A stretch of DNA of 64,000 bases from a virus. The stretch lies in IMG/VR virus record IMGVR_UViG_3300046820_004106, positions 1 through 64,000 of that record. One strand, given 5' to 3'. Position numbers and translations under genes: made by a program. Within the stretch, counting starts at the first letter, position 1. Every line of letters begins with the position of its first letter. The notes under the pieces were generated by a model that did no database searches, had not been told where the DNA came from, and saw only the letters and a program-made list of their open reading frames with translations. Shown here one piece after another: positions 1 through 64,000 of this stretch.

Positions 1-354
1 TTATTCTGAGTCATCTGGTAAAACAGTACCTCCAGGCACATAACCTTCCATTAATTCTTTTAGAGAATCTTTATTCTCAAGTTTTTTCTTAAAGTCCAAT
101 GTTTCTTTTTTTGTTATTGGCCCATTAGGAGATAATTTACTCTCGTCTTTTGGCAAATTTGATCTATAATCGTGAGCCATAGACATAAGTTGTGTGACTG
201 CAAATGTGTCTTTGCATTTTGGGCATCTCATAACTGCATACACTTCAACTTCTGATTTAGGAAGCCACCCAAGATGAGAAGCTTTGGTAAATTGAGCTTT
301 GCAATTACGATTCAGACAACATTTAGGTTTGCCGACGATGGTTTGATGAAACAT
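1..354 (-). CDS. Small zinc-ribbon protein, function unknown
   Basis: A 117-aa protein with four cysteine positions arranged as KPKCC-x4-C near the N-terminus and CPKC about 30 residues later, a plausible single zinc ribbon, followed by a charged Lys/Glu-rich tail. The start is the ATG at 352-354, not the in-frame ATG nine codons upstream, because GGAGG (361-365 on the reverse strand) lies six bases before it. It is the last leftward gene in view and ends exactly at the window edge with TAA. It is separated from the helicase gene by an oppositely transcribed mini-unit, so it probably has its own promoter. A role in transcription or in nucleic-acid binding is possible but is only inference from the zinc ribbon. 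Confidence 0.8.
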   Translation of the reverse strand: MFHQTIVGKPKCCLNRNCKAQFTKASHLGWLPKSEVEVYAVMRCPKCKDTFAVTQLMSMAHDYRSNLPKDESKLSPNGPITKKETLDFKKKLENKDSLKELMEGYVPGGTVLPDDSE

Positions 355-454
355 AGCACACCTCCAATGCGCAATAAGCAATTTATTATTCCTTGCAAAG
401 CATACCCTAACTTTTATTAAGAAACCTTAATAGGACTTATTCTTGTCTATAGTG

Positions 455-460
455 TATACT
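455..460 (+). promoter_or_regulatory. Rightward -10 box TATACT of mini-unit
   Basis: TATACT lies so that a transcript would begin near 467, at the foot of the leader hairpin. No convincing -35 box is visible 17 bp upstream. The same hexamer is used in front of the helicase gene. Confidence 0.5.
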
Positions 461-466
461 ATTATA
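461..466 (-). promoter_or_regulatory. Leftward -10 box TATAAT, abutting the rightward one
   Basis: ATTATA on the plus strand is a perfect TATAAT on the minus strand and directly abuts the rightward TATACT. It could drive the zinc-ribbon gene at 1-354, giving a leader of roughly 100 nt that contains the GGAGG site. No clear -35 box is seen. Confidence 0.35.
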
Positions 467-505
467 GTCCACTGGCGGATAAATTGATGCTAGTGGACTA
501 TTTTT
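465..505 (+). promoter_or_regulatory. Leader hairpin with U-tract (attenuator-like)
   Basis: TAGTCCACT (465-473) pairs perfectly with AGTGGACTA (492-500) around an 18-nt loop and is followed by TTTTTG. It lies between the predicted start of transcription and the Shine-Dalgarno site of the 23-codon ORF. It could be a 5' stabilising hairpin or a leaky terminator (attenuator). Confidence 0.55.
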
Positions 506-522
506 GTGTAAGGAGGTTAATT

Positions 523-594
523 ATGAAAATTTTTGAACAAATTGAAGAAATGATGAATCAAGTTATTTCAGCATTATTTAGAGTAGAATTGTAA
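523..594 (+). CDS. 23-aa small ORF with strong ribosome site
   Basis: ATG to TAA encodes MKIFEQIEEMMNQVISALF plus RVEL, a short peptide that would form an amphipathic helix with acidic and hydrophobic faces. Support for translation is a perfect AGGAGG (511-516) six bases before ATG. Support for a separate unit is the -10 box and hairpin upstream and a rho-independent terminator immediately downstream. It runs against all surrounding genes. The function is unknown; a micropeptide or a short regulatory RNA are both possible. The confidence reflects the complete set of signals, not any similarity. Confidence 0.55.
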   Translation: MKIFEQIEEMMNQVISALFRVEL

Positions 595-602
595 GGCAAC
601 TT

Positions 603-629
603 ATAATCTACAATGGCGTAGATTATTTT
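603..629 (+). terminator. Rho-independent terminator of mini-unit
   Basis: ATAATCTAC (603-611) and GTAGATTAT (618-626) form a perfect 9-bp stem with a six-base loop, followed by TTTT. It overlaps the stop codon of the convergent helicase gene. On the minus strand the stem is not followed by a T-run, so it is oriented for the 23-codon ORF. Confidence 0.65.
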
Positions 630-2389
630 AACTCATACATCTTCCAAGCACGTTCATTCTTATATACTTTCTTCCTCATATTTACGTGAGATCTCAAATT
701 CTTATGGCTTGAAGCAAAATCAATAATGATAGCTTCAGGTTTTCCGTTTTTAATAGAGTCTTCAACATTCTTGCCTACACATCGAAGTACTCTACCAACT
801 TGCTGATAAGTAGTAACTGGCGATGAACTAGTTCCAGCCAAAATCAAACAAGCAATCTTAGGAGCATCAACACCTACATTTGCCCATTGAGTTGCTATAA
901 GAACAATTTCATTATTTTCAACAGCATTAAGCATTCTTCTGCGATAATTCTTTTCCTCATCAGTTGGGTCTATTTCACCCTTATCACCACCAGGAACAAA
1001 AACAGCATCCTCAATCATCCCCTCAAGAATATTTCCGTGTTCCATTCTTTCAACAAGGATTAGTGTTGGAATTCCTTTTGCTTTCATACCTTCAGCAAAT
1101 TGTTTAATTCTAAAGTTTCTTTCCCAGCAATTTACAATATTTAGATTGTAAACCTCGTGATAAGTTTGACCAGGTTCTACAGTGCTGATATTTACAACAA
1201 AAATCTTAGGTGGTACAAGAAAACCACGTTCAACAAGATCGCTAGCACTTACTTCGCAGACTTTTCCACCCAATGTACCTTCAATCCTTATTTCTTGATT
1301 GTCAGTACGAAATGGTGTAGCACTCAAACCAAGCCTAAAATATGCCTTTTTAGCCTGATTTCCTATTTCTTCAGTAACAACAGCAGCCAAGTGTGCTTCA
1401 TCAATAATCAAGGCATTACAGCATTGAATTACGTTTCTTACTTGCGCTTTCTGAAATAATGTGTCTTGTCTATTATCCCAAGCTGTTTGTGCCTTCTTAT
1501 ATGCAGCTAATTCTGTTTTTACTAGTAGGCCAATTTCACGTTCATACTTTTTCCGTAGTTTGTCTGCATCTTTTGATTGATTTTCTTCTGCTGTTTCAAC
1601 TTGAACATACAAGTCAGAAAGTTTACCTGATGCAATTTGACGTGCTTTTTTGTATTTGGCTATAGCTTCATCTAATTCTTTTTGCAAGAGTCCAGTGGGT
1701 TTAGAGCCTTCACCAGTATCTTCTACTATTTTGTTATTGCTTTCCATATATTTTTTATCAAAAGCAATAAGGGCAGTTTGGTAGGTAATTACATTGATTC
1801 CTTCCATATTGATATCGCAGAGACCACCTCCAGCGATACCAACTTTGACAGGCTGGCCATCAATTTTAAGATATTTCTCAAATTCTTTTTGAGTTTGCTT
1901 TAGTAGTTCAATAGCTGGGACAATGAAAACTACCGGCTTAACTTTGAGTTTATGAAAGATATAACAAGAAGTCATTGTCTTTCCAGCACCAGTAGCCAGA
2001 GCAAGCATTCCACGTTGATTCTTGAGTGCTAAATCTCCTGAAATCTTTTGGTAGTCACGAAGATCTTTACCCATAAAATCACAATCTATATTGTAATCTC
2101 TGATAGGTTTTTCTCTCTTGTCAGTAAATTTGTATTGCTCATTTAAATCGTCAAGTAAACGAGCAACACGCATAGTAAGACCTGTTGGAAATGATTGAGT
2201 TCTCTTTACATACAAAGATATCAGTCCATCCCATTGACCAGTCTTGTATTTAGCAGACCATTCAGAATCTGGAACTTTATATGATAATTCGTTTCTCAAA
2301 GCTTCTTGATATGGATAAGGTAATTTACCCATTGGATCATTATGATTTATGATCACGCTTTTATCATTGTAAACTTCTATTTCTACCAT
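623..2389 (-). CDS. UvsW-like superfamily 2 DNA/RNA helicase
   Basis: A 588-aa SF2 helicase. The N-terminal segment has the KYKxGQWDGLISLY pattern (about residues 47-60) typical of UvsW-type N-terminal domains. Motifs seen: RDYQ (111-114), Walker A ATGAGKT (132-138), Walker B DEAH (about 329-332), motif III SATPFRTD (about 353), and motif VI QQVGRVLR (about 529). In T4, UvsW remodels recombination and replication intermediates; a similar role here is inference. Unusually, about 90 residues between Walker A and DEAH (roughly 225-315) are highly charged and predicted to be coiled coil, which lengthens the first RecA lobe beyond the usual UvsW size of about 500 aa. No Shine-Dalgarno site is visible; a TATACT box lies exactly six bases before ATG, so the mRNA may be leaderless. 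An 18-bp inverted repeat separates it from the upstream gene. Confidence 0.92.
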   Translation of the reverse strand: MVEIEVYNDKSVIINHNDPMGKLPYPYQEALRNELSYKVPDSEWSAKYKTGQWDGLISLYVKRTQSFPTGLTMRVARLLDDLNEQYKFTDKREKPIRDYNIDCDFMGKDLRDYQKISGDLALKNQRGMLALATGAGKTMTSCYIFHKLKVKPVVFIVPAIELLKQTQKEFEKYLKIDGQPVKVGIAGGGLCDINMEGINVITYQTALIAFDKKYMESNNKIVEDTGEGSKPTGLLQKELDEAIAKYKKARQIASGKLSDLYVQVETAEENQSKDADKLRKKYEREIGLLVKTELAAYKKAQTAWDNRQDTLFQKAQVRNVIQCCNALIIDEAHLAAVVTEEIGNQAKKAYFRLGLSATPFRTDNQEIRIEGTLGGKVCEVSASDLVERGFLVPPKIFVVNISTVEPGQTYHEVYNLNIVNCWERNFRIKQFAEGMKAKGIPTLILVERMEHGNILEGMIEDAVFVPGGDKGEIDPTDEEKNYRRRMLNAVENNEIVLIATQWANVGVDAPKIACLILAGTSSSPVTTYQQVGRVLRCVGKNVEDSIKNGKPEAIIIDFASSHKNLRSHVNMRKKVYKNERAWKMYELK

Positions 2390-2395
2390 TCAATC

Positions 2396-2401
2396 AGTAT
2401 A
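2396..2401 (-). promoter_or_regulatory. Extended -10 box, six bases before helicase ATG
   Basis: On the minus strand the sequence reads TGGTATACT, a TGn-extended -10, then six bases, then ATG. Transcription would start at or next to the A of ATG. No -35 box is evident. Confidence 0.55.
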
Positions 2402-2411
2402 CCATTAAGCA

Positions 2412-2449
2412 AAACAACCATTTTGTTGATGTCAACAAAATGGTTGTTT
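2412..2449 (-). terminator. 18-bp perfect inverted repeat, probable terminator
   Basis: Arms 2412-2429 and 2432-2449 are exact reverse complements with a two-base centre (really a 4-6 nt loop). On the minus strand the 3' arm ends in GGTTGTTT and runs on into TGCTT, a T-rich end consistent with termination after the holin-like gene. The helicase -10 box follows 10 bp later. An operator is an alternative reading. Confidence 0.6.
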
Positions 2450-2464
2450 GTAGAAAGAACAATC

Positions 2465-2899
2465 TTAACGATGATTCATAGCATTAAATTTATTAACAGC
2501 AATTTGAATTTGCTTTGGCTTCTTACCTACAAATGTTTCTAAAGTAGAAAGAACAAGCACATGAATCTTATCTACATCTTCTTCAGAAAGTTCAATGCCC
2601 TTTTGAGCACAGCCTAAACGAATAAATCTCACGAATTGATCTACTGCATCATCTTGTGAAAATTCTCCATCTTGAATCTTCTTAAGGCCTTCAATCCAAA
2701 TATCTAAAATGCCATCTGCTTTTGCACCAAGTTTGCTACGAAGAACAAGCTTGATAACTTCAAGAGTTTGTAAAGCTGCAGCACCCTCGGACTTCGATTT
2801 TGCTAAGAAAAAGAATACCACGCTGCCAAGAATGAAACAAACTACATAAACAATAATTTCATTCTGTGTTGAATTTAGAAAATTAGTAATTAATTCCAT
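2465..2899 (-). CDS. Holin-like single-pass membrane protein
   Basis: A 144-aa protein with a short polar N-terminus, one hydrophobic segment (about residues 13-33, rich in Ile, Val and Phe) and a soluble, mostly helical remainder with an acidic EELSEEDVDK-like stretch before the last helix. This layout resembles LLH-type phage holins, in which one N-terminal membrane helix precedes a helical cytoplasmic part; the match is by architecture only. ATG at 2897-2899 is preferred over the TTG three codons upstream because AAGGA lies nine bases before it. Just two bases separate it from the preceding small gene, so the two are co-transcribed. A structural or signalling membrane protein is an alternative. 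No endolysin is recognisable nearby. Confidence 0.7.
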   Translation of the reverse strand: MELITNFLNSTQNEIIVYVVCFILGSVVFFFLAKSKSEGAAALQTLEVIKLVLRSKLGAKADGILDIWIEGLKKIQDGEFSQDDAVDQFVRFIRLGCAQKGIELSEEDVDKIHVLVLSTLETFVGKKPKQIQIAVNKFNAMNHR

Positions 2900-2901
2900 A
2901 A

Positions 2902-3120
2902 TTAGCAATCCTTTGCAATAATTGAATCATCTTCATCAGATGCATTTGGGTCTAAATCCATATCTGTAGTCAAAGGAATAACTAATTCATCTTTGATTTG
3001 TGCAGTAACAGCATCGTCTTTCTTTTCGTCTGCCCAAACAAGATTATCAGCCATTACTTCTTCGCCTTCAGCATTAGTAAACTTTTCAATCTTGCCTGTA
3101 GCTCTTTTTACCATACTCAT
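2902..3120 (-). CDS. Small acidic protein, unknown
   Basis: A 72-aa protein with a basic N-terminus ([11 protein letters not shown]) and an acidic, Asp-rich C-terminal half ending in Cys; no domain recognised. The start is ATG at 3118-3120 with AAAGGAGG eight bases upstream, located inside the end of the DnaJ gene. The ATGA overlap with the DnaJ stop indicates translational coupling. It sits between the chaperone and the holin-like gene; no function can be assigned. Confidence 0.75.
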
Positions 3121-4100
3121 AACATTTGCCTCCTTTTCCTAGATTCGACATATGATTTTAAAAATTGTGATTCTTCATCAGAAATTTCTTTAGGAATTTT
3201 ATACATTATTTTGAGGTGTAAGTCAGAATATGTATCATTTGATGTTGGAATCCCCTTACTCTTAACTATATGTACGTAGCCATTCTTTAAACTATTACTA
3301 AATTTAAAGTTTAATTTATTTCCATTTACGTGATTGTATTTAAATTCAGGATTTATAAGTGCAGCAATCGGATCAATTTCAAACTCGTGAACAAGATTTA
3401 AATTAGCATCAATTTCAAATTTTTCTCTTTTTCTGGTAATTACTTCAACAATAAGTGGCCCAGCCGCTTGATAAATATCTCCGTGATTTCCTCTGCCTTG
3501 GATCATAGACGATCTGTAAACGTGTCCTTTGTTTATTGTCAGATCAAAATTTTCAAACATTTTTACATGACCAGAGCCGTTACAATAATTGCAAAATGCA
3601 TCAAACTTTTCACCACGGCCATAACAACTTCCACAAGGACCAGCATAATTTCGAACGTGCATAAAACCCAAATCTTGAACTATATAATGTTCTCCTGATC
3701 CCATACAAGACATACAAAGACTTTTATTTCCACTACCACCAACTCCTGAACAAGCTCCACAAGGCACTAAACGCTCATAATTAAGAGTTTTTACGACATT
3801 TTTGTAAACCTCTTCTAATTCAAGTTCAATAGTAACTGTTATTGGAGTATTAAGATTTTTCCTAAATGGATTTCTAGTGGTATTTCTAAATGGATTTGCA
3901 GGTGGTTCAAAATGATGTTGCGGAGGAGGGGGATTTAAGATATCTTCATATGCTTGAGATATTTCTTTAAATTTTTCTTCTGATCCAGCCTCTTTATTTA
4001 CATCAGGATGGTATTGCTTGGCTAATTTTCTATAGGCCTTTTTTGCATCATCTACTGAAGCATTTTGTGGCAAACCTAAAACATCATATGGATTTGGCAT
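3117..4100 (-). CDS. dnaJ: DnaJ-type co-chaperone with zinc-finger domain
   Basis: A 327-aa type I J-protein. The J domain occupies residues 1-60, with HPD at 31-33. Instead of a Gly/Phe region there is a Pro/His/Phe/Asn-rich linker (57-80). Four CxxC motifs (C114/117, C129/132, C156/159, C170/173), three of them followed by GxG, form the two-site zinc domain, and a C-terminal peptide-binding region follows. J-proteins stimulate ATP hydrolysis by DnaK and deliver unfolded clients. No dnaK is visible, so it probably recruits the host Hsp70, plausibly to help fold or assemble the giant tail proteins. It is shorter than E. coli DnaJ (about 376 aa). There is no ribosome site; TATAAT stands exactly six bases before ATG and overlaps the protease stop. 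Confidence 0.93.
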
Positions 4101-4106
4101 AAAGTC

Positions 4107-4112
4107 ATTATA
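4107..4112 (-). promoter_or_regulatory. TATAAT six bases before dnaJ ATG
   Basis: A perfect -10 consensus on the minus strand, overlapping the TAA stop of the S1 protease gene, followed by six bases and ATG. With no Shine-Dalgarno site present, it may create a leaderless dnaJ mRNA internal to the operon. Confidence 0.45.
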
Positions 4113-4782
4113 CTAATTTGGATAACATATTGGTAATTTTATTAGAAGGACATAAAGTATTTTCACCAACGCCAATATCAGCGTGTTGTCCAGTTACACC
4201 AATTACTGTTCCTATAACAAGATTGTCAGTTCCAATTGCCATACCGCCAGATGAACCTTCAAGAATATCTGCATCTACAAAAATTACATCAGTCCAGGCA
4301 GGTAAATTTATATCATTAATATTTTGATGAATATTTGAAACTCTACCAACAGTGGCTGTGTCGTGAAAACCCTCTGGAGAACCAATCACTGCTACAATAT
4401 CACCAACTTCTATTGTATCACTGTTGGCAAACTGTAATGATGGGATATTTGATGGTATTCTTTCTGCTCTTATAGCTCCAGAGTCTATCGTGGGATCAGA
4501 AATTAAAAATGTAGCTGGAATAAAATTTTTATTATCAAATGAAATAAGAATTTCTGTCAAAGTTTCATCTGCTGGGACAACGTGTCCAGCAGTTATGATA
4601 ATATTATTGCCAATATGAAATCCACTACCTGACCAATTTTTCTTTCCAGATCTCACATAAATAGAACAAGAAGCTTGAAGTCCCAATTGTATTGTTTTTT
4701 TAATTGGATCTTCAAGCTTTTCTGCGCTTTGGCTAGTCTTAATTAGACTATCCAAATAATTAACATCTAATTTAAAATTCAT
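4108..4782 (-). CDS. Trypsin-like (S1 family) serine protease
   Basis: A 224-aa chymotrypsin-fold protease of the HtrA-like or V8-like kind. The triad is readable: His67 in TAGHVV, Asp100 in TIDSGAI and Ser178 in GSSGG. GSGF before the His region and VIGSPEG between the Asp and Ser motifs are also typical. There is no signal peptide, membrane anchor or PDZ domain; the first 35 residues are a polar helical extension. It overlaps the signal peptidase stop by ATGA, so the two are translationally coupled. Targets are unknown: processing of virion proteins, or degradation of host proteins late in infection, both fit. Confidence 0.9.
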
Positions 4783-5237
4783 TGTATTACTTTGTACAAA
4801 ATCTCAGTTTCATCTACAGTTCCAAATCTTCTACTATCATCTGACTTTGGTAAATTATCACCGACAAGATAATAATGTTTTTTAGGAACCTTTAATTCCA
4901 TCATATATACGTCATCTACATTCTTTATTTTCAGAATTGAATGGTATGAATTATCAATTATTAGCTCATAAACACCATCTTTATTCATTATATAATAATA
5001 ATATTCTTCCGGCGTATACAATATTCTTTTAACGATCAGAGTTCTATCATCACTCAAAGCAACTACAACATCACTTTTTTTGAAATTTTTAGTTTTTTTA
5101 GCTAACAAAATCTGTCCATTTTTATAAGTTGGGAACATAGATTCACCAACAACAACGACCAATTTGTAAGGTTGTAAGTATGCTAATAAAAGTAAAATAC
5201 AACCAATTACCAAAGAAACAATTAATCTCTTTTTCAT
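4779..5237 (-). CDS. lepB: Type I signal peptidase (S26 family)
   Basis: A 152-aa protein with one N-terminal membrane segment (about residues 4-22) followed at once by the catalytic region. The nucleophile is Ser33 in GESMFPT and the general base is Lys70 in LIVKRI. The conserved box GDN-x3-SxDSRxxG is present at 126-139. These are the landmarks of bacterial type I signal peptidases, which cut signal peptides on the outer face of the cytoplasmic membrane; the length fits the small Gram-positive-type enzymes. Phage-encoded copies are uncommon. GAGGTG lies four bases before ATG and may be partly masked by a hairpin. It forms an operon with two other serine proteases. The substrate is not evident; none of the tail proteins here has a clear signal peptide. 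Confidence 0.92.
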   Translation of the reverse strand: MKKRLIVSLVIGCILLLLAYLQPYKLVVVVGESMFPTYKNGQILLAKKTKNFKKSDVVVALSDDRTLIVKRILYTPEEYYYYIMNKDGVYELIIDNSYHSILKIKNVDDVYMMELKVPKKHYYLVGDNLPKSDDSRRFGTVDETEILYKVIQ

Positions 5238-5268
5238 GCTTCACCTCTTGTAATAAAAGGAGCTGAAG
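5238..5268 (-). promoter_or_regulatory. Possible hairpin masking the lepB ribosome site
   Basis: On the minus strand CTTCAGCTCCT precedes AAGAGGTGAAGC, and CTTCA plus part of CTCC can pair with the GGTGAAG that includes the Shine-Dalgarno site. The pairing is short (five to seven pairs with a bulge), so regulation is tentative. Confidence 0.25.
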
Positions 5269-5299
5269 ACATTTTTTCTTTTTAGCTTTTTGCTCGTAG

Positions 5300-6262
5300 T
5301 TAAGATTTTTTAACAGTGATAGTTGACCAATCAATATTTGCAAGTTTAGGAACACCAGGGCCCCAATTTTGTTCTTCTCCAGGTTGAACGTTTACATTTT
5401 GTAAACTTGAAATATTTCTTAATGCAGTCATCATATCTTCTTGGCAAAATTGGTAACCAAATTCTGGAAGAAGATTCTGATTTTTCAGTGCAGCTTTTAT
5501 CAATGCACAAATACCAGCAACAAATGGAGCTGCTTGACTTGTACCTGACATTTTACAGTAGTTATTATTCAAGTGAGTTGAATAAATATTAGTGCCTGGA
5601 GCAACAATGTCCACTGTAAAATCCCTTGAGGTGAAAGTGGCTAAATTACCACTTTCATCCAGTGCAGCAACAGCAATAACTTCATCGTATCTTGCTGGGT
5701 AATTAACTGCGTGTGAATCGTTTCCAGCAGCTGCAACTACTATAATTCCTTTTGAAACTGCTTCTTTAATTAAGTCGTGAATAAAACTTGGTGGTTCAGA
5801 TGGTGCACCCAGAGACATATTAATAATGTCCACACCTAAATCAATTGCTTTTCTCAAACCTGCAGCAATTGTGTCATAACTTCCACCACCACTATTGTCA
5901 AGAACTCTAATGCAATATAGTTTTGCTTTAGGAGCTACACCAACAACACCAAAATCATTATCAGAGCCAGCAATAATTCCGGCTACGTGTACTTGATGAC
6001 CGCTTCCTGCATCATACACACTTGCTTCACCTGTGCAATTGACTGCCTCATCGACCTTCCAAGCTTCTGCTAAATCTGCGTGTTCTGAAAAACCAGTATC
6101 AAGAACTGCTACTTTAATACCTTCACCTTGCTTAGAAACTTCCCAAACATCTTGAATGTTTGCAATAGCCATACCCCAGTTTTGAGTCTGCGATAATGCT
6201 GCAAACGGAACCGATACAACTTTTAAGTCTTCTTCAGGAATAAATTGAATTCTATCTTGCAT
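5300..6262 (-). CDS. Subtilisin-like (S8) serine protease, intracellular type
   Basis: A 320-aa subtilase with a complete triad: Asp55 in VLDTGF, His89 in SGHQVHVAG and Ser242 in SGTSQAAPFVAG, with oxyanion Asn181 in AAAGND. It has no signal peptide and no long prodomain; a short N-terminal extension with FIPEED resembles the LIPY-type extension of intracellular subtilisins, which blocks the active site until removed. The start is ATG at 6260-6262, six codons inside the longest frame, because GAGGTG lies five bases upstream. It lies directly downstream of the 2860-aa fibre gene and upstream of two more serine proteases. Maturation of virion proteins or digestion of host proteins are both possible roles. 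Confidence 0.93.
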   Translation of the reverse strand: MQDRIQFIPEEDLKVVSVPFAALSQTQNWGMAIANIQDVWEVSKQGEGIKVAVLDTGFSEHADLAEAWKVDEAVNCTGEASVYDAGSGHQVHVAGIIAGSDNDFGVVGVAPKAKLYCIRVLDNSGGGSYDTIAAGLRKAIDLGVDIINMSLGAPSEPPSFIHDLIKEAVSKGIIVVAAAGNDSHAVNYPARYDEVIAVAALDESGNLATFTSRDFTVDIVAPGTNIYSTHLNNNYCKMSGTSQAAPFVAGICALIKAALKNQNLLPEFGYQFCQEDMMTALRNISSLQNVNVQPGEEQNWGPGVPKLANIDWSTITVKKS

Positions 6263-6279
6263 AATTTCACCTCGATACA

Positions 6280-6285
6280 ATTATA
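6280..6285 (-). promoter_or_regulatory. Candidate -10 TATAAT for the protease cassette
   Basis: A perfect TATAAT in the 52-bp gap upstream of the S8 gene, giving a leader of about 11 nt that would include GAGGTG. No -35 box is recognisable and the surroundings are very AT-rich, so chance is possible. Confidence 0.35.
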
Positions 6286-6314
6286 TTATTCAATATATAT
6301 TTTTCCTTATTCCT

Positions 6315-9300
6315 TCAGACTATGTGAAGAATTTGACTTTCTATTGGTGTTCCGTAAGTGGTTCCATCATAAGGCTTGACAATAAAAGAAATTGCCATAT
6401 TTCTCAAAACCACAGCAGAGTTTAATAAACTACCTTCTGCTATTTTATTTGACACTCCATTAGTCCATTCAAACCATTCAATGGTGGATAAATCTGAAGA
6501 TCCATTAAAATTATAATAGGCTTGAAGAACACTGTTGGCAGAAATTTTACTGTCAACTATTGTATTTGTTGACTTAATTTGAACATCGTACACATAAGGC
6601 GCAGACAAACTTTTGACAATTATTGGTTGTGAAGTGTATGTGATTCCATAATCAAAATTATCATTAGGTTCAAGAGTAACATAAACTTGATCGTTTATGT
6701 TAAAATAACCATTGGCAGCATTCAAATCTGCTTTTCTTTGAACCAATTTATCTCTGTAATTAGGTGTGGAATCTAATTCTTCAGTGGTTGTTCCGCCACC
6801 AGATGTTCTTGTCCTGTACCATCTTGTTCTTGGTTTATATTGCTGATTATCGGAAATATAACTGTAATCAACATACATTCTTGAAGAACTTGAAATTTGT
6901 TTTGTAGATCCGACAGATGCATAAGAAACATCTGAATTGATTACTAAACTTTCAGCTTTCAATGATGGAATATTAGTATTCAAATAATGAGAATATACAT
7001 TTGAATTTGAAACAGTATTATGAGTAAATTCAAAGTTATAAGTTGTTGATGCAGTAGAAGAATATGTCTCTACTTTTAATCCCAATCTATATGTTGAACT
7101 TTGAAGAATGAATAAAGTAATAATATCGGTTGCAGATTTATTAGTATCAAATATAATTTTGCCATCATATCTGTCTAACTTGTATCCACCACGAACTATC
7201 TCGTTGTTGACAAGCACTACAATCTTGCTGTCTTCAGGCCATCTTCCATTTACAGCATAATAGTTCTTGTAATCTGTAGAAACTGTACCTTCACCATAAG
7301 CTTCATACCTTGAACCAGTTCTACTAATTGAAACTTGAACAATGTTTCCTAATGGCACTTCTTGTCGGAATGTTATAGTTCCATTTACATTGTCAATAGT
7401 GTAAAGATTGGTAGCAACAAGAGAAGAATTTAAATAAACTTCAACATTGTCCGAAAGAAGCCAAGTAAATCTAGTGTTGTCATTATATACAAAGTAAGTA
7501 AAATTATTATTTACAGACTTTACGCAGGTAAGTTTGTCATAAAATAAAGCATTTGTATATTTGTATGATCTTTGTCTTGAAGAAATTATTCCATTTTTAT
7601 TTTTGATTAATTCTTCATAATCATTCCAATTTGTACTGTTTCCTTTGCATATGCCCCAAGTCAATTTAGCTTTATCAGTGTCAGAATAGTCTGTTGAAAG
7701 AATGTATTCAAAAATATCATCTGTGGAAGTTAAAGCAGTTGTAAATAAATAGTTGACAGCTGGAGATACTTCAGTGTAATATAATTGACTTACATAAGGA
7801 GAAATTGGTAGACTGGTAGAATTATTCCATCCTTCTGTCATATTAATTTGAAAATCTAAATTTGTAATTTCTTTATTAACAATAGATGTGGCAGTTAATG
7901 TAATCCAATCGCTGTAATTCTTCTTATCTGTGGAATATTTGTATTTGACTACGCAAGAACTATCTACACTTTGCCCTGTAGAAACTGTGTATGCTGTAGT
8001 AATTGATTTTATAAATTTAGAAGTTTCAAATTCTACAGATTTATTCCAAGAACCAGCAAATATTGTATTAGATCCACCGTGCAATAAAGCTGTAGTAATT
8101 CCAGACCAATAAGAGCTAGAAGCATCAAAATACAATCCATCTGTATTTTGCACTAATTGTCTTATGTTTCCAGTGTTTGTTTTATCATCCACACCAAATA
8201 CAACTAATTTTGTACCTTGATTGCCCCAGCTGTAATTAATATTGTCTTCAATACTCTTAATAGAAACTGATGTATTGTTATCAGCATCAGAAACAATAAA
8301 TGTTAATGGAATGTATGAACTAGCCAATCTTTCCATCATATATTTTGAAACTGTAGGATTGTTTGGAATTGAATCTGCCAAGCCATTCCAATCTTGTCTT
8401 AAATATACTTCTACTTGATCTGTATTTCCAATTGATGTAGTAAATGATACTTTGCCTGTAGATGGAATTACTGTATATCCTGAACCTAAAACTGCACCAT
8501 TCTTAATTACTTCAGCATATGGATAATCTGTAGTATTCCAAGTAAATGTGTTTGTACCATCAGTTGAAAAAGTAAGTGTAGAGCCAATAGAGCTGCCGAT
8601 TTTAGGAACAAGATTTAATTGCTTATTGCTTTCATTCTTGTATCTTTCTTTTAATAAATCGAGTCTTATTAAGTTTTCATCTGACAAGTAATCCTTGTAA
8701 GTTGAAATTAAAGATGTGTCTGCTATTCCTGAAATTGCTGCTGGTTGTTGTCCTATTAAAGCATATTCAAGACAGTCATATAAATTACTATTTTCACCAT
8801 CAAGTTTTAAGGAATTGATTATTGATGTTATAGCTGTTCCTGAATTTGTGAAACCATTGCCCGTTTCGTGTTTTATAGATGTGCCAAAAGTCCAAAGGTC
8901 TGCAAAAGAAAATTGAGCATAATATTGTTGATTTGTTCTAGCAAAAATATTTGTCAAAAGACTATTGTATCCATTTACAAATCCTGACGACATTTTCATA
9001 GAAGCAGAATTATCAAATACATTAGAAATTACAAATTTTGGCTTAAGATACAAATAACCATCATCGCTAGAAATTACACCTTTGCTAACACCGCTATCCC
9101 AATTTACTTCGGTGTTATCATAATTGCCAATAGGAACAATGGTTTCTATTGGAGCATATGAATTGTCATAATGAGCTCTGAAGAAAAAGTCATAACTTGT
9201 GCTAATTCCAGTCCAACTTATAGCGTTTGAACTTGAATATCCTAATCCTGAAAATGGATTATTTGTTGATGCTTTCTTCCACTTAAATAGAGGAACAGAG

Positions 9301-12300
9301 CTTGCAGTTTCTTTTATGACAAGTGCTAATGTTGTTGATCCTGTACCTGGAATATCTAATGCACTTATGAGATTGAAACTTGTAAATCCACCAACATTAA
9401 CGCTAGAAGATGTAATAGGACTTGACGCAGCTAATTGTGTTTGTGGTTTTACATTGGCATCTACAGAATAAACATAAGCTGTTAAAGTTGTATTTGCTAA
9501 ACTGTCATTGTAAGAAGAATTGGAAAGTCCATCTTGTTCCCTAATTGACAAGAATGCAGATACTTTTGATATTGTGCTTGCTGTTGATGATGTAGTGAAA
9601 GTTTGAGCTAAATATCCAACAGAGCCACTATCACTTGCAATGAATCTTATGTCATTTGAAGGCTTGGATGAGAATAAAACTGGGCTATATCCTTCACTTG
9701 TATTCTCACCAGTTCTATACCAGCAATCACCATCATCAAGAGTATACCAAATTCCGTTATTCGTACAAGCCACCAAAACATTTTGAGTAATAGAATTAAA
9801 TGTGGAGGAAAATACTTGTAGATCATAAACACAAGTTGGCAGAGTACCGATATAATCAGATCTTTCAAAAGTATTTCCTTCATCGAAAGATCTATACACT
9901 CCATTATTTGTTCCGATATAAATTTTTGATCTACCAGGAGTATTACCAACAGCAGCTTCAGTGTCAATAGCATAAGAGAAACAATGAAGTCCTCTTAAAT
10001 ATCTACTATCAACAATAAAATCAGAAGAATTTACATCATCAGGGTAAGAATATTTCCAGTTTCTTACCTTTAAAATTCCATCATTTGTAAGGATAAACAA
10101 TGAATTTGCATATGTAGTTGTATTTGTTGAAGAAGGAACACTATATGCTTGGAAAGATTTGTAATACTTGCTTACACCTTCAGGATTGCCAGAAATAAAC
10201 ATTTTTCTGGGAACGAGAAATGATGAGAATGATGAATATTGAGTGTCATTACCCATCACAAAATAACCATCATCTCCTGCTGCGTGTAAACTTTCAAATT
10301 CTTGCACATTACCTAAACTATTCTTGATATATGTGCCCTTGAAAATTCCATTTACATTATTAGTAGTAAGTTTCAAAAAATCAGATAAGAAATTGGTTGT
10401 TCCTAATTTGACACTTAATCCATCACTTGTTGCAAATGCTTCGAATAAAGTGCCATTCCAGAAACCAGTGAGATAAGCATTTTGTCTTGCTGATGATGTT
10501 TGCTTTATCCAAGAACTGTCATATTTCCAAAGACCATTAGAAGCGCCAGCAATTACATTAAGATTTGGATCAAGAGCAATATAATTAGCATCAAAAGCGC
10601 CATCTAATGTGCTTTCAAGTTCCCAATATTTAGTGTATTTCCAAACACCCTTCTCTGTAATAATTCTAGTTCCAGTACCATCTTTTGTGAGATTGACAAT
10701 TCCCTTAACTTGAATTGGGTCGCTTTCAAAATCATTTACAGTAGGAACAAGTTCAGTTCTATTTTTGAATGATGAATTTAAGCTATCAAATTTAGCATTA
10801 CTTGAAAAATTATCAACTAGTAATGTATTTTTCAAACCTCTTGTATCAGTCTGTGAAATTGTTGGTGCAGTGAAATCAAAAATAGTTGAATTTAATGATT
10901 TGATCTTTCTTGCTAATTCTTGAATATTAGAATTATTTTCTGATGCTAAATTGTAGGTTTGGTTGGATATAGCAAGATACAAATCATCTTCCAATCCAGA
11001 TACAATCTCGTTTTTTATTCCATAAACTTCAGCGCCAACGTCGTAAGTAGTTGTGCTTGTAAGTCTTGCTACAGATAAAGTTATTTCAATAGGAAATACA
11101 GTATTGTCAATAGATTTAACTACTGCTATTTCATATTTATTACCAGCTTTCAATTGTATTAAAGAATAATTGCTAATTCTCTGATTGATATATATTTTAG
11201 TATCAGTGTTAGAGTTTGCTTTCGCTAATAATGCAATAGGCGTTTTAGTCTTGAAAAGGGGTACATAAGTAGAAGAATGTGGCTTTGTTCCGGCATCAGA
11301 TATTGTTGGAAAATCATTTACTATAGATATCTTTACATTATCGACATCGTTCTTTAATACTGACTGTGTAAAAGTGATTTTGCCTTCAGATGGACTGGAA
11401 TAAAATGGAATAGTGCTAGGTTCATTGTTTATATAAGTAAAAATTCTAGTACTGTCTGTTTGTGTGTCAGTCCAAGGGTCAGTGGTAAATGTATTAAAAC
11501 TCTTTTCATAATATAACTGATCGCCTGAGACATAGGTAGATCCCATAGCTACTAATTGATATGGATAATTTAAAGTAAAATTAGATACTTGATTATAATT
11601 TTTATCAAATACTGAGAATTCTGTCTCATTTTCAGAAAAAGTATCGTTAGGTCTTTTCCATCGATAATTCAAAGAAACTGTGCTGGATACGTTTACATCT
11701 TGCCACAATAATTCAGTGCTAACAAAGATGCCATTTGTTGTTCCAGCATACAACTTACCAAAATTACTGCCATCATCATAACTGTAAAGTGCATTTGTCG
11801 AACCTTGGAAGACAGGCTCCCAAAAAAGTTCAGAATAGGCTACAGATGTTCCTAATGATGATTCTTGGACTCTTGCAATGCCATTAGAATGTCCAATGAA
11901 ATAATCTGTTGGAAATGTTGTTGAATTTCTTTGAACAACACAATTGATGACACTACTTGAACCAGCTCCAGAAGGTGTTGAATTTTGATATATCTTTAAT
12001 CTTTGAATTTCCCATAGCACATCAGAAGTGCCAAAATCAAATGCATCTTCAATAACAAGATACCAAGTACTGTCGTTATTTACAATTCCGTTTGATACGT
12101 ATACTGTTTTCCAATTAATAAATTCAGCATTTACATCAAGTTCGGTTGATCTAGTCCAACTTCCAGCAGATACAATATAAATTCCATTTTCAGCTTTATT
12201 AGTTTGATTTTTGACAAGAACAATATTACCAGCAATAACAGCAACACCATCAATAGTTTGCGTTCCAGTGAGTGCTATATCTTCTGTTGTGGCGCATAAA

Positions 12301-14897
12301 GCATTTGAGAAAGATGTTGATGTTTGTGAAAATGGAAGAGACCAATACTTACCTGTAGCATCTTCATAATATTTTGCTGTGTGAGTGATAAATGCCTGAT
12401 AATCATTCCACCAGATAAGATTATTTTTGTATGCGCCATCTTTAATCCAATAAATTCCCTTTACTGGCTCGTTAAATATTTGAGATAATTGGCTAAAATC
12501 ACCAAAGTATAAACCTTTCGTACTAGTGCCAATTGCTCCAACATACAGTGCTCTTTGAATTGTAATGTCATCAGTCTCACCAGAAACAAATATAGTTTTC
12601 TGTGTTGATATTTCTTCAATTCCAGAAAGATTATAAATATTTGTAATTGCTGTACCTGAAGAATTGTAGAAAGAGGAAATTTCATTCCAATTCCAGTTTT
12701 GATATGCTGTATTGTCAGGAATTATAGCATAGTAAACTTTTTCAGATGATAAACCATATTGATAAGTCTGATATGTTCCATCAGCTAATTTATCAGAAGA
12801 AATCTTAAAGCCAACTAATGTTTTTGCAATTCCACTAGTGTCTGTTGGTAATTTCAAATTTTCCCAAACATTACTTGTATTGTTATAATAAACTTTACCT
12901 AAAGAAGTGAAAGCATAAACATTCTTAAAGTAGTTTTCATTTGTTGGATAAATTATGTTATCTTGAAGCGATAAAATTTTTCCATAATCATTTTGCCAGT
13001 TAGTTGTTTGCGCTGTGTTACTACCTAAATTGAAGCTAAACAATCCTCTAGAAGATGATGTGTAAATCAAATTCAAACTAGTAATAATGTTTGCACTCTT
13101 ATAGAAGTAGCTAATGTCATCGTTGTATTGAATGTAAGAATTTGTATTTTGAGGATACAGATATGACTTTCCAATTCCAGTGGTTAAAAATTTGTCTGGA
13201 GTAAAAGTCAAAGGTTGCTTATATCTATTCTCGCTGTAATGATTGATCTTTAAATTATTTATTGAAACCTTGCCTGTAGATATGCTATTGGCAGATAAAT
13301 TCTTTATGTAATCATTTGTAAGATTGTTTATAATTTCAGTCTTACGTGTTTTAATTACAACAGATAAATCAAGGAAAGTATATTGATCATAATTAGGTAT
13401 AGAACTTTTCAGTAATATACAGCCAGAATAAGGATTAACTGTATAGTGAACTGGATCTATCAATGTTTCTGCCAAATAAACTTCAGCAGTATCATATTGA
13501 AAATTTGTCCAAGAGAATAAGGTGTAAAGGTCAGTGGTTAGACCAGAAGCATTTGTGTATTGATAAATTGTTCCATCACTTAATTTGATATATGTGTTGA
13601 ATGTAAGGGCTGTAGATAATAATTCTTGGCTACTATTTACTGCTATTAAATTTTTATCAACAGCATATGGTAAATACACCTCAAGCTTGGATGTTGATTT
13701 GATGCTTTGGTTTAGATAAATCTTATATGGGCTACTTGATTCACTTATTGTGTATTCTGAACTGGAAAGAAGAATGCCATCAAGTTTAACAATAGGTGTA
13801 CCGTATGAAGAAATGGTGTCATTAAATAAGGTTCCATCAGAATTCTTCAATACAAAAATTGAAGAATTTTCATAGCTTGAAACTCCATCATTAGAAGAAG
13901 CTATCAAAACTAAATAATTTTTAAGATCTATCTTTGCTGCAGTGTTTATTTCACCCAGATGCTTATGCTTCAAATAAGATAATTGAAGTTGTCTCTGAAA
14001 TTCTCCAGCAGTTTCATTTATTTGATTTCTTCTTTCTTCGTATATAATTTCTGAAACAGTATTGAAATCAGTGTATGTAGTGTCTGCTTTGTAAATTACT
14101 GTGGCTAGATATACAGCATTTGAATAAGTGTTATATTTTGCATCTGGAATTGATGGAAAAGATATATTGCAAATTTCATCTGATAAGGTTGATATTCCAG
14201 ATTCAGCCCAAGCATAAAAAGTATTTGCTATAGTTTGTCTAAAATAACGGGGTTTTTCAGTTTTGGCAGCATATTTATCAATAATTCCATCACCTGTACT
14301 AACTTTTATGCATTGTTTGAAAGCATCTTGGAAATAGAGGTTTGATGAGCCTAAAGTAAAGTTTGTTGATGAAACTGCGCCAAGCCAAAGTGTTTTTTCG
14401 TTAGTTGATCCAGAACTTACAAAAACAACAAAATTATCAGAATAATCAGATGTTGTATTGAGACTTGAATGTCTTGTCCAGGTTGAAGATGAAACAGTGT
14501 AAACGCCATTTTGTGTAGCTGTAGATTGATCTTTTACTAATACAATATCGCCAGCAACAACAGAAACTCCATCAATAGTTTGTGCGCCAGAAAGAGTGAT
14601 ATTTATTGTGGTAGCTGCTAAACAAGATACAGTGAAATCCAGATTTAATAGTGATAACTTTTGTCCATATTCACTTGTAGCGCTTGTATTATATCCATCT
14701 AGAAGTAATATTTGATCAGCTCTATTTTCTGATAATTTAGATACATCCCAGCCATTTATAACTCCAGGACCTAAAAAAGAGTATATGCCTGAAAAATTAG
14801 ATTCAGCTGTAAGCATATTTTCATAGTCATAACCTGGATACCAAATATCGCCAAATTGTGAAAATAAAAACTTGTAAATTGATGTACGATTAGCCAT
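6315..14897 (-). CDS. 2860-aa multidomain fibre/baseplate protein with vWA domain
   Basis: A giant virion protein. The N-terminus (1-90) contains GPGVINGWDVSK. Two TIDG modules follow (about 91-190 and 865-970), with TIDGV..AGDIVLVKDQ and NGIY signatures. A KHKHLG fibre motif is near residue 310. Propeller-like stretches end in Asp boxes (SFDEGNTF near 1667, TLDDGDCW near 1720). A beta-sandwich domain seen in two other genes here covers about 1745-1890. A von Willebrand A domain spans about 1955-2260: MIDAS DNSAS at Asp1962, SNLYDCLEYAL, FIVSDAD, and LVVFGVDD..TDGLYFDAS. At least five short beta modules with the pattern V.NG...YTID...G.ITF recur, one of them inside the vWA domain. Probable role: receptor binding or tail-tip structure. 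A weak AGGT site precedes ATG; the stop is TGA. Confidence 0.85.
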   Translation of the reverse strand: MANRTSIYKFLFSQFGDIWYPGYDYENMLTAESNFSGIYSFLGPGVINGWDVSKLSENRADQILLLDGYNTSATSEYGQKLSLLNLDFTVSCLAATTINITLSGAQTIDGVSVVAGDIVLVKDQSTATQNGVYTVSSSTWTRHSSLNTTSDYSDNFVVFVSSGSTNEKTLWLGAVSSTNFTLGSSNLYFQDAFKQCIKVSTGDGIIDKYAAKTEKPRYFRQTIANTFYAWAESGISTLSDEICNISFPSIPDAKYNTYSNAVYLATVIYKADTTYTDFNTVSEIIYEERRNQINETAGEFQRQLQLSYLKHKHLGEINTAAKIDLKNYLVLIASSNDGVSSYENSSIFVLKNSDGTLFNDTISSYGTPIVKLDGILLSSSEYTISESSSPYKIYLNQSIKSTSKLEVYLPYAVDKNLIAVNSSQELLSTALTFNTYIKLSDGTIYQYTNASGLTTDLYTLFSWTNFQYDTAEVYLAETLIDPVHYTVNPYSGCILLKSSIPNYDQYTFLDLSVVIKTRKTEIINNLTNDYIKNLSANSISTGKVSINNLKINHYSENRYKQPLTFTPDKFLTTGIGKSYLYPQNTNSYIQYNDDISYFYKSANIITSLNLIYTSSSRGLFSFNLGSNTAQTTNWQNDYGKILSLQDNIIYPTNENYFKNVYAFTSLGKVYYNNTSNVWENLKLPTDTSGIAKTLVGFKISSDKLADGTYQTYQYGLSSEKVYYAIIPDNTAYQNWNWNEISSFYNSSGTAITNIYNLSGIEEISTQKTIFVSGETDDITIQRALYVGAIGTSTKGLYFGDFSQLSQIFNEPVKGIYWIKDGAYKNNLIWWNDYQAFITHTAKYYEDATGKYWSLPFSQTSTSFSNALCATTEDIALTGTQTIDGVAVIAGNIVLVKNQTNKAENGIYIVSAGSWTRSTELDVNAEFINWKTVYVSNGIVNNDSTWYLVIEDAFDFGTSDVLWEIQRLKIYQNSTPSGAGSSSVINCVVQRNSTTFPTDYFIGHSNGIARVQESSLGTSVAYSELFWEPVFQGSTNALYSYDDGSNFGKLYAGTTNGIFVSTELLWQDVNVSSTVSLNYRWKRPNDTFSENETEFSVFDKNYNQVSNFTLNYPYQLVAMGSTYVSGDQLYYEKSFNTFTTDPWTDTQTDSTRIFTYINNEPSTIPFYSSPSEGKITFTQSVLKNDVDNVKISIVNDFPTISDAGTKPHSSTYVPLFKTKTPIALLAKANSNTDTKIYINQRISNYSLIQLKAGNKYEIAVVKSIDNTVFPIEITLSVARLTSTTTYDVGAEVYGIKNEIVSGLEDDLYLAISNQTYNLASENNSNIQELARKIKSLNSTIFDFTAPTISQTDTRGLKNTLLVDNFSSNAKFDSLNSSFKNRTELVPTVNDFESDPIQVKGIVNLTKDGTGTRIITEKGVWKYTKYWELESTLDGAFDANYIALDPNLNVIAGASNGLWKYDSSWIKQTSSARQNAYLTGFWNGTLFEAFATSDGLSVKLGTTNFLSDFLKLTTNNVNGIFKGTYIKNSLGNVQEFESLHAAGDDGYFVMGNDTQYSSFSSFLVPRKMFISGNPEGVSKYYKSFQAYSVPSSTNTTTYANSLFILTNDGILKVRNWKYSYPDDVNSSDFIVDSRYLRGLHCFSYAIDTEAAVGNTPGRSKIYIGTNNGVYRSFDEGNTFERSDYIGTLPTCVYDLQVFSSTFNSITQNVLVACTNNGIWYTLDDGDCWYRTGENTSEGYSPVLFSSKPSNDIRFIASDSGSVGYLAQTFTTSSTASTISKVSAFLSIREQDGLSNSSYNDSLANTTLTAYVYSVDANVKPQTQLAASSPITSSSVNVGGFTSFNLISALDIPGTGSTTLALVIKETASSVPLFKWKKASTNNPFSGLGYSSSNAISWTGISTSYDFFFRAHYDNSYAPIETIVPIGNYDNTEVNWDSGVSKGVISSDDGYLYLKPKFVISNVFDNSASMKMSSGFVNGYNSLLTNIFARTNQQYYAQFSFADLWTFGTSIKHETGNGFTNSGTAITSIINSLKLDGENSNLYDCLEYALIGQQPAAISGIADTSLISTYKDYLSDENLIRLDLLKERYKNESNKQLNLVPKIGSSIGSTLTFSTDGTNTFTWNTTDYPYAEVIKNGAVLGSGYTVIPSTGKVSFTTSIGNTDQVEVYLRQDWNGLADSIPNNPTVSKYMMERLASSYIPLTFIVSDADNNTSVSIKSIEDNINYSWGNQGTKLVVFGVDDKTNTGNIRQLVQNTDGLYFDASSSYWSGITTALLHGGSNTIFAGSWNKSVEFETSKFIKSITTAYTVSTGQSVDSSCVVKYKYSTDKKNYSDWITLTATSIVNKEITNLDFQINMTEGWNNSTSLPISPYVSQLYYTEVSPAVNYLFTTALTSTDDIFEYILSTDYSDTDKAKLTWGICKGNSTNWNDYEELIKNKNGIISSRQRSYKYTNALFYDKLTCVKSVNNNFTYFVYNDNTRFTWLLSDNVEVYLNSSLVATNLYTIDNVNGTITFRQEVPLGNIVQVSISRTGSRYEAYGEGTVSTDYKNYYAVNGRWPEDSKIVVLVNNEIVRGGYKLDRYDGKIIFDTNKSATDIITLFILQSSTYRLGLKVETYSSTASTTYNFEFTHNTVSNSNVYSHYLNTNIPSLKAESLVINSDVSYASVGSTKQISSSSRMYVDYSYISDNQQYKPRTRWYRTRTSGGGTTTEELDSTPNYRDKLVQRKADLNAANGYFNINDQVYVTLEPNDNFDYGITYTSQPIIVKSLSAPYVYDVQIKSTNTIVDSKISANSVLQAYYNFNGSSDLSTIEWFEWTNGVSNKIAEGSLLNSAVVLRNMAISFIVKPYDGTTYGTPIESQILHIV

Positions 14898-14903
14898 TAC
14901 TAC

Positions 14904-17900
14904 CTACGGAGTTGGATTAAATTTAATGCTAGCATCTCCTATATCAAGTTGTACGGCAAAATCATACACCATAGAAGGAGTTGATCCTACGCTTGTAAGG
15001 AAAATTCCGAATCTGATTTTGCTTGATGCTTCTGGTAATTCAAAGGTTTGGTTTGGATCGATTACTGTAAAGTTTGCAAAATTGAATGTTTCATTAGTGT
15101 CATCAGATGTTGTATATCCGTACACGATGCTACCATTGTTTTTTAATTCGTTAGAAGAGAGTAAACCTCTTTTGATCATTGGAGCATCAGTGTCGTAATT
15201 AGCAGTATCAAACATTCTAGTAAAGAAATAACTTCCTGATGATGATGTGTAGGAAAGGGTCAAAGACAATAATTCTGGAGTGATATTGGGTGTTGCTGTG
15301 ATGAGCTCAACCTTGTATTGCAACCATTTTCCAGAATATGCTGAAAGATCTACAGCTAAAGATTGTGCAGTTGTTGGAGCTAAGCTATCATTGATGCTTG
15401 ACAATGATTGAGCATCACCGTAAGAAGCTGCAATACATTCTGCTCTTGTATTTCCAGTCTTTACATAAATCTTTACCTGAGTTCCATTGTCTAAAGTTGT
15501 ATCTGGAGTTGATGGGTATTTGTTTAAAATTAAGGCAACAATCTGTGTCCAAGTAATAAGTGTTGGTACATATATTGGCTGAACTTCATAAATACCATAC
15601 TCTCTGATTTTGCGGTCAGGAGCGTAAACTGGGTAAGCTCTTGAAGGGGGAACATAAATCCCCTTCCTAGATAGCGAGTTGTCAGCATTCTTTTGAATTT
15701 GATAGATAACGCCTGAATTATTAGTTGTAGATAAATTCTGGTTATTAGTATTAGTATTTGTCGTTGTTGTCGATCCAGTGCCAGCATTTACCTGTCCTTG
15801 TGTTGGATTGTTGGTTTGATTATTCTGAGTATTTCCGGTGACAGGATTTATTGTTGTATTTGAATTAGAAACAACAGTAGTATTTGAATACTGAATGAAT
15901 GAACTTGTGTTATTTGCAGTATTAGCTACTTGAATCATTCTGTCACTAATAACTGGAAAACCACTAGTATGAGCTGGCAGGGATACACCTTGAATATTTC
16001 CAGCTTGATCTTTAAATCTAGCATAAATGTATCTACTATTATTTTCATAAGGGGTGGTAGTAAATTCATAAACACTACCATCCATACCAGCACCATAGAA
16101 TGTGTTGCCGATGGATGTCACTGATTTGATTTTGCTTGAACCGTAGAATTGTGAAGAAGGTACTGCCTCAAAAGATTCTCCAGTGTTCTTCTGCCATAAG
16201 AATTTAAAAGTAGTACCAGAGCCTACATTGTTTGTTGTCTGGAGCTTGATTTTTAAAATATCTCCTTCAAGAACATTGAATGCATTTGCTGAGTAAAGAG
16301 TTGAAAGTGTAGTGGATTGGTTATAATTTCCTATTTGCAAAGTATCGTTAACAAATAAATTATATCCAACACTGCTATCAATTCTAAATGATAAAGCACC
16401 GTCTTTTGAGGCTAAAATTGCACCTTCAAAAGTTACAGAACTATTTGTAAATCCAGTAGGTGGAATGAATGAACTACCAATAGCTCCAGTATAGTTTATT
16501 GCTGATGTTTGACCTCTGTAAGCAATAAAATTATAGCTTTCAAGATCTCCGAGATCTGTCCAAGTAATTCCAGAACCAGTGTAAGATCTCCAGGTTGAGT
16601 TTAATAAATTTGTGTCATATGAATAAGAAACAATTTTCTTAAAACCATTTATTGACTTAAAATATCCATAAGTTCCATTGTCAGCGCTAACATAAATATA
16701 ATTAGCATTTGGATCATCGTATATGCTGAAAATATGATCAGCATATGTATCATAAAGTTTAGCCCAAGAATTAGCTGTTGCATTTGTAAAAGATAACTCC
16801 CAGATTTGTCCGCCTCTAAATCCAGCTAAAACCGAATTTCTAGTAGATGATTTAGTTAAACACTCAACATTATCAAAATTTGATGATAATGTTTGCACCC
16901 ATTCAGCATTGTAGTATTTATAAATTGCTGATGCTCCACTACCGTAAGCTCCTCCAACACCAACATATAAAGTAAATTCTTTTGCCGTAAGAGCAGAAAC
17001 TTGGTCATAAGATGTGAAAGTTTTTAGTTCTGTAATAGCTTTTCCATTATATTGATAAACAGAACAAGAACTAGAAGCTCCTTTTGTGGAGCCTAAAAAA
17101 AGATTATTGCCCAAGGAAGTCATAGAAATGATGGGCTTTAATAGTTTATAATTTGTGGTAGACAGTGGATCTTTTGCATTTAATATGCTCCAGAATTCAC
17201 CATTGAAAGAAGTGAAGACTAAACCATAATTAGTGCCTGCATAAGCTCTTCCATTAAATACGTGGATACAAGTAATTTGATATTTTTCACCAATAAGAGA
17301 TTCATTTAATATTTCATAAATTTCTCCACTCTTATATACAAACATTTTATGATTGGCTGCTATTAATATCTTGTCATTGAATGAAGCAATAGCAGTGATT
17401 TCGGAAGCTGCATTGCCTGTCTTCTTTGACCATAAATAAGCAGCATTAGTAAGATCAATATTAGTGTATGTTGTTTCACCAGTTGAAAAATCTATAAAAC
17501 CTTTAGAGTTAGCATTTGGAAAAGAAGTAGCATCTCTAAAGTCAGCAAATCTTGAAATTTGTGCTGAAACAACATCTGAAAATTGATCATAAGCAGCAAG
17601 AGTAATGTCGCCTCTTTGATCTATAGTAAAGTAATCTCCGTGATATGCAATTCTAGCAGCATAAAGAGAGATGGGAGTTGTGAAAGTGAAATTTAAATAA
17701 TCAGTGGTTTCAGAATCTGCAATATTTTCAACAATATCTTCCCACTCTGAATTTTTAGTTTTCTTAACTTGTAATTTATATGTTTTTGTATTTTTTGCAG
17801 TGGCTCCAACAATTAAATTAGTAACTGTTGGGTATATATTGTTTAATGAATTTAAGGCATCTTCATACACAGGATTAAACTTTTTGTATATGTAATTTGC

Positions 17901-18752
17901 CTGATCATTTCCAATAACTTCAAATTTAGAAAGATCAGAACTTCCACCATACACAGATACTTCTTTCAATGGTACTTCATATATATCAAGTAAATAATCT
18001 TTTGATGATAATTCTGCAGATGCTGTATTGAATGCTGTAATTTTATAATAAGGTGAAGTATTTGCTATCCTTATCCAGGTTAAATTGTCAGAATCGTAAT
18101 AAGCAAACTCTGAATCATTGTTTGTGAAATTTGCAATATCTACAGTGGCAGAACCAACAGTTGCCATTGGTAAATTATCTAATGAAATATAGATCCAATA
18201 AGTTGTGTCTATAGATAATGTCAAACCTGTATTAGAGAATGAATAGGAATCAAATGAAGTGGTTAGATCATTTATTTGGATACTTGAAAATGACCCTAAA
18301 AGTGTTGAAGGTGCATCATTTGTAGCATCGTGGGTATAAATTGAAACATTTATTCTGTCGCCAAGATTTACGATGCTTCCAGTTTTTTTAAGCTTGAGAA
18401 ATATTGTTGATATATTTTGATCTTTATCAGAAACAATTTTAAAAGCATTTATGGTTCGTGAAAATGAATAAGATGAAGTGTTATCAGTGTATTCTGTAGT
18501 TGTTGAAGAATATCCAGTGCCTGAAAAATAATGTACTTTGATACCTGGATCAACATCATCTGCCTTTCTATTTAATATCAAAATACCTTTAGGAGGAACA
18601 GTATCATAAATAACACTAGCGTTAGGATAAAATTCAGATTTTACAAAAATATCTGTAGTTTCATCATCAATTTCAAATCCTATTGAAGTGCCATTATTTA
18701 ATGCTTCATTCCAATATTTAGGATCGAAAAACCCGTAGTTATCATACGCCAT
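14904..18752 (-). CDS. 1282-aa propeller and PA14-like fibre protein
   Basis: A virion protein with four visible parts. A beta-sandwich (about 80-260) contains PSTLLGSFS and TTYWIYISL and is shared with the 2860-aa and 1567-aa proteins. A beta-propeller (about 440-700) shows blade repeats such as [21 protein letters not shown]14-like domain (about 730-875) has the features [30 protein letters not shown] and [15 protein letters not shown]. An Asn/Thr-rich low-complexity linker (about 960-1030) leads to a C-terminal beta domain. PA14 domains bind glycans in many adhesins, so surface attachment is likely. The start overlaps the preceding gene by 11 bases, without a good ribosome site; translational coupling is likely. 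The stop is TAG. Confidence 0.82.
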
Positions 18753-20259
18753 AATTTGATATCAAGAGCGGTTCAAAATTTGCAACATAATTATTAGAAC
18801 TATCTTTTAATGCTGCAGTTCCGCCATTCCCACTGTAACCAACTTTCACGACACTATTATAATTTATTTTATTGTAAAGCGTTAATTTGACATCTGTTGA
18901 AAAAGTAATTCCCAAACCTGTTGCTATTTTGATCGGAGTAAATTGCCCATCTATTGAAACATTGAAAGTTTGAATTCCTGTAGATGGCAACATTGGTCTA
19001 GAATTATTTTCTGTAAACTTAAGGTAAATGTCTTGCCCGTTTTTATCTATGTAACTATTTGTTATGTCCAAAGTTGGAGCAGTTGTATCTGTCAAACTAT
19101 TTGTAGCTCTAATAGGCGTAGATAAACTTGCAACTTTATTAGCGTTAGAGGTTCTGTCAGTTATAAAATTGGATGCTGGTTGCGTGTAATTTATCGTAAT
19201 AATGTCTTCAGGGCCAAAATAAGAAGACATTGTGATCAAGTATACTGTAGTTGCTACACCACTGAAAACTAAAGCTGATGCACCAATACTTGAAATTGTT
19301 TTAGCTACATTTGTGTATGAAACTCCAAATCCTGATGGAGACGCTGGAGTTGTAGTTGTAGACATTCTAACATAAACAATATTTCCAGAAACACCAGTGC
19401 CAGTGTATGCTTGAGTAATCCTTGGTAAAAAAGTAGTGCTTGTAAGATTTGTTACAGCATTACCAGCAAATGAAACTGCATAAGTAAGACCAGTTCCAGT
19501 GCTATCCTTTATTTTATAAAAATCAGAAACTGGTTGATTATATGTTAATGTAATTGGGTTTGTTCCGTCATTTACACCTAATCTCGAATTAAGATCTAAT
19601 ACAATAACTTTTCCATTTGTAGGGCTTGATGGGTCTAAAACATATGCATTAGAAATTGCAATACCAGAATTATTTTGACTTACAGCAAAGCCACTTATAT
19701 TTGTAGATGGTAAAAGGGGTGGAGTGGCCTCAGTGTAATAAACGTAAACTTTAGTTCCGTCTGTGCTTGTAGTTGAATAATTATAAACAGGAGGATTGGC
19801 TTCTTTTGTAAGATTTGTAATTCCAACGCCTGTAAATGATGCTACGAATGATTTTTGAGTATCATTATCTGATAATTTTGGAATTGTACTGCCAAATCCA
19901 GTAGAGTTGTATGAAACAAATACTGTTTGAGCAGTTATGGCTACCCCACTTCCATTATACGAAAAATCAACAATCCTATCAGAGTCTGCCAAAATCAATT
20001 GTAATGTTTTTGGAGAACTGGCATCAACAAATGTAGATGCAGGTGTAACTGTAGTTGCAATTGCTCCAAATTTTTTAGTGACGGAAAATCTTAGCTGTAA
20101 TCCTGTAGCAGGCTCAAGCCCAGTGCTATCTATGTCTTCAAAGTTTAAGTAAATTCTTTTACCATCAAATGAGGTGTATGATAAATTTGTTAAACTTGTA
20201 GAGATTCCAGGACTAGCACCACTGAAAGCTATGAATGTGTTTCTTAAATCTTCGCTCAT
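18742..20259 (-). CDS. 505-aa protein of four SWM-type repeats
   Basis: The whole protein is about four repeats of roughly 120 residues (about 10-140, 141-265, 266-385 and 386-505). Each has a strand pair like [10 protein letters not shown] or [10 protein letters not shown], a mid-repeat [11 protein letters not shown]-like strand, and an end such as [22 protein letters not shown]. This matches the SWM repeat, first noted in the cyanobacterial surface protein SwmB and common in long bacterial adhesins. It probably forms a rigid stalk or adhesive part of a fibre. It overlaps its upstream neighbour by TAATG and its downstream neighbour by 11 bases, so all three are likely made together. No enzymatic motif is seen. 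Confidence 0.82.
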
Positions 20260-23225
20260 TATGGTTTGATATTTCCATAGTGTCCACTCAAAAACAATTT
20301 GCCTTTATAACTTATTGCTGTTAAAGGCCGAATGACACCGTATAAAGTATAATTCCCAGCATTATCAAATATTTTTTTTCTTTCAAAAGTAATATCTTCT
20401 AAAAACCAACTTTCTGCATTAGAGTTATAATAAAAAATCTTACTTTGTCTATCATTTGGATTTTCAGAAATTTTGTCGCTTATAAACCCATCAGTAGCAC
20501 AATATAGTGTTCCATCGTGGTAAGTGAATAACCTAACTCCACCTGTTGAAGGAAGAACAACAGATTGATTAAAATCAATCGTTTTAACATTTGTAGGTTC
20601 ATAAGTTTCACCAATAATAAAAGAAACATCCATATAGCCTACTAAAGAATCTCCTGCATTATTATCAATTTTTCCAAACTGAATGAATGGATGATCATAA
20701 TCATTGGTATTAGCGTTAGCATCTAAATATTTTGAACTATACGTGTCCAAAGAAATGAAGTTTTTCTTCTCTATAAATGGATTTTTTTGTTGACCAAGAT
20801 AAATCTTTATATCTCTATCTTCTACAATCCATCTTATTTTTGAAAGTTTATTATTTATATCAAAAACATCTTCATTTGATTGTATTTGTATCAAATCAAT
20901 AACAATCTCATTAGGTCTATCATTATTTTCTGGAAGATCTGCAAATTCAATTTGTAGTTTGCCAATAGTTCCTTTCCAAATTGGTGAAATTTTATATTGT
21001 ATGTATTCATCCGAGGTGTGCATAGCTGTATCTGCACTTATATTGAAAATTCCACCTTCATAAGCCCAATAAGCTTTTATTTTGCCAAGACATAATGTTT
21101 TTGATTTTGGTTTTGCTTTTACTCTAATTGAAATTACAGAATTAAGATCTACTTCTAAATTTAAGTTATCAATTACAATACTAGGATTTCCAGTTAAAGC
21201 AGGTGTGATTTTTAAAACATATTTTTCATAAGGATCATTAAAAATATCATAGTTTAATTCTGTGGTTGCTGATAAATTCGAAATAAATTTACCAATAACC
21301 CAAGATTGTTCATCAGAAGAAACAACACCATTATTAATTGAATAAAATTGCCAATCAGCTATTAATCCTGTAGTTATAATATCTTTTTCAATAGAATTCA
21401 TACCACTTGATAATTTCATTTTTGTTGAATTAAATTCTATTGAATATTGTCCATACAGATCTGCTATTTTAAATCCTTGATATCCATCAAGTGAATTCGT
21501 TGGTATTTGCTCTGAACTATTCAATGTAGTTTCATTGCGTAAATCTAAAGATGTTGCAGCTTGACTAGTATTTAAATTTATAACTTTAGTTTCTAAAGTG
21601 TAGCTAGGTTTATAAACTACAAAATTTCCTGATGTTAAATAGTCAGAATAATTTAATAGATATCTATTACCTGTATTGATGTATCCAGTTTCAATGTAAA
21701 ATCCCAAAACTGTACTACCAGATACAATATATTGAGTAATATTTACTAATGATGGGGTGTTGTTTATACCATTGTAAACATACACACCATTATAAATTCC
21801 ATTAATTCCAGATACAGTTTGATCTTTTAGCAAAAATAAGTCATTTATTACTAAATCGTGTCCATCAATTGATGTAAAATTATTCCAACTGGAGATAGCT
21901 TCCCAGGATGCACACTTTACATTAATATAATCTTGACTTGGTAAATTTTCACGGAGAAGCTGTTCCCAATCAGATCCTTCAGAAATTTCATATAATCTTG
22001 AACCATAAGAAGTGGCGCCTGTTGAAGAAACTGTATTTCCCTTGATAACTAAAAATTCATTAAATTGTTGATGATTATTTTCTTTTGGAAATCTTGCGAT
22101 AGCTACATTATCATCATTTCTTGAAAGTGTATTACTATCATATGAGTAATATTGAGCTGGAGCTGGGTCATTCATAAAAATTTCATCAAAAATTATTGAA
22201 GTCCAACTTTCATCAGTTTCTGGATTTGATAACGGTATTTCAGTGTAAGACCATATTTCTGGTTTTTTATCAATGCCAGCAAGAACTTGATTTTTTCCTA
22301 CTGCTAAACATCTAATACCAAAATCTGAAGCTTCGTAATCAGTAATATTATTTGAAATAATTGTTGAAGTTTCTAAAGATTCAGTCTCTGTTTCCTTGAC
22401 TATCACTTCTTCTGTAATAAGATTTGTAGGTTCAGAAAGAGAAATAGTAAGTGTTCTTGAATATCTATGTATTTTTTTGTTTAAGCTTCCTAGGAACAAT
22501 TTATTGTAAGCAGAAACCATAGAAAGAATGCCACCAGAATTTGCTGCTAATTGACCAAATGGATAAACCTGTTCCCACTGACTGCCATTATATGCAGAAC
22601 TTAATTTTGCTCTAAATAATCTTGGCAATTGATCAGAAGCAACATACAAATAAGGTTCAGTTTCGTGCTCAAATTTGTGTGATATCATTGCAGAAGCTGA
22701 TAAATCTACATTATTTTCTTGAAGAATAAATACTGGTCCACTAATGTATTCACCATTGTAGAACCAAATTTTTCCAGAAACTCCAGAGAGATAAATACCA
22801 TCGTCAGAAGCAACCATAGATGTAATTGCTCTTTCTCCTTGATTAGAAAAATCAATTATCTTTTCAAATGAAACAAGATTAGCTGTATGAATTGATGCGT
22901 AATATTTTTCTAAAACTACATTTATAGTTGAAGCAGAAATTGGTGTATCAAAAATTAAGTAATTTTTGTAATCGTCAACACCATAATTTACAGAAGAATT
23001 GACTGTAAGTTCATCTTGAGAATTTACTTTGTAAATTCTACCTAGGTCTTCTGGATTGGTGCCAACAAGCTTAAATGCAGTACCAGCAGTGTATGAGGGA
23101 TCCAAACTATCTACCAAAGATATATTTGTAAATCTTTTCTTTGTAATGCCAGAAAAATATAATATTTTTTCGCTGTCGTTTGGACCTTTCCAAGAACAAC
23201 TAGCTGTAAAAATTGTTGACACCAT
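20259..23225 (-). CDS. 988-aa propeller-containing fibre protein
   Basis: Blade-like repeats near both ends (about 130-350 and 890-988), for example [20 protein letters not shown] and [14 protein letters not shown], suggest beta-propeller structure, perhaps one propeller closed by N- and C-terminal parts. Between them lies one TIDG-type module (about 445-490, [18 protein letters not shown]) and a beta-sandwich resembling a LamG or carbohydrate-binding fold (about 600-860). The C-terminus stops within a blade ([12 protein letters not shown]), so the propeller may be completed by another part of the chain or by another subunit. TAGGAG precedes ATG by 11 bases. It is linked by TAATG overlaps to both neighbours. 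Confidence 0.8.
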
Positions 23226-26200
23226 TATACTTTTGGTCTCCTAATTGCATTCCACTTAACTTCAGGTTGAGTAATATTATTTCCAAAGTCTCTAAACTTA
23301 ATTTCAACTTTCTTAACTCCATCACTTTCGCCCGTAAAATCAACCTTTACATATGGTGAATAAGGAATCCACTCTGACCAAGAACCATTTCCAGTATCTA
23401 ATAGTCTTCTTATTTGAAAATCCTTAATTCCAGACACCAAATCAAATCCATCAATTTTCATCCAAGATTGAGGTAAATTAGATATTAAGGTTTCTTGATT
23501 TGTTTTAGGATCAAAGAAACTTACTGTTCCAAACGGCTCTTGTGTATCTACTAAAGCTTGAGAAGTAGCAACAAAACTCACAGGATTTGATTCAGATACA
23601 TTTCCCATAAAGTCCATCAATTGAACCCATATCTTTCTTTGACCAGAATATCCAATGTTTTGATTTTGGAATGCTGTGTTTTGAGGACCCAAAGCATAAT
23701 AGTTTAAGTGTCCATAAAGATACAAATAATATTTATTTTCTTCATTTACAATAAACTTATTCCACGGCAACCAAGGACTGTAATTTATAAAAGAATTATC
23801 AATCTCTTTGCCTACTCTAAATGCAAGAATTCCAGATTCATTATCTTCAGCTTGGATAGATAGTTGAACCATTCTTAAGGTAGATTCATTTGCAACTAAA
23901 ATATTTGGCACATCACCAAGATAAGTTGGCGGGTTAATATCTACTCTTGAAGGAACACTTAAAGTAGTTGGGTAACTTGAAATATTTCCGTGTGATAAAG
24001 TTCTTACTCTGTATTGAATAGAATTATTTTGTGTAGAATTTACAGCTTTTTCTTCATATCTAGTATGCAGTTTATGCCACAGATTATTGGCTCTTCTATA
24101 TCCAGAAAATTCACCATTTTGGATGTAATCAACATTGGAAAGTTCAATACCATTAGCTCTTCCAAGCGCTGAGTTAAATGGAACTGTTATTGCCACCCAA
24201 ATTACATCTGATTGAGATACATTGTTAGTCCAATCTGAATCATCAAATTTTACTTGAACTAAATTGTTATTAGGGCTATTAGTAAAACCAGCTACAAATG
24301 GGTTGTATGAAACAGATTTCCACGAAGTTAATGGATTATTATAATTTGGTAAAGAGCCTAAGTTTCCAAAAAATCTTATTTTTAATTCTTGCATTGGGAA
24401 AGATTTATCATTCCCATTCCAATGTAATTTAAACTCAAATAATTTTGGTTTTGTTGAGGAAATAAAACTTGAGATTTCACCTAATGTAATTGCCTTGAAA
24501 AAAGTAGTACTGATAAATCTATCAACTAAATTTCCATTAAATGTTACTTCTGATTTGTACCAGTTTGTATTAGCATTTATAGTTCCACCAGTTACTCTTA
24601 AGGGTAAATTGTAATCTGTAGTTGTTATGGCAAATCCAGATACTGATTTTACATAAACACCATTTTCAGTATTTTCTATTTGATCCTTAACTAAAATTTT
24701 ACTTCCAATTACCAAAGATGAAAGTGAAGTACCATCAATTGTTAATGAAGTAATATTAGCAATTGAAATATTTGTGCCTGTAGTTGCTAACGAAATTTGT
24801 TCTACTTCAGGCTGAACTGCAGAAAAAGTTAAATTTGAAGTTCCAAGCACTATAGGATCTGGTGTTGTTAGGTACCACTTTGTACTTGCATAAGCATAAT
24901 CTATTGGAGTTCTAACCAACATACCTGAAAATACTTCTTCACTCGAGTTCATTTCTGGAACTCTTTCTAATCTCCAGGTCGTTGAAGCAGTTCCAACTCT
25001 AGTTTGATAATAAACGCCATTTTGTGAAGTTGTTGCTTGACCTGCTACTAAAATATAATCTGAAGTAGACAACACATTATTTCCATTGAGCACCAATGTA
25101 CCAGCAGTTCCAGCTGTCAATCTATTTGATGAATATGTTGGAGAGTTTGGTAAAGCAGTAAAACTATATTGTTGGACTTCAAGAGTCAATTTTGGAAGTG
25201 TATTAGCTGTTTCGTATTGATAATCAATTAAATCAGTTAGTCCACTTAATAATTTTTGTCCAAGATAATGTTTTGCGTTTGTAAATCCTTCGTCAGAAAG
25301 AAGTGTAGTTTTGATTGTACTATCATTATCAAATTGTTCTTTGTAAACATTTGGAACACCAGACCATTTCAAATCTTGAAAATATGTTGAACCATCATTG
25401 TTGTAAGAACTTTTTCTTACTCCAAAGCCTACAAAGTACCCTAATCCTGAAGTGTTAGAATTTACAGGTAAAAGCATATCAGTAACACCGATCAGATTGA
25501 TTCCGCTGCTAGTAATTTCTTTAACCAGTAAATATGTTCCAGTAGATGTTCTGTTTTTATACCTGCCAGTATATGAGTTTGGCAATTGATCTGTCAATTC
25601 AAATAAAAATTTTGTGATTTCCGTTTTTGGTTGATATGATCTTAAGACTTGTCTTCTTAATTTATTATCTTCAGTTCTATAAGATACTGATATTTCATTT
25701 TTCTCTCCACTAAACTTAACTAAAATAGTTGGGGCATTAAGTGGAGCGTCAGTGTATGCAAAGCCATCATCACATCTTACTCCAAAAGGTCTGTCCCAAT
25801 TCACAGTAAGATTGTTTTTAGTATGAGACCTGAATGATGATACTGAACTAAAAGCAACATAAACATCATCAGAACCGTGCTTGAAAGCTAATTCAAATCT
25901 ACATTTATTACTCAATGATGGTTTATATAATTGTAGTTCGTAATGTAAAGGAACAGTATAGGCATTTAAATTATCAAGTTTATCTACCTCATACAATAAA
26001 GATGTAATATTTGTATTGAAAGATAAATCATTAGGTGCGTCTGTAAGAACAATAAAATCTTCATTAACTGAATCACTCCATCCGTATTCAATTTCTGTCA
26101 CAGGAGCATTCATAATTGACAAATCATCGTTCGTACAATCACCGATATCTATGGATAATTTAGATTTACCTTGAGCTAAAAATAATTCTTCTACTACTAA

Positions 26201-27580
26201 TCCACCAGAAAAAGAAGTGCCTGTAGCTTGTGAAATTTGATATCCAAATGCACTTCCTACTGACGAAGTGCCAAAAGATGATAGGATAGAATTACCAAGC
26301 AAATAACTCTTTTTTGATGCAATAGATTGATCTAAATAAGGTGTGTAGTAAGCTTCTACCATACATAAATTTGTAGTACCCATAGATGAGTAATACATTT
26401 CCATTACACCACCTGATTTTAACAAAGGTAAAACGCTATGCGGTAGTGTTGTAGTTTGCTTTATGACACTGTCTGTTCCATTTATTCTTGTGTATAGATA
26501 TGCTATAGGATTATCATTATTTGGAATATCTACTCTACATACAATCTCATTACCATTGGCACTTGTATCAGGAGCAGCATAAAGTTTCATAAAAGCTTGG
26601 GAAGTAACAGCTACTCCAGAAGTTGTAAATGAAAATCCAGCTTGAGTATAGAAATCAGATTTGTTTGTTGATGGCACTAATTTTGACTTACTATAGAAAA
26701 ATGCGCCTTTTCCATAACTCGCACTTGTAAGACCAATATTTGCACCTAAAGAAATTGAAGATGAAGAATAATTTCCATCAAAAAATCTGTAAGTGTTTAA
26801 CGTTGTTGATGCTATAGATGCTGAAGGAATAAGAGTTCTTTTGATATTATTGTGAGCAGAGTAAGCATCATATGTACCACCAGTATTAGAAATTTCGTAT
26901 ATACTTGCTACATATCTACCAACGCCTGATGATTCTGTTTGTGCGGAAACTTGATTTCCACTTACAAATGAGAGTAATGTATTTTTACCAACATATCCAG
27001 ATTTTGCGCTCGGTATCTCTGGGAAATCTGGATTTACAGGTATTTGACCCTCCCATCTAATTTGATCAAAAATACCATAGCCCATTGGATACTCAATATC
27101 TGTTCCATTAGGACCCTCAAGAATAGCTTTCATATAAACAGTTGAAAGTCCACCTGAAGCACTTAATGGCCAATTGTAAACCTTAAATAATCCTGTTCCT
27201 CCAGATGTTGGAGCCGCCATAGTTCCTTGAGATAAAGTAGGATCAAAGAAATATAAAGGATTCAGAGTATATTCGTAATCGAAATCTGGGTCAAAAACAT
27301 ATGAACTTGAAGGCCAGTTTGTAATTGCTATTGTGGAAGTTGAATCAAATTCTGGATCATTAGAAAGATAAAGAGTCTTAATTCTTCTTAAATAAGTAAT
27401 TTCACGAGTGCCACTATCTCTTACTTCAAAACTAAATGTAAGAGTATTTTGGTTACTATCAAGAGTTGGATCTTTCGAATATGAATTACTAGAATAAGGT
27501 TGCCCCAGATTTATGAATTCACTTTGAAGGTATCCACTTGTAAGATTGTTGGGTAATATTATTGAAACGTTATATGGCAC
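23225..27580 (-). CDS. 1451-aa fibre protein with TIDG and Ig-like modules
   Basis: The start codon is GTG at 27578-27580, with GGTGG six bases upstream. The N-terminal half is beta-rich with no named domain; residues about 500-800 look like LamG-type sandwiches. Two TIDG modules lie at about 810-913 (ILVAGQATTSQNGVYYQT) and 933-1027 (LTIDGTSL..KILVKDQ..NGVYVK). Two C-terminal Ig-like modules end in DxxGNxS-type strands (LMDFMGNVSESNP and FRDFGNNITQPE), as in bacterial surface adhesins. It is probably a tail fibre or a baseplate periphery protein. It ends in a TAATG overlap with the next gene, while a 57-bp gap separates it from the preceding one. Confidence 0.8.
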   Translation of the reverse strand: MPYNVSIILPNNLTSGYLQSEFINLGQPYSSNSYSKDPTLDSNQNTLTFSFEVRDSGTREITYLRRIKTLYLSNDPEFDSTSTIAITNWPSSSYVFDPDFDYEYTLNPLYFFDPTLSQGTMAAPTSGGTGLFKVYNWPLSASGGLSTVYMKAILEGPNGTDIEYPMGYGIFDQIRWEGQIPVNPDFPEIPSAKSGYVGKNTLLSFVSGNQVSAQTESSGVGRYVASIYEISNTGGTYDAYSAHNNIKRTLIPSASIASTTLNTYRFFDGNYSSSSISLGANIGLTSASYGKGAFFYSKSKLVPSTNKSDFYTQAGFSFTTSGVAVTSQAFMKLYAAPDTSANGNEIVCRVDIPNNDNPIAYLYTRINGTDSVIKQTTTLPHSVLPLLKSGGVMEMYYSSMGTTNLCMVEAYYTPYLDQSIASKKSYLLGNSILSSFGTSSVGSAFGYQISQATGTSFSGGLVVEELFLAQGKSKLSIDIGDCTNDDLSIMNAPVTEIEYGWSDSVNEDFIVLTDAPNDLSFNTNITSLLYEVDKLDNLNAYTVPLHYELQLYKPSLSNKCRFELAFKHGSDDVYVAFSSVSSFRSHTKNNLTVNWDRPFGVRCDDGFAYTDAPLNAPTILVKFSGEKNEISVSYRTEDNKLRRQVLRSYQPKTEITKFLFELTDQLPNSYTGRYKNRTSTGTYLLVKEITSSGINLIGVTDMLLPVNSNTSGLGYFVGFGVRKSSYNNDGSTYFQDLKWSGVPNVYKEQFDNDSTIKTTLLSDEGFTNAKHYLGQKLLSGLTDLIDYQYETANTLPKLTLEVQQYSFTALPNSPTYSSNRLTAGTAGTLVLNGNNVLSTSDYILVAGQATTSQNGVYYQTRVGTASTTWRLERVPEMNSSEEVFSGMLVRTPIDYAYASTKWYLTTPDPIVLGTSNLTFSAVQPEVEQISLATTGTNISIANITSLTIDGTSLSSLVIGSKILVKDQIENTENGVYVKSVSGFAITTTDYNLPLRVTGGTINANTNWYKSEVTFNGNLVDRFISTTFFKAITLGEISSFISSTKPKLFEFKLHWNGNDKSFPMQELKIRFFGNLGSLPNYNNPLTSWKSVSYNPFVAGFTNSPNNNLVQVKFDDSDWTNNVSQSDVIWVAITVPFNSALGRANGIELSNVDYIQNGEFSGYRRANNLWHKLHTRYEEKAVNSTQNNSIQYRVRTLSHGNISSYPTTLSVPSRVDINPPTYLGDVPNILVANESTLRMVQLSIQAEDNESGILAFRVGKEIDNSFINYSPWLPWNKFIVNEENKYYLYLYGHLNYYALGPQNTAFQNQNIGYSGQRKIWVQLMDFMGNVSESNPVSFVATSQALVDTQEPFGTVSFFDPKTNQETLISNLPQSWMKIDGFDLVSGIKDFQIRRLLDTGNGSWSEWIPYSPYVKVDFTGESDGVKKVEIKFRDFGNNITQPEVKWNAIRRPKV

Positions 27581-27601
27581 TTGTAACCACCGCTAAACAG
27601 G

Positions 27602-27617
27602 GAATATTAAAATATTC
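27602..27617 (-). other. Small AT hairpin in the 27581-27637 gap
   Basis: GAATATT-AA-AATATTC forms a 7-bp stem with no T-run. It is the only structure seen in this 57-bp gap and may be chance. Confidence 0.2.
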
Positions 27618-27637
27618 TTTGCCAGCCGATGTAGCCC

Positions 27638-28603
27638 CTATGAAAGTTGAAAATCAAACTGGAAAGGTATTGATTTTTGTACAGTTAATGGGCAATGAAC
27701 ATCAAAATACATAAATCCATCTACATAATCTATATTGTTATATCTGCCTTGTTTATAAAATGTAAATGAAGCAGAATACATTGAAATATCATTAGTTGTA
27801 TCAGACGAAACGAAATACATTCCAACATACACTGGTGCTTTAACAGTGTCCAAACCATTCGGAAGATAAACCTTAAGTTGTAAGTTTGGTGAAAGTTCTC
27901 CAGCAACTAAAGTATTTTCAATAATAGTGTTGCAAATTATCTTAAAATAAATCGTTTTGGAAATTGGACCATTTCCATTATTGTAATATTCAATGTCATC
28001 AGTTGAGGAATTTGCATCGATCAATGCTGGAACAGTTGAAATAACTGGATTTCCTTGCCTTACTGGTCTTGGAATAGATAATGAAGAATCATCATAACTT
28101 CCGATTGAAAATTCAGGCATTTTGCAAGTTTCATCTATTACAAATGGATTAGTTGCATTGAAGGCTTTGAAATTTTGAGTACTGAAATTTTTTGTAAAAA
28201 AATTAATTTCAGAAATTTTTAAACTATTATCAGGTTTGTCTAAAACAATCAATAAAGTGTCATTAGATTCAAAGCTATATTTTGTATTATTAAAATCGAT
28301 AACATAATCTTTATCGCCTCTTGAAAAAATTATATAATTCGAATCAATTTCTACAATAGAATCAAACTTGAATTTGATAGAAACAAATTGAACGTAGGAA
28401 ATTATTTTTTCAAAATTTATTTCAAAATAGTCTTGTGATACACTTAAGTTTGCAACAGTTTGTTTTTTCAACTGCAATCTTATATTGCTGTCATTTTTAT
28501 TTATGAGAAAATTTCTATCGTAAGACGTAAATTCAAATGATAAAATATTTTCATCATCAATAACATTTACTATTGGTTTATCGTTTTCTATTTGAAGATT
28601 CAT
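27638..28603 (-). CDS. 321-aa virion-associated protein, unknown
   Basis: An acidic, Asn/Asp/Ser-rich, beta-strand-rich protein with no recognised domain. The C-terminal third, with the pattern PNLQLKVYLPNG..APVYVGMYFVS, looks like a jelly-roll-type strand series. It sits between two fibre genes, four bases after the 1221-aa gene, and so belongs to the same transcript. It could be an adaptor joining neighbouring fibres or a fibre chaperone; neither can be decided. No convincing ribosome site precedes ATG. Confidence 0.7.
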   Translation of the reverse strand: MNLQIENDKPIVNVIDDENILSFEFTSYDRNFLINKNDSNIRLQLKKQTVANLSVSQDYFEINFEKIISYVQFVSIKFKFDSIVEIDSNYIIFSRGDKDYVIDFNNTKYSFESNDTLLIVLDKPDNSLKISEINFFTKNFSTQNFKAFNATNPFVIDETCKMPEFSIGSYDDSSLSIPRPVRQGNPVISTVPALIDANSSTDDIEYYNNGNGPISKTIYFKIICNTIIENTLVAGELSPNLQLKVYLPNGLDTVKAPVYVGMYFVSSDTTNDISMYSASFTFYKQGRYNNIDYVDGFMYFDVHCPLTVQKSIPFQFDFQLS

Positions 28604-28607
28604 AAAT

Positions 28608-31600
28608 TTACTCGGAAACTAAAATATTGTCATTTGAGATAATACGCATCCCTTTAGGGTGAAAGAGTTCGTTATTATCTCCCCAGGTTGATAATATTGC
28701 TCCAGAATTATTAACTAAATGTAATCTTGAATTTGCACCAAAATTAATTACATCATCAGTTAATACATAAAAGTTAGAATTATCTGTTGCTGGTCCTGGA
28801 AGAGCTTTAACTACATCATTATTAAATGTCAATTTTGTTTCGATATATCCATTAGAGACATTGTAAACTTGTAATTTACCAGTGTCATTTGAATCAAAAG
28901 CTGGACTACCTAAAAGTACATTGCCATTTTCTAGCAAATAAGCAGAACCTAATTTATTGTCGTAGTATTTAACTATGTCTGAAGTAATCGCCCATTTTAA
29001 ATCTAAAGTTAAATTATTAGAATAGCAAAGCACAGAATTTGAATGAGGTTGTGAAATTACAATCAAAGATCTTACTTCGTCATATTGAACTGACAATGGG
29101 TTGTAAATATTTGCGAAATATATAGGTCCTTGCAATAAATCTAAAATTACATCATCAGTTTGGGAATTTGGTCCATACATAGTTGTTGTTGAAACTACTC
29201 CATCACCATTATAATCAGTGATAGAATTTACAACAGATTGAGTTGTAGGAAGTCCTGTTGTCACAGAAGATGTACCTGTTATAGAAGTGCTTATGCCAGC
29301 CACAAATTGTTGAGTTCTATTAATTGAAGATACATTGGATGATGGTATTGTTGCTGAAAGGGCGTTATTTGTATTTAAGGAAAATCCAGAGTTAGTAAAA
29401 CAACCTTTGTCTAATCTTACTTTTTTAGTAAGAGAATTTTTTATTGCTGTATTTAATGCTAACCCTTCAACTGTGTCTTTGATGGTAAAAACATATGTTG
29501 CAGAAGAATCAAAAATTGGATCTAAATAGTCTCCAGATAATCTTGTATCATCGCCCCTTACTGATATGTTGTCGTATGTAACATAAATTTTAGATAAATC
29601 TACAAAAGATATATTTTGTGAAAAAGCAATAAATATTTTTCTTGTGTCAGGATTAAAAGAAGCAGATAAAGCGACAAAATCTCTAGAAGTTAATTTAAGT
29701 CTTATATTTCCTTGGATAATTTTTGTAAACACTCCATCTATATCTGTCATAATAATTCTATCATTTTTACTATCACAAATGATATTTCCACCAGTTGATA
29801 AAGCTTGATAGTCAGTAGGAGTATCTAATCCGTAGTTTGTTGATTTTAAAAATATTTGATTAGGAGTGAGATAATTTCTCAAAGTTCCATTATCTATACC
29901 GTCTTCGATTGTATTTTCTAAAACATTATTTGCTGCGGATATTAAGTTGTTGTTTCTTAAGTAAACCCAATTGCCAACATTTGAAGTATCATAAATCTTA
30001 AGATAGTTTGTATCATCTGGATTTGTAATTCCATATCCAGCATTTTTATTGTAATAAACATCACTAACCCAGCCAAATTTTTGATTTGAGGTGTTAGTGA
30101 AATTTCTATCATAAGTTCTTGTTGTTGCGCTTCCTACAGTAGAATAATTGATTCTTAAATTATTTACGACAGGTGCAGAACTTTGAAATTCGTTTGCATA
30201 AAGAGAAAACAAAACATCAAAATATCTACCAGTGCTTGAACTTGTATTTGGAGAAGCAATAATTATATCAGTTTCAGAAAGAGTTTTAAAATTATAAAAC
30301 AAATCTGAACTTACATCAGATCTACTTTGAATAGTGTATTTTGTTCCAGAAGGTACATCAATATCATACTGTATTTGATTAAACTGTGTGTTTAAATCTC
30401 CAGAATCAAATCTTAATAAGAAATTAGCATTTTTGTATTTATATGCATCATTCCAGACAAATACAGCAGAAGTTTGATCGATAGAATTACGTCTAGCAAG
30501 AACTAAATTGTCGTTATTTCCTGAAGAATTTATTTGAGAGTCTGTGGGAGTGATAAGTTCAAACTTTGTCTGCTTTTCAGCATTCCAGCCTTGATCTGTA
30601 GAGAAGTAGAAACCAAAACCTAATACAGAAGATTTTAAACTAACATCACCAAAATCTGATAAGTTTACAGAAGAATAAGTTGCAGAAGAACCAATAAATC
30701 CATAAGTTGTGTCGTCAAATATTTTTACATTAGTGGCTGGTGAGATATAAATTGTAGAAGATCCAGTACCAGTGTTTGGAGCAAAATCAATTTTTTGATC
30801 ATATTGTAAACCTGGATCTGTATTTCCATTTCCTACAACCAAAAACATATAGATTTTTCCTAAAGCTGCACCTGTTTCTCCAAGTCCAGCAGAGAATCCA
30901 AATCCAACCTTTGAATCAAAATCTAAAGAAATTGGCTGATTGAAAAGTGTATAGGCATATAAACTAGTATCAACTTTAACTTTATTAGAAGCATATGTTG
31001 TAGTAAATACCAAACCTGTGTCCCAAGAACCAGTTGTGTCAAAAATACTTGATACTGGTTGTGATAAAGTTAAGTAATTTAAAGGGGTGTCTATTGTAAA
31101 ACTTCCCGTTGTAGCTGATCCTGAAATACTTATATTGCTAAAAAAATTATTGATAGTAGACCCTAAAGAAGATGCTACAGTTTTGGCTTGTAAGAAATCA
31201 TTTTGAACTACAAAAGATTTATCTCCAACAAAACTGCTTGATGTAACAGACCCACTTATTCCTGAGCCTGATGTATTTGGAGAAGAGTCATAGATTGTTG
31301 CTAAAGTGTATTGACTTGGTACTGATGATGTTTCTTTAAAATTAGCAGAATTTCCAGTTGAAGAGTTTGCAGAAGTGTTGGGATAAATACCTGGAACATA
31401 AGTCAAGGTATTTATCTGAGTTGAGTCAATAAAAGTAAATCCAACACCACCAGATTTTTTCAACGCAATTAACATTTGTAATCTGTTTGCTATTGATAAG
31501 TCTGACATTTTATCATTAGCATCATTATTAACAACAGCTAGTAAAGCAGTTTCTAATTGGTCGTGATTTAGATTCCCTTTATTCTCTAATGTATTGTGGC

Positions 31601-32273
31601 TTATTGAAGGTAATCTAGACGAATCAAGTACACCTGATGTTATTTTAGAAGCATTTATAAAACCAATATTTTCGCCTGTTATTTGGTTCTTAACTTCGGA
31701 TGATAAATCTATAGGTGAAGGATTACCTGTCCCACCAATATGTTTGTGATTTTTTATAAGATATGAAAGAGATGAGAATAAAGTTATATCTTGTCTATTA
31801 GTTTCAAAAAGATTTATTAAGTTACTAGCTACATCAATTTCTAGATAACCCAAAGAAATATAATTTACAGGATCGTTAATTTGTGTAAGAGATGCAATAA
31901 AATCAACATCCCCTGTGACAGCTGTATTTGAATTTTCGTATGCATAAACATAAACTTTAGATATTCCAACAGTGCTTGGAATTGTTGGTAGAGATACATC
32001 TTTGGAAGCTATTGTATTTCCAGCTTTATAAGATACAAATCCTTTACCTGAAGAAATTGAAATTTTTGTTAGTTTGAATTCGTTTGAGTAAGTTTGAATA
32101 CGCCAAGATGGAGTTGATGGATTTTCTTCAATAATACCATTCTTGAAAATTTGATACAGATTGTACATTTGATTTTCAATAGCTTTAAAACGAAGCTCAT
32201 CTAAATCAATGTTTTCTGAAAGATCTTGGTTTGGTTCAATATATCCAAACCCATAAATTGGTGTATTTCCCAT
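28608..32273 (-). CDS. 1221-aa fibre protein with HKH motif and NHL-like end
   Basis: The N-terminal region contains a helical segment (about 25-50) and a KNHKHIGGTGNPSPIDL motif near residue 176 that resembles KHKHLG in the 2860-aa protein. NLNHDQLETAL follows at about 230; such NLNH/HKH patterns are common where fibres begin. The middle is Ser/Thr/Asn-rich beta structure. The last about 200 residues look like NHL-type propeller strands: LLENGNVLLGSPA and a closing ILSTWGDNNELFHPKGM. The chain ends abruptly in VSE, which for a propeller implies closure with an earlier strand. It overlaps the preceding 75-aa gene by TAATG. Confidence 0.78.
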   Translation of the reverse strand: MGNTPIYGFGYIEPNQDLSENIDLDELRFKAIENQMYNLYQIFKNGIIEENPSTPSWRIQTYSNEFKLTKISISSGKGFVSYKAGNTIASKDVSLPTIPSTVGISKVYVYAYENSNTAVTGDVDFIASLTQINDPVNYISLGYLEIDVASNLINLFETNRQDITLFSSLSYLIKNHKHIGGTGNPSPIDLSSEVKNQITGENIGFINASKITSGVLDSSRLPSISHNTLENKGNLNHDQLETALLAVVNNDANDKMSDLSIANRLQMLIALKKSGGVGFTFIDSTQINTLTYVPGIYPNTSANSSTGNSANFKETSSVPSQYTLATIYDSSPNTSGSGISGSVTSSSFVGDKSFVVQNDFLQAKTVASSLGSTINNFFSNISISGSATTGSFTIDTPLNYLTLSQPVSSIFDTTGSWDTGLVFTTTYASNKVKVDTSLYAYTLFNQPISLDFDSKVGFGFSAGLGETGAALGKIYMFLVVGNGNTDPGLQYDQKIDFAPNTGTGSSTIYISPATNVKIFDDTTYGFIGSSATYSSVNLSDFGDVSLKSSVLGFGFYFSTDQGWNAEKQTKFELITPTDSQINSSGNNDNLVLARRNSIDQTSAVFVWNDAYKYKNANFLLRFDSGDLNTQFNQIQYDIDVPSGTKYTIQSRSDVSSDLFYNFKTLSETDIIIASPNTSSSTGRYFDVLFSLYANEFQSSAPVVNNLRINYSTVGSATTRTYDRNFTNTSNQKFGWVSDVYYNKNAGYGITNPDDTNYLKIYDTSNVGNWVYLRNNNLISAANNVLENTIEDGIDNGTLRNYLTPNQIFLKSTNYGLDTPTDYQALSTGGNIICDSKNDRIIMTDIDGVFTKIIQGNIRLKLTSRDFVALSASFNPDTRKIFIAFSQNISFVDLSKIYVTYDNISVRGDDTRLSGDYLDPIFDSSATYVFTIKDTVEGLALNTAIKNSLTKKVRLDKGCFTNSGFSLNTNNALSATIPSSNVSSINRTQQFVAGISTSITGTSSVTTGLPTTQSVVNSITDYNGDGVVSTTTMYGPNSQTDDVILDLLQGPIYFANIYNPLSVQYDEVRSLIVISQPHSNSVLCYSNNLTLDLKWAITSDIVKYYDNKLGSAYLLENGNVLLGSPAFDSNDTGKLQVYNVSNGYIETKLTFNNDVVKALPGPATDNSNFYVLTDDVINFGANSRLHLVNNSGAILSTWGDNNELFHPKGMRIISNDNILVSE

Positions 32274-32500
32274 TACTTAGTTTCTTGTGGTTTATATTCA
32301 GAAGTTACTTTTTCTACGCCCCAGTTTGCATAACCCCAGCGTAAAACATCTTGCTCTTCTATTATATTATTTTTATTGACATTAATAACTTGTAAAGCTT
32401 GAGTTACATTTGACCTTAAAGTCAAACCGCTTTGCATATTAATTGTATTTTGCCTAATTTGATCATTTATTACAAAAGACAAAGATTGAAATAATGGCAT
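32273..32500 (-). CDS. 75-aa small protein within tail operon
   Basis: A 75-aa protein with no recognised domain, containing a central helix-forming stretch (QALQVINVNKNNIIEEQDVL) and a Trp-rich turn (RWGYANWGVEK). GGAGG lies seven bases before ATG, inside the end of the upstream gene, and the stop overlaps the next start as TAATG. The strong ribosome site and coupling show that it is real. It may be a small baseplate component or an assembly factor placed between the hub-like protein and the first fibre. Confidence 0.78.
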   Translation of the reverse strand: MPLFQSLSFVINDQIRQNTINMQSGLTLRSNVTQALQVINVNKNNIIEEQDVLRWGYANWGVEKVTSEYKPQETK

Positions 32501-35383
32501 TTACATTCCTCCTAAAGAAATTGGCATATTTGTTCCTCTAACTTGAGCAGTAATCAAGTTGTTAGCTTTATCATAGCTATAATCAACAGATTGATAAACA
32601 TATTTATCTGTTGAATTAACTGTCTGTCCTTGAAACACATTGATCATAAACTTGCCGTGAAAATTTAAGGGTTTGGCAACATAACAATTAAAAGAAATTG
32701 AACTAATAGGAGTTTTTGAAACTAATTCAATACTATCTGTAATTCTTTTTAAAACTTGTTGATCAGGAATTTCGTTTCTTTGCATTGACCACATAATGTA
32801 TTTTTTGAATCCGACATATGGTGGTTGTGAAGCATTGAAAGGAGCGTTTTGTAAATATCCTAATAAATCTACCTGAGATTGTATTGGTAAATTAGCGATA
32901 GAAACGGAGCCAGGAGAATATCTTTCGTCAGCCAAGAATCCAGTCATTGCTACACCAAATACTCTCACTCCTGATGCTAAGTTTTTAGTATCAGTGTTTA
33001 TCTGATATTCATCTACTAAGAGACCGTGTATGTCATTTTGAAAATTTGCAAGATAATTTGTTGTGTTAGATGCGTTACTATTAAAAATATAAGCAGTACC
33101 AGCAGAAGATAATCCAGTAAATTTTAAATCATTATCAACAAAATTATTTCTGCATTCAAGCTTGAATCCATATCTTTCAGCCCATCTAAAAGTAGGTAAA
33201 GAATAAGGATTATTTAATCTTTCAAGTAATTTTCCTAGTTTTTCATATATTCTATCTAAAGGATTGAGCTTTATTAAATCCTGGTTGTTTACAGAGTTAC
33301 TATTCAATCTTAGGTCTATTCCATAAATTGAACCGCCATTTGCTAAATCGGCATTATTACGAGAATAAAAAGACCAAAATCCTGTGCAAGCCATAACTGA
33401 GTCAATAGCAAGGTCATGTCGCATACCAGCGATCATCATATTTTTATCAAAATACAAATTTTCTAAAACAAATGATGCAATATCTGTACATTCGATTGTA
33501 AATGTACTATCATTGCCTTTTCTTGAATATCTTGTGTTTGTAATAAAACCTTGAAAATATGGATACAAACTACCTTGAACATATCCAGCATCTATAGAAA
33601 CTACAAGTAAGTTATTTTCAATTGCATTTATAAATTTTTGACCATCTAATGAATCAATATTCTTAAGTGTTATTGATGCAGTTTTTTTAATTTTTGATAA
33701 ATTAGATAATTCTGCTACACAATTTACACTCCAAGTTTCCACCCAAGAAGTGATATCTCCAACATCATAAAAAAGTTGACTTAATTGGGGGTTGACAAAT
33801 TTATAATCAGTTGCATTTGAGCTTCCACTACCTAAGTCTGGGAATACAGTTGCTAGTACTCCAGGATGCGGAATTTCTACCTGTAAAAATGCTGGACCTT
33901 CTATTGTGCAATTGTATAAAAGCTTAAATAAAAGAGTTTGTCTATCAGGGTCAGCACTTGATGAAGATGGCGATGTGTATTCAGTAATATTTGCAAATTG
34001 AGGACCAGATAATCTTAAGTCAGCAAAATATGAAATATTCTTATCTTTTGGATTGTCATCATTATAGCCAGTAGTTTGTGGCGATTGATTAATTCTATAA
34101 GATGACTTCTCAAATGAATCTTTAACAACTCGTAAAAATGAAACTATGTCAGGAATTTTTTTCTTAGAATACTTAAATTCTGCTGTTAAATAGTTTTTTG
34201 TCTTTAGTCTTGGCTGATTGTTATTAAAATTATTAAATATAATTGCTGAATATCTAAACTTAAGATTTGTATTTGATAATGATATTTCTACAAAAGTTTC
34301 TGGTGGGCAAAAAACCTCTCTACCACTAAAATTAATTACAGTGTTCCATCTAGTGATATCGGGACTAAAACCAATCAATAAATTTGGACCTACAAAATGA
34401 ACATAGATATCATAAGAGCCCATATTTGTCTTATCAAATACAGGTGCTATCAAATCTGTCTGAGTTATGTATGCTTTGCTATAAGGATCATATATTTTTA
34501 AGACTGGCTTGCTATCAATCTTAAATTCTATAAAAAAATCATTGATAAAATTATTATTTGCAACTTGTGGTTTTACTGCAATTTTTATAGCTGATGAAGT
34601 TTGTTGCATATTACTTACAGAAAAATTTATGTGAAAACCATTATTACCATTACTGCCTCTTGCTAAAATTGGCTCTGAGGTCCCATCTGGATTAAAAATA
34701 AAAGCATCATTTTGATACACAGCATCATAAGAGGTTGGAAATATTCTTCTTATAGTAGTATTAGTTTTTTCTGATGTAACTTCAACTTGAGACCCACTAG
34801 AAGGATCTTTCACAGTTCTAAGTGTCCCAGTGTTTGCTCCTGAAATAGCTGGACCAATGTACTTATAAGCGTTAGTTGTACCGTCAATTATATGCCAAAT
34901 ATTGTAGGTAGTTAATACATTTCCAGCATTTACAAATGGGATTCTTGGAACGTGTTGAGATAAATCTGTAAAACTTTCAGATTGAGAACTTACAGATCCT
35001 TGCGTAGGGCTATCTACAAAAACTGGACTGTATCCAGTTGATGGACCTTTTAATCTATTCAATACTGGATCTACTTCACCTGGAACAATTGCACCAAAAG
35101 CAAATGTACAAGATGATGCACTTATTGATGTGTTGATTTCTGGAATTCTTGCATTTTGTAAAGAAGATAAAACTTTTAATCTAGTGCTATATTTTGATTC
35201 AGTATTTCCATTTGAATAAGTGTACGAGGGTTCAAAATCATAATTTAAAACGTTTAAATTGTCTTGAGACTTTGTAGCTGTAGAAGCCGAATATTCTCCA
35301 GAAAAAAATCCACTTTCGGGAGCATTCATAATACTCAAAGTTACTTTTGTTTTTAACTGTCTTGGATCTGGGGAAAGGTTCAT
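32501..35383 (-). CDS. 960-aa baseplate hub-like protein
   Basis: Residues about 538-650 contain DVGDITSWVETWSVNC, then SLYPYFQGFITNTRYSRKG and TFTIECTDIASFVLENL. This beta-barrel pattern (Y.G.I...........T..C.D....L) is typical of phage tail hub proteins of the gp27/gpD type, in which the barrel is followed by a helical and mixed domain; the region after 650 fits. The first 500 residues are an additional beta-rich part not found in standard hubs, which are usually 350-400 aa. The identification rests on pattern and gene order. A TATAAT box lies exactly six bases before ATG, with no ribosome site, just after a T-rich terminator-like end of the 3461-aa gene. Confidence 0.68.
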   Translation of the reverse strand: MNLSPDPRQLKTKVTLSIMNAPESGFFSGEYSASTATKSQDNLNVLNYDFEPSYTYSNGNTESKYSTRLKVLSSLQNARIPEINTSISASSCTFAFGAIVPGEVDPVLNRLKGPSTGYSPVFVDSPTQGSVSSQSESFTDLSQHVPRIPFVNAGNVLTTYNIWHIIDGTTNAYKYIGPAISGANTGTLRTVKDPSSGSQVEVTSEKTNTTIRRIFPTSYDAVYQNDAFIFNPDGTSEPILARGSNGNNGFHINFSVSNMQQTSSAIKIAVKPQVANNNFINDFFIEFKIDSKPVLKIYDPYSKAYITQTDLIAPVFDKTNMGSYDIYVHFVGPNLLIGFSPDITRWNTVINFSGREVFCPPETFVEISLSNTNLKFRYSAIIFNNFNNNQPRLKTKNYLTAEFKYSKKKIPDIVSFLRVVKDSFEKSSYRINQSPQTTGYNDDNPKDKNISYFADLRLSGPQFANITEYTSPSSSSADPDRQTLLFKLLYNCTIEGPAFLQVEIPHPGVLATVFPDLGSGSSNATDYKFVNPQLSQLFYDVGDITSWVETWSVNCVAELSNLSKIKKTASITLKNIDSLDGQKFINAIENNLLVVSIDAGYVQGSLYPYFQGFITNTRYSRKGNDSTFTIECTDIASFVLENLYFDKNMMIAGMRHDLAIDSVMACTGFWSFYSRNNADLANGGSIYGIDLRLNSNSVNNQDLIKLNPLDRIYEKLGKLLERLNNPYSLPTFRWAERYGFKLECRNNFVDNDLKFTGLSSAGTAYIFNSNASNTTNYLANFQNDIHGLLVDEYQINTDTKNLASGVRVFGVAMTGFLADERYSPGSVSIANLPIQSQVDLLGYLQNAPFNASQPPYVGFKKYIMWSMQRNEIPDQQVLKRITDSIELVSKTPISSISFNCYVAKPLNFHGKFMINVFQGQTVNSTDKYVYQSVDYSYDKANNLITAQVRGTNMPISLGGM

Positions 35384-35389
35384 ATTAAT

Positions 35390-35395
35390 ATTATA
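35390..35395 (-). promoter_or_regulatory. TATAAT six bases before the hub-like gene
   Basis: A perfect -10 hexamer on the minus strand followed by ATTAAT and ATG. It lies directly after a T-run, so low complexity is a caution, but the spacing matches four other genes in this window. Confidence 0.4.
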
Positions 35396-35420
35396 AAAAA
35401 TAAAAAGGGTTTATACCTTT
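35395..35420 (-). terminator. Weak terminator after the PKD protein gene
   Basis: On the minus strand AAAGG-TATAAAC-CCTTT is followed by TTATTTTTT. The stem is only five pairs and overlaps the stop codon, so it would be leaky; it separates the 3461-aa gene from the hub-like gene. Confidence 0.4.
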
Positions 35421-38400
35421 ACCCAGCAACTTGATTGATTGGATAAGCAGTTGGATATTGGGGGTCTATAGAATATCCACCTGGTTTAGTAATTGTAAAT
35501 GAATATGATGAAGGCTTAACATTAGAAGCTAAAATTATTGAATGATTTCCACCAGCAGCAATGTCTGATATTCCGGTCACACTCATATTAGGAAGAACAA
35601 CACCATCAGGAATACCATCTCTTAGATTTATTGAAATAGAACTTGAAATTGACTGGGCATAACCAAGTTGTCCATAATCATTCAAACCATATGGATAAAA
35701 AAGATTTTCCGATAAAGCCAAGAATCCAAATTTACCTGTAGAAACTTTTAAGAATTTTTCATTTGGATTTAAGTCTGATGCTAATCCTGCACTAAAATCA
35801 TACTGAGGCACTTCACTTGACGAAAAATTATAAAGGTATATTGCATGATCATAAAATAGGTCTTGAGAAGCTGTTATCACCACTAATCTGTTTTCGTAAG
35901 TTGAAATATCATAGGCATATCCCCAACCCCTCAATGTAGATAATCCAGTAAACCAAACTATTTGATTGTCAATATCGTATGAAAGTCCAGATACGAAACC
36001 AGAAAAATTGTTAAATCCTACTTCTAATCTAAACGGGTTAAGATAATTTGTGCTTCCAAGTTGTAAATCTGGATTAGGATCAATATTAATTGGAAAGAAT
36101 CCAGTGTCAACGATTCCAGTTTTATTCGTGTATCTATGACTACCTGCTACCCAAACTTGCTTATTATCTGTGAAAGCAAGAATATAAGAATTACAAGATA
36201 CATCCAACAAACCATTATTTGATGTGTAACTTGCCCCACTAAAAGTATTCGCTCTTTCTAATATAGGTTGAAAATTAAATATATTTGTTCTTGGTAATGC
36301 TTGTCCAAAAATTCCATTAATATTAGAACCACAAACCAACAAGACTCTTTTGCTAATTGTTATATCTTCTGCAATTATAGCTGAACAATAGTCTCCAGCA
36401 GATACCTTTAAAACTTTATATTTTGACGCAAGAGGTACTAACGTTAGTGAATTTTGCTGAGTTATATTTGATGGAAATCCAAGTTGTCCATTACTGTTTG
36501 AACCACTTGCATAAAGTTTTCCATCTGCATCAACTACAAAAGTATGATAAAGACCACTTTCTATAATAGTATATTGTTTTGTGTCATCAACTAATTCAAA
36601 GCCATATCTGTTTGACGTATTTGTTCCACTTGCTATTGCCCCATATAATGCTTGTCCAGATGAAAATAATTTGTTAACTAAAGGATTTAAAGCAGCGGAA
36701 ACTTTCACATCAACAGAATATCTATTTCCTAAATTTGAACTAGGCGATGATGCTAACTTTTGTGTATCAAAAACAATTAAGCTTACTGTAAATATTCCTT
36801 CTGTATTGAATTGATTTACAAAAGTAGAATTGTATCCTGACTTTACACCATCAATTGACCATTCATATGTAATATTTGATCCATCTTCAGAGTCATAAGA
36901 ATTAGTACCATCAAAAGTATAACTGTCTCCAACTTTTAATTCGATGTACCCCGTAACAGATGGTTCGTTTCCAAGTATTGCAATTGGGTTTTGATTAATT
37001 GGTGGTGGTGCAGGATCTTGAAACACAAATATTGTTTTATTTACTGGATCAGACTCTAAGCCTAAATTATCAAAAACACTCAAGGTTATTGTATGATTAC
37101 CTACACTATCAAACGATGTTTCAAATGTTGAGGTGTTAGAATTTTGATCAATTCCGTCCTTGAGCCATTTATAACCACTTATAAATTGATTTAAGTCAGG
37201 GTCATAACTTCCAGAAGCAGTAAAAACTATTGAAGTATTTATTCTCAAAGAAACTATACTAGATGGCAAAGTATCTAAAAGTGCCACAGGTTTACTGTTT
37301 TTAACAATGTAGTCAAGGTATGCAGTATTTGTTGCAGCTAAATTATCTGTAACCTTAAGAGCAACTTTGTAAGTGCCTGGATTTGAATAAGTGGTAGCTG
37401 CAATTATTTGATCTGAAGTATTACCATTACCAAAATCCCAAGCATATACAAGTGGGCCGTTTATATTGTCAGGATCGTAACTTCCTGCAGCTGAAAATGT
37501 AACTGAAATTGGAGCAAAACTTGTATTAGATGGAGGATTGGCTGATATAACTGCAACTGGTGGCTCATTTGGTGTATTTACCTTGACACCAATATTTGCT
37601 AAATCACTAAAAGCACCATCATCATCTTGAACTCTAAGTGTTACAGAGTATGGAACAAATCTTGCTGTGTCAAAAGTATAAGTAAAAGATTTGGTTTTGA
37701 AAGGAGTGCCAAGCAATCCATTTATATACCATTCATAGTTTACTACTGTTCCATCAAGATCATAAGAATTTGAATCGAATGTGACTGTGAATGGTGCAAT
37801 ACCAGTGATTACATTATTTATAGGTGAACTACTTGTTGATATTACAGCAAATGGTTTTCTGTTATTTATTCTTACGATTTGAGATGTTGTATTGAATAAC
37901 CCCAAATTATCATAAACAGTAAGAGATACGGTGTAATCCTTATTGCCCTTGTTATATGATTTAATTGGATTTTTTTGTAATGGATCAGTTGTTGTAAAAC
38001 TTGTTCCGTCACCATAATCCCAAGACCATCTTATCAAAGCATTTTCTGGATCACTAGAATTGTCTATAAAAGCAATAGAATCAAAGGTATTGGCATTTAT
38101 TGGATTATATGAAAAACTTGCGACAGGAGGTTGGTTATTTATTGTTATAGTCTGAACTGATCTTGCAGTTTCTAAACTAACACCATTTCGATTATCTGTA
38201 ACTATTAGTTTTGAAGTAAAATTTCCTACAGATTTGTAAACGTGAGAAAAAGATGCAGGATTTACAAATTGTGTAGAAGATCCATCTCCAAAATCTATTT
38301 GATATAAAATAATAGAACCATCTGGATCTCTTGAGTCTGATACGTTAAAAATAAATGTATCATTTATCACACCAAAATTTTTATCCACTGTAAGAATTGC

Positions 38401-41400
38401 AAGTGGAAGTATATTGTCAGGAGGAGTTACAATCACTGTAACGTTTGCAGTGTCAGTAGATCCAAAATCATCAGTTACTGTAAGGGACACTACATACGTA
38501 CCTTCTGTAGTGAAATTGATTGTTGCATTAGGTGTTGATGAAACAACGGAACCAGCAACACTCCAATTATAAGAAACAATAATTCCATCTTCGTCTGTAG
38601 AAGTGTCACCATTAAGTATTAAACTACCTGGCGCTTTAACAGTCAAAGTTGTATAGGTTATTCTAGCTATTGGGCTTCTGTTAGTGACATTTATTATCAA
38701 ATTAGCTATAGAAGTGTCTCCTATATTATCAGTTACAGTTAATTGAGCTTGATATGTTCCTGGTCTAGAATATGTATGAGATTCAGTTGTTCTTCCTTGA
38801 GATATAATTGTTCCATCGCCAAAATTCCAAGCATACTTTGTAATAATTCCATCAGAATCATAAGAAGTATTTCCAAAGAAATTTATTTGATTTTTGGACA
38901 GTACTGAATTTGGAAAAGCTGAAAATATTGCAACTGGAGGATTGTTCTTAATTACGATATCTAAGAAATATGTGTTTGACAAGTTACCATCATCAGTAAC
39001 AGTTAATTTGACTGGATATGTTCCTGATCTTGTGAAAGTATGAGCAACAGTTTTTTGATATGTTTGCGAATTGTAAAAAATAGTATTGCCAGTTTCGAAT
39101 TCCCACAACCAACTTACTATTTTTCCATCAGAGTCCGTAGATTCATCTGTAAATATAATTGAAGCTGGAGCTGAAATATTATTTGCATTTACAGTAAATA
39201 ATGCTATTGGAGGCTGATTAGCTGGTGGTGGTTCAACAACAAACTGAATAGATGATGTTGTAGTTTTTTTATCTGTTCCATCAGGTAAACCATCATCAGT
39301 TACTGTAAGAGAAACTGTATATGTCCCTGGAAATAAGTAAGTATTTGTTGGATTCTTTAAGTTTGAATCTGTTGTCGTAAATGTATTACCATCACCAAAA
39401 TTCCAATTCCACTGAGTGATAAAACCATCAGGGTCAGAAGATGTTTCTGTAAATTTACCAATAAGAGGTTTGAAATTTGTTTGTGTACCTGTAATATTAG
39501 AAATTATTGGTGAAATATTTACTAATGGTACTACAACAACATTTTTAGTTATTGAACTAGATTTACCAGAATTGTCAGTAACAGTAAGTGTAACTTGATA
39601 TGTGCCAGATGATAAATAAGTATGAGATGGATTCTGAACAGTATTAGTAGAATTATCACCAAAATTCCAAATCCAGGAAGATATTACTCCATCTGTGTCT
39701 GATGATGTATCTGTAAAATCAATAATTAATTTTCTATTTTGTTGTGAAAATAAAAAATTTGCTATTGGTGGATTGTTTCCTGGTGGGTCAACTGTGACTC
39801 TTATTGAAGCTGATGCTTTTAAACCTCCAGAGTCAGTCACAGTAAGAACTACTAAATATGTACCAGGAAATGCATAAATATGTTCTGGATTTTGAACTTC
39901 AGCTGTTTGATTATCTCCAAAATTCCAGTTCCAAGCAACTATTGGCCCTTCGTCGTCACTGGAACTATCAGTAAACTGAACTTTTAATGTTGGTGAAAAT
40001 GATGTTTGCGCCCACTTAAAATTTGGTGATGGCGGATTATTGACTGTCCCATTTACATTTATAACAGGACCAAAAAATTTGCTTGATAAACGAGCTAAAT
40101 TATCCTTTACAAAAAGGGTTGGAGTAAATGAGCCTGCTCTTCTGTAATCGTGAGTAAATGACGAATTATCAAACTTTATAGCAGTTTCACCATCGCCAAA
40201 GTCCCATTCATATGTCTGTATAAAAGATCCATCATTTGCTGGGTTAGATTGATCTGTAAATGATACAGTTAGTATTACGTCTCCAGAAGTTGGCGTTGCA
40301 GAAAATTTAGCTTGTGGTGAAAGATTATTTACTGGCGCTGGATTTACAGTTATTACAATTGTTGCTGGTACACTACTTATTCCATTTGCATTTGTAGCAA
40401 TCAAAGTTACCTTAAAATCAATTGGACTTGTTGTATTGTTAACAAAAGTATGCGTTGGATTTTCTTCAGTAGATTGAGTTTCATCTCCAAAATTCCAGGC
40501 ATATGTAATAGTACTTCCTCCTGGATCATAAGAATTAGTAGATAAAAAGCTCACAAATAATGCTGATTGTCCATTAGTTGGATTAGCTTGAATATCAGCA
40601 ATAGGAGTTGTGTCTTTTATATTAGATCCAGAATCATTTACACATTCTATATCAAACTTTCTAGTGCCTAATATTTTTGAATAAGGATGAAATAATACTG
40701 CTTCTATATTACATTTACCAGTGTCAAAAGCAACAAATACTTTTCCATCATAATCTTGTTTTTTACAAGTAATCAAAGCTGGTCTTTGTCTGGGAACCTC
40801 AGCATTTAATTCACTATTAGAATCAAAATACTTAACAATATTTCTTCTATTACTTAATTCTGAAACTAAAGCTTCATCTAATTTACCTTTTATTAAGTGC
40901 AATTTATCTGATCTTTTTTGTCCCAAATTGCTTGATGAAAGAGCGTATTCAAAATAATATATTCCTCCATTACACCAAAAAACTGATCTGTGTAACCCTA
41001 ACTTTTCATCGTAATCAGAAGTCAAGCCATAAATATTATATTGATCAGAAAGAGTGTTTCCAGTAAGTTCATCTAAATCAAAAAGTGTATTTTTATTCTG
41101 TGCTTCATAATTTGAAATAATCTTGAAATTAATTTTTCTTGGTGACGAATTCAAAGAATAAGCAACAATATAATCTCTTGAGGAAATTTGAGCTACTGTA
41201 GGAAATGATGAATATGCTGTACCAGATGAAGTAATTGGTTCTATCAGTCTAAAATCAGAAATGTAAGTAGGAGCAATACCATCAATAAAAATTGTTTTAT
41301 CAGTTATAGGTGCATTTATATTTGTAGTACTTAATTGAATTGATCTAAAAACAATTGCTCCAGGATCAGCGTATCCAACATTAAATAATTGAGGAGCCTG

Positions 41401-44400
41401 ATCAGAAACCACATAAGAATTGTATTTTGTTCCCTTGAAAGCTTTCGATAAAGTAGAAAAATTTGCATCTATCTTGGATTGTCCATCGATAAATGGATGC
41501 CAAGAAAATTTATTTCTCATATCTGTATTTGCTGCGATAAGAGATTCGTAATCGTGAGAACTTCTTGCTTTAGTATTTGAATTTCGTTCTGTAAGTAAAA
41601 ATGTATTTACTTTTGTTCTTTGATTAAGTTGTGTTTCAGAACTTAACAAAAATGGAAATTCACCCTTGATAGTTACTCCACTTCCTGTTGTAGAATTATA
41701 ACCTACCGGGTATTTTTCATATTGTTGTGTGAAAAATGAATCAGTGGAAATGATTACTGTTTGATTTTCTTCACCAGGTTTTGTTGAAGGTACAGTGTAA
41801 GCAATTACTATAGATTTTTCAAACCCTGATTCACAAGCTGAAAGATTTGTAGCAATATTTTGTTTTCCACCTTTGTAAGCTGCTCTTTCTCTTTTAGCTT
41901 GTGAAAAGTTTCGAGTAGAACTTCTAAAGTCTGACGGAATTTCAAAATTTTTAGACTTTTCCAATTCAATGTAATGATCAACTTTATTTTTTGCATAAAC
42001 AGATCCAGTTTCGAAATATCCCTTATTATCGGATTCTGATGAACCTTTATTTTCTCTTGTAGATGCTTCAATCAAGTTTGCTTTTCTTAAGTTGTCTGGT
42101 GTACTTTTTTGAGGTGGCAAGATAAGCCCGTATCCAGGTCCTCTTGCAATCAAACCACCTCTCAAATGCAATGTGGACTCTTGAACTGTTCCATCTTGAT
42201 TTCTTAATGAACTGTTTCCAAATAAGTCTGGTTTTCCTGGTGGAAAATTTCCATTTATTCTGTGAAATATAGTTTGTGCTAGAATTGTTTGTAATTCATT
42301 AAAAGAAACATTAATTGCATTAATATAAGATGTGCCTGATCCACTATTTTTACCACTTGGAACGGCTAAAATTCCATTCCCATACACCCAAGTTGCGTAT
42401 CCAGAATCTGAGTTTAAATAGTCTGGATCTAATTTGTTTCCATAAATTCTATTACCAGTGATTGGATCTACAGGATAACTCTTATCAATTTTTTTTGCTT
42501 TCCAACCAGGATGTCTAATAATATTTGCTTGAGAATTGTTAGGATCTAACCATCTTGGATTAACATATGAATCAACTTTAGAAATTTCATCACATAATCC
42601 AGAAATAGATTTAGGAAATAAAGTCCAAGTGTTGATGTTAGGCGTGATGGTGTTTTGCCAACTTATATCACCCTCTTCTTCATCTCTGCCGTCAGTGTTT
42701 TGTTGCCAAAATCTTCTAGTGTAATAAAAATTTTCTGAAACACTTGAATTATCAAATTTAGTTTTTTCTTGAAAAGTAGTGTTATTGCCAGATGTAATAA
42801 AATTACTAAGTGAATTATTACGAATTAATTTTACTTGTCCAAGTTCCAATTGTTCATTGTCAAGTTCAATTTTTGTGATTCTTGATATGCCATAGTAGGG
42901 ACCATTTAATGTTTCATCCTCTGGAGCATCATCAATAGCATTCACTTCAGGACCAGTAGGAGCATTTGTTATCAAGCTTGTGTTCAATAAACTATCTGCT
43001 GAGAAAGTTTTTTCTACTAATCTTACTGGTTTAACTGTAATTAATGGTGAATTAGCAGATAAAATGAAATTTTTATTATTTACAAATCTTGGTATGCCAT
43101 CATAATCAGGTAGGCTATTTTTATCCAATTTAGCATATTCCAAGCTTGCTCTGTAAAAATTTTGATAATTTTCTATTTTATTAAACTTAACAACTATGCT
43201 AGTAAACTTATCATCTGTAGCTCCATCCAAAAATTTCAACTTGATTGTAGATCCCATTGAAAATTTACTATTAGCATTAAAATCAGAAGGAATTTGTATA
43301 GTGAAATAAGCTTTGCCAGTGTTGGCTATATCATTAACATAATCAATAATTTTATATGATTTTATTAAATTTTTGGCTTTATCTTCAACTTCAATACCGT
43401 TATAAGGATTTATTTGATTATTTTCATATGATGGTATCGGATTTATATATATAACTCCAGAACCATCCGCAAAATCAAATGTTGTTTTAGAAACTACTTC
43501 CGAGATATCTGGCAAACCTGGATCAAAATCATAAACTTCAAATTCATCAGGATAAGTTCCATCGTTACTACGATTTAATAATTCATCAATTGTTTTGCCA
43601 TTTGTAAGGTCATTATTTACTATATAAATAAATAATTCTTTACGAGATATATCTTGAATCTCGCCATTCCAAGGTTTTGCTAACTTTATTCTGCCATTAT
43701 TAACTCTTGGTTTGCCAAATATTATATTTGTACCAATTCCTGTTTTTGGAAATGCACTTGTATTTACCTCAAAATAATCTACTGCATTATCTTTAGAATC
43801 AGTAATATAAATAATACCAGAACTTTTTATTTTTTGTTTTATTTCATCTGTAATCCAATTAGATGATTCATTATCTTTGTTTGGTTTTGTAATGAAAAAA
43901 TTATCTTTTGGAGAATTTTCTTTTGCTAGGTAACCAAAAGGATTTGCGGATTTTGGTTTTGATGTTGTGTAAGTGTTGAGTCTTGGATATGGAGAATCTT
44001 GATTGTCAACAAAATCTATTTTATTAGATGGATTACACAAATCAATTCTTAATGTTTTGAACGATGATGAATCTGTTGATATGTTGAAAGTTTTTATAGA
44101 TTCATTAGTAGAATTAGATTGCAATGTTGGACCTTTTGCAGTTTCAGTAATTGACAAATTACCACTTTGCAGCTGTCCTAATGATTTTAATTGAATTTCT
44201 AGGTATCTATAACCAGAAAGATTTTGATCTCCATAATAATGTGGTTCGTTTGCGTTTCCATTATAAAATCTTTTATTTCCAGTGCCTTCAATGATGAATT
44301 CTTTATCTTGAATCAAAGACATAGAATTAAATTTCCAACCTCTTAAGGGTAATGGCACTGACCCTGGAAAATCATATTTATCTAATGTTAATTCTCTATT

Positions 44401-45804
44401 GGTTTCATTTATATCATAACAGCCATTTGTTGATCTTACAAACTTTGCAGGAAAATCATAGTTCTTAGGAGGGCTTTCTAAATCATCTAATGGTTCTTTG
44501 GATTTTATTGTGTCAACCAAACCAAAAATCCATTTTTGTTGATTATTAAAGTCCAATGATTTTGAAGTAGCAGACAATCCATCAGCTTCTCTAACTTCAA
44601 TAAATCCGTAATAATTTCTATAAGTTTGCTCAATTAAGCCAACATTACCAGAGTTTGTTGATACAGTTGCATAAGTTGGTAATGCAACTGCTCTTTTTGA
44701 ATTTCTAAATATCTTTTTATTCTTACCATCAGAGTTAAATCCAATAACATAAGCTGTCAAGGGGTCTGTGTGTACGCTGTTCCAATCTAAAATTTTTGAT
44801 TCAAATGTGACTTTTCTAGGAGCATCAGACTTTAAGGATATTCTGGCTGTACACTTTGGATCATCAGTTCTAGTGGCACCAGGAAAAGGTTGCAAATAAT
44901 AATTTTGAGTGTCAGCCTGAGCGTGATCTTTTCTAACAAAGTCTGGATCACCAGCATCAACAGGGACGTTGCTAGAAATACTTACATATCCTGAATTAGA
45001 ACTAGTTGTAGTCCAAGCGTTAATGAACTTCTCATCTTCAATTTCAATATCAAGTTGTGAAGGTGCAGGAATTTCAAAACTCTTACTAAATGTTGTTACT
45101 TGCCCTTTTGGATTTGTAAATTTTAACTTCAAACCAACATATGATTTTGATTTAGGATCTATAGCTTCGTACCAATTTAAACTAGTATACTTTGGCCATT
45201 GTCTAACAGTATCTTTTGTAAGTTCTTTGTTTTTCCAATATTCATCTTCATTATCTGGACAAACAGGAGAGCCTATAAAATAATTTTCAGATGGATAATA
45301 TTCATCAATATCAACAAATTCATTTGTTCCTAATCCGACAAAAAATTCACCCTCTATTGAACCTGATAATGTTTTATCTGGCTTTACATTTGGATCATAA
45401 GGTTCAGTATAAAGGATTATTGTTTCAGAATACTCCTTGTAAACAATATCATTTGCTATTAATGAACCAGGAGATTGAATGAAAAAAGTCACTGGTATCT
45501 TGAGAACATATCTTCCACCATCTATAAAATTGCCAAAATTATACAAACCCCCTTGGTCAGGCCAAGGATGGTTTTCAGGTTTTGCTTCAGGACCTGTAGA
45601 TGTTGAAGGTTTTTCACCAACATACAAAGAGCAAGAAACACTTTTGAGCTTAAAAACTGGGTAAGCGCCTGCACTAACACTTTGACGAACTCCAGTGCCT
45701 CTACTTGATATTAAATCGCCAGAAACTATATTTACCTGGTAATCAAACTTGAACTTACCTGTGTATTGCAAGTTACTAGATCTATCAATTTTATAGGTGG
45801 CCAT
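35419..45804 (-). CDS. 3461-aa protein: 14 PKD domains and RCC1-like propeller
   Basis: The largest gene here. Residues 1 to about 1730 are beta-rich without a recognised domain. Fourteen consecutive PKD domains follow (about 1730-3030), each starting near NxPPxAxF and centred on YxWxFGDG, with GTYxVxLTVTD at the end; copies 8, 11, 13 and 14 lack the FGDG core. The last about 420 residues hold RCC1-like repeats (GLYHTFVVDADGKLYASGSN, NDYGQLG, AAGGNHSIIL), a seven-bladed-propeller family. PKD arrays act as extensible spacers in surface proteins. This could be a long central or side fibre with a propeller tip. AAGAAG precedes ATG weakly. Despite its size it contains no frameshift and has a single stop. 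Confidence 0.9.
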   Translation of the reverse strand: MATYKIDRSSNLQYTGKFKFDYQVNIVSGDLISSRGTGVRQSVSAGAYPVFKLKSVSCSLYVGEKPSTSTGPEAKPENHPWPDQGGLYNFGNFIDGGRYVLKIPVTFFIQSPGSLIANDIVYKEYSETIILYTEPYDPNVKPDKTLSGSIEGEFFVGLGTNEFVDIDEYYPSENYFIGSPVCPDNEDEYWKNKELTKDTVRQWPKYTSLNWYEAIDPKSKSYVGLKLKFTNPKGQVTTFSKSFEIPAPSQLDIEIEDEKFINAWTTTSSNSGYVSISSNVPVDAGDPDFVRKDHAQADTQNYYLQPFPGATRTDDPKCTARISLKSDAPRKVTFESKILDWNSVHTDPLTAYVIGFNSDGKNKKIFRNSKRAVALPTYATVSTNSGNVGLIEQTYRNYYGFIEVREADGLSATSKSLDFNNQQKWIFGLVDTIKSKEPLDDLESPPKNYDFPAKFVRSTNGCYDINETNRELTLDKYDFPGSVPLPLRGWKFNSMSLIQDKEFIIEGTGNKRFYNGNANEPHYYGDQNLSGYRYLEIQLKSLGQLQSGNLSITETAKGPTLQSNSTNESIKTFNISTDSSSFKTLRIDLCNPSNKIDFVDNQDSPYPRLNTYTTSKPKSANPFGYLAKENSPKDNFFITKPNKDNESSNWITDEIKQKIKSSGIIYITDSKDNAVDYFEVNTSAFPKTGIGTNIIFGKPRVNNGRIKLAKPWNGEIQDISRKELFIYIVNNDLTNGKTIDELLNRSNDGTYPDEFEVYDFDPGLPDISEVVSKTTFDFADGSGVIYINPIPSYENNQINPYNGIEVEDKAKNLIKSYKIIDYVNDIANTGKAYFTIQIPSDFNANSKFSMGSTIKLKFLDGATDDKFTSIVVKFNKIENYQNFYRASLEYAKLDKNSLPDYDGIPRFVNNKNFILSANSPLITVKPVRLVEKTFSADSLLNTSLITNAPTGPEVNAIDDAPEDETLNGPYYGISRITKIELDNEQLELGQVKLIRNNSLSNFITSGNNTTFQEKTKFDNSSVSENFYYTRRFWQQNTDGRDEEEGDISWQNTITPNINTWTLFPKSISGLCDEISKVDSYVNPRWLDPNNSQANIIRHPGWKAKKIDKSYPVDPITGNRIYGNKLDPDYLNSDSGYATWVYGNGILAVPSGKNSGSGTSYINAINVSFNELQTILAQTIFHRINGNFPPGKPDLFGNSSLRNQDGTVQESTLHLRGGLIARGPGYGLILPPQKSTPDNLRKANLIEASTRENKGSSESDNKGYFETGSVYAKNKVDHYIELEKSKNFEIPSDFRSSTRNFSQAKRERAAYKGGKQNIATNLSACESGFEKSIVIAYTVPSTKPGEENQTVIISTDSFFTQQYEKYPVGYNSTTGSGVTIKGEFPFLLSSETQLNQRTKVNTFLLTERNSNTKARSSHDYESLIAANTDMRNKFSWHPFIDGQSKIDANFSTLSKAFKGTKYNSYVVSDQAPQLFNVGYADPGAIVFRSIQLSTTNINAPITDKTIFIDGIAPTYISDFRLIEPITSSGTAYSSFPTVAQISSRDYIVAYSLNSSPRKINFKIISNYEAQNKNTLFDLDELTGNTLSDQYNIYGLTSDYDEKLGLHRSVFWCNGGIYYFEYALSSSNLGQKRSDKLHLIKGKLDEALVSELSNRRNIVKYFDSNSELNAEVPRQRPALITCKKQDYDGKVFVAFDTGKCNIEAVLFHPYSKILGTRKFDIECVNDSGSNIKDTTPIADIQANPTNGQSALFVSFLSTNSYDPGGSTITYAWNFGDETQSTEENPTHTFVNNTTSPIDFKVTLIATNANGISSVPATIVITVNPAPVNNLSPQAKFSATPTSGDVILTVSFTDQSNPANDGSFIQTYEWDFGDGETAIKFDNSSFTHDYRRAGSFTPTLFVKDNLARLSSKFFGPVINVNGTVNNPPSPNFKWAQTSFSPTLKVQFTDSSSDDEGPIVAWNWNFGDNQTAEVQNPEHIYAFPGTYLVVLTVTDSGGLKASASIRVTVDPPGNNPPIANFLFSQQNRKLIIDFTDTSSDTDGVISSWIWNFGDNSTNTVQNPSHTYLSSGTYQVTLTVTDNSGKSSSITKNVVVVPLVNISPIISNITGTQTNFKPLIGKFTETSSDPDGFITQWNWNFGDGNTFTTTDSNLKNPTNTYLFPGTYTVSLTVTDDGLPDGTDKKTTTSSIQFVVEPPPANQPPIALFTVNANNISAPASIIFTDESTDSDGKIVSWLWEFETGNTIFYNSQTYQKTVAHTFTRSGTYPVKLTVTDDGNLSNTYFLDIVIKNNPPVAIFSAFPNSVLSKNQINFFGNTSYDSDGIITKYAWNFGDGTIISQGRTTESHTYSRPGTYQAQLTVTDNIGDTSIANLIINVTNRSPIARITYTTLTVKAPGSLILNGDTSTDEDGIIVSYNWSVAGSVVSSTPNATINFTTEGTYVVSLTVTDDFGSTDTANVTVIVTPPDNILPLAILTVDKNFGVINDTFIFNVSDSRDPDGSIILYQIDFGDGSSTQFVNPASFSHVYKSVGNFTSKLIVTDNRNGVSLETARSVQTITINNQPPVASFSYNPINANTFDSIAFIDNSSDPENALIRWSWDYGDGTSFTTTDPLQKNPIKSYNKGNKDYTVSLTVYDNLGLFNTTSQIVRINNRKPFAVISTSSSPINNVITGIAPFTVTFDSNSYDLDGTVVNYEWYINGLLGTPFKTKSFTYTFDTARFVPYSVTLRVQDDDGAFSDLANIGVKVNTPNEPPVAVISANPPSNTSFAPISVTFSAAGSYDPDNINGPLVYAWDFGNGNTSDQIIAATTYSNPGTYKVALKVTDNLAATNTAYLDYIVKNSKPVALLDTLPSSIVSLRINTSIVFTASGSYDPDLNQFISGYKWLKDGIDQNSNTSTFETSFDSVGNHTITLSVFDNLGLESDPVNKTIFVFQDPAPPPINQNPIAILGNEPSVTGYIELKVGDSYTFDGTNSYDSEDGSNITYEWSIDGVKSGYNSTFVNQFNTEGIFTVSLIVFDTQKLASSPSSNLGNRYSVDVKVSAALNPLVNKLFSSGQALYGAIASGTNTSNRYGFELVDDTKQYTIIESGLYHTFVVDADGKLYASGSNSNGQLGFPSNITQQNSLTLVPLASKYKVLKVSAGDYCSAIIAEDITISKRVLLVCGSNINGIFGQALPRTNIFNFQPILERANTFSGASYTSNNGLLDVSCNSYILAFTDNKQVWVAGSHRYTNKTGIVDTGFFPINIDPNPDLQLGSTNYLNPFRLEVGFNNFSGFVSGLSYDIDNQIVWFTGLSTLRGWGYAYDISTYENRLVVITASQDLFYDHAIYLYNFSSSEVPQYDFSAGLASDLNPNEKFLKVSTGKFGFLALSENLFYPYGLNDYGQLGYAQSISSSISINLRDGIPDGVVLPNMSVTGISDIAAGGNHSIILASNVKPSSYSFTITKPGGYSIDPQYPTAYPINQVAG

Positions 45805-45805
45805 T

Positions 45806-48800
45806 TTAACTTCTTAAGAATCTTTCTAACATAGTTTGTACAGTCTGCTGGGTTTCCTTACGCAGCTCTTTGATTCGTTCTTCTGTCTTCATTTCTATGT
45901 TGAAAATTTCTTGGATTATTTCTTTTTTGATAGTGTTAAATTCGTTTTTAGTGATTACATTGCACACTAAATTATTTGTTACATTTTCAATTTTCTTGAC
46001 AAGCAACTCTTCTACTTTGTTTTCTACTATTTTTTCTGTCTTTTTCTGCTCTTCTTTCTCTTGATGATAATTATTTGTGGTAAAAGTTTGACGATTATCT
46101 ACTTTGTAATAATTGTCTTTCTTTTCTCTGAAAACATCAATTTTAATCTGAGATGTATTGTTTACAATTCTGTTTTGTACTTGCTCGATCTTCTGTATCT
46201 TTTGAGAAACTTTTCTTTCATTGGTAGTTTTTTGAACATTTAAAACATCCAGCAATTGAAAGAAATTATTCACCTTCCTGTCTTTGCTTGTCTTTGTTAC
46301 TTTTTGATCATTATAGAAATTCATCATATCAAAGAAGTTTTGCTCAACTTTGTATGAATTTCCCTGAACTTTAATTGCTTCGTTATTTATCCTGTCTAAA
46401 CGCTTCGATATACGTGCAAATTCTCTCTCATTTCGCTTTTCTTGCCTAACTTGTTGTGTCAAGTTTAGTTCAGTAAATAAATTAGAAATATTCTTTTTAT
46501 TACTTTCAAAACTATAACGATTTAAGATAGTAGTATTCTTTTCAGTCTCAAGCAAATTAAGATTCTGAATAAATTCTTGTAATTGAACTTTTTGTGTTTT
46601 ATTTGTTATTTGAACAGTTGAATTATTTATCTCATTATTTGTAATATTGATATCTTGTAAGGTTTCTCTTATCTTTTGTCTTTGAGAAATATTGCTTATT
46701 TTGCTTTCAAATCTATTGAAAGATTGAATATAATTCTTGCTCAAATTTATGGCAGTGATAAAGTCTTTTTGATCAATCTTACTTGTGCGATTTACAATAT
46801 TATTTTCTTGAATTACATTGTTTACATAATTCAAATTTTTTACTATTTGATCAACATTTCTAACTTGCGCAATCTTATTAATTTGCTGAATACTAGTCTT
46901 GAATTCCTGATAGTTTTGGGAAATCAAATTCAAATCTTTAGTAATTTGATTGATATTGTTAGTATTAGAAATTTTAGAAATATTCTGAGCAGTTTCTTGA
47001 GTAACATTTACATTTTCCAAAACTTCAACATTTTTTACAACATTTGAAATCCTATTATAAATCTTTCTTTCTTGAGTGATTTTAGATAAATTTACAATGT
47101 TAAGTAACTCTTTATTTTCAACGTTAGAGATCTTTTGAACAACTTCTGAAATTTGATTTATTCTAGACAGCTTGATGTTGGATATATCATTTTTACTTGT
47201 AAGATTAATTATCTTGTTTAATTGACTAATTTTTTCTTCAGTAATATTTTCAACTTTGCTTATTTGCTTGACAGTGTTAATTTGTTCTTGAGTTAAATTA
47301 TTTATTTTACTAATTTTGTTTAACTTTTCAATATTTTCAGAAATCAAACTTAAATTTGATACTTTTAAATTTTCAACATTTGAAACATTTATATTTTTCG
47401 AAACATTAATAAGATTTTTTAAGTTTTGTATTTCTGTTTTAAACTCTGCAGTACTGAAACTACTTTGTAAATTACTTATTTCATCAATATTTTCTGTAAT
47501 TTGATTTACATTATTATATCTTGCGAGTCTAGTTATTTTTCTTACAATATTTTCAGTTTTTTTAATATCCTGTGAAACATTTATGTTCTTAAGTAAATTA
47601 ATTTTTTCTGTAATATTTTCTGTGTTGAAATTTGACAGTTTCTCAACAACAAAACCTACATTTGATTGATTTACAAATTGATTAAAATTATCTACATTTT
47701 TCTGATTAATACGAATTGTAGATATTTTTGGATTTATAGAAGTTGTATTTAAATTTTCAATTACATTTGAAATATTCTTATAACTTTGAGCAATTCTGGT
47801 GAAAGATTTTGATTCTGATAAATTTACAAAAGATTTATATTCTTCAACATTTATAGATGATAATTTATTAACAATCTGATTCTCAGTGTTATTATAATCT
47901 ACTACGTTTTTAGAAAGACTTACAAGTTTTTTAATGTTTTCAACTGTAGAGCTTGATACCTTAGTAATTTCTAAATTATTATTTTTTGAAAAATTCAAAA
48001 CATCTACTAAATTTTTAATATTAGAAGTGTTGATATTACTTTGACGCAAAACAGTATAGATACCATTCAATTGTTCTTCATTTGTTACTAAAGATAATAA
48101 TGCTCTAACTGTTTGATTATTTGATATATTGCTTATTTTATTAATTATTATGTTAGAATATTCATCAATGTATTCAGTGTTATTGAGAACATTCTTTATT
48201 TCTTTAACAACAAAATTGCTTGTTTTCTCTTGGATATGCACCATTCTGTGATGTACAAAAGAAATATTTTGTTGAGCTAAATTTAGATCATTCTTTATTT
48301 TAGAAATTTTATTTTCAACATATTGATTGCTATTTTTTATTGTCTTCAAAACAGCATATTGAAATTCATAATCATTGGCAGTGTATTCATAATTAACATT
48401 CTTAGTTAAATTGATAATATTTTTATAATGATTATTTTTATGAGTAATACTATGCCTGTGAATGTTTTGATATGTATTCTTTAAGTTAACCTCAGTTTGT
48501 TTTATCTGTTGAACTGTTTCATTGAAGAAATTTAAATTTTGGATAAATTCTCTATACCTATTTTCTATATGTCTATGAAAATTGTATGTAGTAGATAAGT
48601 TCTTGAGATTTGTCTCATAAACAGTTTTTTCAGAGTGATTGAGAATTTTGTTAAATTCAATACTTAAATTTTTACTATGCTGATTAATAATTTTGTAAAA
48701 TTGATTTTCAACATTTGGAGCAATATTTAAGTCTTTTAAAAATGACTTATATAGATTGTCAAAATCTATTTTAGTAGCTTCAGAAAATTTATTTACATTA

Positions 48801-49720
48801 GTAACAAGCTCATTTACTGTCTTGTTATTATTGCTGATAAAATTGATATCAGTATTTTTAGTAGTATTTAAATTATTTACAACTCTGGATGATCTAACTT
48901 GTAAATCAATTTTATTATTATTTTGTAAATTAATTTGATTTATATTTGTTACTGAATTGTTGTTAATTGAACGAGTATTGTTAGAAATATTATTAGACAA
49001 AGATATATCTTGAAGATATGCATTTATCTCGTCTTTTTTTACATTGCCTGGTCTTACTTCAAATTTTTTTTTTACTCTTACTTCGCTTGGATTTAGTCCT
49101 AACTTTTTAATAGCCTCATTTACAAGAGTTTCATTTTCATTTATAGACTCTGTAGTTTCAGTGTCTTCAAAAAATTGATTAAATCCCCCAGGGCTTACAC
49201 TTGCAGAAAGCATTTCCATAAATCTAGGATACAATTGAAAAAATCCATTCATAACCTTTTCATCTACAGACTCAAATTGTTCAATATCTAGTTTCTTAAT
49301 TAAGTCATCAGATTTTAGGGATTTCAGATTTTGAAGTGCTTTCATAAATTCAATCTGGTCTGAATTTAAACCCAATGAGCCATAATCTATAACTTTTTCT
49401 TTGTGCTCTTTTATTTTAGTTGGATATAATATTTCAGGATTAATATTGACTTTATTTAATTCTAAATTTTCTGAATAATTAGAATGGAATGGATTAATCC
49501 TGTAGAGTTTTCTAGGAAGAATTTTTCCAGAAACATCAGGAATTTTATAATCATTTGGATCTTCAGTTGTGCCAGCAGTATGCAACTCTTTCTTAATATT
49601 ATAAGAAATTGCTTTAGTTGAAGGAATATATTGAAAATAACAATTTAATTCAGCAGACGTTATAAAAGCATCTGACTGAATTGAAATTTTATCATAATCG
49701 ATAAAATCAATATCTGACAT
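45806..49720 (-). CDS. 1304-aa Asn/Ile-rich helical rod protein
   Basis: Extremely biased composition (Asn, Ile, Lys, Ser, Val; very few Gly or Pro after residue 200) with alternating hydrophobic and polar residues predicting long coiled coil. Short motifs such as NISKI, NLN and ENI recur at irregular 30-45 residue distances over about residues 330-1050, suggesting degenerate internal repeats. The first 200 residues are ordinary; the C-terminal 150 residues are strongly charged helix. There is no membrane segment. The position between the tape-measure candidate and the PKD giant suggests a tail-length or fibrous shaft protein. TACAAT lies exactly six bases before ATG. Its low complexity produces several long antisense ORFs that I regard as spurious. 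Confidence 0.8.
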   Translation of the reverse strand: MSDIDFIDYDKISIQSDAFITSAELNCYFQYIPSTKAISYNIKKELHTAGTTEDPNDYKIPDVSGKILPRKLYRINPFHSNYSENLELNKVNINPEILYPTKIKEHKEKVIDYGSLGLNSDQIEFMKALQNLKSLKSDDLIKKLDIEQFESVDEKVMNGFFQLYPRFMEMLSASVSPGGFNQFFEDTETTESINENETLVNEAIKKLGLNPSEVRVKKKFEVRPGNVKKDEINAYLQDISLSNNISNNTRSINNNSVTNINQINLQNNNKIDLQVRSSRVVNNLNTTKNTDINFISNNNKTVNELVTNVNKFSEATKIDFDNLYKSFLKDLNIAPNVENQFYKIINQHSKNLSIEFNKILNHSEKTVYETNLKNLSTTYNFHRHIENRYREFIQNLNFFNETVQQIKQTEVNLKNTYQNIHRHSITHKNNHYKNIINLTKNVNYEYTANDYEFQYAVLKTIKNSNQYVENKISKIKNDLNLAQQNISFVHHRMVHIQEKTSNFVVKEIKNVLNNTEYIDEYSNIIINKISNISNNQTVRALLSLVTNEEQLNGIYTVLRQSNINTSNIKNLVDVLNFSKNNNLEITKVSSSTVENIKKLVSLSKNVVDYNNTENQIVNKLSSINVEEYKSFVNLSESKSFTRIAQSYKNISNVIENLNTTSINPKISTIRINQKNVDNFNQFVNQSNVGFVVEKLSNFNTENITEKINLLKNINVSQDIKKTENIVRKITRLARYNNVNQITENIDEISNLQSSFSTAEFKTEIQNLKNLINVSKNINVSNVENLKVSNLSLISENIEKLNKISKINNLTQEQINTVKQISKVENITEEKISQLNKIINLTSKNDISNIKLSRINQISEVVQKISNVENKELLNIVNLSKITQERKIYNRISNVVKNVEVLENVNVTQETAQNISKISNTNNINQITKDLNLISQNYQEFKTSIQQINKIAQVRNVDQIVKNLNYVNNVIQENNIVNRTSKIDQKDFITAINLSKNYIQSFNRFESKISNISQRQKIRETLQDINITNNEINNSTVQITNKTQKVQLQEFIQNLNLLETEKNTTILNRYSFESNKKNISNLFTELNLTQQVRQEKRNEREFARISKRLDRINNEAIKVQGNSYKVEQNFFDMMNFYNDQKVTKTSKDRKVNNFFQLLDVLNVQKTTNERKVSQKIQKIEQVQNRIVNNTSQIKIDVFREKKDNYYKVDNRQTFTTNNYHQEKEEQKKTEKIVENKVEELLVKKIENVTNNLVCNVITKNEFNTIKKEIIQEIFNIEMKTEERIKELRKETQQTVQTMLERFLRS

Positions 49721-49726
49721 ATCTTA

Positions 49727-49732
49727 ATTGTA
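49727..49732 (-). promoter_or_regulatory. TACAAT six bases before the rod protein gene
   Basis: A -10-like hexamer (one mismatch to TATAAT) in the 19-bp gap, followed by TAAGAT and ATG. The AAG in the spacer is too weak to count as a ribosome site. Confidence 0.35.
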
Positions 49733-49739
49733 AAGAATA

Positions 49740-50384
49740 TTATATTTTCTTAAATTTTGGTTTTGAAGATTGAGCTTGAGCTTCAGTAGATAACTCGTTC
49801 CTATGTTTTTCAGGATGTGTCATCAACTTACCATAATTTGGACTTCCTGGAGTGTCATCATAAAGTTCGTTAAAATAATCTTCAACAGGTCCTAATACTT
49901 CATCTTCAGAAGGTCTATCTGCAATCTTGACAAACTTTGCGTTACTATGTGATATATTCAATTGACTCATTTCTCCTGACAATAATGTGACAATATAATT
50001 ATCAATTTCAGCTAAAGTTTGTTCTCTTTCTTGAATTTGTCTTTCAAGAGCTGCAATATCTCTCTTAAGTCCTTCTTGAGCATCATCACTTGAAATATCG
50101 ACATTTTTACCACCAATATTTTGAAATAGTGATGTGTCATACATTTGACCAACATTTTTCTTTTCTTTGATATCAAAAACTTGTTGCTTTAGTTTTTTAA
50201 GAAATTGATCTAAAGTGAATTTCTTATTATCAAACTTAACATTGGTTGATATTTGTTGATCAAATTTATACTTTTTTTCAATATTAGAAATTTCTTGCTC
50301 AATTTTGGACAAATTATTGTCAAAATCCGCTTTTGTTAACTTGGGAATATAATCGTTTACCTGTGCTTCAACTATCTTAAACAT
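49740..50384 (-). CDS. 214-aa coiled-coil protein, unknown
   Basis: Helical and charged, with two coiled-coil-like stretches (about 25-70 and 105-140, including LERQIQEREQTLAEIDNY) and a basic disordered tail ending KPKFKKI. No domain is recognised. The start overlaps the stop of the 938-aa gene as TAATG, with GGAG seven bases upstream. It sits where many phages encode a tape-measure chaperone or an accessory tail protein; this is positional inference only. Confidence 0.75.
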   Translation of the reverse strand: MFKIVEAQVNDYIPKLTKADFDNNLSKIEQEISNIEKKYKFDQQISTNVKFDNKKFTLDQFLKKLKQQVFDIKEKKNVGQMYDTSLFQNIGGKNVDISSDDAQEGLKRDIAALERQIQEREQTLAEIDNYIVTLLSGEMSQLNISHSNAKFVKIADRPSEDEVLGPVEDYFNELYDDTPGSPNYGKLMTHPEKHRNELSTEAQAQSSKPKFKKI

Positions 50385-53200
50385 TATTTTTCTCCAAGGC
50401 TATCATTTTCTTGATTTGTATTGAACTTTGAATCTTCAGGAACATTAAATGGAGATTCATTAGGTTCAGATTGATCAGGACTTTGAGGTAATTTTGTTAC
50501 ACCAGTATCATTAGGTAACTTAACCAAAGGCGCAATTTTGTCAGGATTTTTCAACAATTCCATTTTTTCGTAATATTCTTTACGTAATTTTTCTAATGAT
50601 TGTTGCTCTTCATTTCTAATTCTACTGACTTGAGGCAGAATTCCATTTGGAGAAGCTATAATATTAGCCATAGGAATTCCTAATTTCTTCATTGTATCTA
50701 ATTGCTTTTCAAGAGGCTTGAGTTTTTGAAGTAAAATTCTTTTTCTCATCATATGACCAGCAATGTTTTTCATACTCGACCATTGAGATTTTTTTTGTTG
50801 AATTTCAATTAAGTCTTTTTGAAATTCAGCTAACTCACCCATAGCTTGAGTTTTTTGAACTTCATTAAAGTTTTTCATATTATTATTTATAGCATTTCTG
50901 AAAATATTTAAGACAGCCTTAAATTGAGTCTCTAATCTAGTAGTAAAATCTAAAAAGTCCTTAAGCTTTGTTTGAAAGTCTTGAGGCAAATCACCAACTG
51001 TATTGACCTGATTTCCTCCACCCACTTGCACTGCTTGTGTTTCAGCAGCTTGTAAGTTTCTTTCCTTAGTAGATAATTGCTCCATCAAATAAGTTTTTTG
51101 AACTCTAAATTTTCCTAGAGCCATAGCATCTTGATCTGCTACACCTAAAGAAATCATTGTTTCTTGGAAATTTGCTGCTCTTTGCTTACCTTGTGCAGTC
51201 ATATTTCCTGCGTTATCAAAATATTGAGCGCTTTGAGGAGCATTTCCTCCTACAAGATTTAACTGCATAAATAATTCGATAACATTATTTTTAAAACCCA
51301 ACAAAAGTGATGTAACACCTGTTACAATTACTGACCAATCGCTTGGATTTCTTAACAAACCTGCTATAGCATCTTTTGCAAAAATGGCTCCTAAAATAAA
51401 AGTTCCAACACTTGCTATTATGCCAATAGAATTGATGATGTAGCCTTTTGTTTTGTCATTGCCAGGATAAGTAGTACCTTGTTGAGGTATTCTTTGTGCA
51501 ACTTTTTGAAAATTGACATTTGATTTTACAGTAGGTTTCTGAGAGCTTTGACCAGAATTTGGTGCAACTAAATTAGCTCCCATAAAAGCACCTAAAGCAC
51601 CAGCTGCAGCACCTGGACCTAAAATAGCAGCCCCAATAGGTGAATTAATAATGTTTGATACTTGTGAGCTACCACCAGTACCACTATCATTTCTTAATGC
51701 TTGAAATAAATTATTGAATTCTTGAGAAATTGATTCAAGGCTAAAGTTTTTAGTACCTAAAGAATTTATCAATTTTCTTATCAAGTTTTTTATAGCATCA
51801 TAAATTGCAATAATTTTAGGAATGTAAGTGCTGTTCCACAATCTTTCTATGTCTGCACCTAAAGATTTTATTCCTTGCTTGATTTTTTCAACAACAGTAT
51901 TTGCTCCATTTGAAACTGCATCAAATATTTGTTCTAAAGATAGTTTAGCATCATTCTTTTGTTGTTGAGTGGCAACTGGTGCAGTTTGAGCATAAATATG
52001 TCTTGTAATTTCTGGACTTGCCAACTTAAGGTATTTAGATTCAATATTAGAAAATTGCTGTCTTCTAGTTGGAATAGCAGTAAAAGTCTCATCCCTTTGT
52101 TGTTGTTCTTCAAATTGGGAATAGTTTGCCGTTTCAGGCGAAGTGTCACCCAAAAATATACTTGAAGCTTGATTTAATAATATTTTAGATGCATTAAGAT
52201 CATAAAACATATCACGTAAAGCTCTATACATAGGCTGAGTAATTAAGAATTCAAAAGATTGGCCCAAAAACTTGATCATTTTAACAAGTTGTTGATTCAT
52301 TTCTTCTGTTTTCATCATATCGTAAATAGCTTTTTGCATATTTACTTTTTGTTGTTGAATACGTAAAGCATCTCTACTTGCTTGATATCTTCTTCTTATT
52401 TCTTCAGATTGTTCAGGCAAATTAGACTGTGATAATTCAACAAGATTATTGAAACTTAGTTGTGATTCAGGATCTTTTGATAAATATCCTAAACCAACTT
52501 TTGGTTGATTTCCAGCAATAGCATCTTTGAGAACTGAAAAAATATCAACAGATGGATTTAATTTTTGATAATCACAAGCTAAATCAATAATATTTTTAGC
52601 TCTTGCGTATTGAAATTTTTGTCCATAGTATTCAATGAAAAAGTTTATTAAGTCAGAAACGTTAGTAAAACAAGATCTTGATTTCTGAATTAAGTATTCA
52701 AGCAAACCGATAACTTCTGTGAAAGGAATCAATTTTTCCAATCTATCAAAAGTTTCTCCAATTTGTTGTTCTGACATAAATGGTTTTAGTCTAGAAATAA
52801 TTTGATCTTTAGATTCTAAGAAAGGAGCATAAGCTTCTGCAGGTTGTCCAACTTGTTCTGCTCCTCCCAACAAAGTACTTTGAATTCTGTCAACAGGACT
52901 TGCACTGCCACTAGAACTATTAGATTTATTTCCTAAAACATTCATTTTCTTGATAAAGTCTTTAACATTATCTGAATTACTTAGGATATTTTTTGCATCA
53001 GGAGAATCTAATAATTTACTTTTGTCTCTTTCTGTAGTCAACTTACTTAATGCTTCAACAAGTTCGTCAACATTATTTAAAGTTGCCGATGTAACTACCT
53101 TTTTTTCTAAGATAATATTACTTGATACGAAATTAACAATTGAGCTTTCGTCATCATTAGGAACTGAAGCAATTAAACTATCATTGAATACAAATTTCAT
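50384..53200 (-). CDS. 938-aa tape-measure candidate with hydrophobic core
   Basis: A long, largely helical, Gln/Lys-rich protein with three hydrophobic stretches in the middle (about 513-545, 583-612 and 618-650; for example AAILGPGAAAGALGAFMGA and IGIIASVGTFILGAIF) and coiled coils on both sides (about 250-310 and 740-860). Helical tails flanking hydrophobic segments, placed first in a tail operon, are typical of tape-measure proteins that line the tail tube and enter the membrane during ejection. Size would predict a tail of roughly 140 nm if all residues were helical. It has no peptidase motif that I can see. It follows the DUF5679-like gene by five bases and has no clear ribosome site. 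Confidence 0.7.
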   Translation of the reverse strand: MKFVFNDSLIASVPNDDESSIVNFVSSNIILEKKVVTSATLNNVDELVEALSKLTTERDKSKLLDSPDAKNILSNSDNVKDFIKKMNVLGNKSNSSSGSASPVDRIQSTLLGGAEQVGQPAEAYAPFLESKDQIISRLKPFMSEQQIGETFDRLEKLIPFTEVIGLLEYLIQKSRSCFTNVSDLINFFIEYYGQKFQYARAKNIIDLACDYQKLNPSVDIFSVLKDAIAGNQPKVGLGYLSKDPESQLSFNNLVELSQSNLPEQSEEIRRRYQASRDALRIQQQKVNMQKAIYDMMKTEEMNQQLVKMIKFLGQSFEFLITQPMYRALRDMFYDLNASKILLNQASSIFLGDTSPETANYSQFEEQQQRDETFTAIPTRRQQFSNIESKYLKLASPEITRHIYAQTAPVATQQQKNDAKLSLEQIFDAVSNGANTVVEKIKQGIKSLGADIERLWNSTYIPKIIAIYDAIKNLIRKLINSLGTKNFSLESISQEFNNLFQALRNDSGTGGSSQVSNIINSPIGAAILGPGAAAGALGAFMGANLVAPNSGQSSQKPTVKSNVNFQKVAQRIPQQGTTYPGNDKTKGYIINSIGIIASVGTFILGAIFAKDAIAGLLRNPSDWSVIVTGVTSLLLGFKNNVIELFMQLNLVGGNAPQSAQYFDNAGNMTAQGKQRAANFQETMISLGVADQDAMALGKFRVQKTYLMEQLSTKERNLQAAETQAVQVGGGNQVNTVGDLPQDFQTKLKDFLDFTTRLETQFKAVLNIFRNAINNNMKNFNEVQKTQAMGELAEFQKDLIEIQQKKSQWSSMKNIAGHMMRKRILLQKLKPLEKQLDTMKKLGIPMANIIASPNGILPQVSRIRNEEQQSLEKLRKEYYEKMELLKNPDKIAPLVKLPNDTGVTKLPQSPDQSEPNESPFNVPEDSKFNTNQENDSLGEK

Positions 53201-53205
53201 AAGAT

Positions 53206-53382
53206 TTATTCTGCTTTTGTAATTTTAAATGTTGATGTTGAACAGTGAGGACATTTACCTTGAAGAGCGTGTCTACTACTTTTCATAACAATTTTCTTAG
53301 GAGCGGAAACCATAACCATAGTTCTGCACTTAACACAATACATATGATGGGTTGTTCCAGCGTCTGTAATTTCTGAACTCAT
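53206..53382 (-). CDS. 58-aa DUF5679-like zinc ribbon
   Basis: A small gene that starts the leftward operon. The protein reads MYCVKCR near residue 14, then a basic stretch (APKKIVMKS), then GKCPHCSTSTFKITKA. The two CxxC knuckles and the final CxxCxxxxFKI pattern match the DUF5679 family of tiny zinc ribbons found in bacteria and phages. AAGGAG precedes ATG by ten bases. Such proteins are thought to bind nucleic acid or RNA polymerase, but the family has no established function. It was identified by translating the gap between the 938-aa gene and the divergent operon. Confidence 0.85.
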   Translation of the reverse strand: MSSEITDAGTTHHMYCVKCRTMVMVSAPKKIVMKSSRHALQGKCPHCSTSTFKITKAE

Positions 53383-53460
53383 TTTTTGAGTACTCCTTTA
53401 ATAAGATTTCAAAAGATATTGTACAATTACCTTTATATCTCTTACCTTAAATAATAAAAT
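53383..53460. promoter_or_regulatory. Divergent control region between the two operons
   Basis: This 78-bp AT-rich interval must hold the start signals for both gene blocks. TGTACAAT on the minus strand (about 53420-53428) and TTATAT or TTAAAT on the plus strand (about 53433-53453) are candidate -10 elements; no clear -35 boxes are visible, which suggests a phage-modified polymerase or an activator. Confidence 0.45.
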
Positions 53461-53805
53461 ATGCCTAGATACGAATACTTATGTGAATGCTCAATTGAAC
53501 CTAAAACATTCACAATATCTCTTTCTTTTAGTGAATACCAACCTGTAATTCCTTGCCCTTGTGGAAATGGCCAAGCGAAAAGAGTTTTCAACAGTTTTAA
53601 TGTTCAAGATGGCTTGACTGCTAAAGAAAAACAATTTGGAACCACTTTAAAACGTAAACAAATGACAGAATTTGTGAAAGATCAAAAAAATGTCAGAAAA
53701 AACTCTTACGATCCAAATTCAAGAGAGTCTAAATCAAATGAGTATTGGACCGGAAAAGAAGGCTTGGACGGTATAACATCTTTACCTGTAAATAAAAAGG
53801 ATTAA
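53461..53805 (+). CDS. FmdB-like zinc-ribbon protein
   Basis: A 114-aa protein beginning MPRYEYLCEC, with a second cysteine pair at CPCG about 25 residues later. This is the FmdB/CxxC-type regulatory zinc ribbon, usually MPxYxYxCxxC..CPxCG; here the first pair is shortened to CEC and the second to CPC, so metal binding may be altered. The remaining 70 residues are charged and unrelated to FmdB. No ribosome site precedes ATG. It is the first gene of the rightward block, facing another tiny zinc ribbon across the divergent promoter, so the two could regulate the blocks; that is inference. Confidence 0.75.
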   Translation: MPRYEYLCECSIEPKTFTISLSFSEYQPVIPCPCGNGQAKRVFNSFNVQDGLTAKEKQFGTTLKRKQMTEFVKDQKNVRKNSYDPNSRESKSNEYWTGKEGLDGITSLPVNKKD

Positions 53806-53808
53806 AAT

Positions 53809-54591
53809 ATGAATGAAAGTGTAAATCAAGAGCCAGAATCATTTATCGTACAAAATGTAACTCTTGGCCCACATTATGTTAGTGATATCAGATTGAACTT
53901 TGGGCCTCTTCAAGCAATTGACCTTACTTGGGAAGATCCAAAGGTAGTAAAAGCTTCCAAGGACTTGAGAAATTCACTAAGATTAGGATTGCTTAGAAAG
54001 ATTTCTCCTGAGCAATTTGATTCAATTGAAGAGAAGGCAGCAATTAAGGGCAAAAAAGAATTACTCAAGCAGCAAAGCAATAACAATCTCAGAACCGTTG
54101 ATATTGACGGAAAATCAATTGAGGCTGAAAGTATTGATGCAGAAAAAGCTTACAAGAGTAAAAATGATGTGACAACTGCTGGATATGCAAATGATTCACT
54201 CTCTTATGCAATGGCTTTAGATATTGCACAAACTCAAGCAGAATTACAAGGTGATGATCTTTCAGTAGAGCAATTTGCAGAAAAGGTACAGAAAAACCCA
54301 GGCATTATTAATCAACTCTTAGCTCAACAGAAAAATCTAGATGCAAATAGTTCTGTCTCAGGAGTAGAAACAAGAGGTAGAGCTTTTGTTGCAGAGCCTC
54401 CTTCAGATGCAATTAGAGGTTCTAGTGTAAGAGAAGTTGAGATGACAAATTATAATCGAGATCGAAGAGTTGCTGGAGCCGATTTTGACTATAACGACAA
54501 TGGCGATGATGGATACGATTCTATTGCTGATGCTATTGATTTAGAAGCAGATATGGGCGAGGGAGAAGAGGGCTCAATTAGAAGAGTTTAG
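53809..54591 (+). CDS. 260-aa acidic virion or scaffold-like protein
   Basis: No recognised domain. The N-terminal part is mixed, the middle (about 60-185) is helical and Gln/Lys/Glu-rich, and the C-terminus is very acidic (DYNDNGDDGYDS, DLEADMGEGEEG) before a basic RRV end. AAGGA lies seven bases before ATG, inside the end of the previous gene. A scaffold, head-completion or DNA-mimic role would fit an acidic helical protein next to neck genes, but no evidence decides between these. A strong terminator follows. The stop is TAG. Confidence 0.75.
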   Translation: MNESVNQEPESFIVQNVTLGPHYVSDIRLNFGPLQAIDLTWEDPKVVKASKDLRNSLRLGLLRKISPEQFDSIEEKAAIKGKKELLKQQSNNNLRTVDIDGKSIEAESIDAEKAYKSKNDVTTAGYANDSLSYAMALDIAQTQAELQGDDLSVEQFAEKVQKNPGIINQLLAQQKNLDANSSVSGVETRGRAFVAEPPSDAIRGSSVREVEMTNYNRDRRVAGADFDYNDNGDDGYDSIADAIDLEADMGEGEEGSIRRV

Positions 54592-54612
54592 AAAGTTTAA
54601 TCTAGACTGAAT

Positions 54613-54646
54613 AAAGGCTATCCAGTCGGATGGCCTTTATTTTTTT
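54613..54646 (+). terminator. Strong rho-independent terminator
   Basis: AAAGGCTATCC (54613-54623) pairs with GGATGGCCTTT (54628-54638) around AGTC, with one T-G wobble, and is followed by ATTTTTTT. The next gene's ribosome site begins right after the T-run. Confidence 0.85.
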
Positions 54647-54656
54647 GGGAGAAAAT

Positions 54657-55766
54657 ATGGCAAACGATTTTTCAGCTCAATCTTTTAACAACAGCACCTT
54701 AGTTTATTATAATACCCAACCATCATATCCAGGAATCTTTATAGAATGGGAAAGATCTGGAGCACAAAATGTTGCCTTTTACAAAATTCAAAAAAGCACT
54801 AATTTTGAAGGCACTTACACCACAATAGCTACTGTTACATTTCCAACAAATGAAGGTGTTGATACAAATGGCTCACCTTCAGACTATTACAGAATTCAAG
54901 AAGTAGATTCAAACGGAAATGTGCTTAATACTTCGTCTCCAATGCTAGGAGATGAATTACTCGTAAAAAGTAGTTTAAGGTATGAATTAGAGCATCTTTT
55001 GAACATTCCTATTTATGATGAAGAAGTAATTTTTAGAAGAAATAGAAGTGTAGGGTCAGTTGCTTTCCCTTTTTGGAATTCTGTACCAAAACCTGAAGTA
55101 AGAATTTCAGGTCCATCGAATCAAGGCGATAGAGATCCATTAATTCAATTATCAGAGACAACACCAATTTACTCAACAATCAACACCACTTATGATCCAA
55201 TTATCAAAAACAGGGATGGGTATGAATCACAGTATACAAATGGAAACAACTATCCAAATGGACTAATGGTGAAATATGATTTTATGGGAAATATTTATTT
55301 CATAGATTCAAATGGAAATCCAGTAGAAATTCACAGTTACGATAATGTGTTAGTATCATATAGCATTAAGATGATTACTAACGATCATATGAACAGTAGT
55401 TTGTATATGGCACTTCAAGCAATAAATTCTCAACCCGGAGCTAGTAAGTTTCAAACAGTAGCATCAGCTCCTTATTTCTATGACCCTGCATTAGTATTTG
55501 GAGCAGCTTATTATATCCTAAGAAGTTTACTTACAAGTTTGACTAACAGACAAAGAAGATTACTTATTGAAGATCCTGATGCAAGAATTACTGATGACAT
55601 TAGACAATCAGCAACAATGTACAAAGAAGAATTTGAAAAATTGTTAGAAAAATTACCAATTGCTACTTATCCTGGAATAAGATCAGTTGTTGTACCAGAA
55701 TTTAATATGCCTGGAGGAAGAAGTAGATTTTTCAGATATATCTGGAATATTGGTACTGGAGGGTAA
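54657..55766 (+). CDS. 369-aa virion protein with FnIII-like N-terminus
   Basis: Residues about 15-95 look like a fibronectin III fold: PGIFIEWERSGAQNVAFYKI, then a Tyr-rich strand ending DYYRIQEVDSNGN. The rest is mixed, with a helical segment (about 265-330, including RQRRLLIEDPDARITDD) and a basic end. This resembles structural neck or tail-sheath-associated proteins of large phages, but I cannot name a family. The start is ATG at 54657 with GGGAG five to six bases upstream; the in-frame ATG at 54630 lies inside the terminator stem and is rejected. Transcription must read through that terminator or start inside the previous gene. Confidence 0.75.
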   Translation: MANDFSAQSFNNSTLVYYNTQPSYPGIFIEWERSGAQNVAFYKIQKSTNFEGTYTTIATVTFPTNEGVDTNGSPSDYYRIQEVDSNGNVLNTSSPMLGDELLVKSSLRYELEHLLNIPIYDEEVIFRRNRSVGSVAFPFWNSVPKPEVRISGPSNQGDRDPLIQLSETTPIYSTINTTYDPIIKNRDGYESQYTNGNNYPNGLMVKYDFMGNIYFIDSNGNPVEIHSYDNVLVSYSIKMITNDHMNSSLYMALQAINSQPGASKFQTVASAPYFYDPALVFGAAYYILRSLLTSLTNRQRRLLIEDPDARITDDIRQSATMYKEEFEKLLEKLPIATYPGIRSVVVPEFNMPGGRSRFFRYIWNIGTGG

Positions 55767-55774
55767 ATTGTTCA

Positions 55775-55792
55775 GTTGCTTAATGTAGCAAC
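55775..55792 (+). other. Hairpin after the 369-aa gene
   Basis: GTTGCT-TAATGT-AGCAAC gives a 6-bp stem, extendable by AAATT/AATTT across a 5-nt bulge. The downstream sequence is A/T-rich but not a clean T-run, so termination is uncertain. Confidence 0.3.
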
Positions 55793-55798
55793 AATTTA

Positions 55799-55871
55799 CT
55801 TAAAAATTTAAAATTTAAAAATTTCTTTTAAAGATTAATGTTAATATACATTTTAATATTAAATATTAATT
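55799..55871 (+). promoter_or_regulatory. A/T-only tract with phased A-runs, likely promoter region
   Basis: About 70 bp almost free of G and C, including three AAAATTT-type blocks in succession and then TTAATGTTAATATACATTTT. It could act as an UP-like or bent promoter element for the 138-aa gene. A CCCATT-ATT-AATGGG hairpin (55872-55886) lies between it and the ribosome site. No coding potential was seen in 55767-55920. Confidence 0.35.
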
Positions 55872-55920
55872 CCCATTATTAATGGGTGTAAAAAAAGAGA
55901 AAACTAAAAGGATACTAAAA

Positions 55921-56337
55921 ATGAACAAAGTGATTAAGGTATTGGACGATATAAAAACGAGAGTAGCTCAAGTGAATCCTGAGTTAAGCAACAAAATCAA
56001 TAATGCTGTTTACGATATGGGAGACGCTAATCTGATGGAAACTGAAGATTCATCAATTGATTTAGGAAATAATCCTAAAATCGAATCATATGCAAGACCA
56101 AGACCAAATGTAAGTGTTGTGAGTGATGATGGGACAGTTCATAGCTTTGCAGTTGAAATCAAAGCTATGAACAATGGTCCAATTCCAGACACGCAGTTAA
56201 TGAGCAAAATTTTACAAGCAGTTGAAAATCATTCAGATAGTGCAAAAGAATATTCCGCTGGTGATGCTCCAGAGTCAAATTCTTTTGAAGTTGTAAGCTT
56301 TAAATACGAAAGAAGAGATGACAAAAAGAAACAATAA
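55921..56337 (+). CDS. 138-aa protein, unknown
   Basis: No domain recognised. A helical N-terminus (MNKVIKVLDDIKTRVAQVNP) is followed by a beta-rich middle and a charged end (YERRDDKKKQ). ATG at 55921 is preferred to the one at 55882 because AAAAGGA lies eight bases upstream and the earlier ATG sits within a hairpin arm. It has its own upstream control region, so it may be expressed differently from its neighbours. Confidence 0.75.
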   Translation: MNKVIKVLDDIKTRVAQVNPELSNKINNAVYDMGDANLMETEDSSIDLGNNPKIESYARPRPNVSVVSDDGTVHSFAVEIKAMNNGPIPDTQLMSKILQAVENHSDSAKEYSAGDAPESNSFEVVSFKYERRDDKKKQ

Positions 56338-56341
56338 ACTG

Positions 56342-56347
56342 TAAAAT
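56342..56347 (+). promoter_or_regulatory. TAAAAT six bases before the zinc-ribbon gene
   Basis: A -10-like hexamer followed by CAGTTT and ATG, which forms the loop of a perfect AAACTG/CAGTTT hairpin (56336-56353) lying between stop and start. No Shine-Dalgarno site is present. Confidence 0.3.
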
Positions 56348-56353
56348 CAGTTT

Positions 56354-56893
56354 ATGGACGACGATCAGATCAATGCTTTAAGACACTCTTTCACTAATCC
56401 TCATCGTGAAGATCTCCCCAAGCCAAAAATGAATAAATTTGGGCATACAGTGCTTGGGGACGAGATGGAAATGACAGATCGTGAAATTGACCTTAAAATC
56501 AATGAATTTGGGGATGTTAGTGCTGAACCAAAGCAAAGTCTTTTTGATAGCCCAGAATTTCAAAAATGGGCAGAAAAACAACCCATTTTGAAGCCAACTG
56601 AACCTGAAGTGAAAGAAGAAATAGAGCATCAAGCAGCAATTACCCCTAATTCAGTCAATATTGCAGACTTAATTTCTGAGCTTGACGAAATGGATGGTAC
56701 TACAGAGCGTAAGCAAGTAGAAAAGCATCAAATGAAAAGATGTGCAAATGAAAAGTGCTTATATGCTTTGCCAATTGATGCTAAATTTTGTTTAAAGTGT
56801 GGAACGGCTCAACTAGCAAAATTCTGTACTGAATGTGGTTTTCAGTTCCTAGGTATGGAAAAGTTTTGCCCTGATTGTGGAAATAAAAGATAG
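56354..56893 (+). CDS. 179-aa protein with two C-terminal zinc ribbons
   Basis: The first about 125 residues are polar and partly disordered (Glu/Lys/Pro-rich). The last about 50 form a double zinc ribbon: CANEKC, CLKCG, CTECG, CPDCG, with PIDAKFC and GMEKFC before the second knuckle of each. Double zinc ribbons commonly mediate protein or nucleic-acid contacts. It is the fifth zinc-binding protein in the window. No ribosome site is present; a small hairpin and a TAAAAT box precede ATG. The stop codon TAG is the first base of a terminator-like stem. Confidence 0.82.
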   Translation: MDDDQINALRHSFTNPHREDLPKPKMNKFGHTVLGDEMEMTDREIDLKINEFGDVSAEPKQSLFDSPEFQKWAEKQPILKPTEPEVKEEIEHQAAITPNSVNIADLISELDEMDGTTERKQVEKHQMKRCANEKCLYALPIDAKFCLKCGTAQLAKFCTECGFQFLGMEKFCPDCGNKR

Positions 56894-56920
56894 GTAAAAA
56901 AGCTGGATACCTAGTATTTT
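56891..56920 (+). terminator. Terminator-like stem after the zinc-ribbon gene
   Basis: TAGGTA (56891-56896) and TACCTA (56908-56913) form a 6-bp stem with an 11-nt loop, followed by GTATTTT. It overlaps the TAG stop. Moderate or leaky. Confidence 0.35.
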
Positions 56921-56927
56921 CTTTATT

Positions 56928-57608
56928 ATGGAACGTTCTTGGTACTATATAGCAAAAGAATGCACAGCTTTGAGAAAAAATGTCTTAAGGGTTGATTTAT
57001 GTGTATTTATTGATAACGAAGAAGCATTTTCTAACGAAGACTACTTAAATTCTACTATCAAATCAATTCTTACATCAGCTATAATTAATGGGCTAGATAT
57101 TGTAGGAATTTTATCTCCTAATACACCTTCTGTAGGCTTAAGAGCAAAAAAAATGGCTCAAGAACAACAAATGGACATTGTTGTTGCTTCTGGTCAAACA
57201 TATATTTGCTCCGGTAAAGAAGAAATATATATTTATAATTTACTTAAACCAGTGCCAAGAAATCTTTCAATCGATAAAGCTTGTGGTTACGTTCACGACA
57301 ATAATGGATTTGTATTAGCCACAAATGTAAATTCAAAATTAGCTCCAGTATTAAATCGTTTACAAGGAAGTAAATTTGCACCTGATGCAGTTGAAATTTT
57401 TAATGCAAAATCAGGTGGATATAGAGATGTTGACATTGATTTTCCTAGATTTGTAAATTCAGGGGCAACTTCAGCAAATGATCTTGATAACTCAAATGTT
57501 TTTACCTTGATACAAAGAAAAACTGCACAAGAAATGGGATTGATACAAGGTGATGAGGGTGTTGATTACACACCAAAATATTTAAGACCTAACACAGGAG
57601 TCGTATAA
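56928..57608 (+). CDS. Degenerate PHP-fold protein, probably not catalytic
   Basis: A 226-aa protein whose strand-helix series follows the PHP (polymerase and histidinol phosphatase) fold: RVDLCVFID where PHP enzymes have DLHxH, AIINGLDIVGILSPNT where they have the TDHN strand, IVVASGQTYICSGKEEIYIYNL for the GxE strand, PDAVEIFNA for the IExxN strand, and SGATSANDL where a SDAH motif would be. The metal-binding His and Asp residues are largely replaced, so catalysis is unlikely and a structural role in the virion is more plausible. The family assignment is by pattern and needs a profile search. No ribosome site is visible. It overlaps the next gene as TAATG. Confidence 0.68.
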   Translation: MERSWYYIAKECTALRKNVLRVDLCVFIDNEEAFSNEDYLNSTIKSILTSAIINGLDIVGILSPNTPSVGLRAKKMAQEQQMDIVVASGQTYICSGKEEIYIYNLLKPVPRNLSIDKACGYVHDNNGFVLATNVNSKLAPVLNRLQGSKFAPDAVEIFNAKSGGYRDVDIDFPRFVNSGATSANDLDNSNVFTLIQRKTAQEMGLIQGDEGVDYTPKYLRPNTGVV

Positions 57609-58102
57609 TGCCACGTTCTTACTGCACAACAAATGATGTAAAGCAATATCTGCCACCTAATGTCGTAACAGAAGGTGATAATCCAATTCCAAATTTTAGA
57701 AACCCTACACCTGAATCAGCATCAAATATAAACTTGGATTTCTTCATACAGCAAGCATCTGCAGAAATTGATGCTAATCTTGCCACAATGTATGATGTAC
57801 CTTTGAAGCAAGTAAATATGGGCGGAGATGTTTCATATCCTCATCCAATTCCTGTAATATGCGCTATTCTTGCAGCTCAAATGTATTATATGCAAGCACT
57901 TCAAGGAGCTGACCCACAATATTCGGATGCACAAAAAGTAAGATTTGACTTTGCTCAAAATGAAATTGTTAGAATTCAAAATGGTGAAATTAGATTGTTT
58001 GGACAAAGAAATACTCGTGGGGACAGATTTGTAAGAGCTACTTTAAGAGGGGTTGTAAGTAATCCTACAGAGGGCAAACGTTCAAAAGGCCAAAGTCAAT
58101 AG
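57608..58102 (+). CDS. DUF1320-like head-tail connector protein
   Basis: A 164-aa protein with the layout of Mu gp36/DUF1320 and similar adaptor proteins: an N-terminal YCTTNDVKQYLP segment, then INLDFFIQQASAEIDANLATMYDVPL, then a hydrophobic helix (IPVICAILAAQMYYMQAL). The A..EID..L...Y..PL signature is the key match. These proteins form a ring between portal and tail. The C-terminal 40 residues are basic. GGAG precedes ATG by seven bases, and the start overlaps the preceding stop as TAATG. Confidence 0.78.
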   Translation: MPRSYCTTNDVKQYLPPNVVTEGDNPIPNFRNPTPESASNINLDFFIQQASAEIDANLATMYDVPLKQVNMGGDVSYPHPIPVICAILAAQMYYMQALQGADPQYSDAQKVRFDFAQNEIVRIQNGEIRLFGQRNTRGDRFVRATLRGVVSNPTEGKRSKGQSQ

Positions 58103-58111
58103 GTGAAATAA

Positions 58112-58888
58112 ATGCTTGAACGAGTTTATGATACCTTAAGAGGCATTTTGTTCTACGAATTACCAAAGAATACCAAAGGTGAAGCTGTAATTTTTGATAG
58201 ACCTGTATCAGGATTTTACATAGGAGAAGCAGCTGTAAGACCAAATGCAATTTCTATAATTTTCAAGGGTGCAAGTTCTCCCTTAAAAGACATTTCATTT
58301 GGATTACAAGAATTTGAACACAACGTCAATATAGAAGTCAATGTTGGCGCAGATAATATTGAAACTACTGAAAGAGTTACCCAAGAAGCTACAAGAATAA
58401 TTTTATCTATCTTAAGAAAACATAGAAGAATTTGGGTTGTTGATATTTGTCCTATTTGTGAAAAGTTTACATTATCTCCAGCTCATTTTACTGTAGATCA
58501 CAGCAATATCTTAAGTTCGTATGCAACAACAGTGACAAACGAATTCAATAATCTTTGGTCAGAAACCCATCCTGCAAATTTAGCAGCTCCAGCTTTACCT
58601 GATTCTGGTAAAGCTGCAGAAGCATTCATCAGAATGTATAACGATGTTGGAGCTGGAACTACAGTTGCAAATTTACCAACCAAAGCCAGAAACAACATTC
58701 TTAGAATGCAAGCTGACAATGTAGAGCCTGTAAGAATGCTTTATGATGTTTTATGCAATGATAATAAATCATCTGATGATGCTACAGGAAAGCAACTTTT
58801 TAGAAGTGGCACTATTACTATAACAGCTAAAGAATTAGTTAGACAAATTTACTTTGGTCCAGATAACGTTCCAACTACAGCATATTAA
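58112..58888 (+). CDS. 258-aa putative neck or tail-completion protein
   Basis: No named family is recognised. The N-terminal about 150 residues (LERVYDTLRGILFYELP..., then VNIEVNVG and RVTQEATRIILSILRKH) have the strand-helix-strand order of tail-completion/terminator proteins, and the gene follows the DUF1320-like connector, the usual place for such a protein. A CPICEKF motif (about residue 112) is a lone cysteine pair. AGGTG lies six bases before ATG. Confidence 0.65.
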   Translation: MLERVYDTLRGILFYELPKNTKGEAVIFDRPVSGFYIGEAAVRPNAISIIFKGASSPLKDISFGLQEFEHNVNIEVNVGADNIETTERVTQEATRIILSILRKHRRIWVVDICPICEKFTLSPAHFTVDHSNILSSYATTVTNEFNNLWSETHPANLAAPALPDSGKAAEAFIRMYNDVGAGTTVANLPTKARNNILRMQADNVEPVRMLYDVLCNDNKSSDDATGKQLFRSGTITITAKELVRQIYFGPDNVPTTAY

Positions 58889-58890
58889 AA

Positions 58891-61800
58891 ATGAGTCTCG
58901 TATCTAAAAAAGGCCTTGAATTTATCATAAATCAAGTCGGAAAAGCAAAATTTGCTTTTAAAGATTTGGTTGGTGATTTGTCCCTGAAACACGGATATTT
59001 TTTAGATTATGAAAGAATAGTTGTAAAGTTTAGAGGATCAACAATTTTTCACGATTATGATTTAGCTGGAAAAACACCTCAAGGTCTAGTACTAAAACCT
59101 TATCAAACATTTGACACTACAGAAAACATTTCTTTTGGATTTCAAGGTGGTAAATATATTGTTGATCAAAAAATTTCTAGTTTCGCAAACACTGGTGGCT
59201 GGACTCCTCAATATTATAATCCGCCAACAACAGAAGGATGGGGAGTTTGGGATTACAATGCTTGGCAATATTTTATTCCACCATACAATGCTGCTGGAAA
59301 TGCAAATACAGCTTACATAATTTACAATATAAATTCTGAACCTGGAGATGGATATGACAGAACAAACTATGATTACCCTGTCAGATGGGATGGTAGTCTT
59401 TATAGAAGAGTAAATTTATTTAATTCTTCTAGATGGATTTCTGTCAAAAACACAGGCACAGTTTCTAACAATGAAGCGCATATTATAATTCCAAAGTCTT
59501 ATTTTGAAGGCGCACAATTTATAAATCCATACACAAATACACCAAAAGATTTAGGAATAGCTTCACATATATATCTTAAGACTCAAGGAATAGGATCAAC
59601 CTTTTCTTTAGGTGGAAGTATGGCAGGATTAGCTCTAACTTATCTTGCCTTCAATGTTCTTGAAGTATCTTCTACTGGATCAACTACAGAAAGAATTAAA
59701 GATCATTATTTATTCAAGGTAAAGACACCACCATCTTGGACTGCAAATTATTGGTATCATTTAGCATTTTATTGGGATACTCACGATACGAATTTTCTTC
59801 TTACTTATCCAACATACACAAGTGGAACTGCCTTAACTTTTGATTCTAATAACTTAACATCTACTTGGAATATTTACCCAAGAAAAACTTATTTACAAAA
59901 AGATATTCAAAATTACATAGCATTTGATAAAACAGGTGTAAATGATACAAATGTTTATCTTTTTTCAAGAAATAAAACAAATCAAAAATATTATGATGGC
60001 GATTATATAACAACTACAGAGCCATTCAGATATCTGTATCCAGAAACATTTAGTGCATATGGTGATACAAATTCCTTAGCAAACTATGTTTCATTAAGTT
60101 CATTCGAATATTTACCTGTTATATTAGCAACTAAAAACATTATATCTGGTAATCAATATGAAAATGGAGATATAGACTTTTTCTTGTTTTTTGGAAAAGC
60201 TATGCCTCAAGAATCTGTACCTGTAGATTGGGAAGATTTTAAGAATTATCCAACAATTGAAAATGATTATGACATTGTTGCTAAAATGATTCTTTCATAT
60301 CCATCTTTTAAAACTTCAGGAACGATTAAAACAAAATCAAATACAACTTACAACTTAAATAATGCTTCAATAATATATATAAAAAGAGATGCTGATAATT
60401 TTGCAGTTCCTCCTATAGGCGATAGTGATTTAATTAACGAAACTTTGCAAGATGTAATCTCTATGACCACATTCTCTAGAAGTGATGAATATAAAAACAT
60501 TTACGATAAACTAGGTGCAGATTTAGTTGCTCCATTTTCAAATTTTAAATCTTATGGAACAAGCAGCTATGTAGATATTAAAAATAATAGTTTCAAAAAA
60601 ACAAAACTACTACATAATTTATTAAAATACCCAATTGCTCCAGCCTTAAAATCAAATTTCCAAACAACTAAAGGAAGTGGAAAAATTTCAATAGCCTCTG
60701 GAAATAATATAGTAATTGGCAATGCTTCTAAATTTACAAAAGAAATTACTGAAGGTGATTTTCTTTATAGTACAGATGGCAAAATTCTATATGGACAAGT
60801 TCTTTCAATTGTTACTGACACATACTTGATCCTCGAAGAAAATTACAAATCTTCTGTTGACAGTCAGACATATGGAATCAAGAATAATCCATTAGAAACA
60901 GAGCCAATTAACATAGAAGTTGAAGAATCTGGCGCAAACGCAATGATTTCTTGGCTCTCATCTCCTCCTACTAAAATTATCTTTAAGTACGATGAGAATG
61001 GAATGAATTTATATGATATTAATTTTGAAAGCGATACAGAATTTGAATTTTATCAAGAAATTTCAAATGTACCAGATTTATTAGATCAAGAAACTACTGG
61101 AATAAAATTGACTAAAGATTATTCTTTCTCAATAGTATTTCAAAATACTAAGAGTGATAAATTTATAAAGAATATAAAATTAAATTCTTCTAAGTTTTTT
61201 ATTTCTGATGATGAATATCTTAATAGACAAAAGAAAAAATTATCAACATCCGGGTATTTCAAGCAAGGATCACAAACAGAAAGATCAAATAATGCTCCCG
61301 GAACCTTCAACTCAATAGAAGAATATCGGCTGTATGGTAATGCTGCAATAATTCCTAATATGCAAATGGGTGAAAGCAGAGTAATATCAACTAAACAAGT
61401 ACAACCTGTAGACTCCACAAAGCAAACCAAAACAGATTTTATTGCTAACTTAAAATCTTCTAATCCAAATATTACTGAAGCTCAAATTCAAGATAATATT
61501 AGTGATTATGAATTAACAAAATCTTTTTACAATCCAGATTCAAATAAATTTACAAATTCATTTTCTTCTATTAAGGAAATGGGGATGAGCGTTTCAAATT
61601 ATGCATATAATAGAAATACTCATTGGATTTCAAATTATGAAGAAATAATTGGTGGAGATAAAAATAGAAGAATTCACACAGCACAAAATATTTTGGATTT
61701 AAGATCTGATTCTTTCATTATTTCTATTGCTGGATATTCAACATCAGATGCATCAATTAATAGTCTTGAAAATTTAAACAAACAACAAATATCAATATTT

Positions 61801-63594
61801 GAAGCTACTAATATCAATCAAACTGTTAAGGGCAGCTATAAGAGTGTAAATTACAACAGATTTGCTTTTAAAATTACACCAAACGAATATCAAGATATCA
61901 AATCATTAAAAATAAGATTACAAAGTTTAGCAATTTGTAATAATCCTGATGCTTATATCCAAGTAAGTATTTGGGATAATTATAATAGTCTTCCTAATGC
62001 CAAACTTATCACGGGCTCTAAAGTTTTCTATACATCTATAAAGAATTATCTTGATGATGTTTATTTTTATGTAAATTATTCATTTACTAAAGATAGAACA
62101 TATTGGATTGTATTTGAATCTAATACAAACCCGCCAAATTATGATGAAAAAACTTCTGGATTAGTAAGCGTAAGTGGAACAGCAGTAAGTGGACTTTATA
62201 ATCCTGTCAATAATACATATTCTAACTTTAATAAATATCAAAAGTATGCTTCTATAGGTTTCGGAAGTACTTTATCAAACAATATTTCTACTTGGTATGA
62301 AATTGCATCTATTGGCTCTTCATCTTATATGACTTTGGCTGGAAGTGCTGGTACAAGTGAAAATCAAAATTATGTTATAAAGTATGACCTTAGATTACAA
62401 ATTCAAGAATCTCTTTCTCCAACAGCACTTAATTTAGCATTTTATGATGGATATTCTTGGACATCATCTACAGGGACACCATACGTGATGTTTTTCGGAT
62501 TAGACGATGAAATTTATGCTGGATTTAATAGGGATTTCAAAGATTCATCTCTTATAATGCCATCACCGAATAAATCAAGAGAAAATGATACTGATTATTT
62601 TGTTGATGAATTTTGGACCTTAAATAATCAAAATTTATTTACGCCTTCACAACTTTATATTTATCCAAGATCATTTCTGTCAAGAGTTGTCTCAATTGGA
62701 GCAACTGGAAGCTCTGGAACAAATTTACTTTATATGCCAGTTGAAAATTTTGATCCATCAGTTATGGTAGGTATAGCTGTCACATCAAATGTTTTAACAA
62801 GCGGAACTGCAATTACTAACTTGATTTATGATTCTGATATTGATTCATATAAAATTTATTTAAATAATAATTTATCAGGTACAGCTAATACTTATTACTT
62901 TGGAGATAATTTGAATAGATTTATCAAAAGATCAAATGATATTCATTTATATCTCAAATACAATGTTGATAATCAATTGCAAACCAAATATGTAAAATTA
63001 GACAAATCACCAACTTGGATTACTAATTGGTATAAGAAATCTTCTTGGAATTATCTTGAATTAGATAAAAATGAAATGAGCGACTTAACTTCAGCAAATT
63101 ATAATTTAAATTTTTATAATTTTACTGGATTAGGTCAAACAAATTATTTTAGTGGTTATTCTTTGGGAGATTTTACTGCATTATCTTCTATAGGTGCAAC
63201 ATTTGATTTCAGAGTGACTACAAACGGTGGTGTAAAACTATATATAAATAATCAAGAAAATCCTTATATAAGCGATTGGAATAATTCTTCAACAAATTCA
63301 TATATAGCATCATACGTTGCCACAGGAGCTTCACAACCAATATCTTTAGAATTACAGTTTAATAATTATCAAAACTTACATAGCTTAAAATTAGAATGGA
63401 GAAAAACTGGCGAATCATCTTGGCAAGAAGTTAATAATTCTTTCTATCAAGATTTATCAGTGAGCCCTATATTAATTGATAGTAGTAAAATTGAAAATTT
63501 GACTTATTTAGTTGTAGGCAAAACTTTAGAAGAAATCAATGATCAATATTATGGTTTTCCAATTACTGACAAGATTGTGATTAGGAACAAATAA
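58891..63594 (+). CDS. 1567-aa fibre/baseplate protein with PA14-like domain
   Basis: A giant virion protein encoded on the opposite strand from the other fibres but sharing modules with them. It has an N-terminal segment (LSLKHGYFLDYERIVVKF), Trp/Tyr-rich beta regions, and a small fibre module at about 594-667 (SGKISIASGNNIVIGN, EGDFLYSTDGK, DTYLILEENY). A beta-sandwich at about 983-1090 contains QVSIWDNYNSLPNAKLITGS and RTYWIVFE. A PA14-like domain at about 1383-1523 shows TTNGGVKLYINNQ and LKLEWRKTGESSWQEV. A role in attachment or as a tail spike is likely. Only AAAA precedes ATG, two bases after the previous stop. The stop overlaps the next start as TAATG. Confidence 0.83.
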   Translation: MSLVSKKGLEFIINQVGKAKFAFKDLVGDLSLKHGYFLDYERIVVKFRGSTIFHDYDLAGKTPQGLVLKPYQTFDTTENISFGFQGGKYIVDQKISSFANTGGWTPQYYNPPTTEGWGVWDYNAWQYFIPPYNAAGNANTAYIIYNINSEPGDGYDRTNYDYPVRWDGSLYRRVNLFNSSRWISVKNTGTVSNNEAHIIIPKSYFEGAQFINPYTNTPKDLGIASHIYLKTQGIGSTFSLGGSMAGLALTYLAFNVLEVSSTGSTTERIKDHYLFKVKTPPSWTANYWYHLAFYWDTHDTNFLLTYPTYTSGTALTFDSNNLTSTWNIYPRKTYLQKDIQNYIAFDKTGVNDTNVYLFSRNKTNQKYYDGDYITTTEPFRYLYPETFSAYGDTNSLANYVSLSSFEYLPVILATKNIISGNQYENGDIDFFLFFGKAMPQESVPVDWEDFKNYPTIENDYDIVAKMILSYPSFKTSGTIKTKSNTTYNLNNASIIYIKRDADNFAVPPIGDSDLINETLQDVISMTTFSRSDEYKNIYDKLGADLVAPFSNFKSYGTSSYVDIKNNSFKKTKLLHNLLKYPIAPALKSNFQTTKGSGKISIASGNNIVIGNASKFTKEITEGDFLYSTDGKILYGQVLSIVTDTYLILEENYKSSVDSQTYGIKNNPLETEPINIEVEESGANAMISWLSSPPTKIIFKYDENGMNLYDINFESDTEFEFYQEISNVPDLLDQETTGIKLTKDYSFSIVFQNTKSDKFIKNIKLNSSKFFISDDEYLNRQKKKLSTSGYFKQGSQTERSNNAPGTFNSIEEYRLYGNAAIIPNMQMGESRVISTKQVQPVDSTKQTKTDFIANLKSSNPNITEAQIQDNISDYELTKSFYNPDSNKFTNSFSSIKEMGMSVSNYAYNRNTHWISNYEEIIGGDKNRRIHTAQNILDLRSDSFIISIAGYSTSDASINSLENLNKQQISIFEATNINQTVKGSYKSVNYNRFAFKITPNEYQDIKSLKIRLQSLAICNNPDAYIQVSIWDNYNSLPNAKLITGSKVFYTSIKNYLDDVYFYVNYSFTKDRTYWIVFESNTNPPNYDEKTSGLVSVSGTAVSGLYNPVNNTYSNFNKYQKYASIGFGSTLSNNISTWYEIASIGSSSYMTLAGSAGTSENQNYVIKYDLRLQIQESLSPTALNLAFYDGYSWTSSTGTPYVMFFGLDDEIYAGFNRDFKDSSLIMPSPNKSRENDTDYFVDEFWTLNNQNLFTPSQLYIYPRSFLSRVVSIGATGSSGTNLLYMPVENFDPSVMVGIAVTSNVLTSGTAITNLIYDSDIDSYKIYLNNNLSGTANTYYFGDNLNRFIKRSNDIHLYLKYNVDNQLQTKYVKLDKSPTWITNWYKKSSWNYLELDKNEMSDLTSANYNLNFYNFTGLGQTNYFSGYSLGDFTALSSIGATFDFRVTTNGGVKLYINNQENPYISDWNNSSTNSYIASYVATGASQPISLELQFNNYQNLHSLKLEWRKTGESSWQEVNNSFYQDLSVSPILIDSSKIENLTYLVVGKTLEEINDQYYGFPITDKIVIRNK

Positions 63595-64000
63595 TGGCAA
63601 TGAATTATGCTTCGGCAATCACAATGAATAATTTAGTACTTGCTCTTGATCAAACATTCAGAACAGTTGATATGGCATTAGCTTCTCAAGAATATGCACT
63701 TTCTTACAATACAGTTGAAAGAAATTTGCAACTTCTTTACGGTCTATCAGCAATCAAATCACAAAACTACAATATGGCACTAGATGTCTTAAGTTTTGGT
63801 AAAGGGCTTGTAAAAACAGCTTTATTGTCTAATAATATCGAACTCCCTGCTGGTAATGAGCAAGGATACACAATTCAACAAATATTAGGCAATATTGATA
63901 CAATTTCGGATGGTTATATCTTTGGAAAAATATTCTTAACTTCCGACACAATAGATGGGCAAGAATTAATTTTTTCGTTAGCTAGACCATCAAGTGACCC
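63594..64000 (+). CDS. Partial gene running off the right edge
   Basis: An open frame from ATG at 63594 to the end of the window (135 codons visible, no stop) begins MAMNYASAITMNNLVLALDQ. It overlaps the fibre gene stop as TAATG, so it is translationally coupled. The visible part is helical, with alternating Ala/Leu-rich segments, and no family is recognised. It is probably another virion or assembly gene. Confidence 0.75.
   Translation, partial: MAMNYASAITMNNLVLALDQTFRTVDMALASQEYALSYNTVERNLQLLYGLSAIKSQNYNMALDVLSFGKGLVKTALLSNNIELPAGNEQGYTIQQILGNIDTISDGYIFGKIFLTSDTIDGQELIFSLARPSSD

Follow-up and report, generated by a model that had tools for sequence, protein, structure and literature searches.

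The window analysed here, a stretch of 64,000 nucleotides, is part of the IMG/VR virus record IMGVR_UViG_3300046820_004106, which has 122,087 bases. Its minus strand carries a single open frame (6315..14897) for a giant protein of 2860 amino acids, in which residue i starts at window position 14897-3(i-1), and full-length orthologues are encoded in other viral contigs. The gene belongs to a run of giant minus-strand genes, one of which has a baseplate-hub match. Two PHROG domains of the tail-fibre or decoration type were detected in the protein, the first at residues 83-227 (14217..14651, minus; phrog_11518, E 3e-48), with similar stretches in named phages, and the second at residues 868-963 (12009..12296, minus; phrog_2647 and phrog_17264). 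These two domain copies, together with the giant-gene run and its baseplate-hub match, make the protein a probable tail fibre. The phrog_11518-type domain occurs in annotated tail fibres and in head-decoration proteins alike, so that this match does not prove a fibre; the preliminary description of a virion fibre protein is plausible. No relative of the giant protein was found in named phages outside the decoration domain. A decoration-type domain like that of the fibre also lies near residue 840 of a 1451-aa protein (23225-27580, minus), while the largest frame of the giant-gene run (35419-45804, minus; 3461 aa) gave no PHROG match. The Sheath and Terminase_6N models had no match in three records, namely that of the window and two relatives.

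The fibre gene is followed on the same strand by a block of genes (623-6280) encoding an S8 subtilase, an S26 signal-peptidase-like protein, a trypsin-like protease, DnaJ, a small protein and a UvsW-like helicase. The subtilase lies directly downstream of the fibre gene (5300..6280, minus; PF00082, E 2.4e-58), in the same position in all sampled clades. Indeed, the gene order from the fibre to the helicase is identical in all of these clades, which is the most notable feature of the neighbourhood, and the catalytic motifs of the three unrelated protease families look intact by eye. This conserved protease/DnaJ block hints that folding and cleavage of the giant proteins may accompany assembly, or that the virion may carry a protease with it.

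Residues 1953-2275, in the last third of the giant protein, span a divergent von Willebrand A (vWA) domain, which had been proposed, with an intact metal site (MIDAS), for residues 1950-2270. That range proved correct, and all of the motifs quoted for it were found in the minus-strand frame at 6315-14897. The N-terminal half of the domain, from strand 1 to helix 3, covers residues 1953-2054 (8736..9041, minus), as delimited by alignments of 15 orthologues, by a profile alignment to vWAs and by a sub-threshold VWA_2 match, and the C-terminal half, from strand 4 to strand 6, covers residues 2177-2275 (8073..8369, minus), according to the orthologue alignment, AlphaFold and the profile alignment. 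MIDAS motif 1 is DNSAS (D1962-N-S1964-A-S1966; 9000..9014, minus). Motif 2 is S2037 (8787..8789, minus), directly followed by the NLYD helix start at residues 2038-2041 (8775-8786, minus). Motif 3 is D2204 (8286..8288, minus) within IVSDAD, residues 2201-2206 (8280-8297, minus). The stretches LVVFGVDD (residues 2231-2238; 8184-8207, minus) and TDGLYFDAS (residues 2252-2260; 8118-8144, minus) were, like NLYD and IVSDAD, read directly in the frame.

We then compared the domain in orthologues collected from viral contigs, which gave an alignment of 15 rows. They fall into about five clades: the window with L001, L002 and L007; L015-L018; L010, L028 and L029; L031, L032, L033 and L052; and L053. 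All five MIDAS ligand positions were found to be retained in the 15 orthologues, at identities down to 35%. The D, S and S of motif 1 and the D of motif 3 (D12, S14, S16 and D132 in L015 numbering) are invariant, and motif 2 is Ser or Thr in 15/15. The MIDAS threonine position is occupied by Ser in most members, including the window, and by Thr in L031 and L032. Motif 3 reads SDGD in L053 and TDGD in L031, L032 and L052, and textbook vWA motifs are present in L053 (FDDSQSM and VSDGD) and in L052 (IDTSVS and LTDGDE).

The assignment of the fold was examined by profiles, family searches and structure prediction. A MIDAS-style composite pattern was matched once by the real protein and by 4 of 3000 shuffled versions of it, and the corresponding control for L015 gave 6 of 3000. 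Single reference vWAs gave too little signal in hhalign, and a deeper reference set of 82 vWAs (80 of the YfbK type and two of phage SCTP-2) was used instead; against it, the core profile scored 23.9 in one collinear alignment that spans 148 columns and pairs the MIDAS positions, whereas the best of 100 column shuffles reached 19.5, over short stretches, so that the real alignment beat 100/100. A Pfam search of the full giant protein gave no match. The N-terminal vWA half alone matched VWA_2 with E 0.056, and an insert-less relative did so with E 0.005 and 17.9 bits (18.7 bits in the genome search); all of the scores obtained, 14.5-18.7 bits, lie below the Pfam cut-off of 27 bits, and VWA_2 was the sole Pfam family matched by more than one member of the orthologue set. 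AlphaFold modelled the domain with its insert (8 sequences) at a low confidence of pLDDT 39.5, and the insert-less L015 version (15 sequences) at pLDDT 51.8 and pTM 0.54 with an alternating beta/alpha order. The best PDB fold matches of the L015 model were mainly vWA domains, namely those of ITIH1, the CD11b I domain, Tfb4 (a TFIIH subunit), collagen VI, factor B, C2 and CMG2; in this search with a low-confidence model the top probability was 0.97 and none of the matches reached E 0.001. The structure prediction suggested in the preliminary description gave an order of elements that fits a vWA, in a model of low confidence. PDB sequence searches returned only spurious matches, such as a lectin and a cullin, tblastn of the domain against named phages gave nothing convincing, and a genome scan for its cellular relatives found none. 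Taken together, the MIDAS conservation, the profile alignment and the fold search make it highly probable that residues 1953-2275 are a vWA domain, and they support the proposal of this fold with an intact MIDAS, the ligands being conserved in all clades.

The motifs are real, but they do not lie in one uninterrupted vWA. The domain is split by a segment of 122 amino acids, residues 2055-2176 (8370..8735, minus), which was overlooked by the first reading and sits between helix 3 (the NLYD helix) and strand 4. Four contigs (L015, L016, L017 and L018) lack exactly this 122-aa block, in frame, and retain the flanking vWA; outside the insert, the L015 protein is ~92% identical to that of the window. 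The simplest reading is that the insert-less state of the L015 group arose by loss, since all other orthologue groups carry a homologous insert; the absence could also have come about through recombination. A short CAAT stretch is found at each end of the block. A beta-module with the pattern KNGxxLxSGYTVxPSTGKVSF lies in the second half of the insert and has a paralogue in the same protein at residues ~2462-2525 (7323..7514, minus; hhalign E 2.9e-5, probability 74%); residues near 456-505 and 2538-2597 match it more weakly. By the usual vWA topology, the insert would leave the fold at the face opposite the MIDAS, so that it probably lies outside the metal site and acts as a spacer or an additional surface. 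The literature searched contained no description of a phage vWA with a beta-module inside it. The form with the insert and the natural form without it, so similar elsewhere, make a ready-made pair for probing the function of the nested module in the fibre.

A MIDAS holds a divalent metal whose last ligand, as is well established in integrin I domains, comes from an acidic residue on the partner. By analogy, D1962, S1964, S1966, S2037 and D2204 would hold a divalent metal, a partner protein would supply the remaining ligand through an acidic side chain, and the vWA would thus serve as a metal-dependent docking site on the fibre. We infer the metal binding, the ligand and the position on the virion alike. 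As an overall explanation, a metal-dependent docking site formed by a functional-looking MIDAS vWA on a probable giant tail fibre stands about evenly poised between right and wrong. A protein on the host surface is the most likely partner, with a chance of roughly one half, and another virion protein comes next, as a somewhat less probable choice. The receptor-binding tips of phages studied to date are, to our knowledge, mostly beta-structured and lack a MIDAS. The retention of every metal ligand in this conserved vWA of a giant fibre raises the testable question of whether adsorption of such phages depends on a divalent metal there.

The strongest alternative, which we consider a serious though lesser possibility, is that the vWA docks to another virion protein and serves the structure or assembly of the fibre or baseplate, with the host bound by other domains or fibres. 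The position of the vWA is indeed constant across the clades, and its rate of change is close to the mean for the giant protein, so that nothing marks it as a variable host-range tip, and the idea of a hypervariable tip was rejected. The faster change that a receptor-binding tip might show is absent, which counts against docking to the host. Without the insert-less clade, it is not among the fastest-changing parts, with a mild rise in its C-terminal half, and the low identity at residues 2141-2230 comes partly from the deletion junction of that clade. The adjacent DnaJ and three-protease block, which suggests that giant proteins undergo folding and processing, also fits virion docking, as does the service of vWA cochaperones in phage virion assembly elsewhere (PMC7824862). 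However, no partner is known for such docking, and the decoration- and fibre-type domains of this chain speak for a position at the surface.

A more elaborate form of host docking appears improbable, in which the fibre would bind a protein on the host surface through a metal, as integrins do, the plug-in beta-module, kept or lost between close relatives, would tune reach or specificity, and the three proteases and DnaJ of the gene block would mature or arm the fibre. Also doubtful is a genuine vWA whose MIDAS takes no part in ligand binding, the metal only stabilising a domain that acts as a spacer in the fibre; the substitution of Ser for Thr in the majority of members and the keeping or loss of the insert with no visible effect on the rest would suit such a spacer, but the five ligand positions all persist at the lowest identities. 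Finally, a coincidence of motifs in some other alpha/beta domain, for which the low model confidence and the sub-threshold family scores leave some room, is very unlikely in view of both shuffle controls, the family-wide conservation of exactly the MIDAS columns and the dominance of vWA structures among the fold matches.

The metal-dependent docking site preferred here can be compared with known systems. The DxSxS-T-D metal site, with Ser for Thr in the window, is common to this vWA and to the CD11b integrin I domain and inter-alpha-inhibitor heavy chain 1, which are among the best fold matches but are animal proteins with 8-14% identity, and we know of no nested beta-module of this kind in either. 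In an integrin-type adhesin the I domain is inserted in a beta-propeller. The window protein has two conserved, beta-propeller-like Asp-box motifs, SFDEGNTF and TLDDGDCW, before the vWA (9720..9890, minus), recognised by orthologue comparison and by a pattern count above that of shuffles; the pair is kept in 6/6 full-length orthologues compared, with SVNEGNSF as one variant. No conserved Asp-box was seen C-terminal of the vWA, and the Pfam search detected no propeller family in the giant protein.

A MIDAS-bearing vWA in a probable giant phage fibre is of a kind already known, here with a nested module that one clade lacks. The remark that such domains are unusual in phage tails was therefore only partly right, since 0305phi8-36 gp164, eCIS fibres and SCTP-2 gp141 carry them. 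In Bacillus phage 0305phi8-36, a vWA was reported in 2007 for gp164, which is encoded in the baseplate/fibre region, along with the swapping of domains among relatives (PMC2147016). Compared by description, both proteins hold the vWA centrally in a large protein of that region and vary in domain content among relatives, but relatives of 0305phi8-36 have the entire vWA replaced, whereas in the window family it stays and the nested module is missing in one clade. Tail fibres of the eCIS group eBAP4 are associated with VWA domains (PMC12923769); by description, these likewise link the domain to fibres of phage-tail-like particles, but they belong to bacterial injection systems, not viruses. Further phage vWAs belong to non-structural proteins, among them CobT (PMC8651126) and MoxR-linked cochaperones (PMC7824862).

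The gp141 of Salicola phage SCTP-2 (MF360958 139271-148561; 3096 aa, annotated as hypothetical) has two nearly identical canonical vWAs at residues ~1920 and ~2905. Like the window protein, it is giant, carries the canonical MIDAS and adjoins another giant gene and a UvsW helicase, and it comes from an isolated jumbo phage; it differs in its two tandemly similar vWA copies, which lack the insert of the window family. Orthology of the two proteins was rejected outside the vWA, where no significant similarity was found. Among the fibre orthologues, that of L028 sits on a contig of 358,269 bases, so that some of these viruses, at least, reach the size of jumbo phages.
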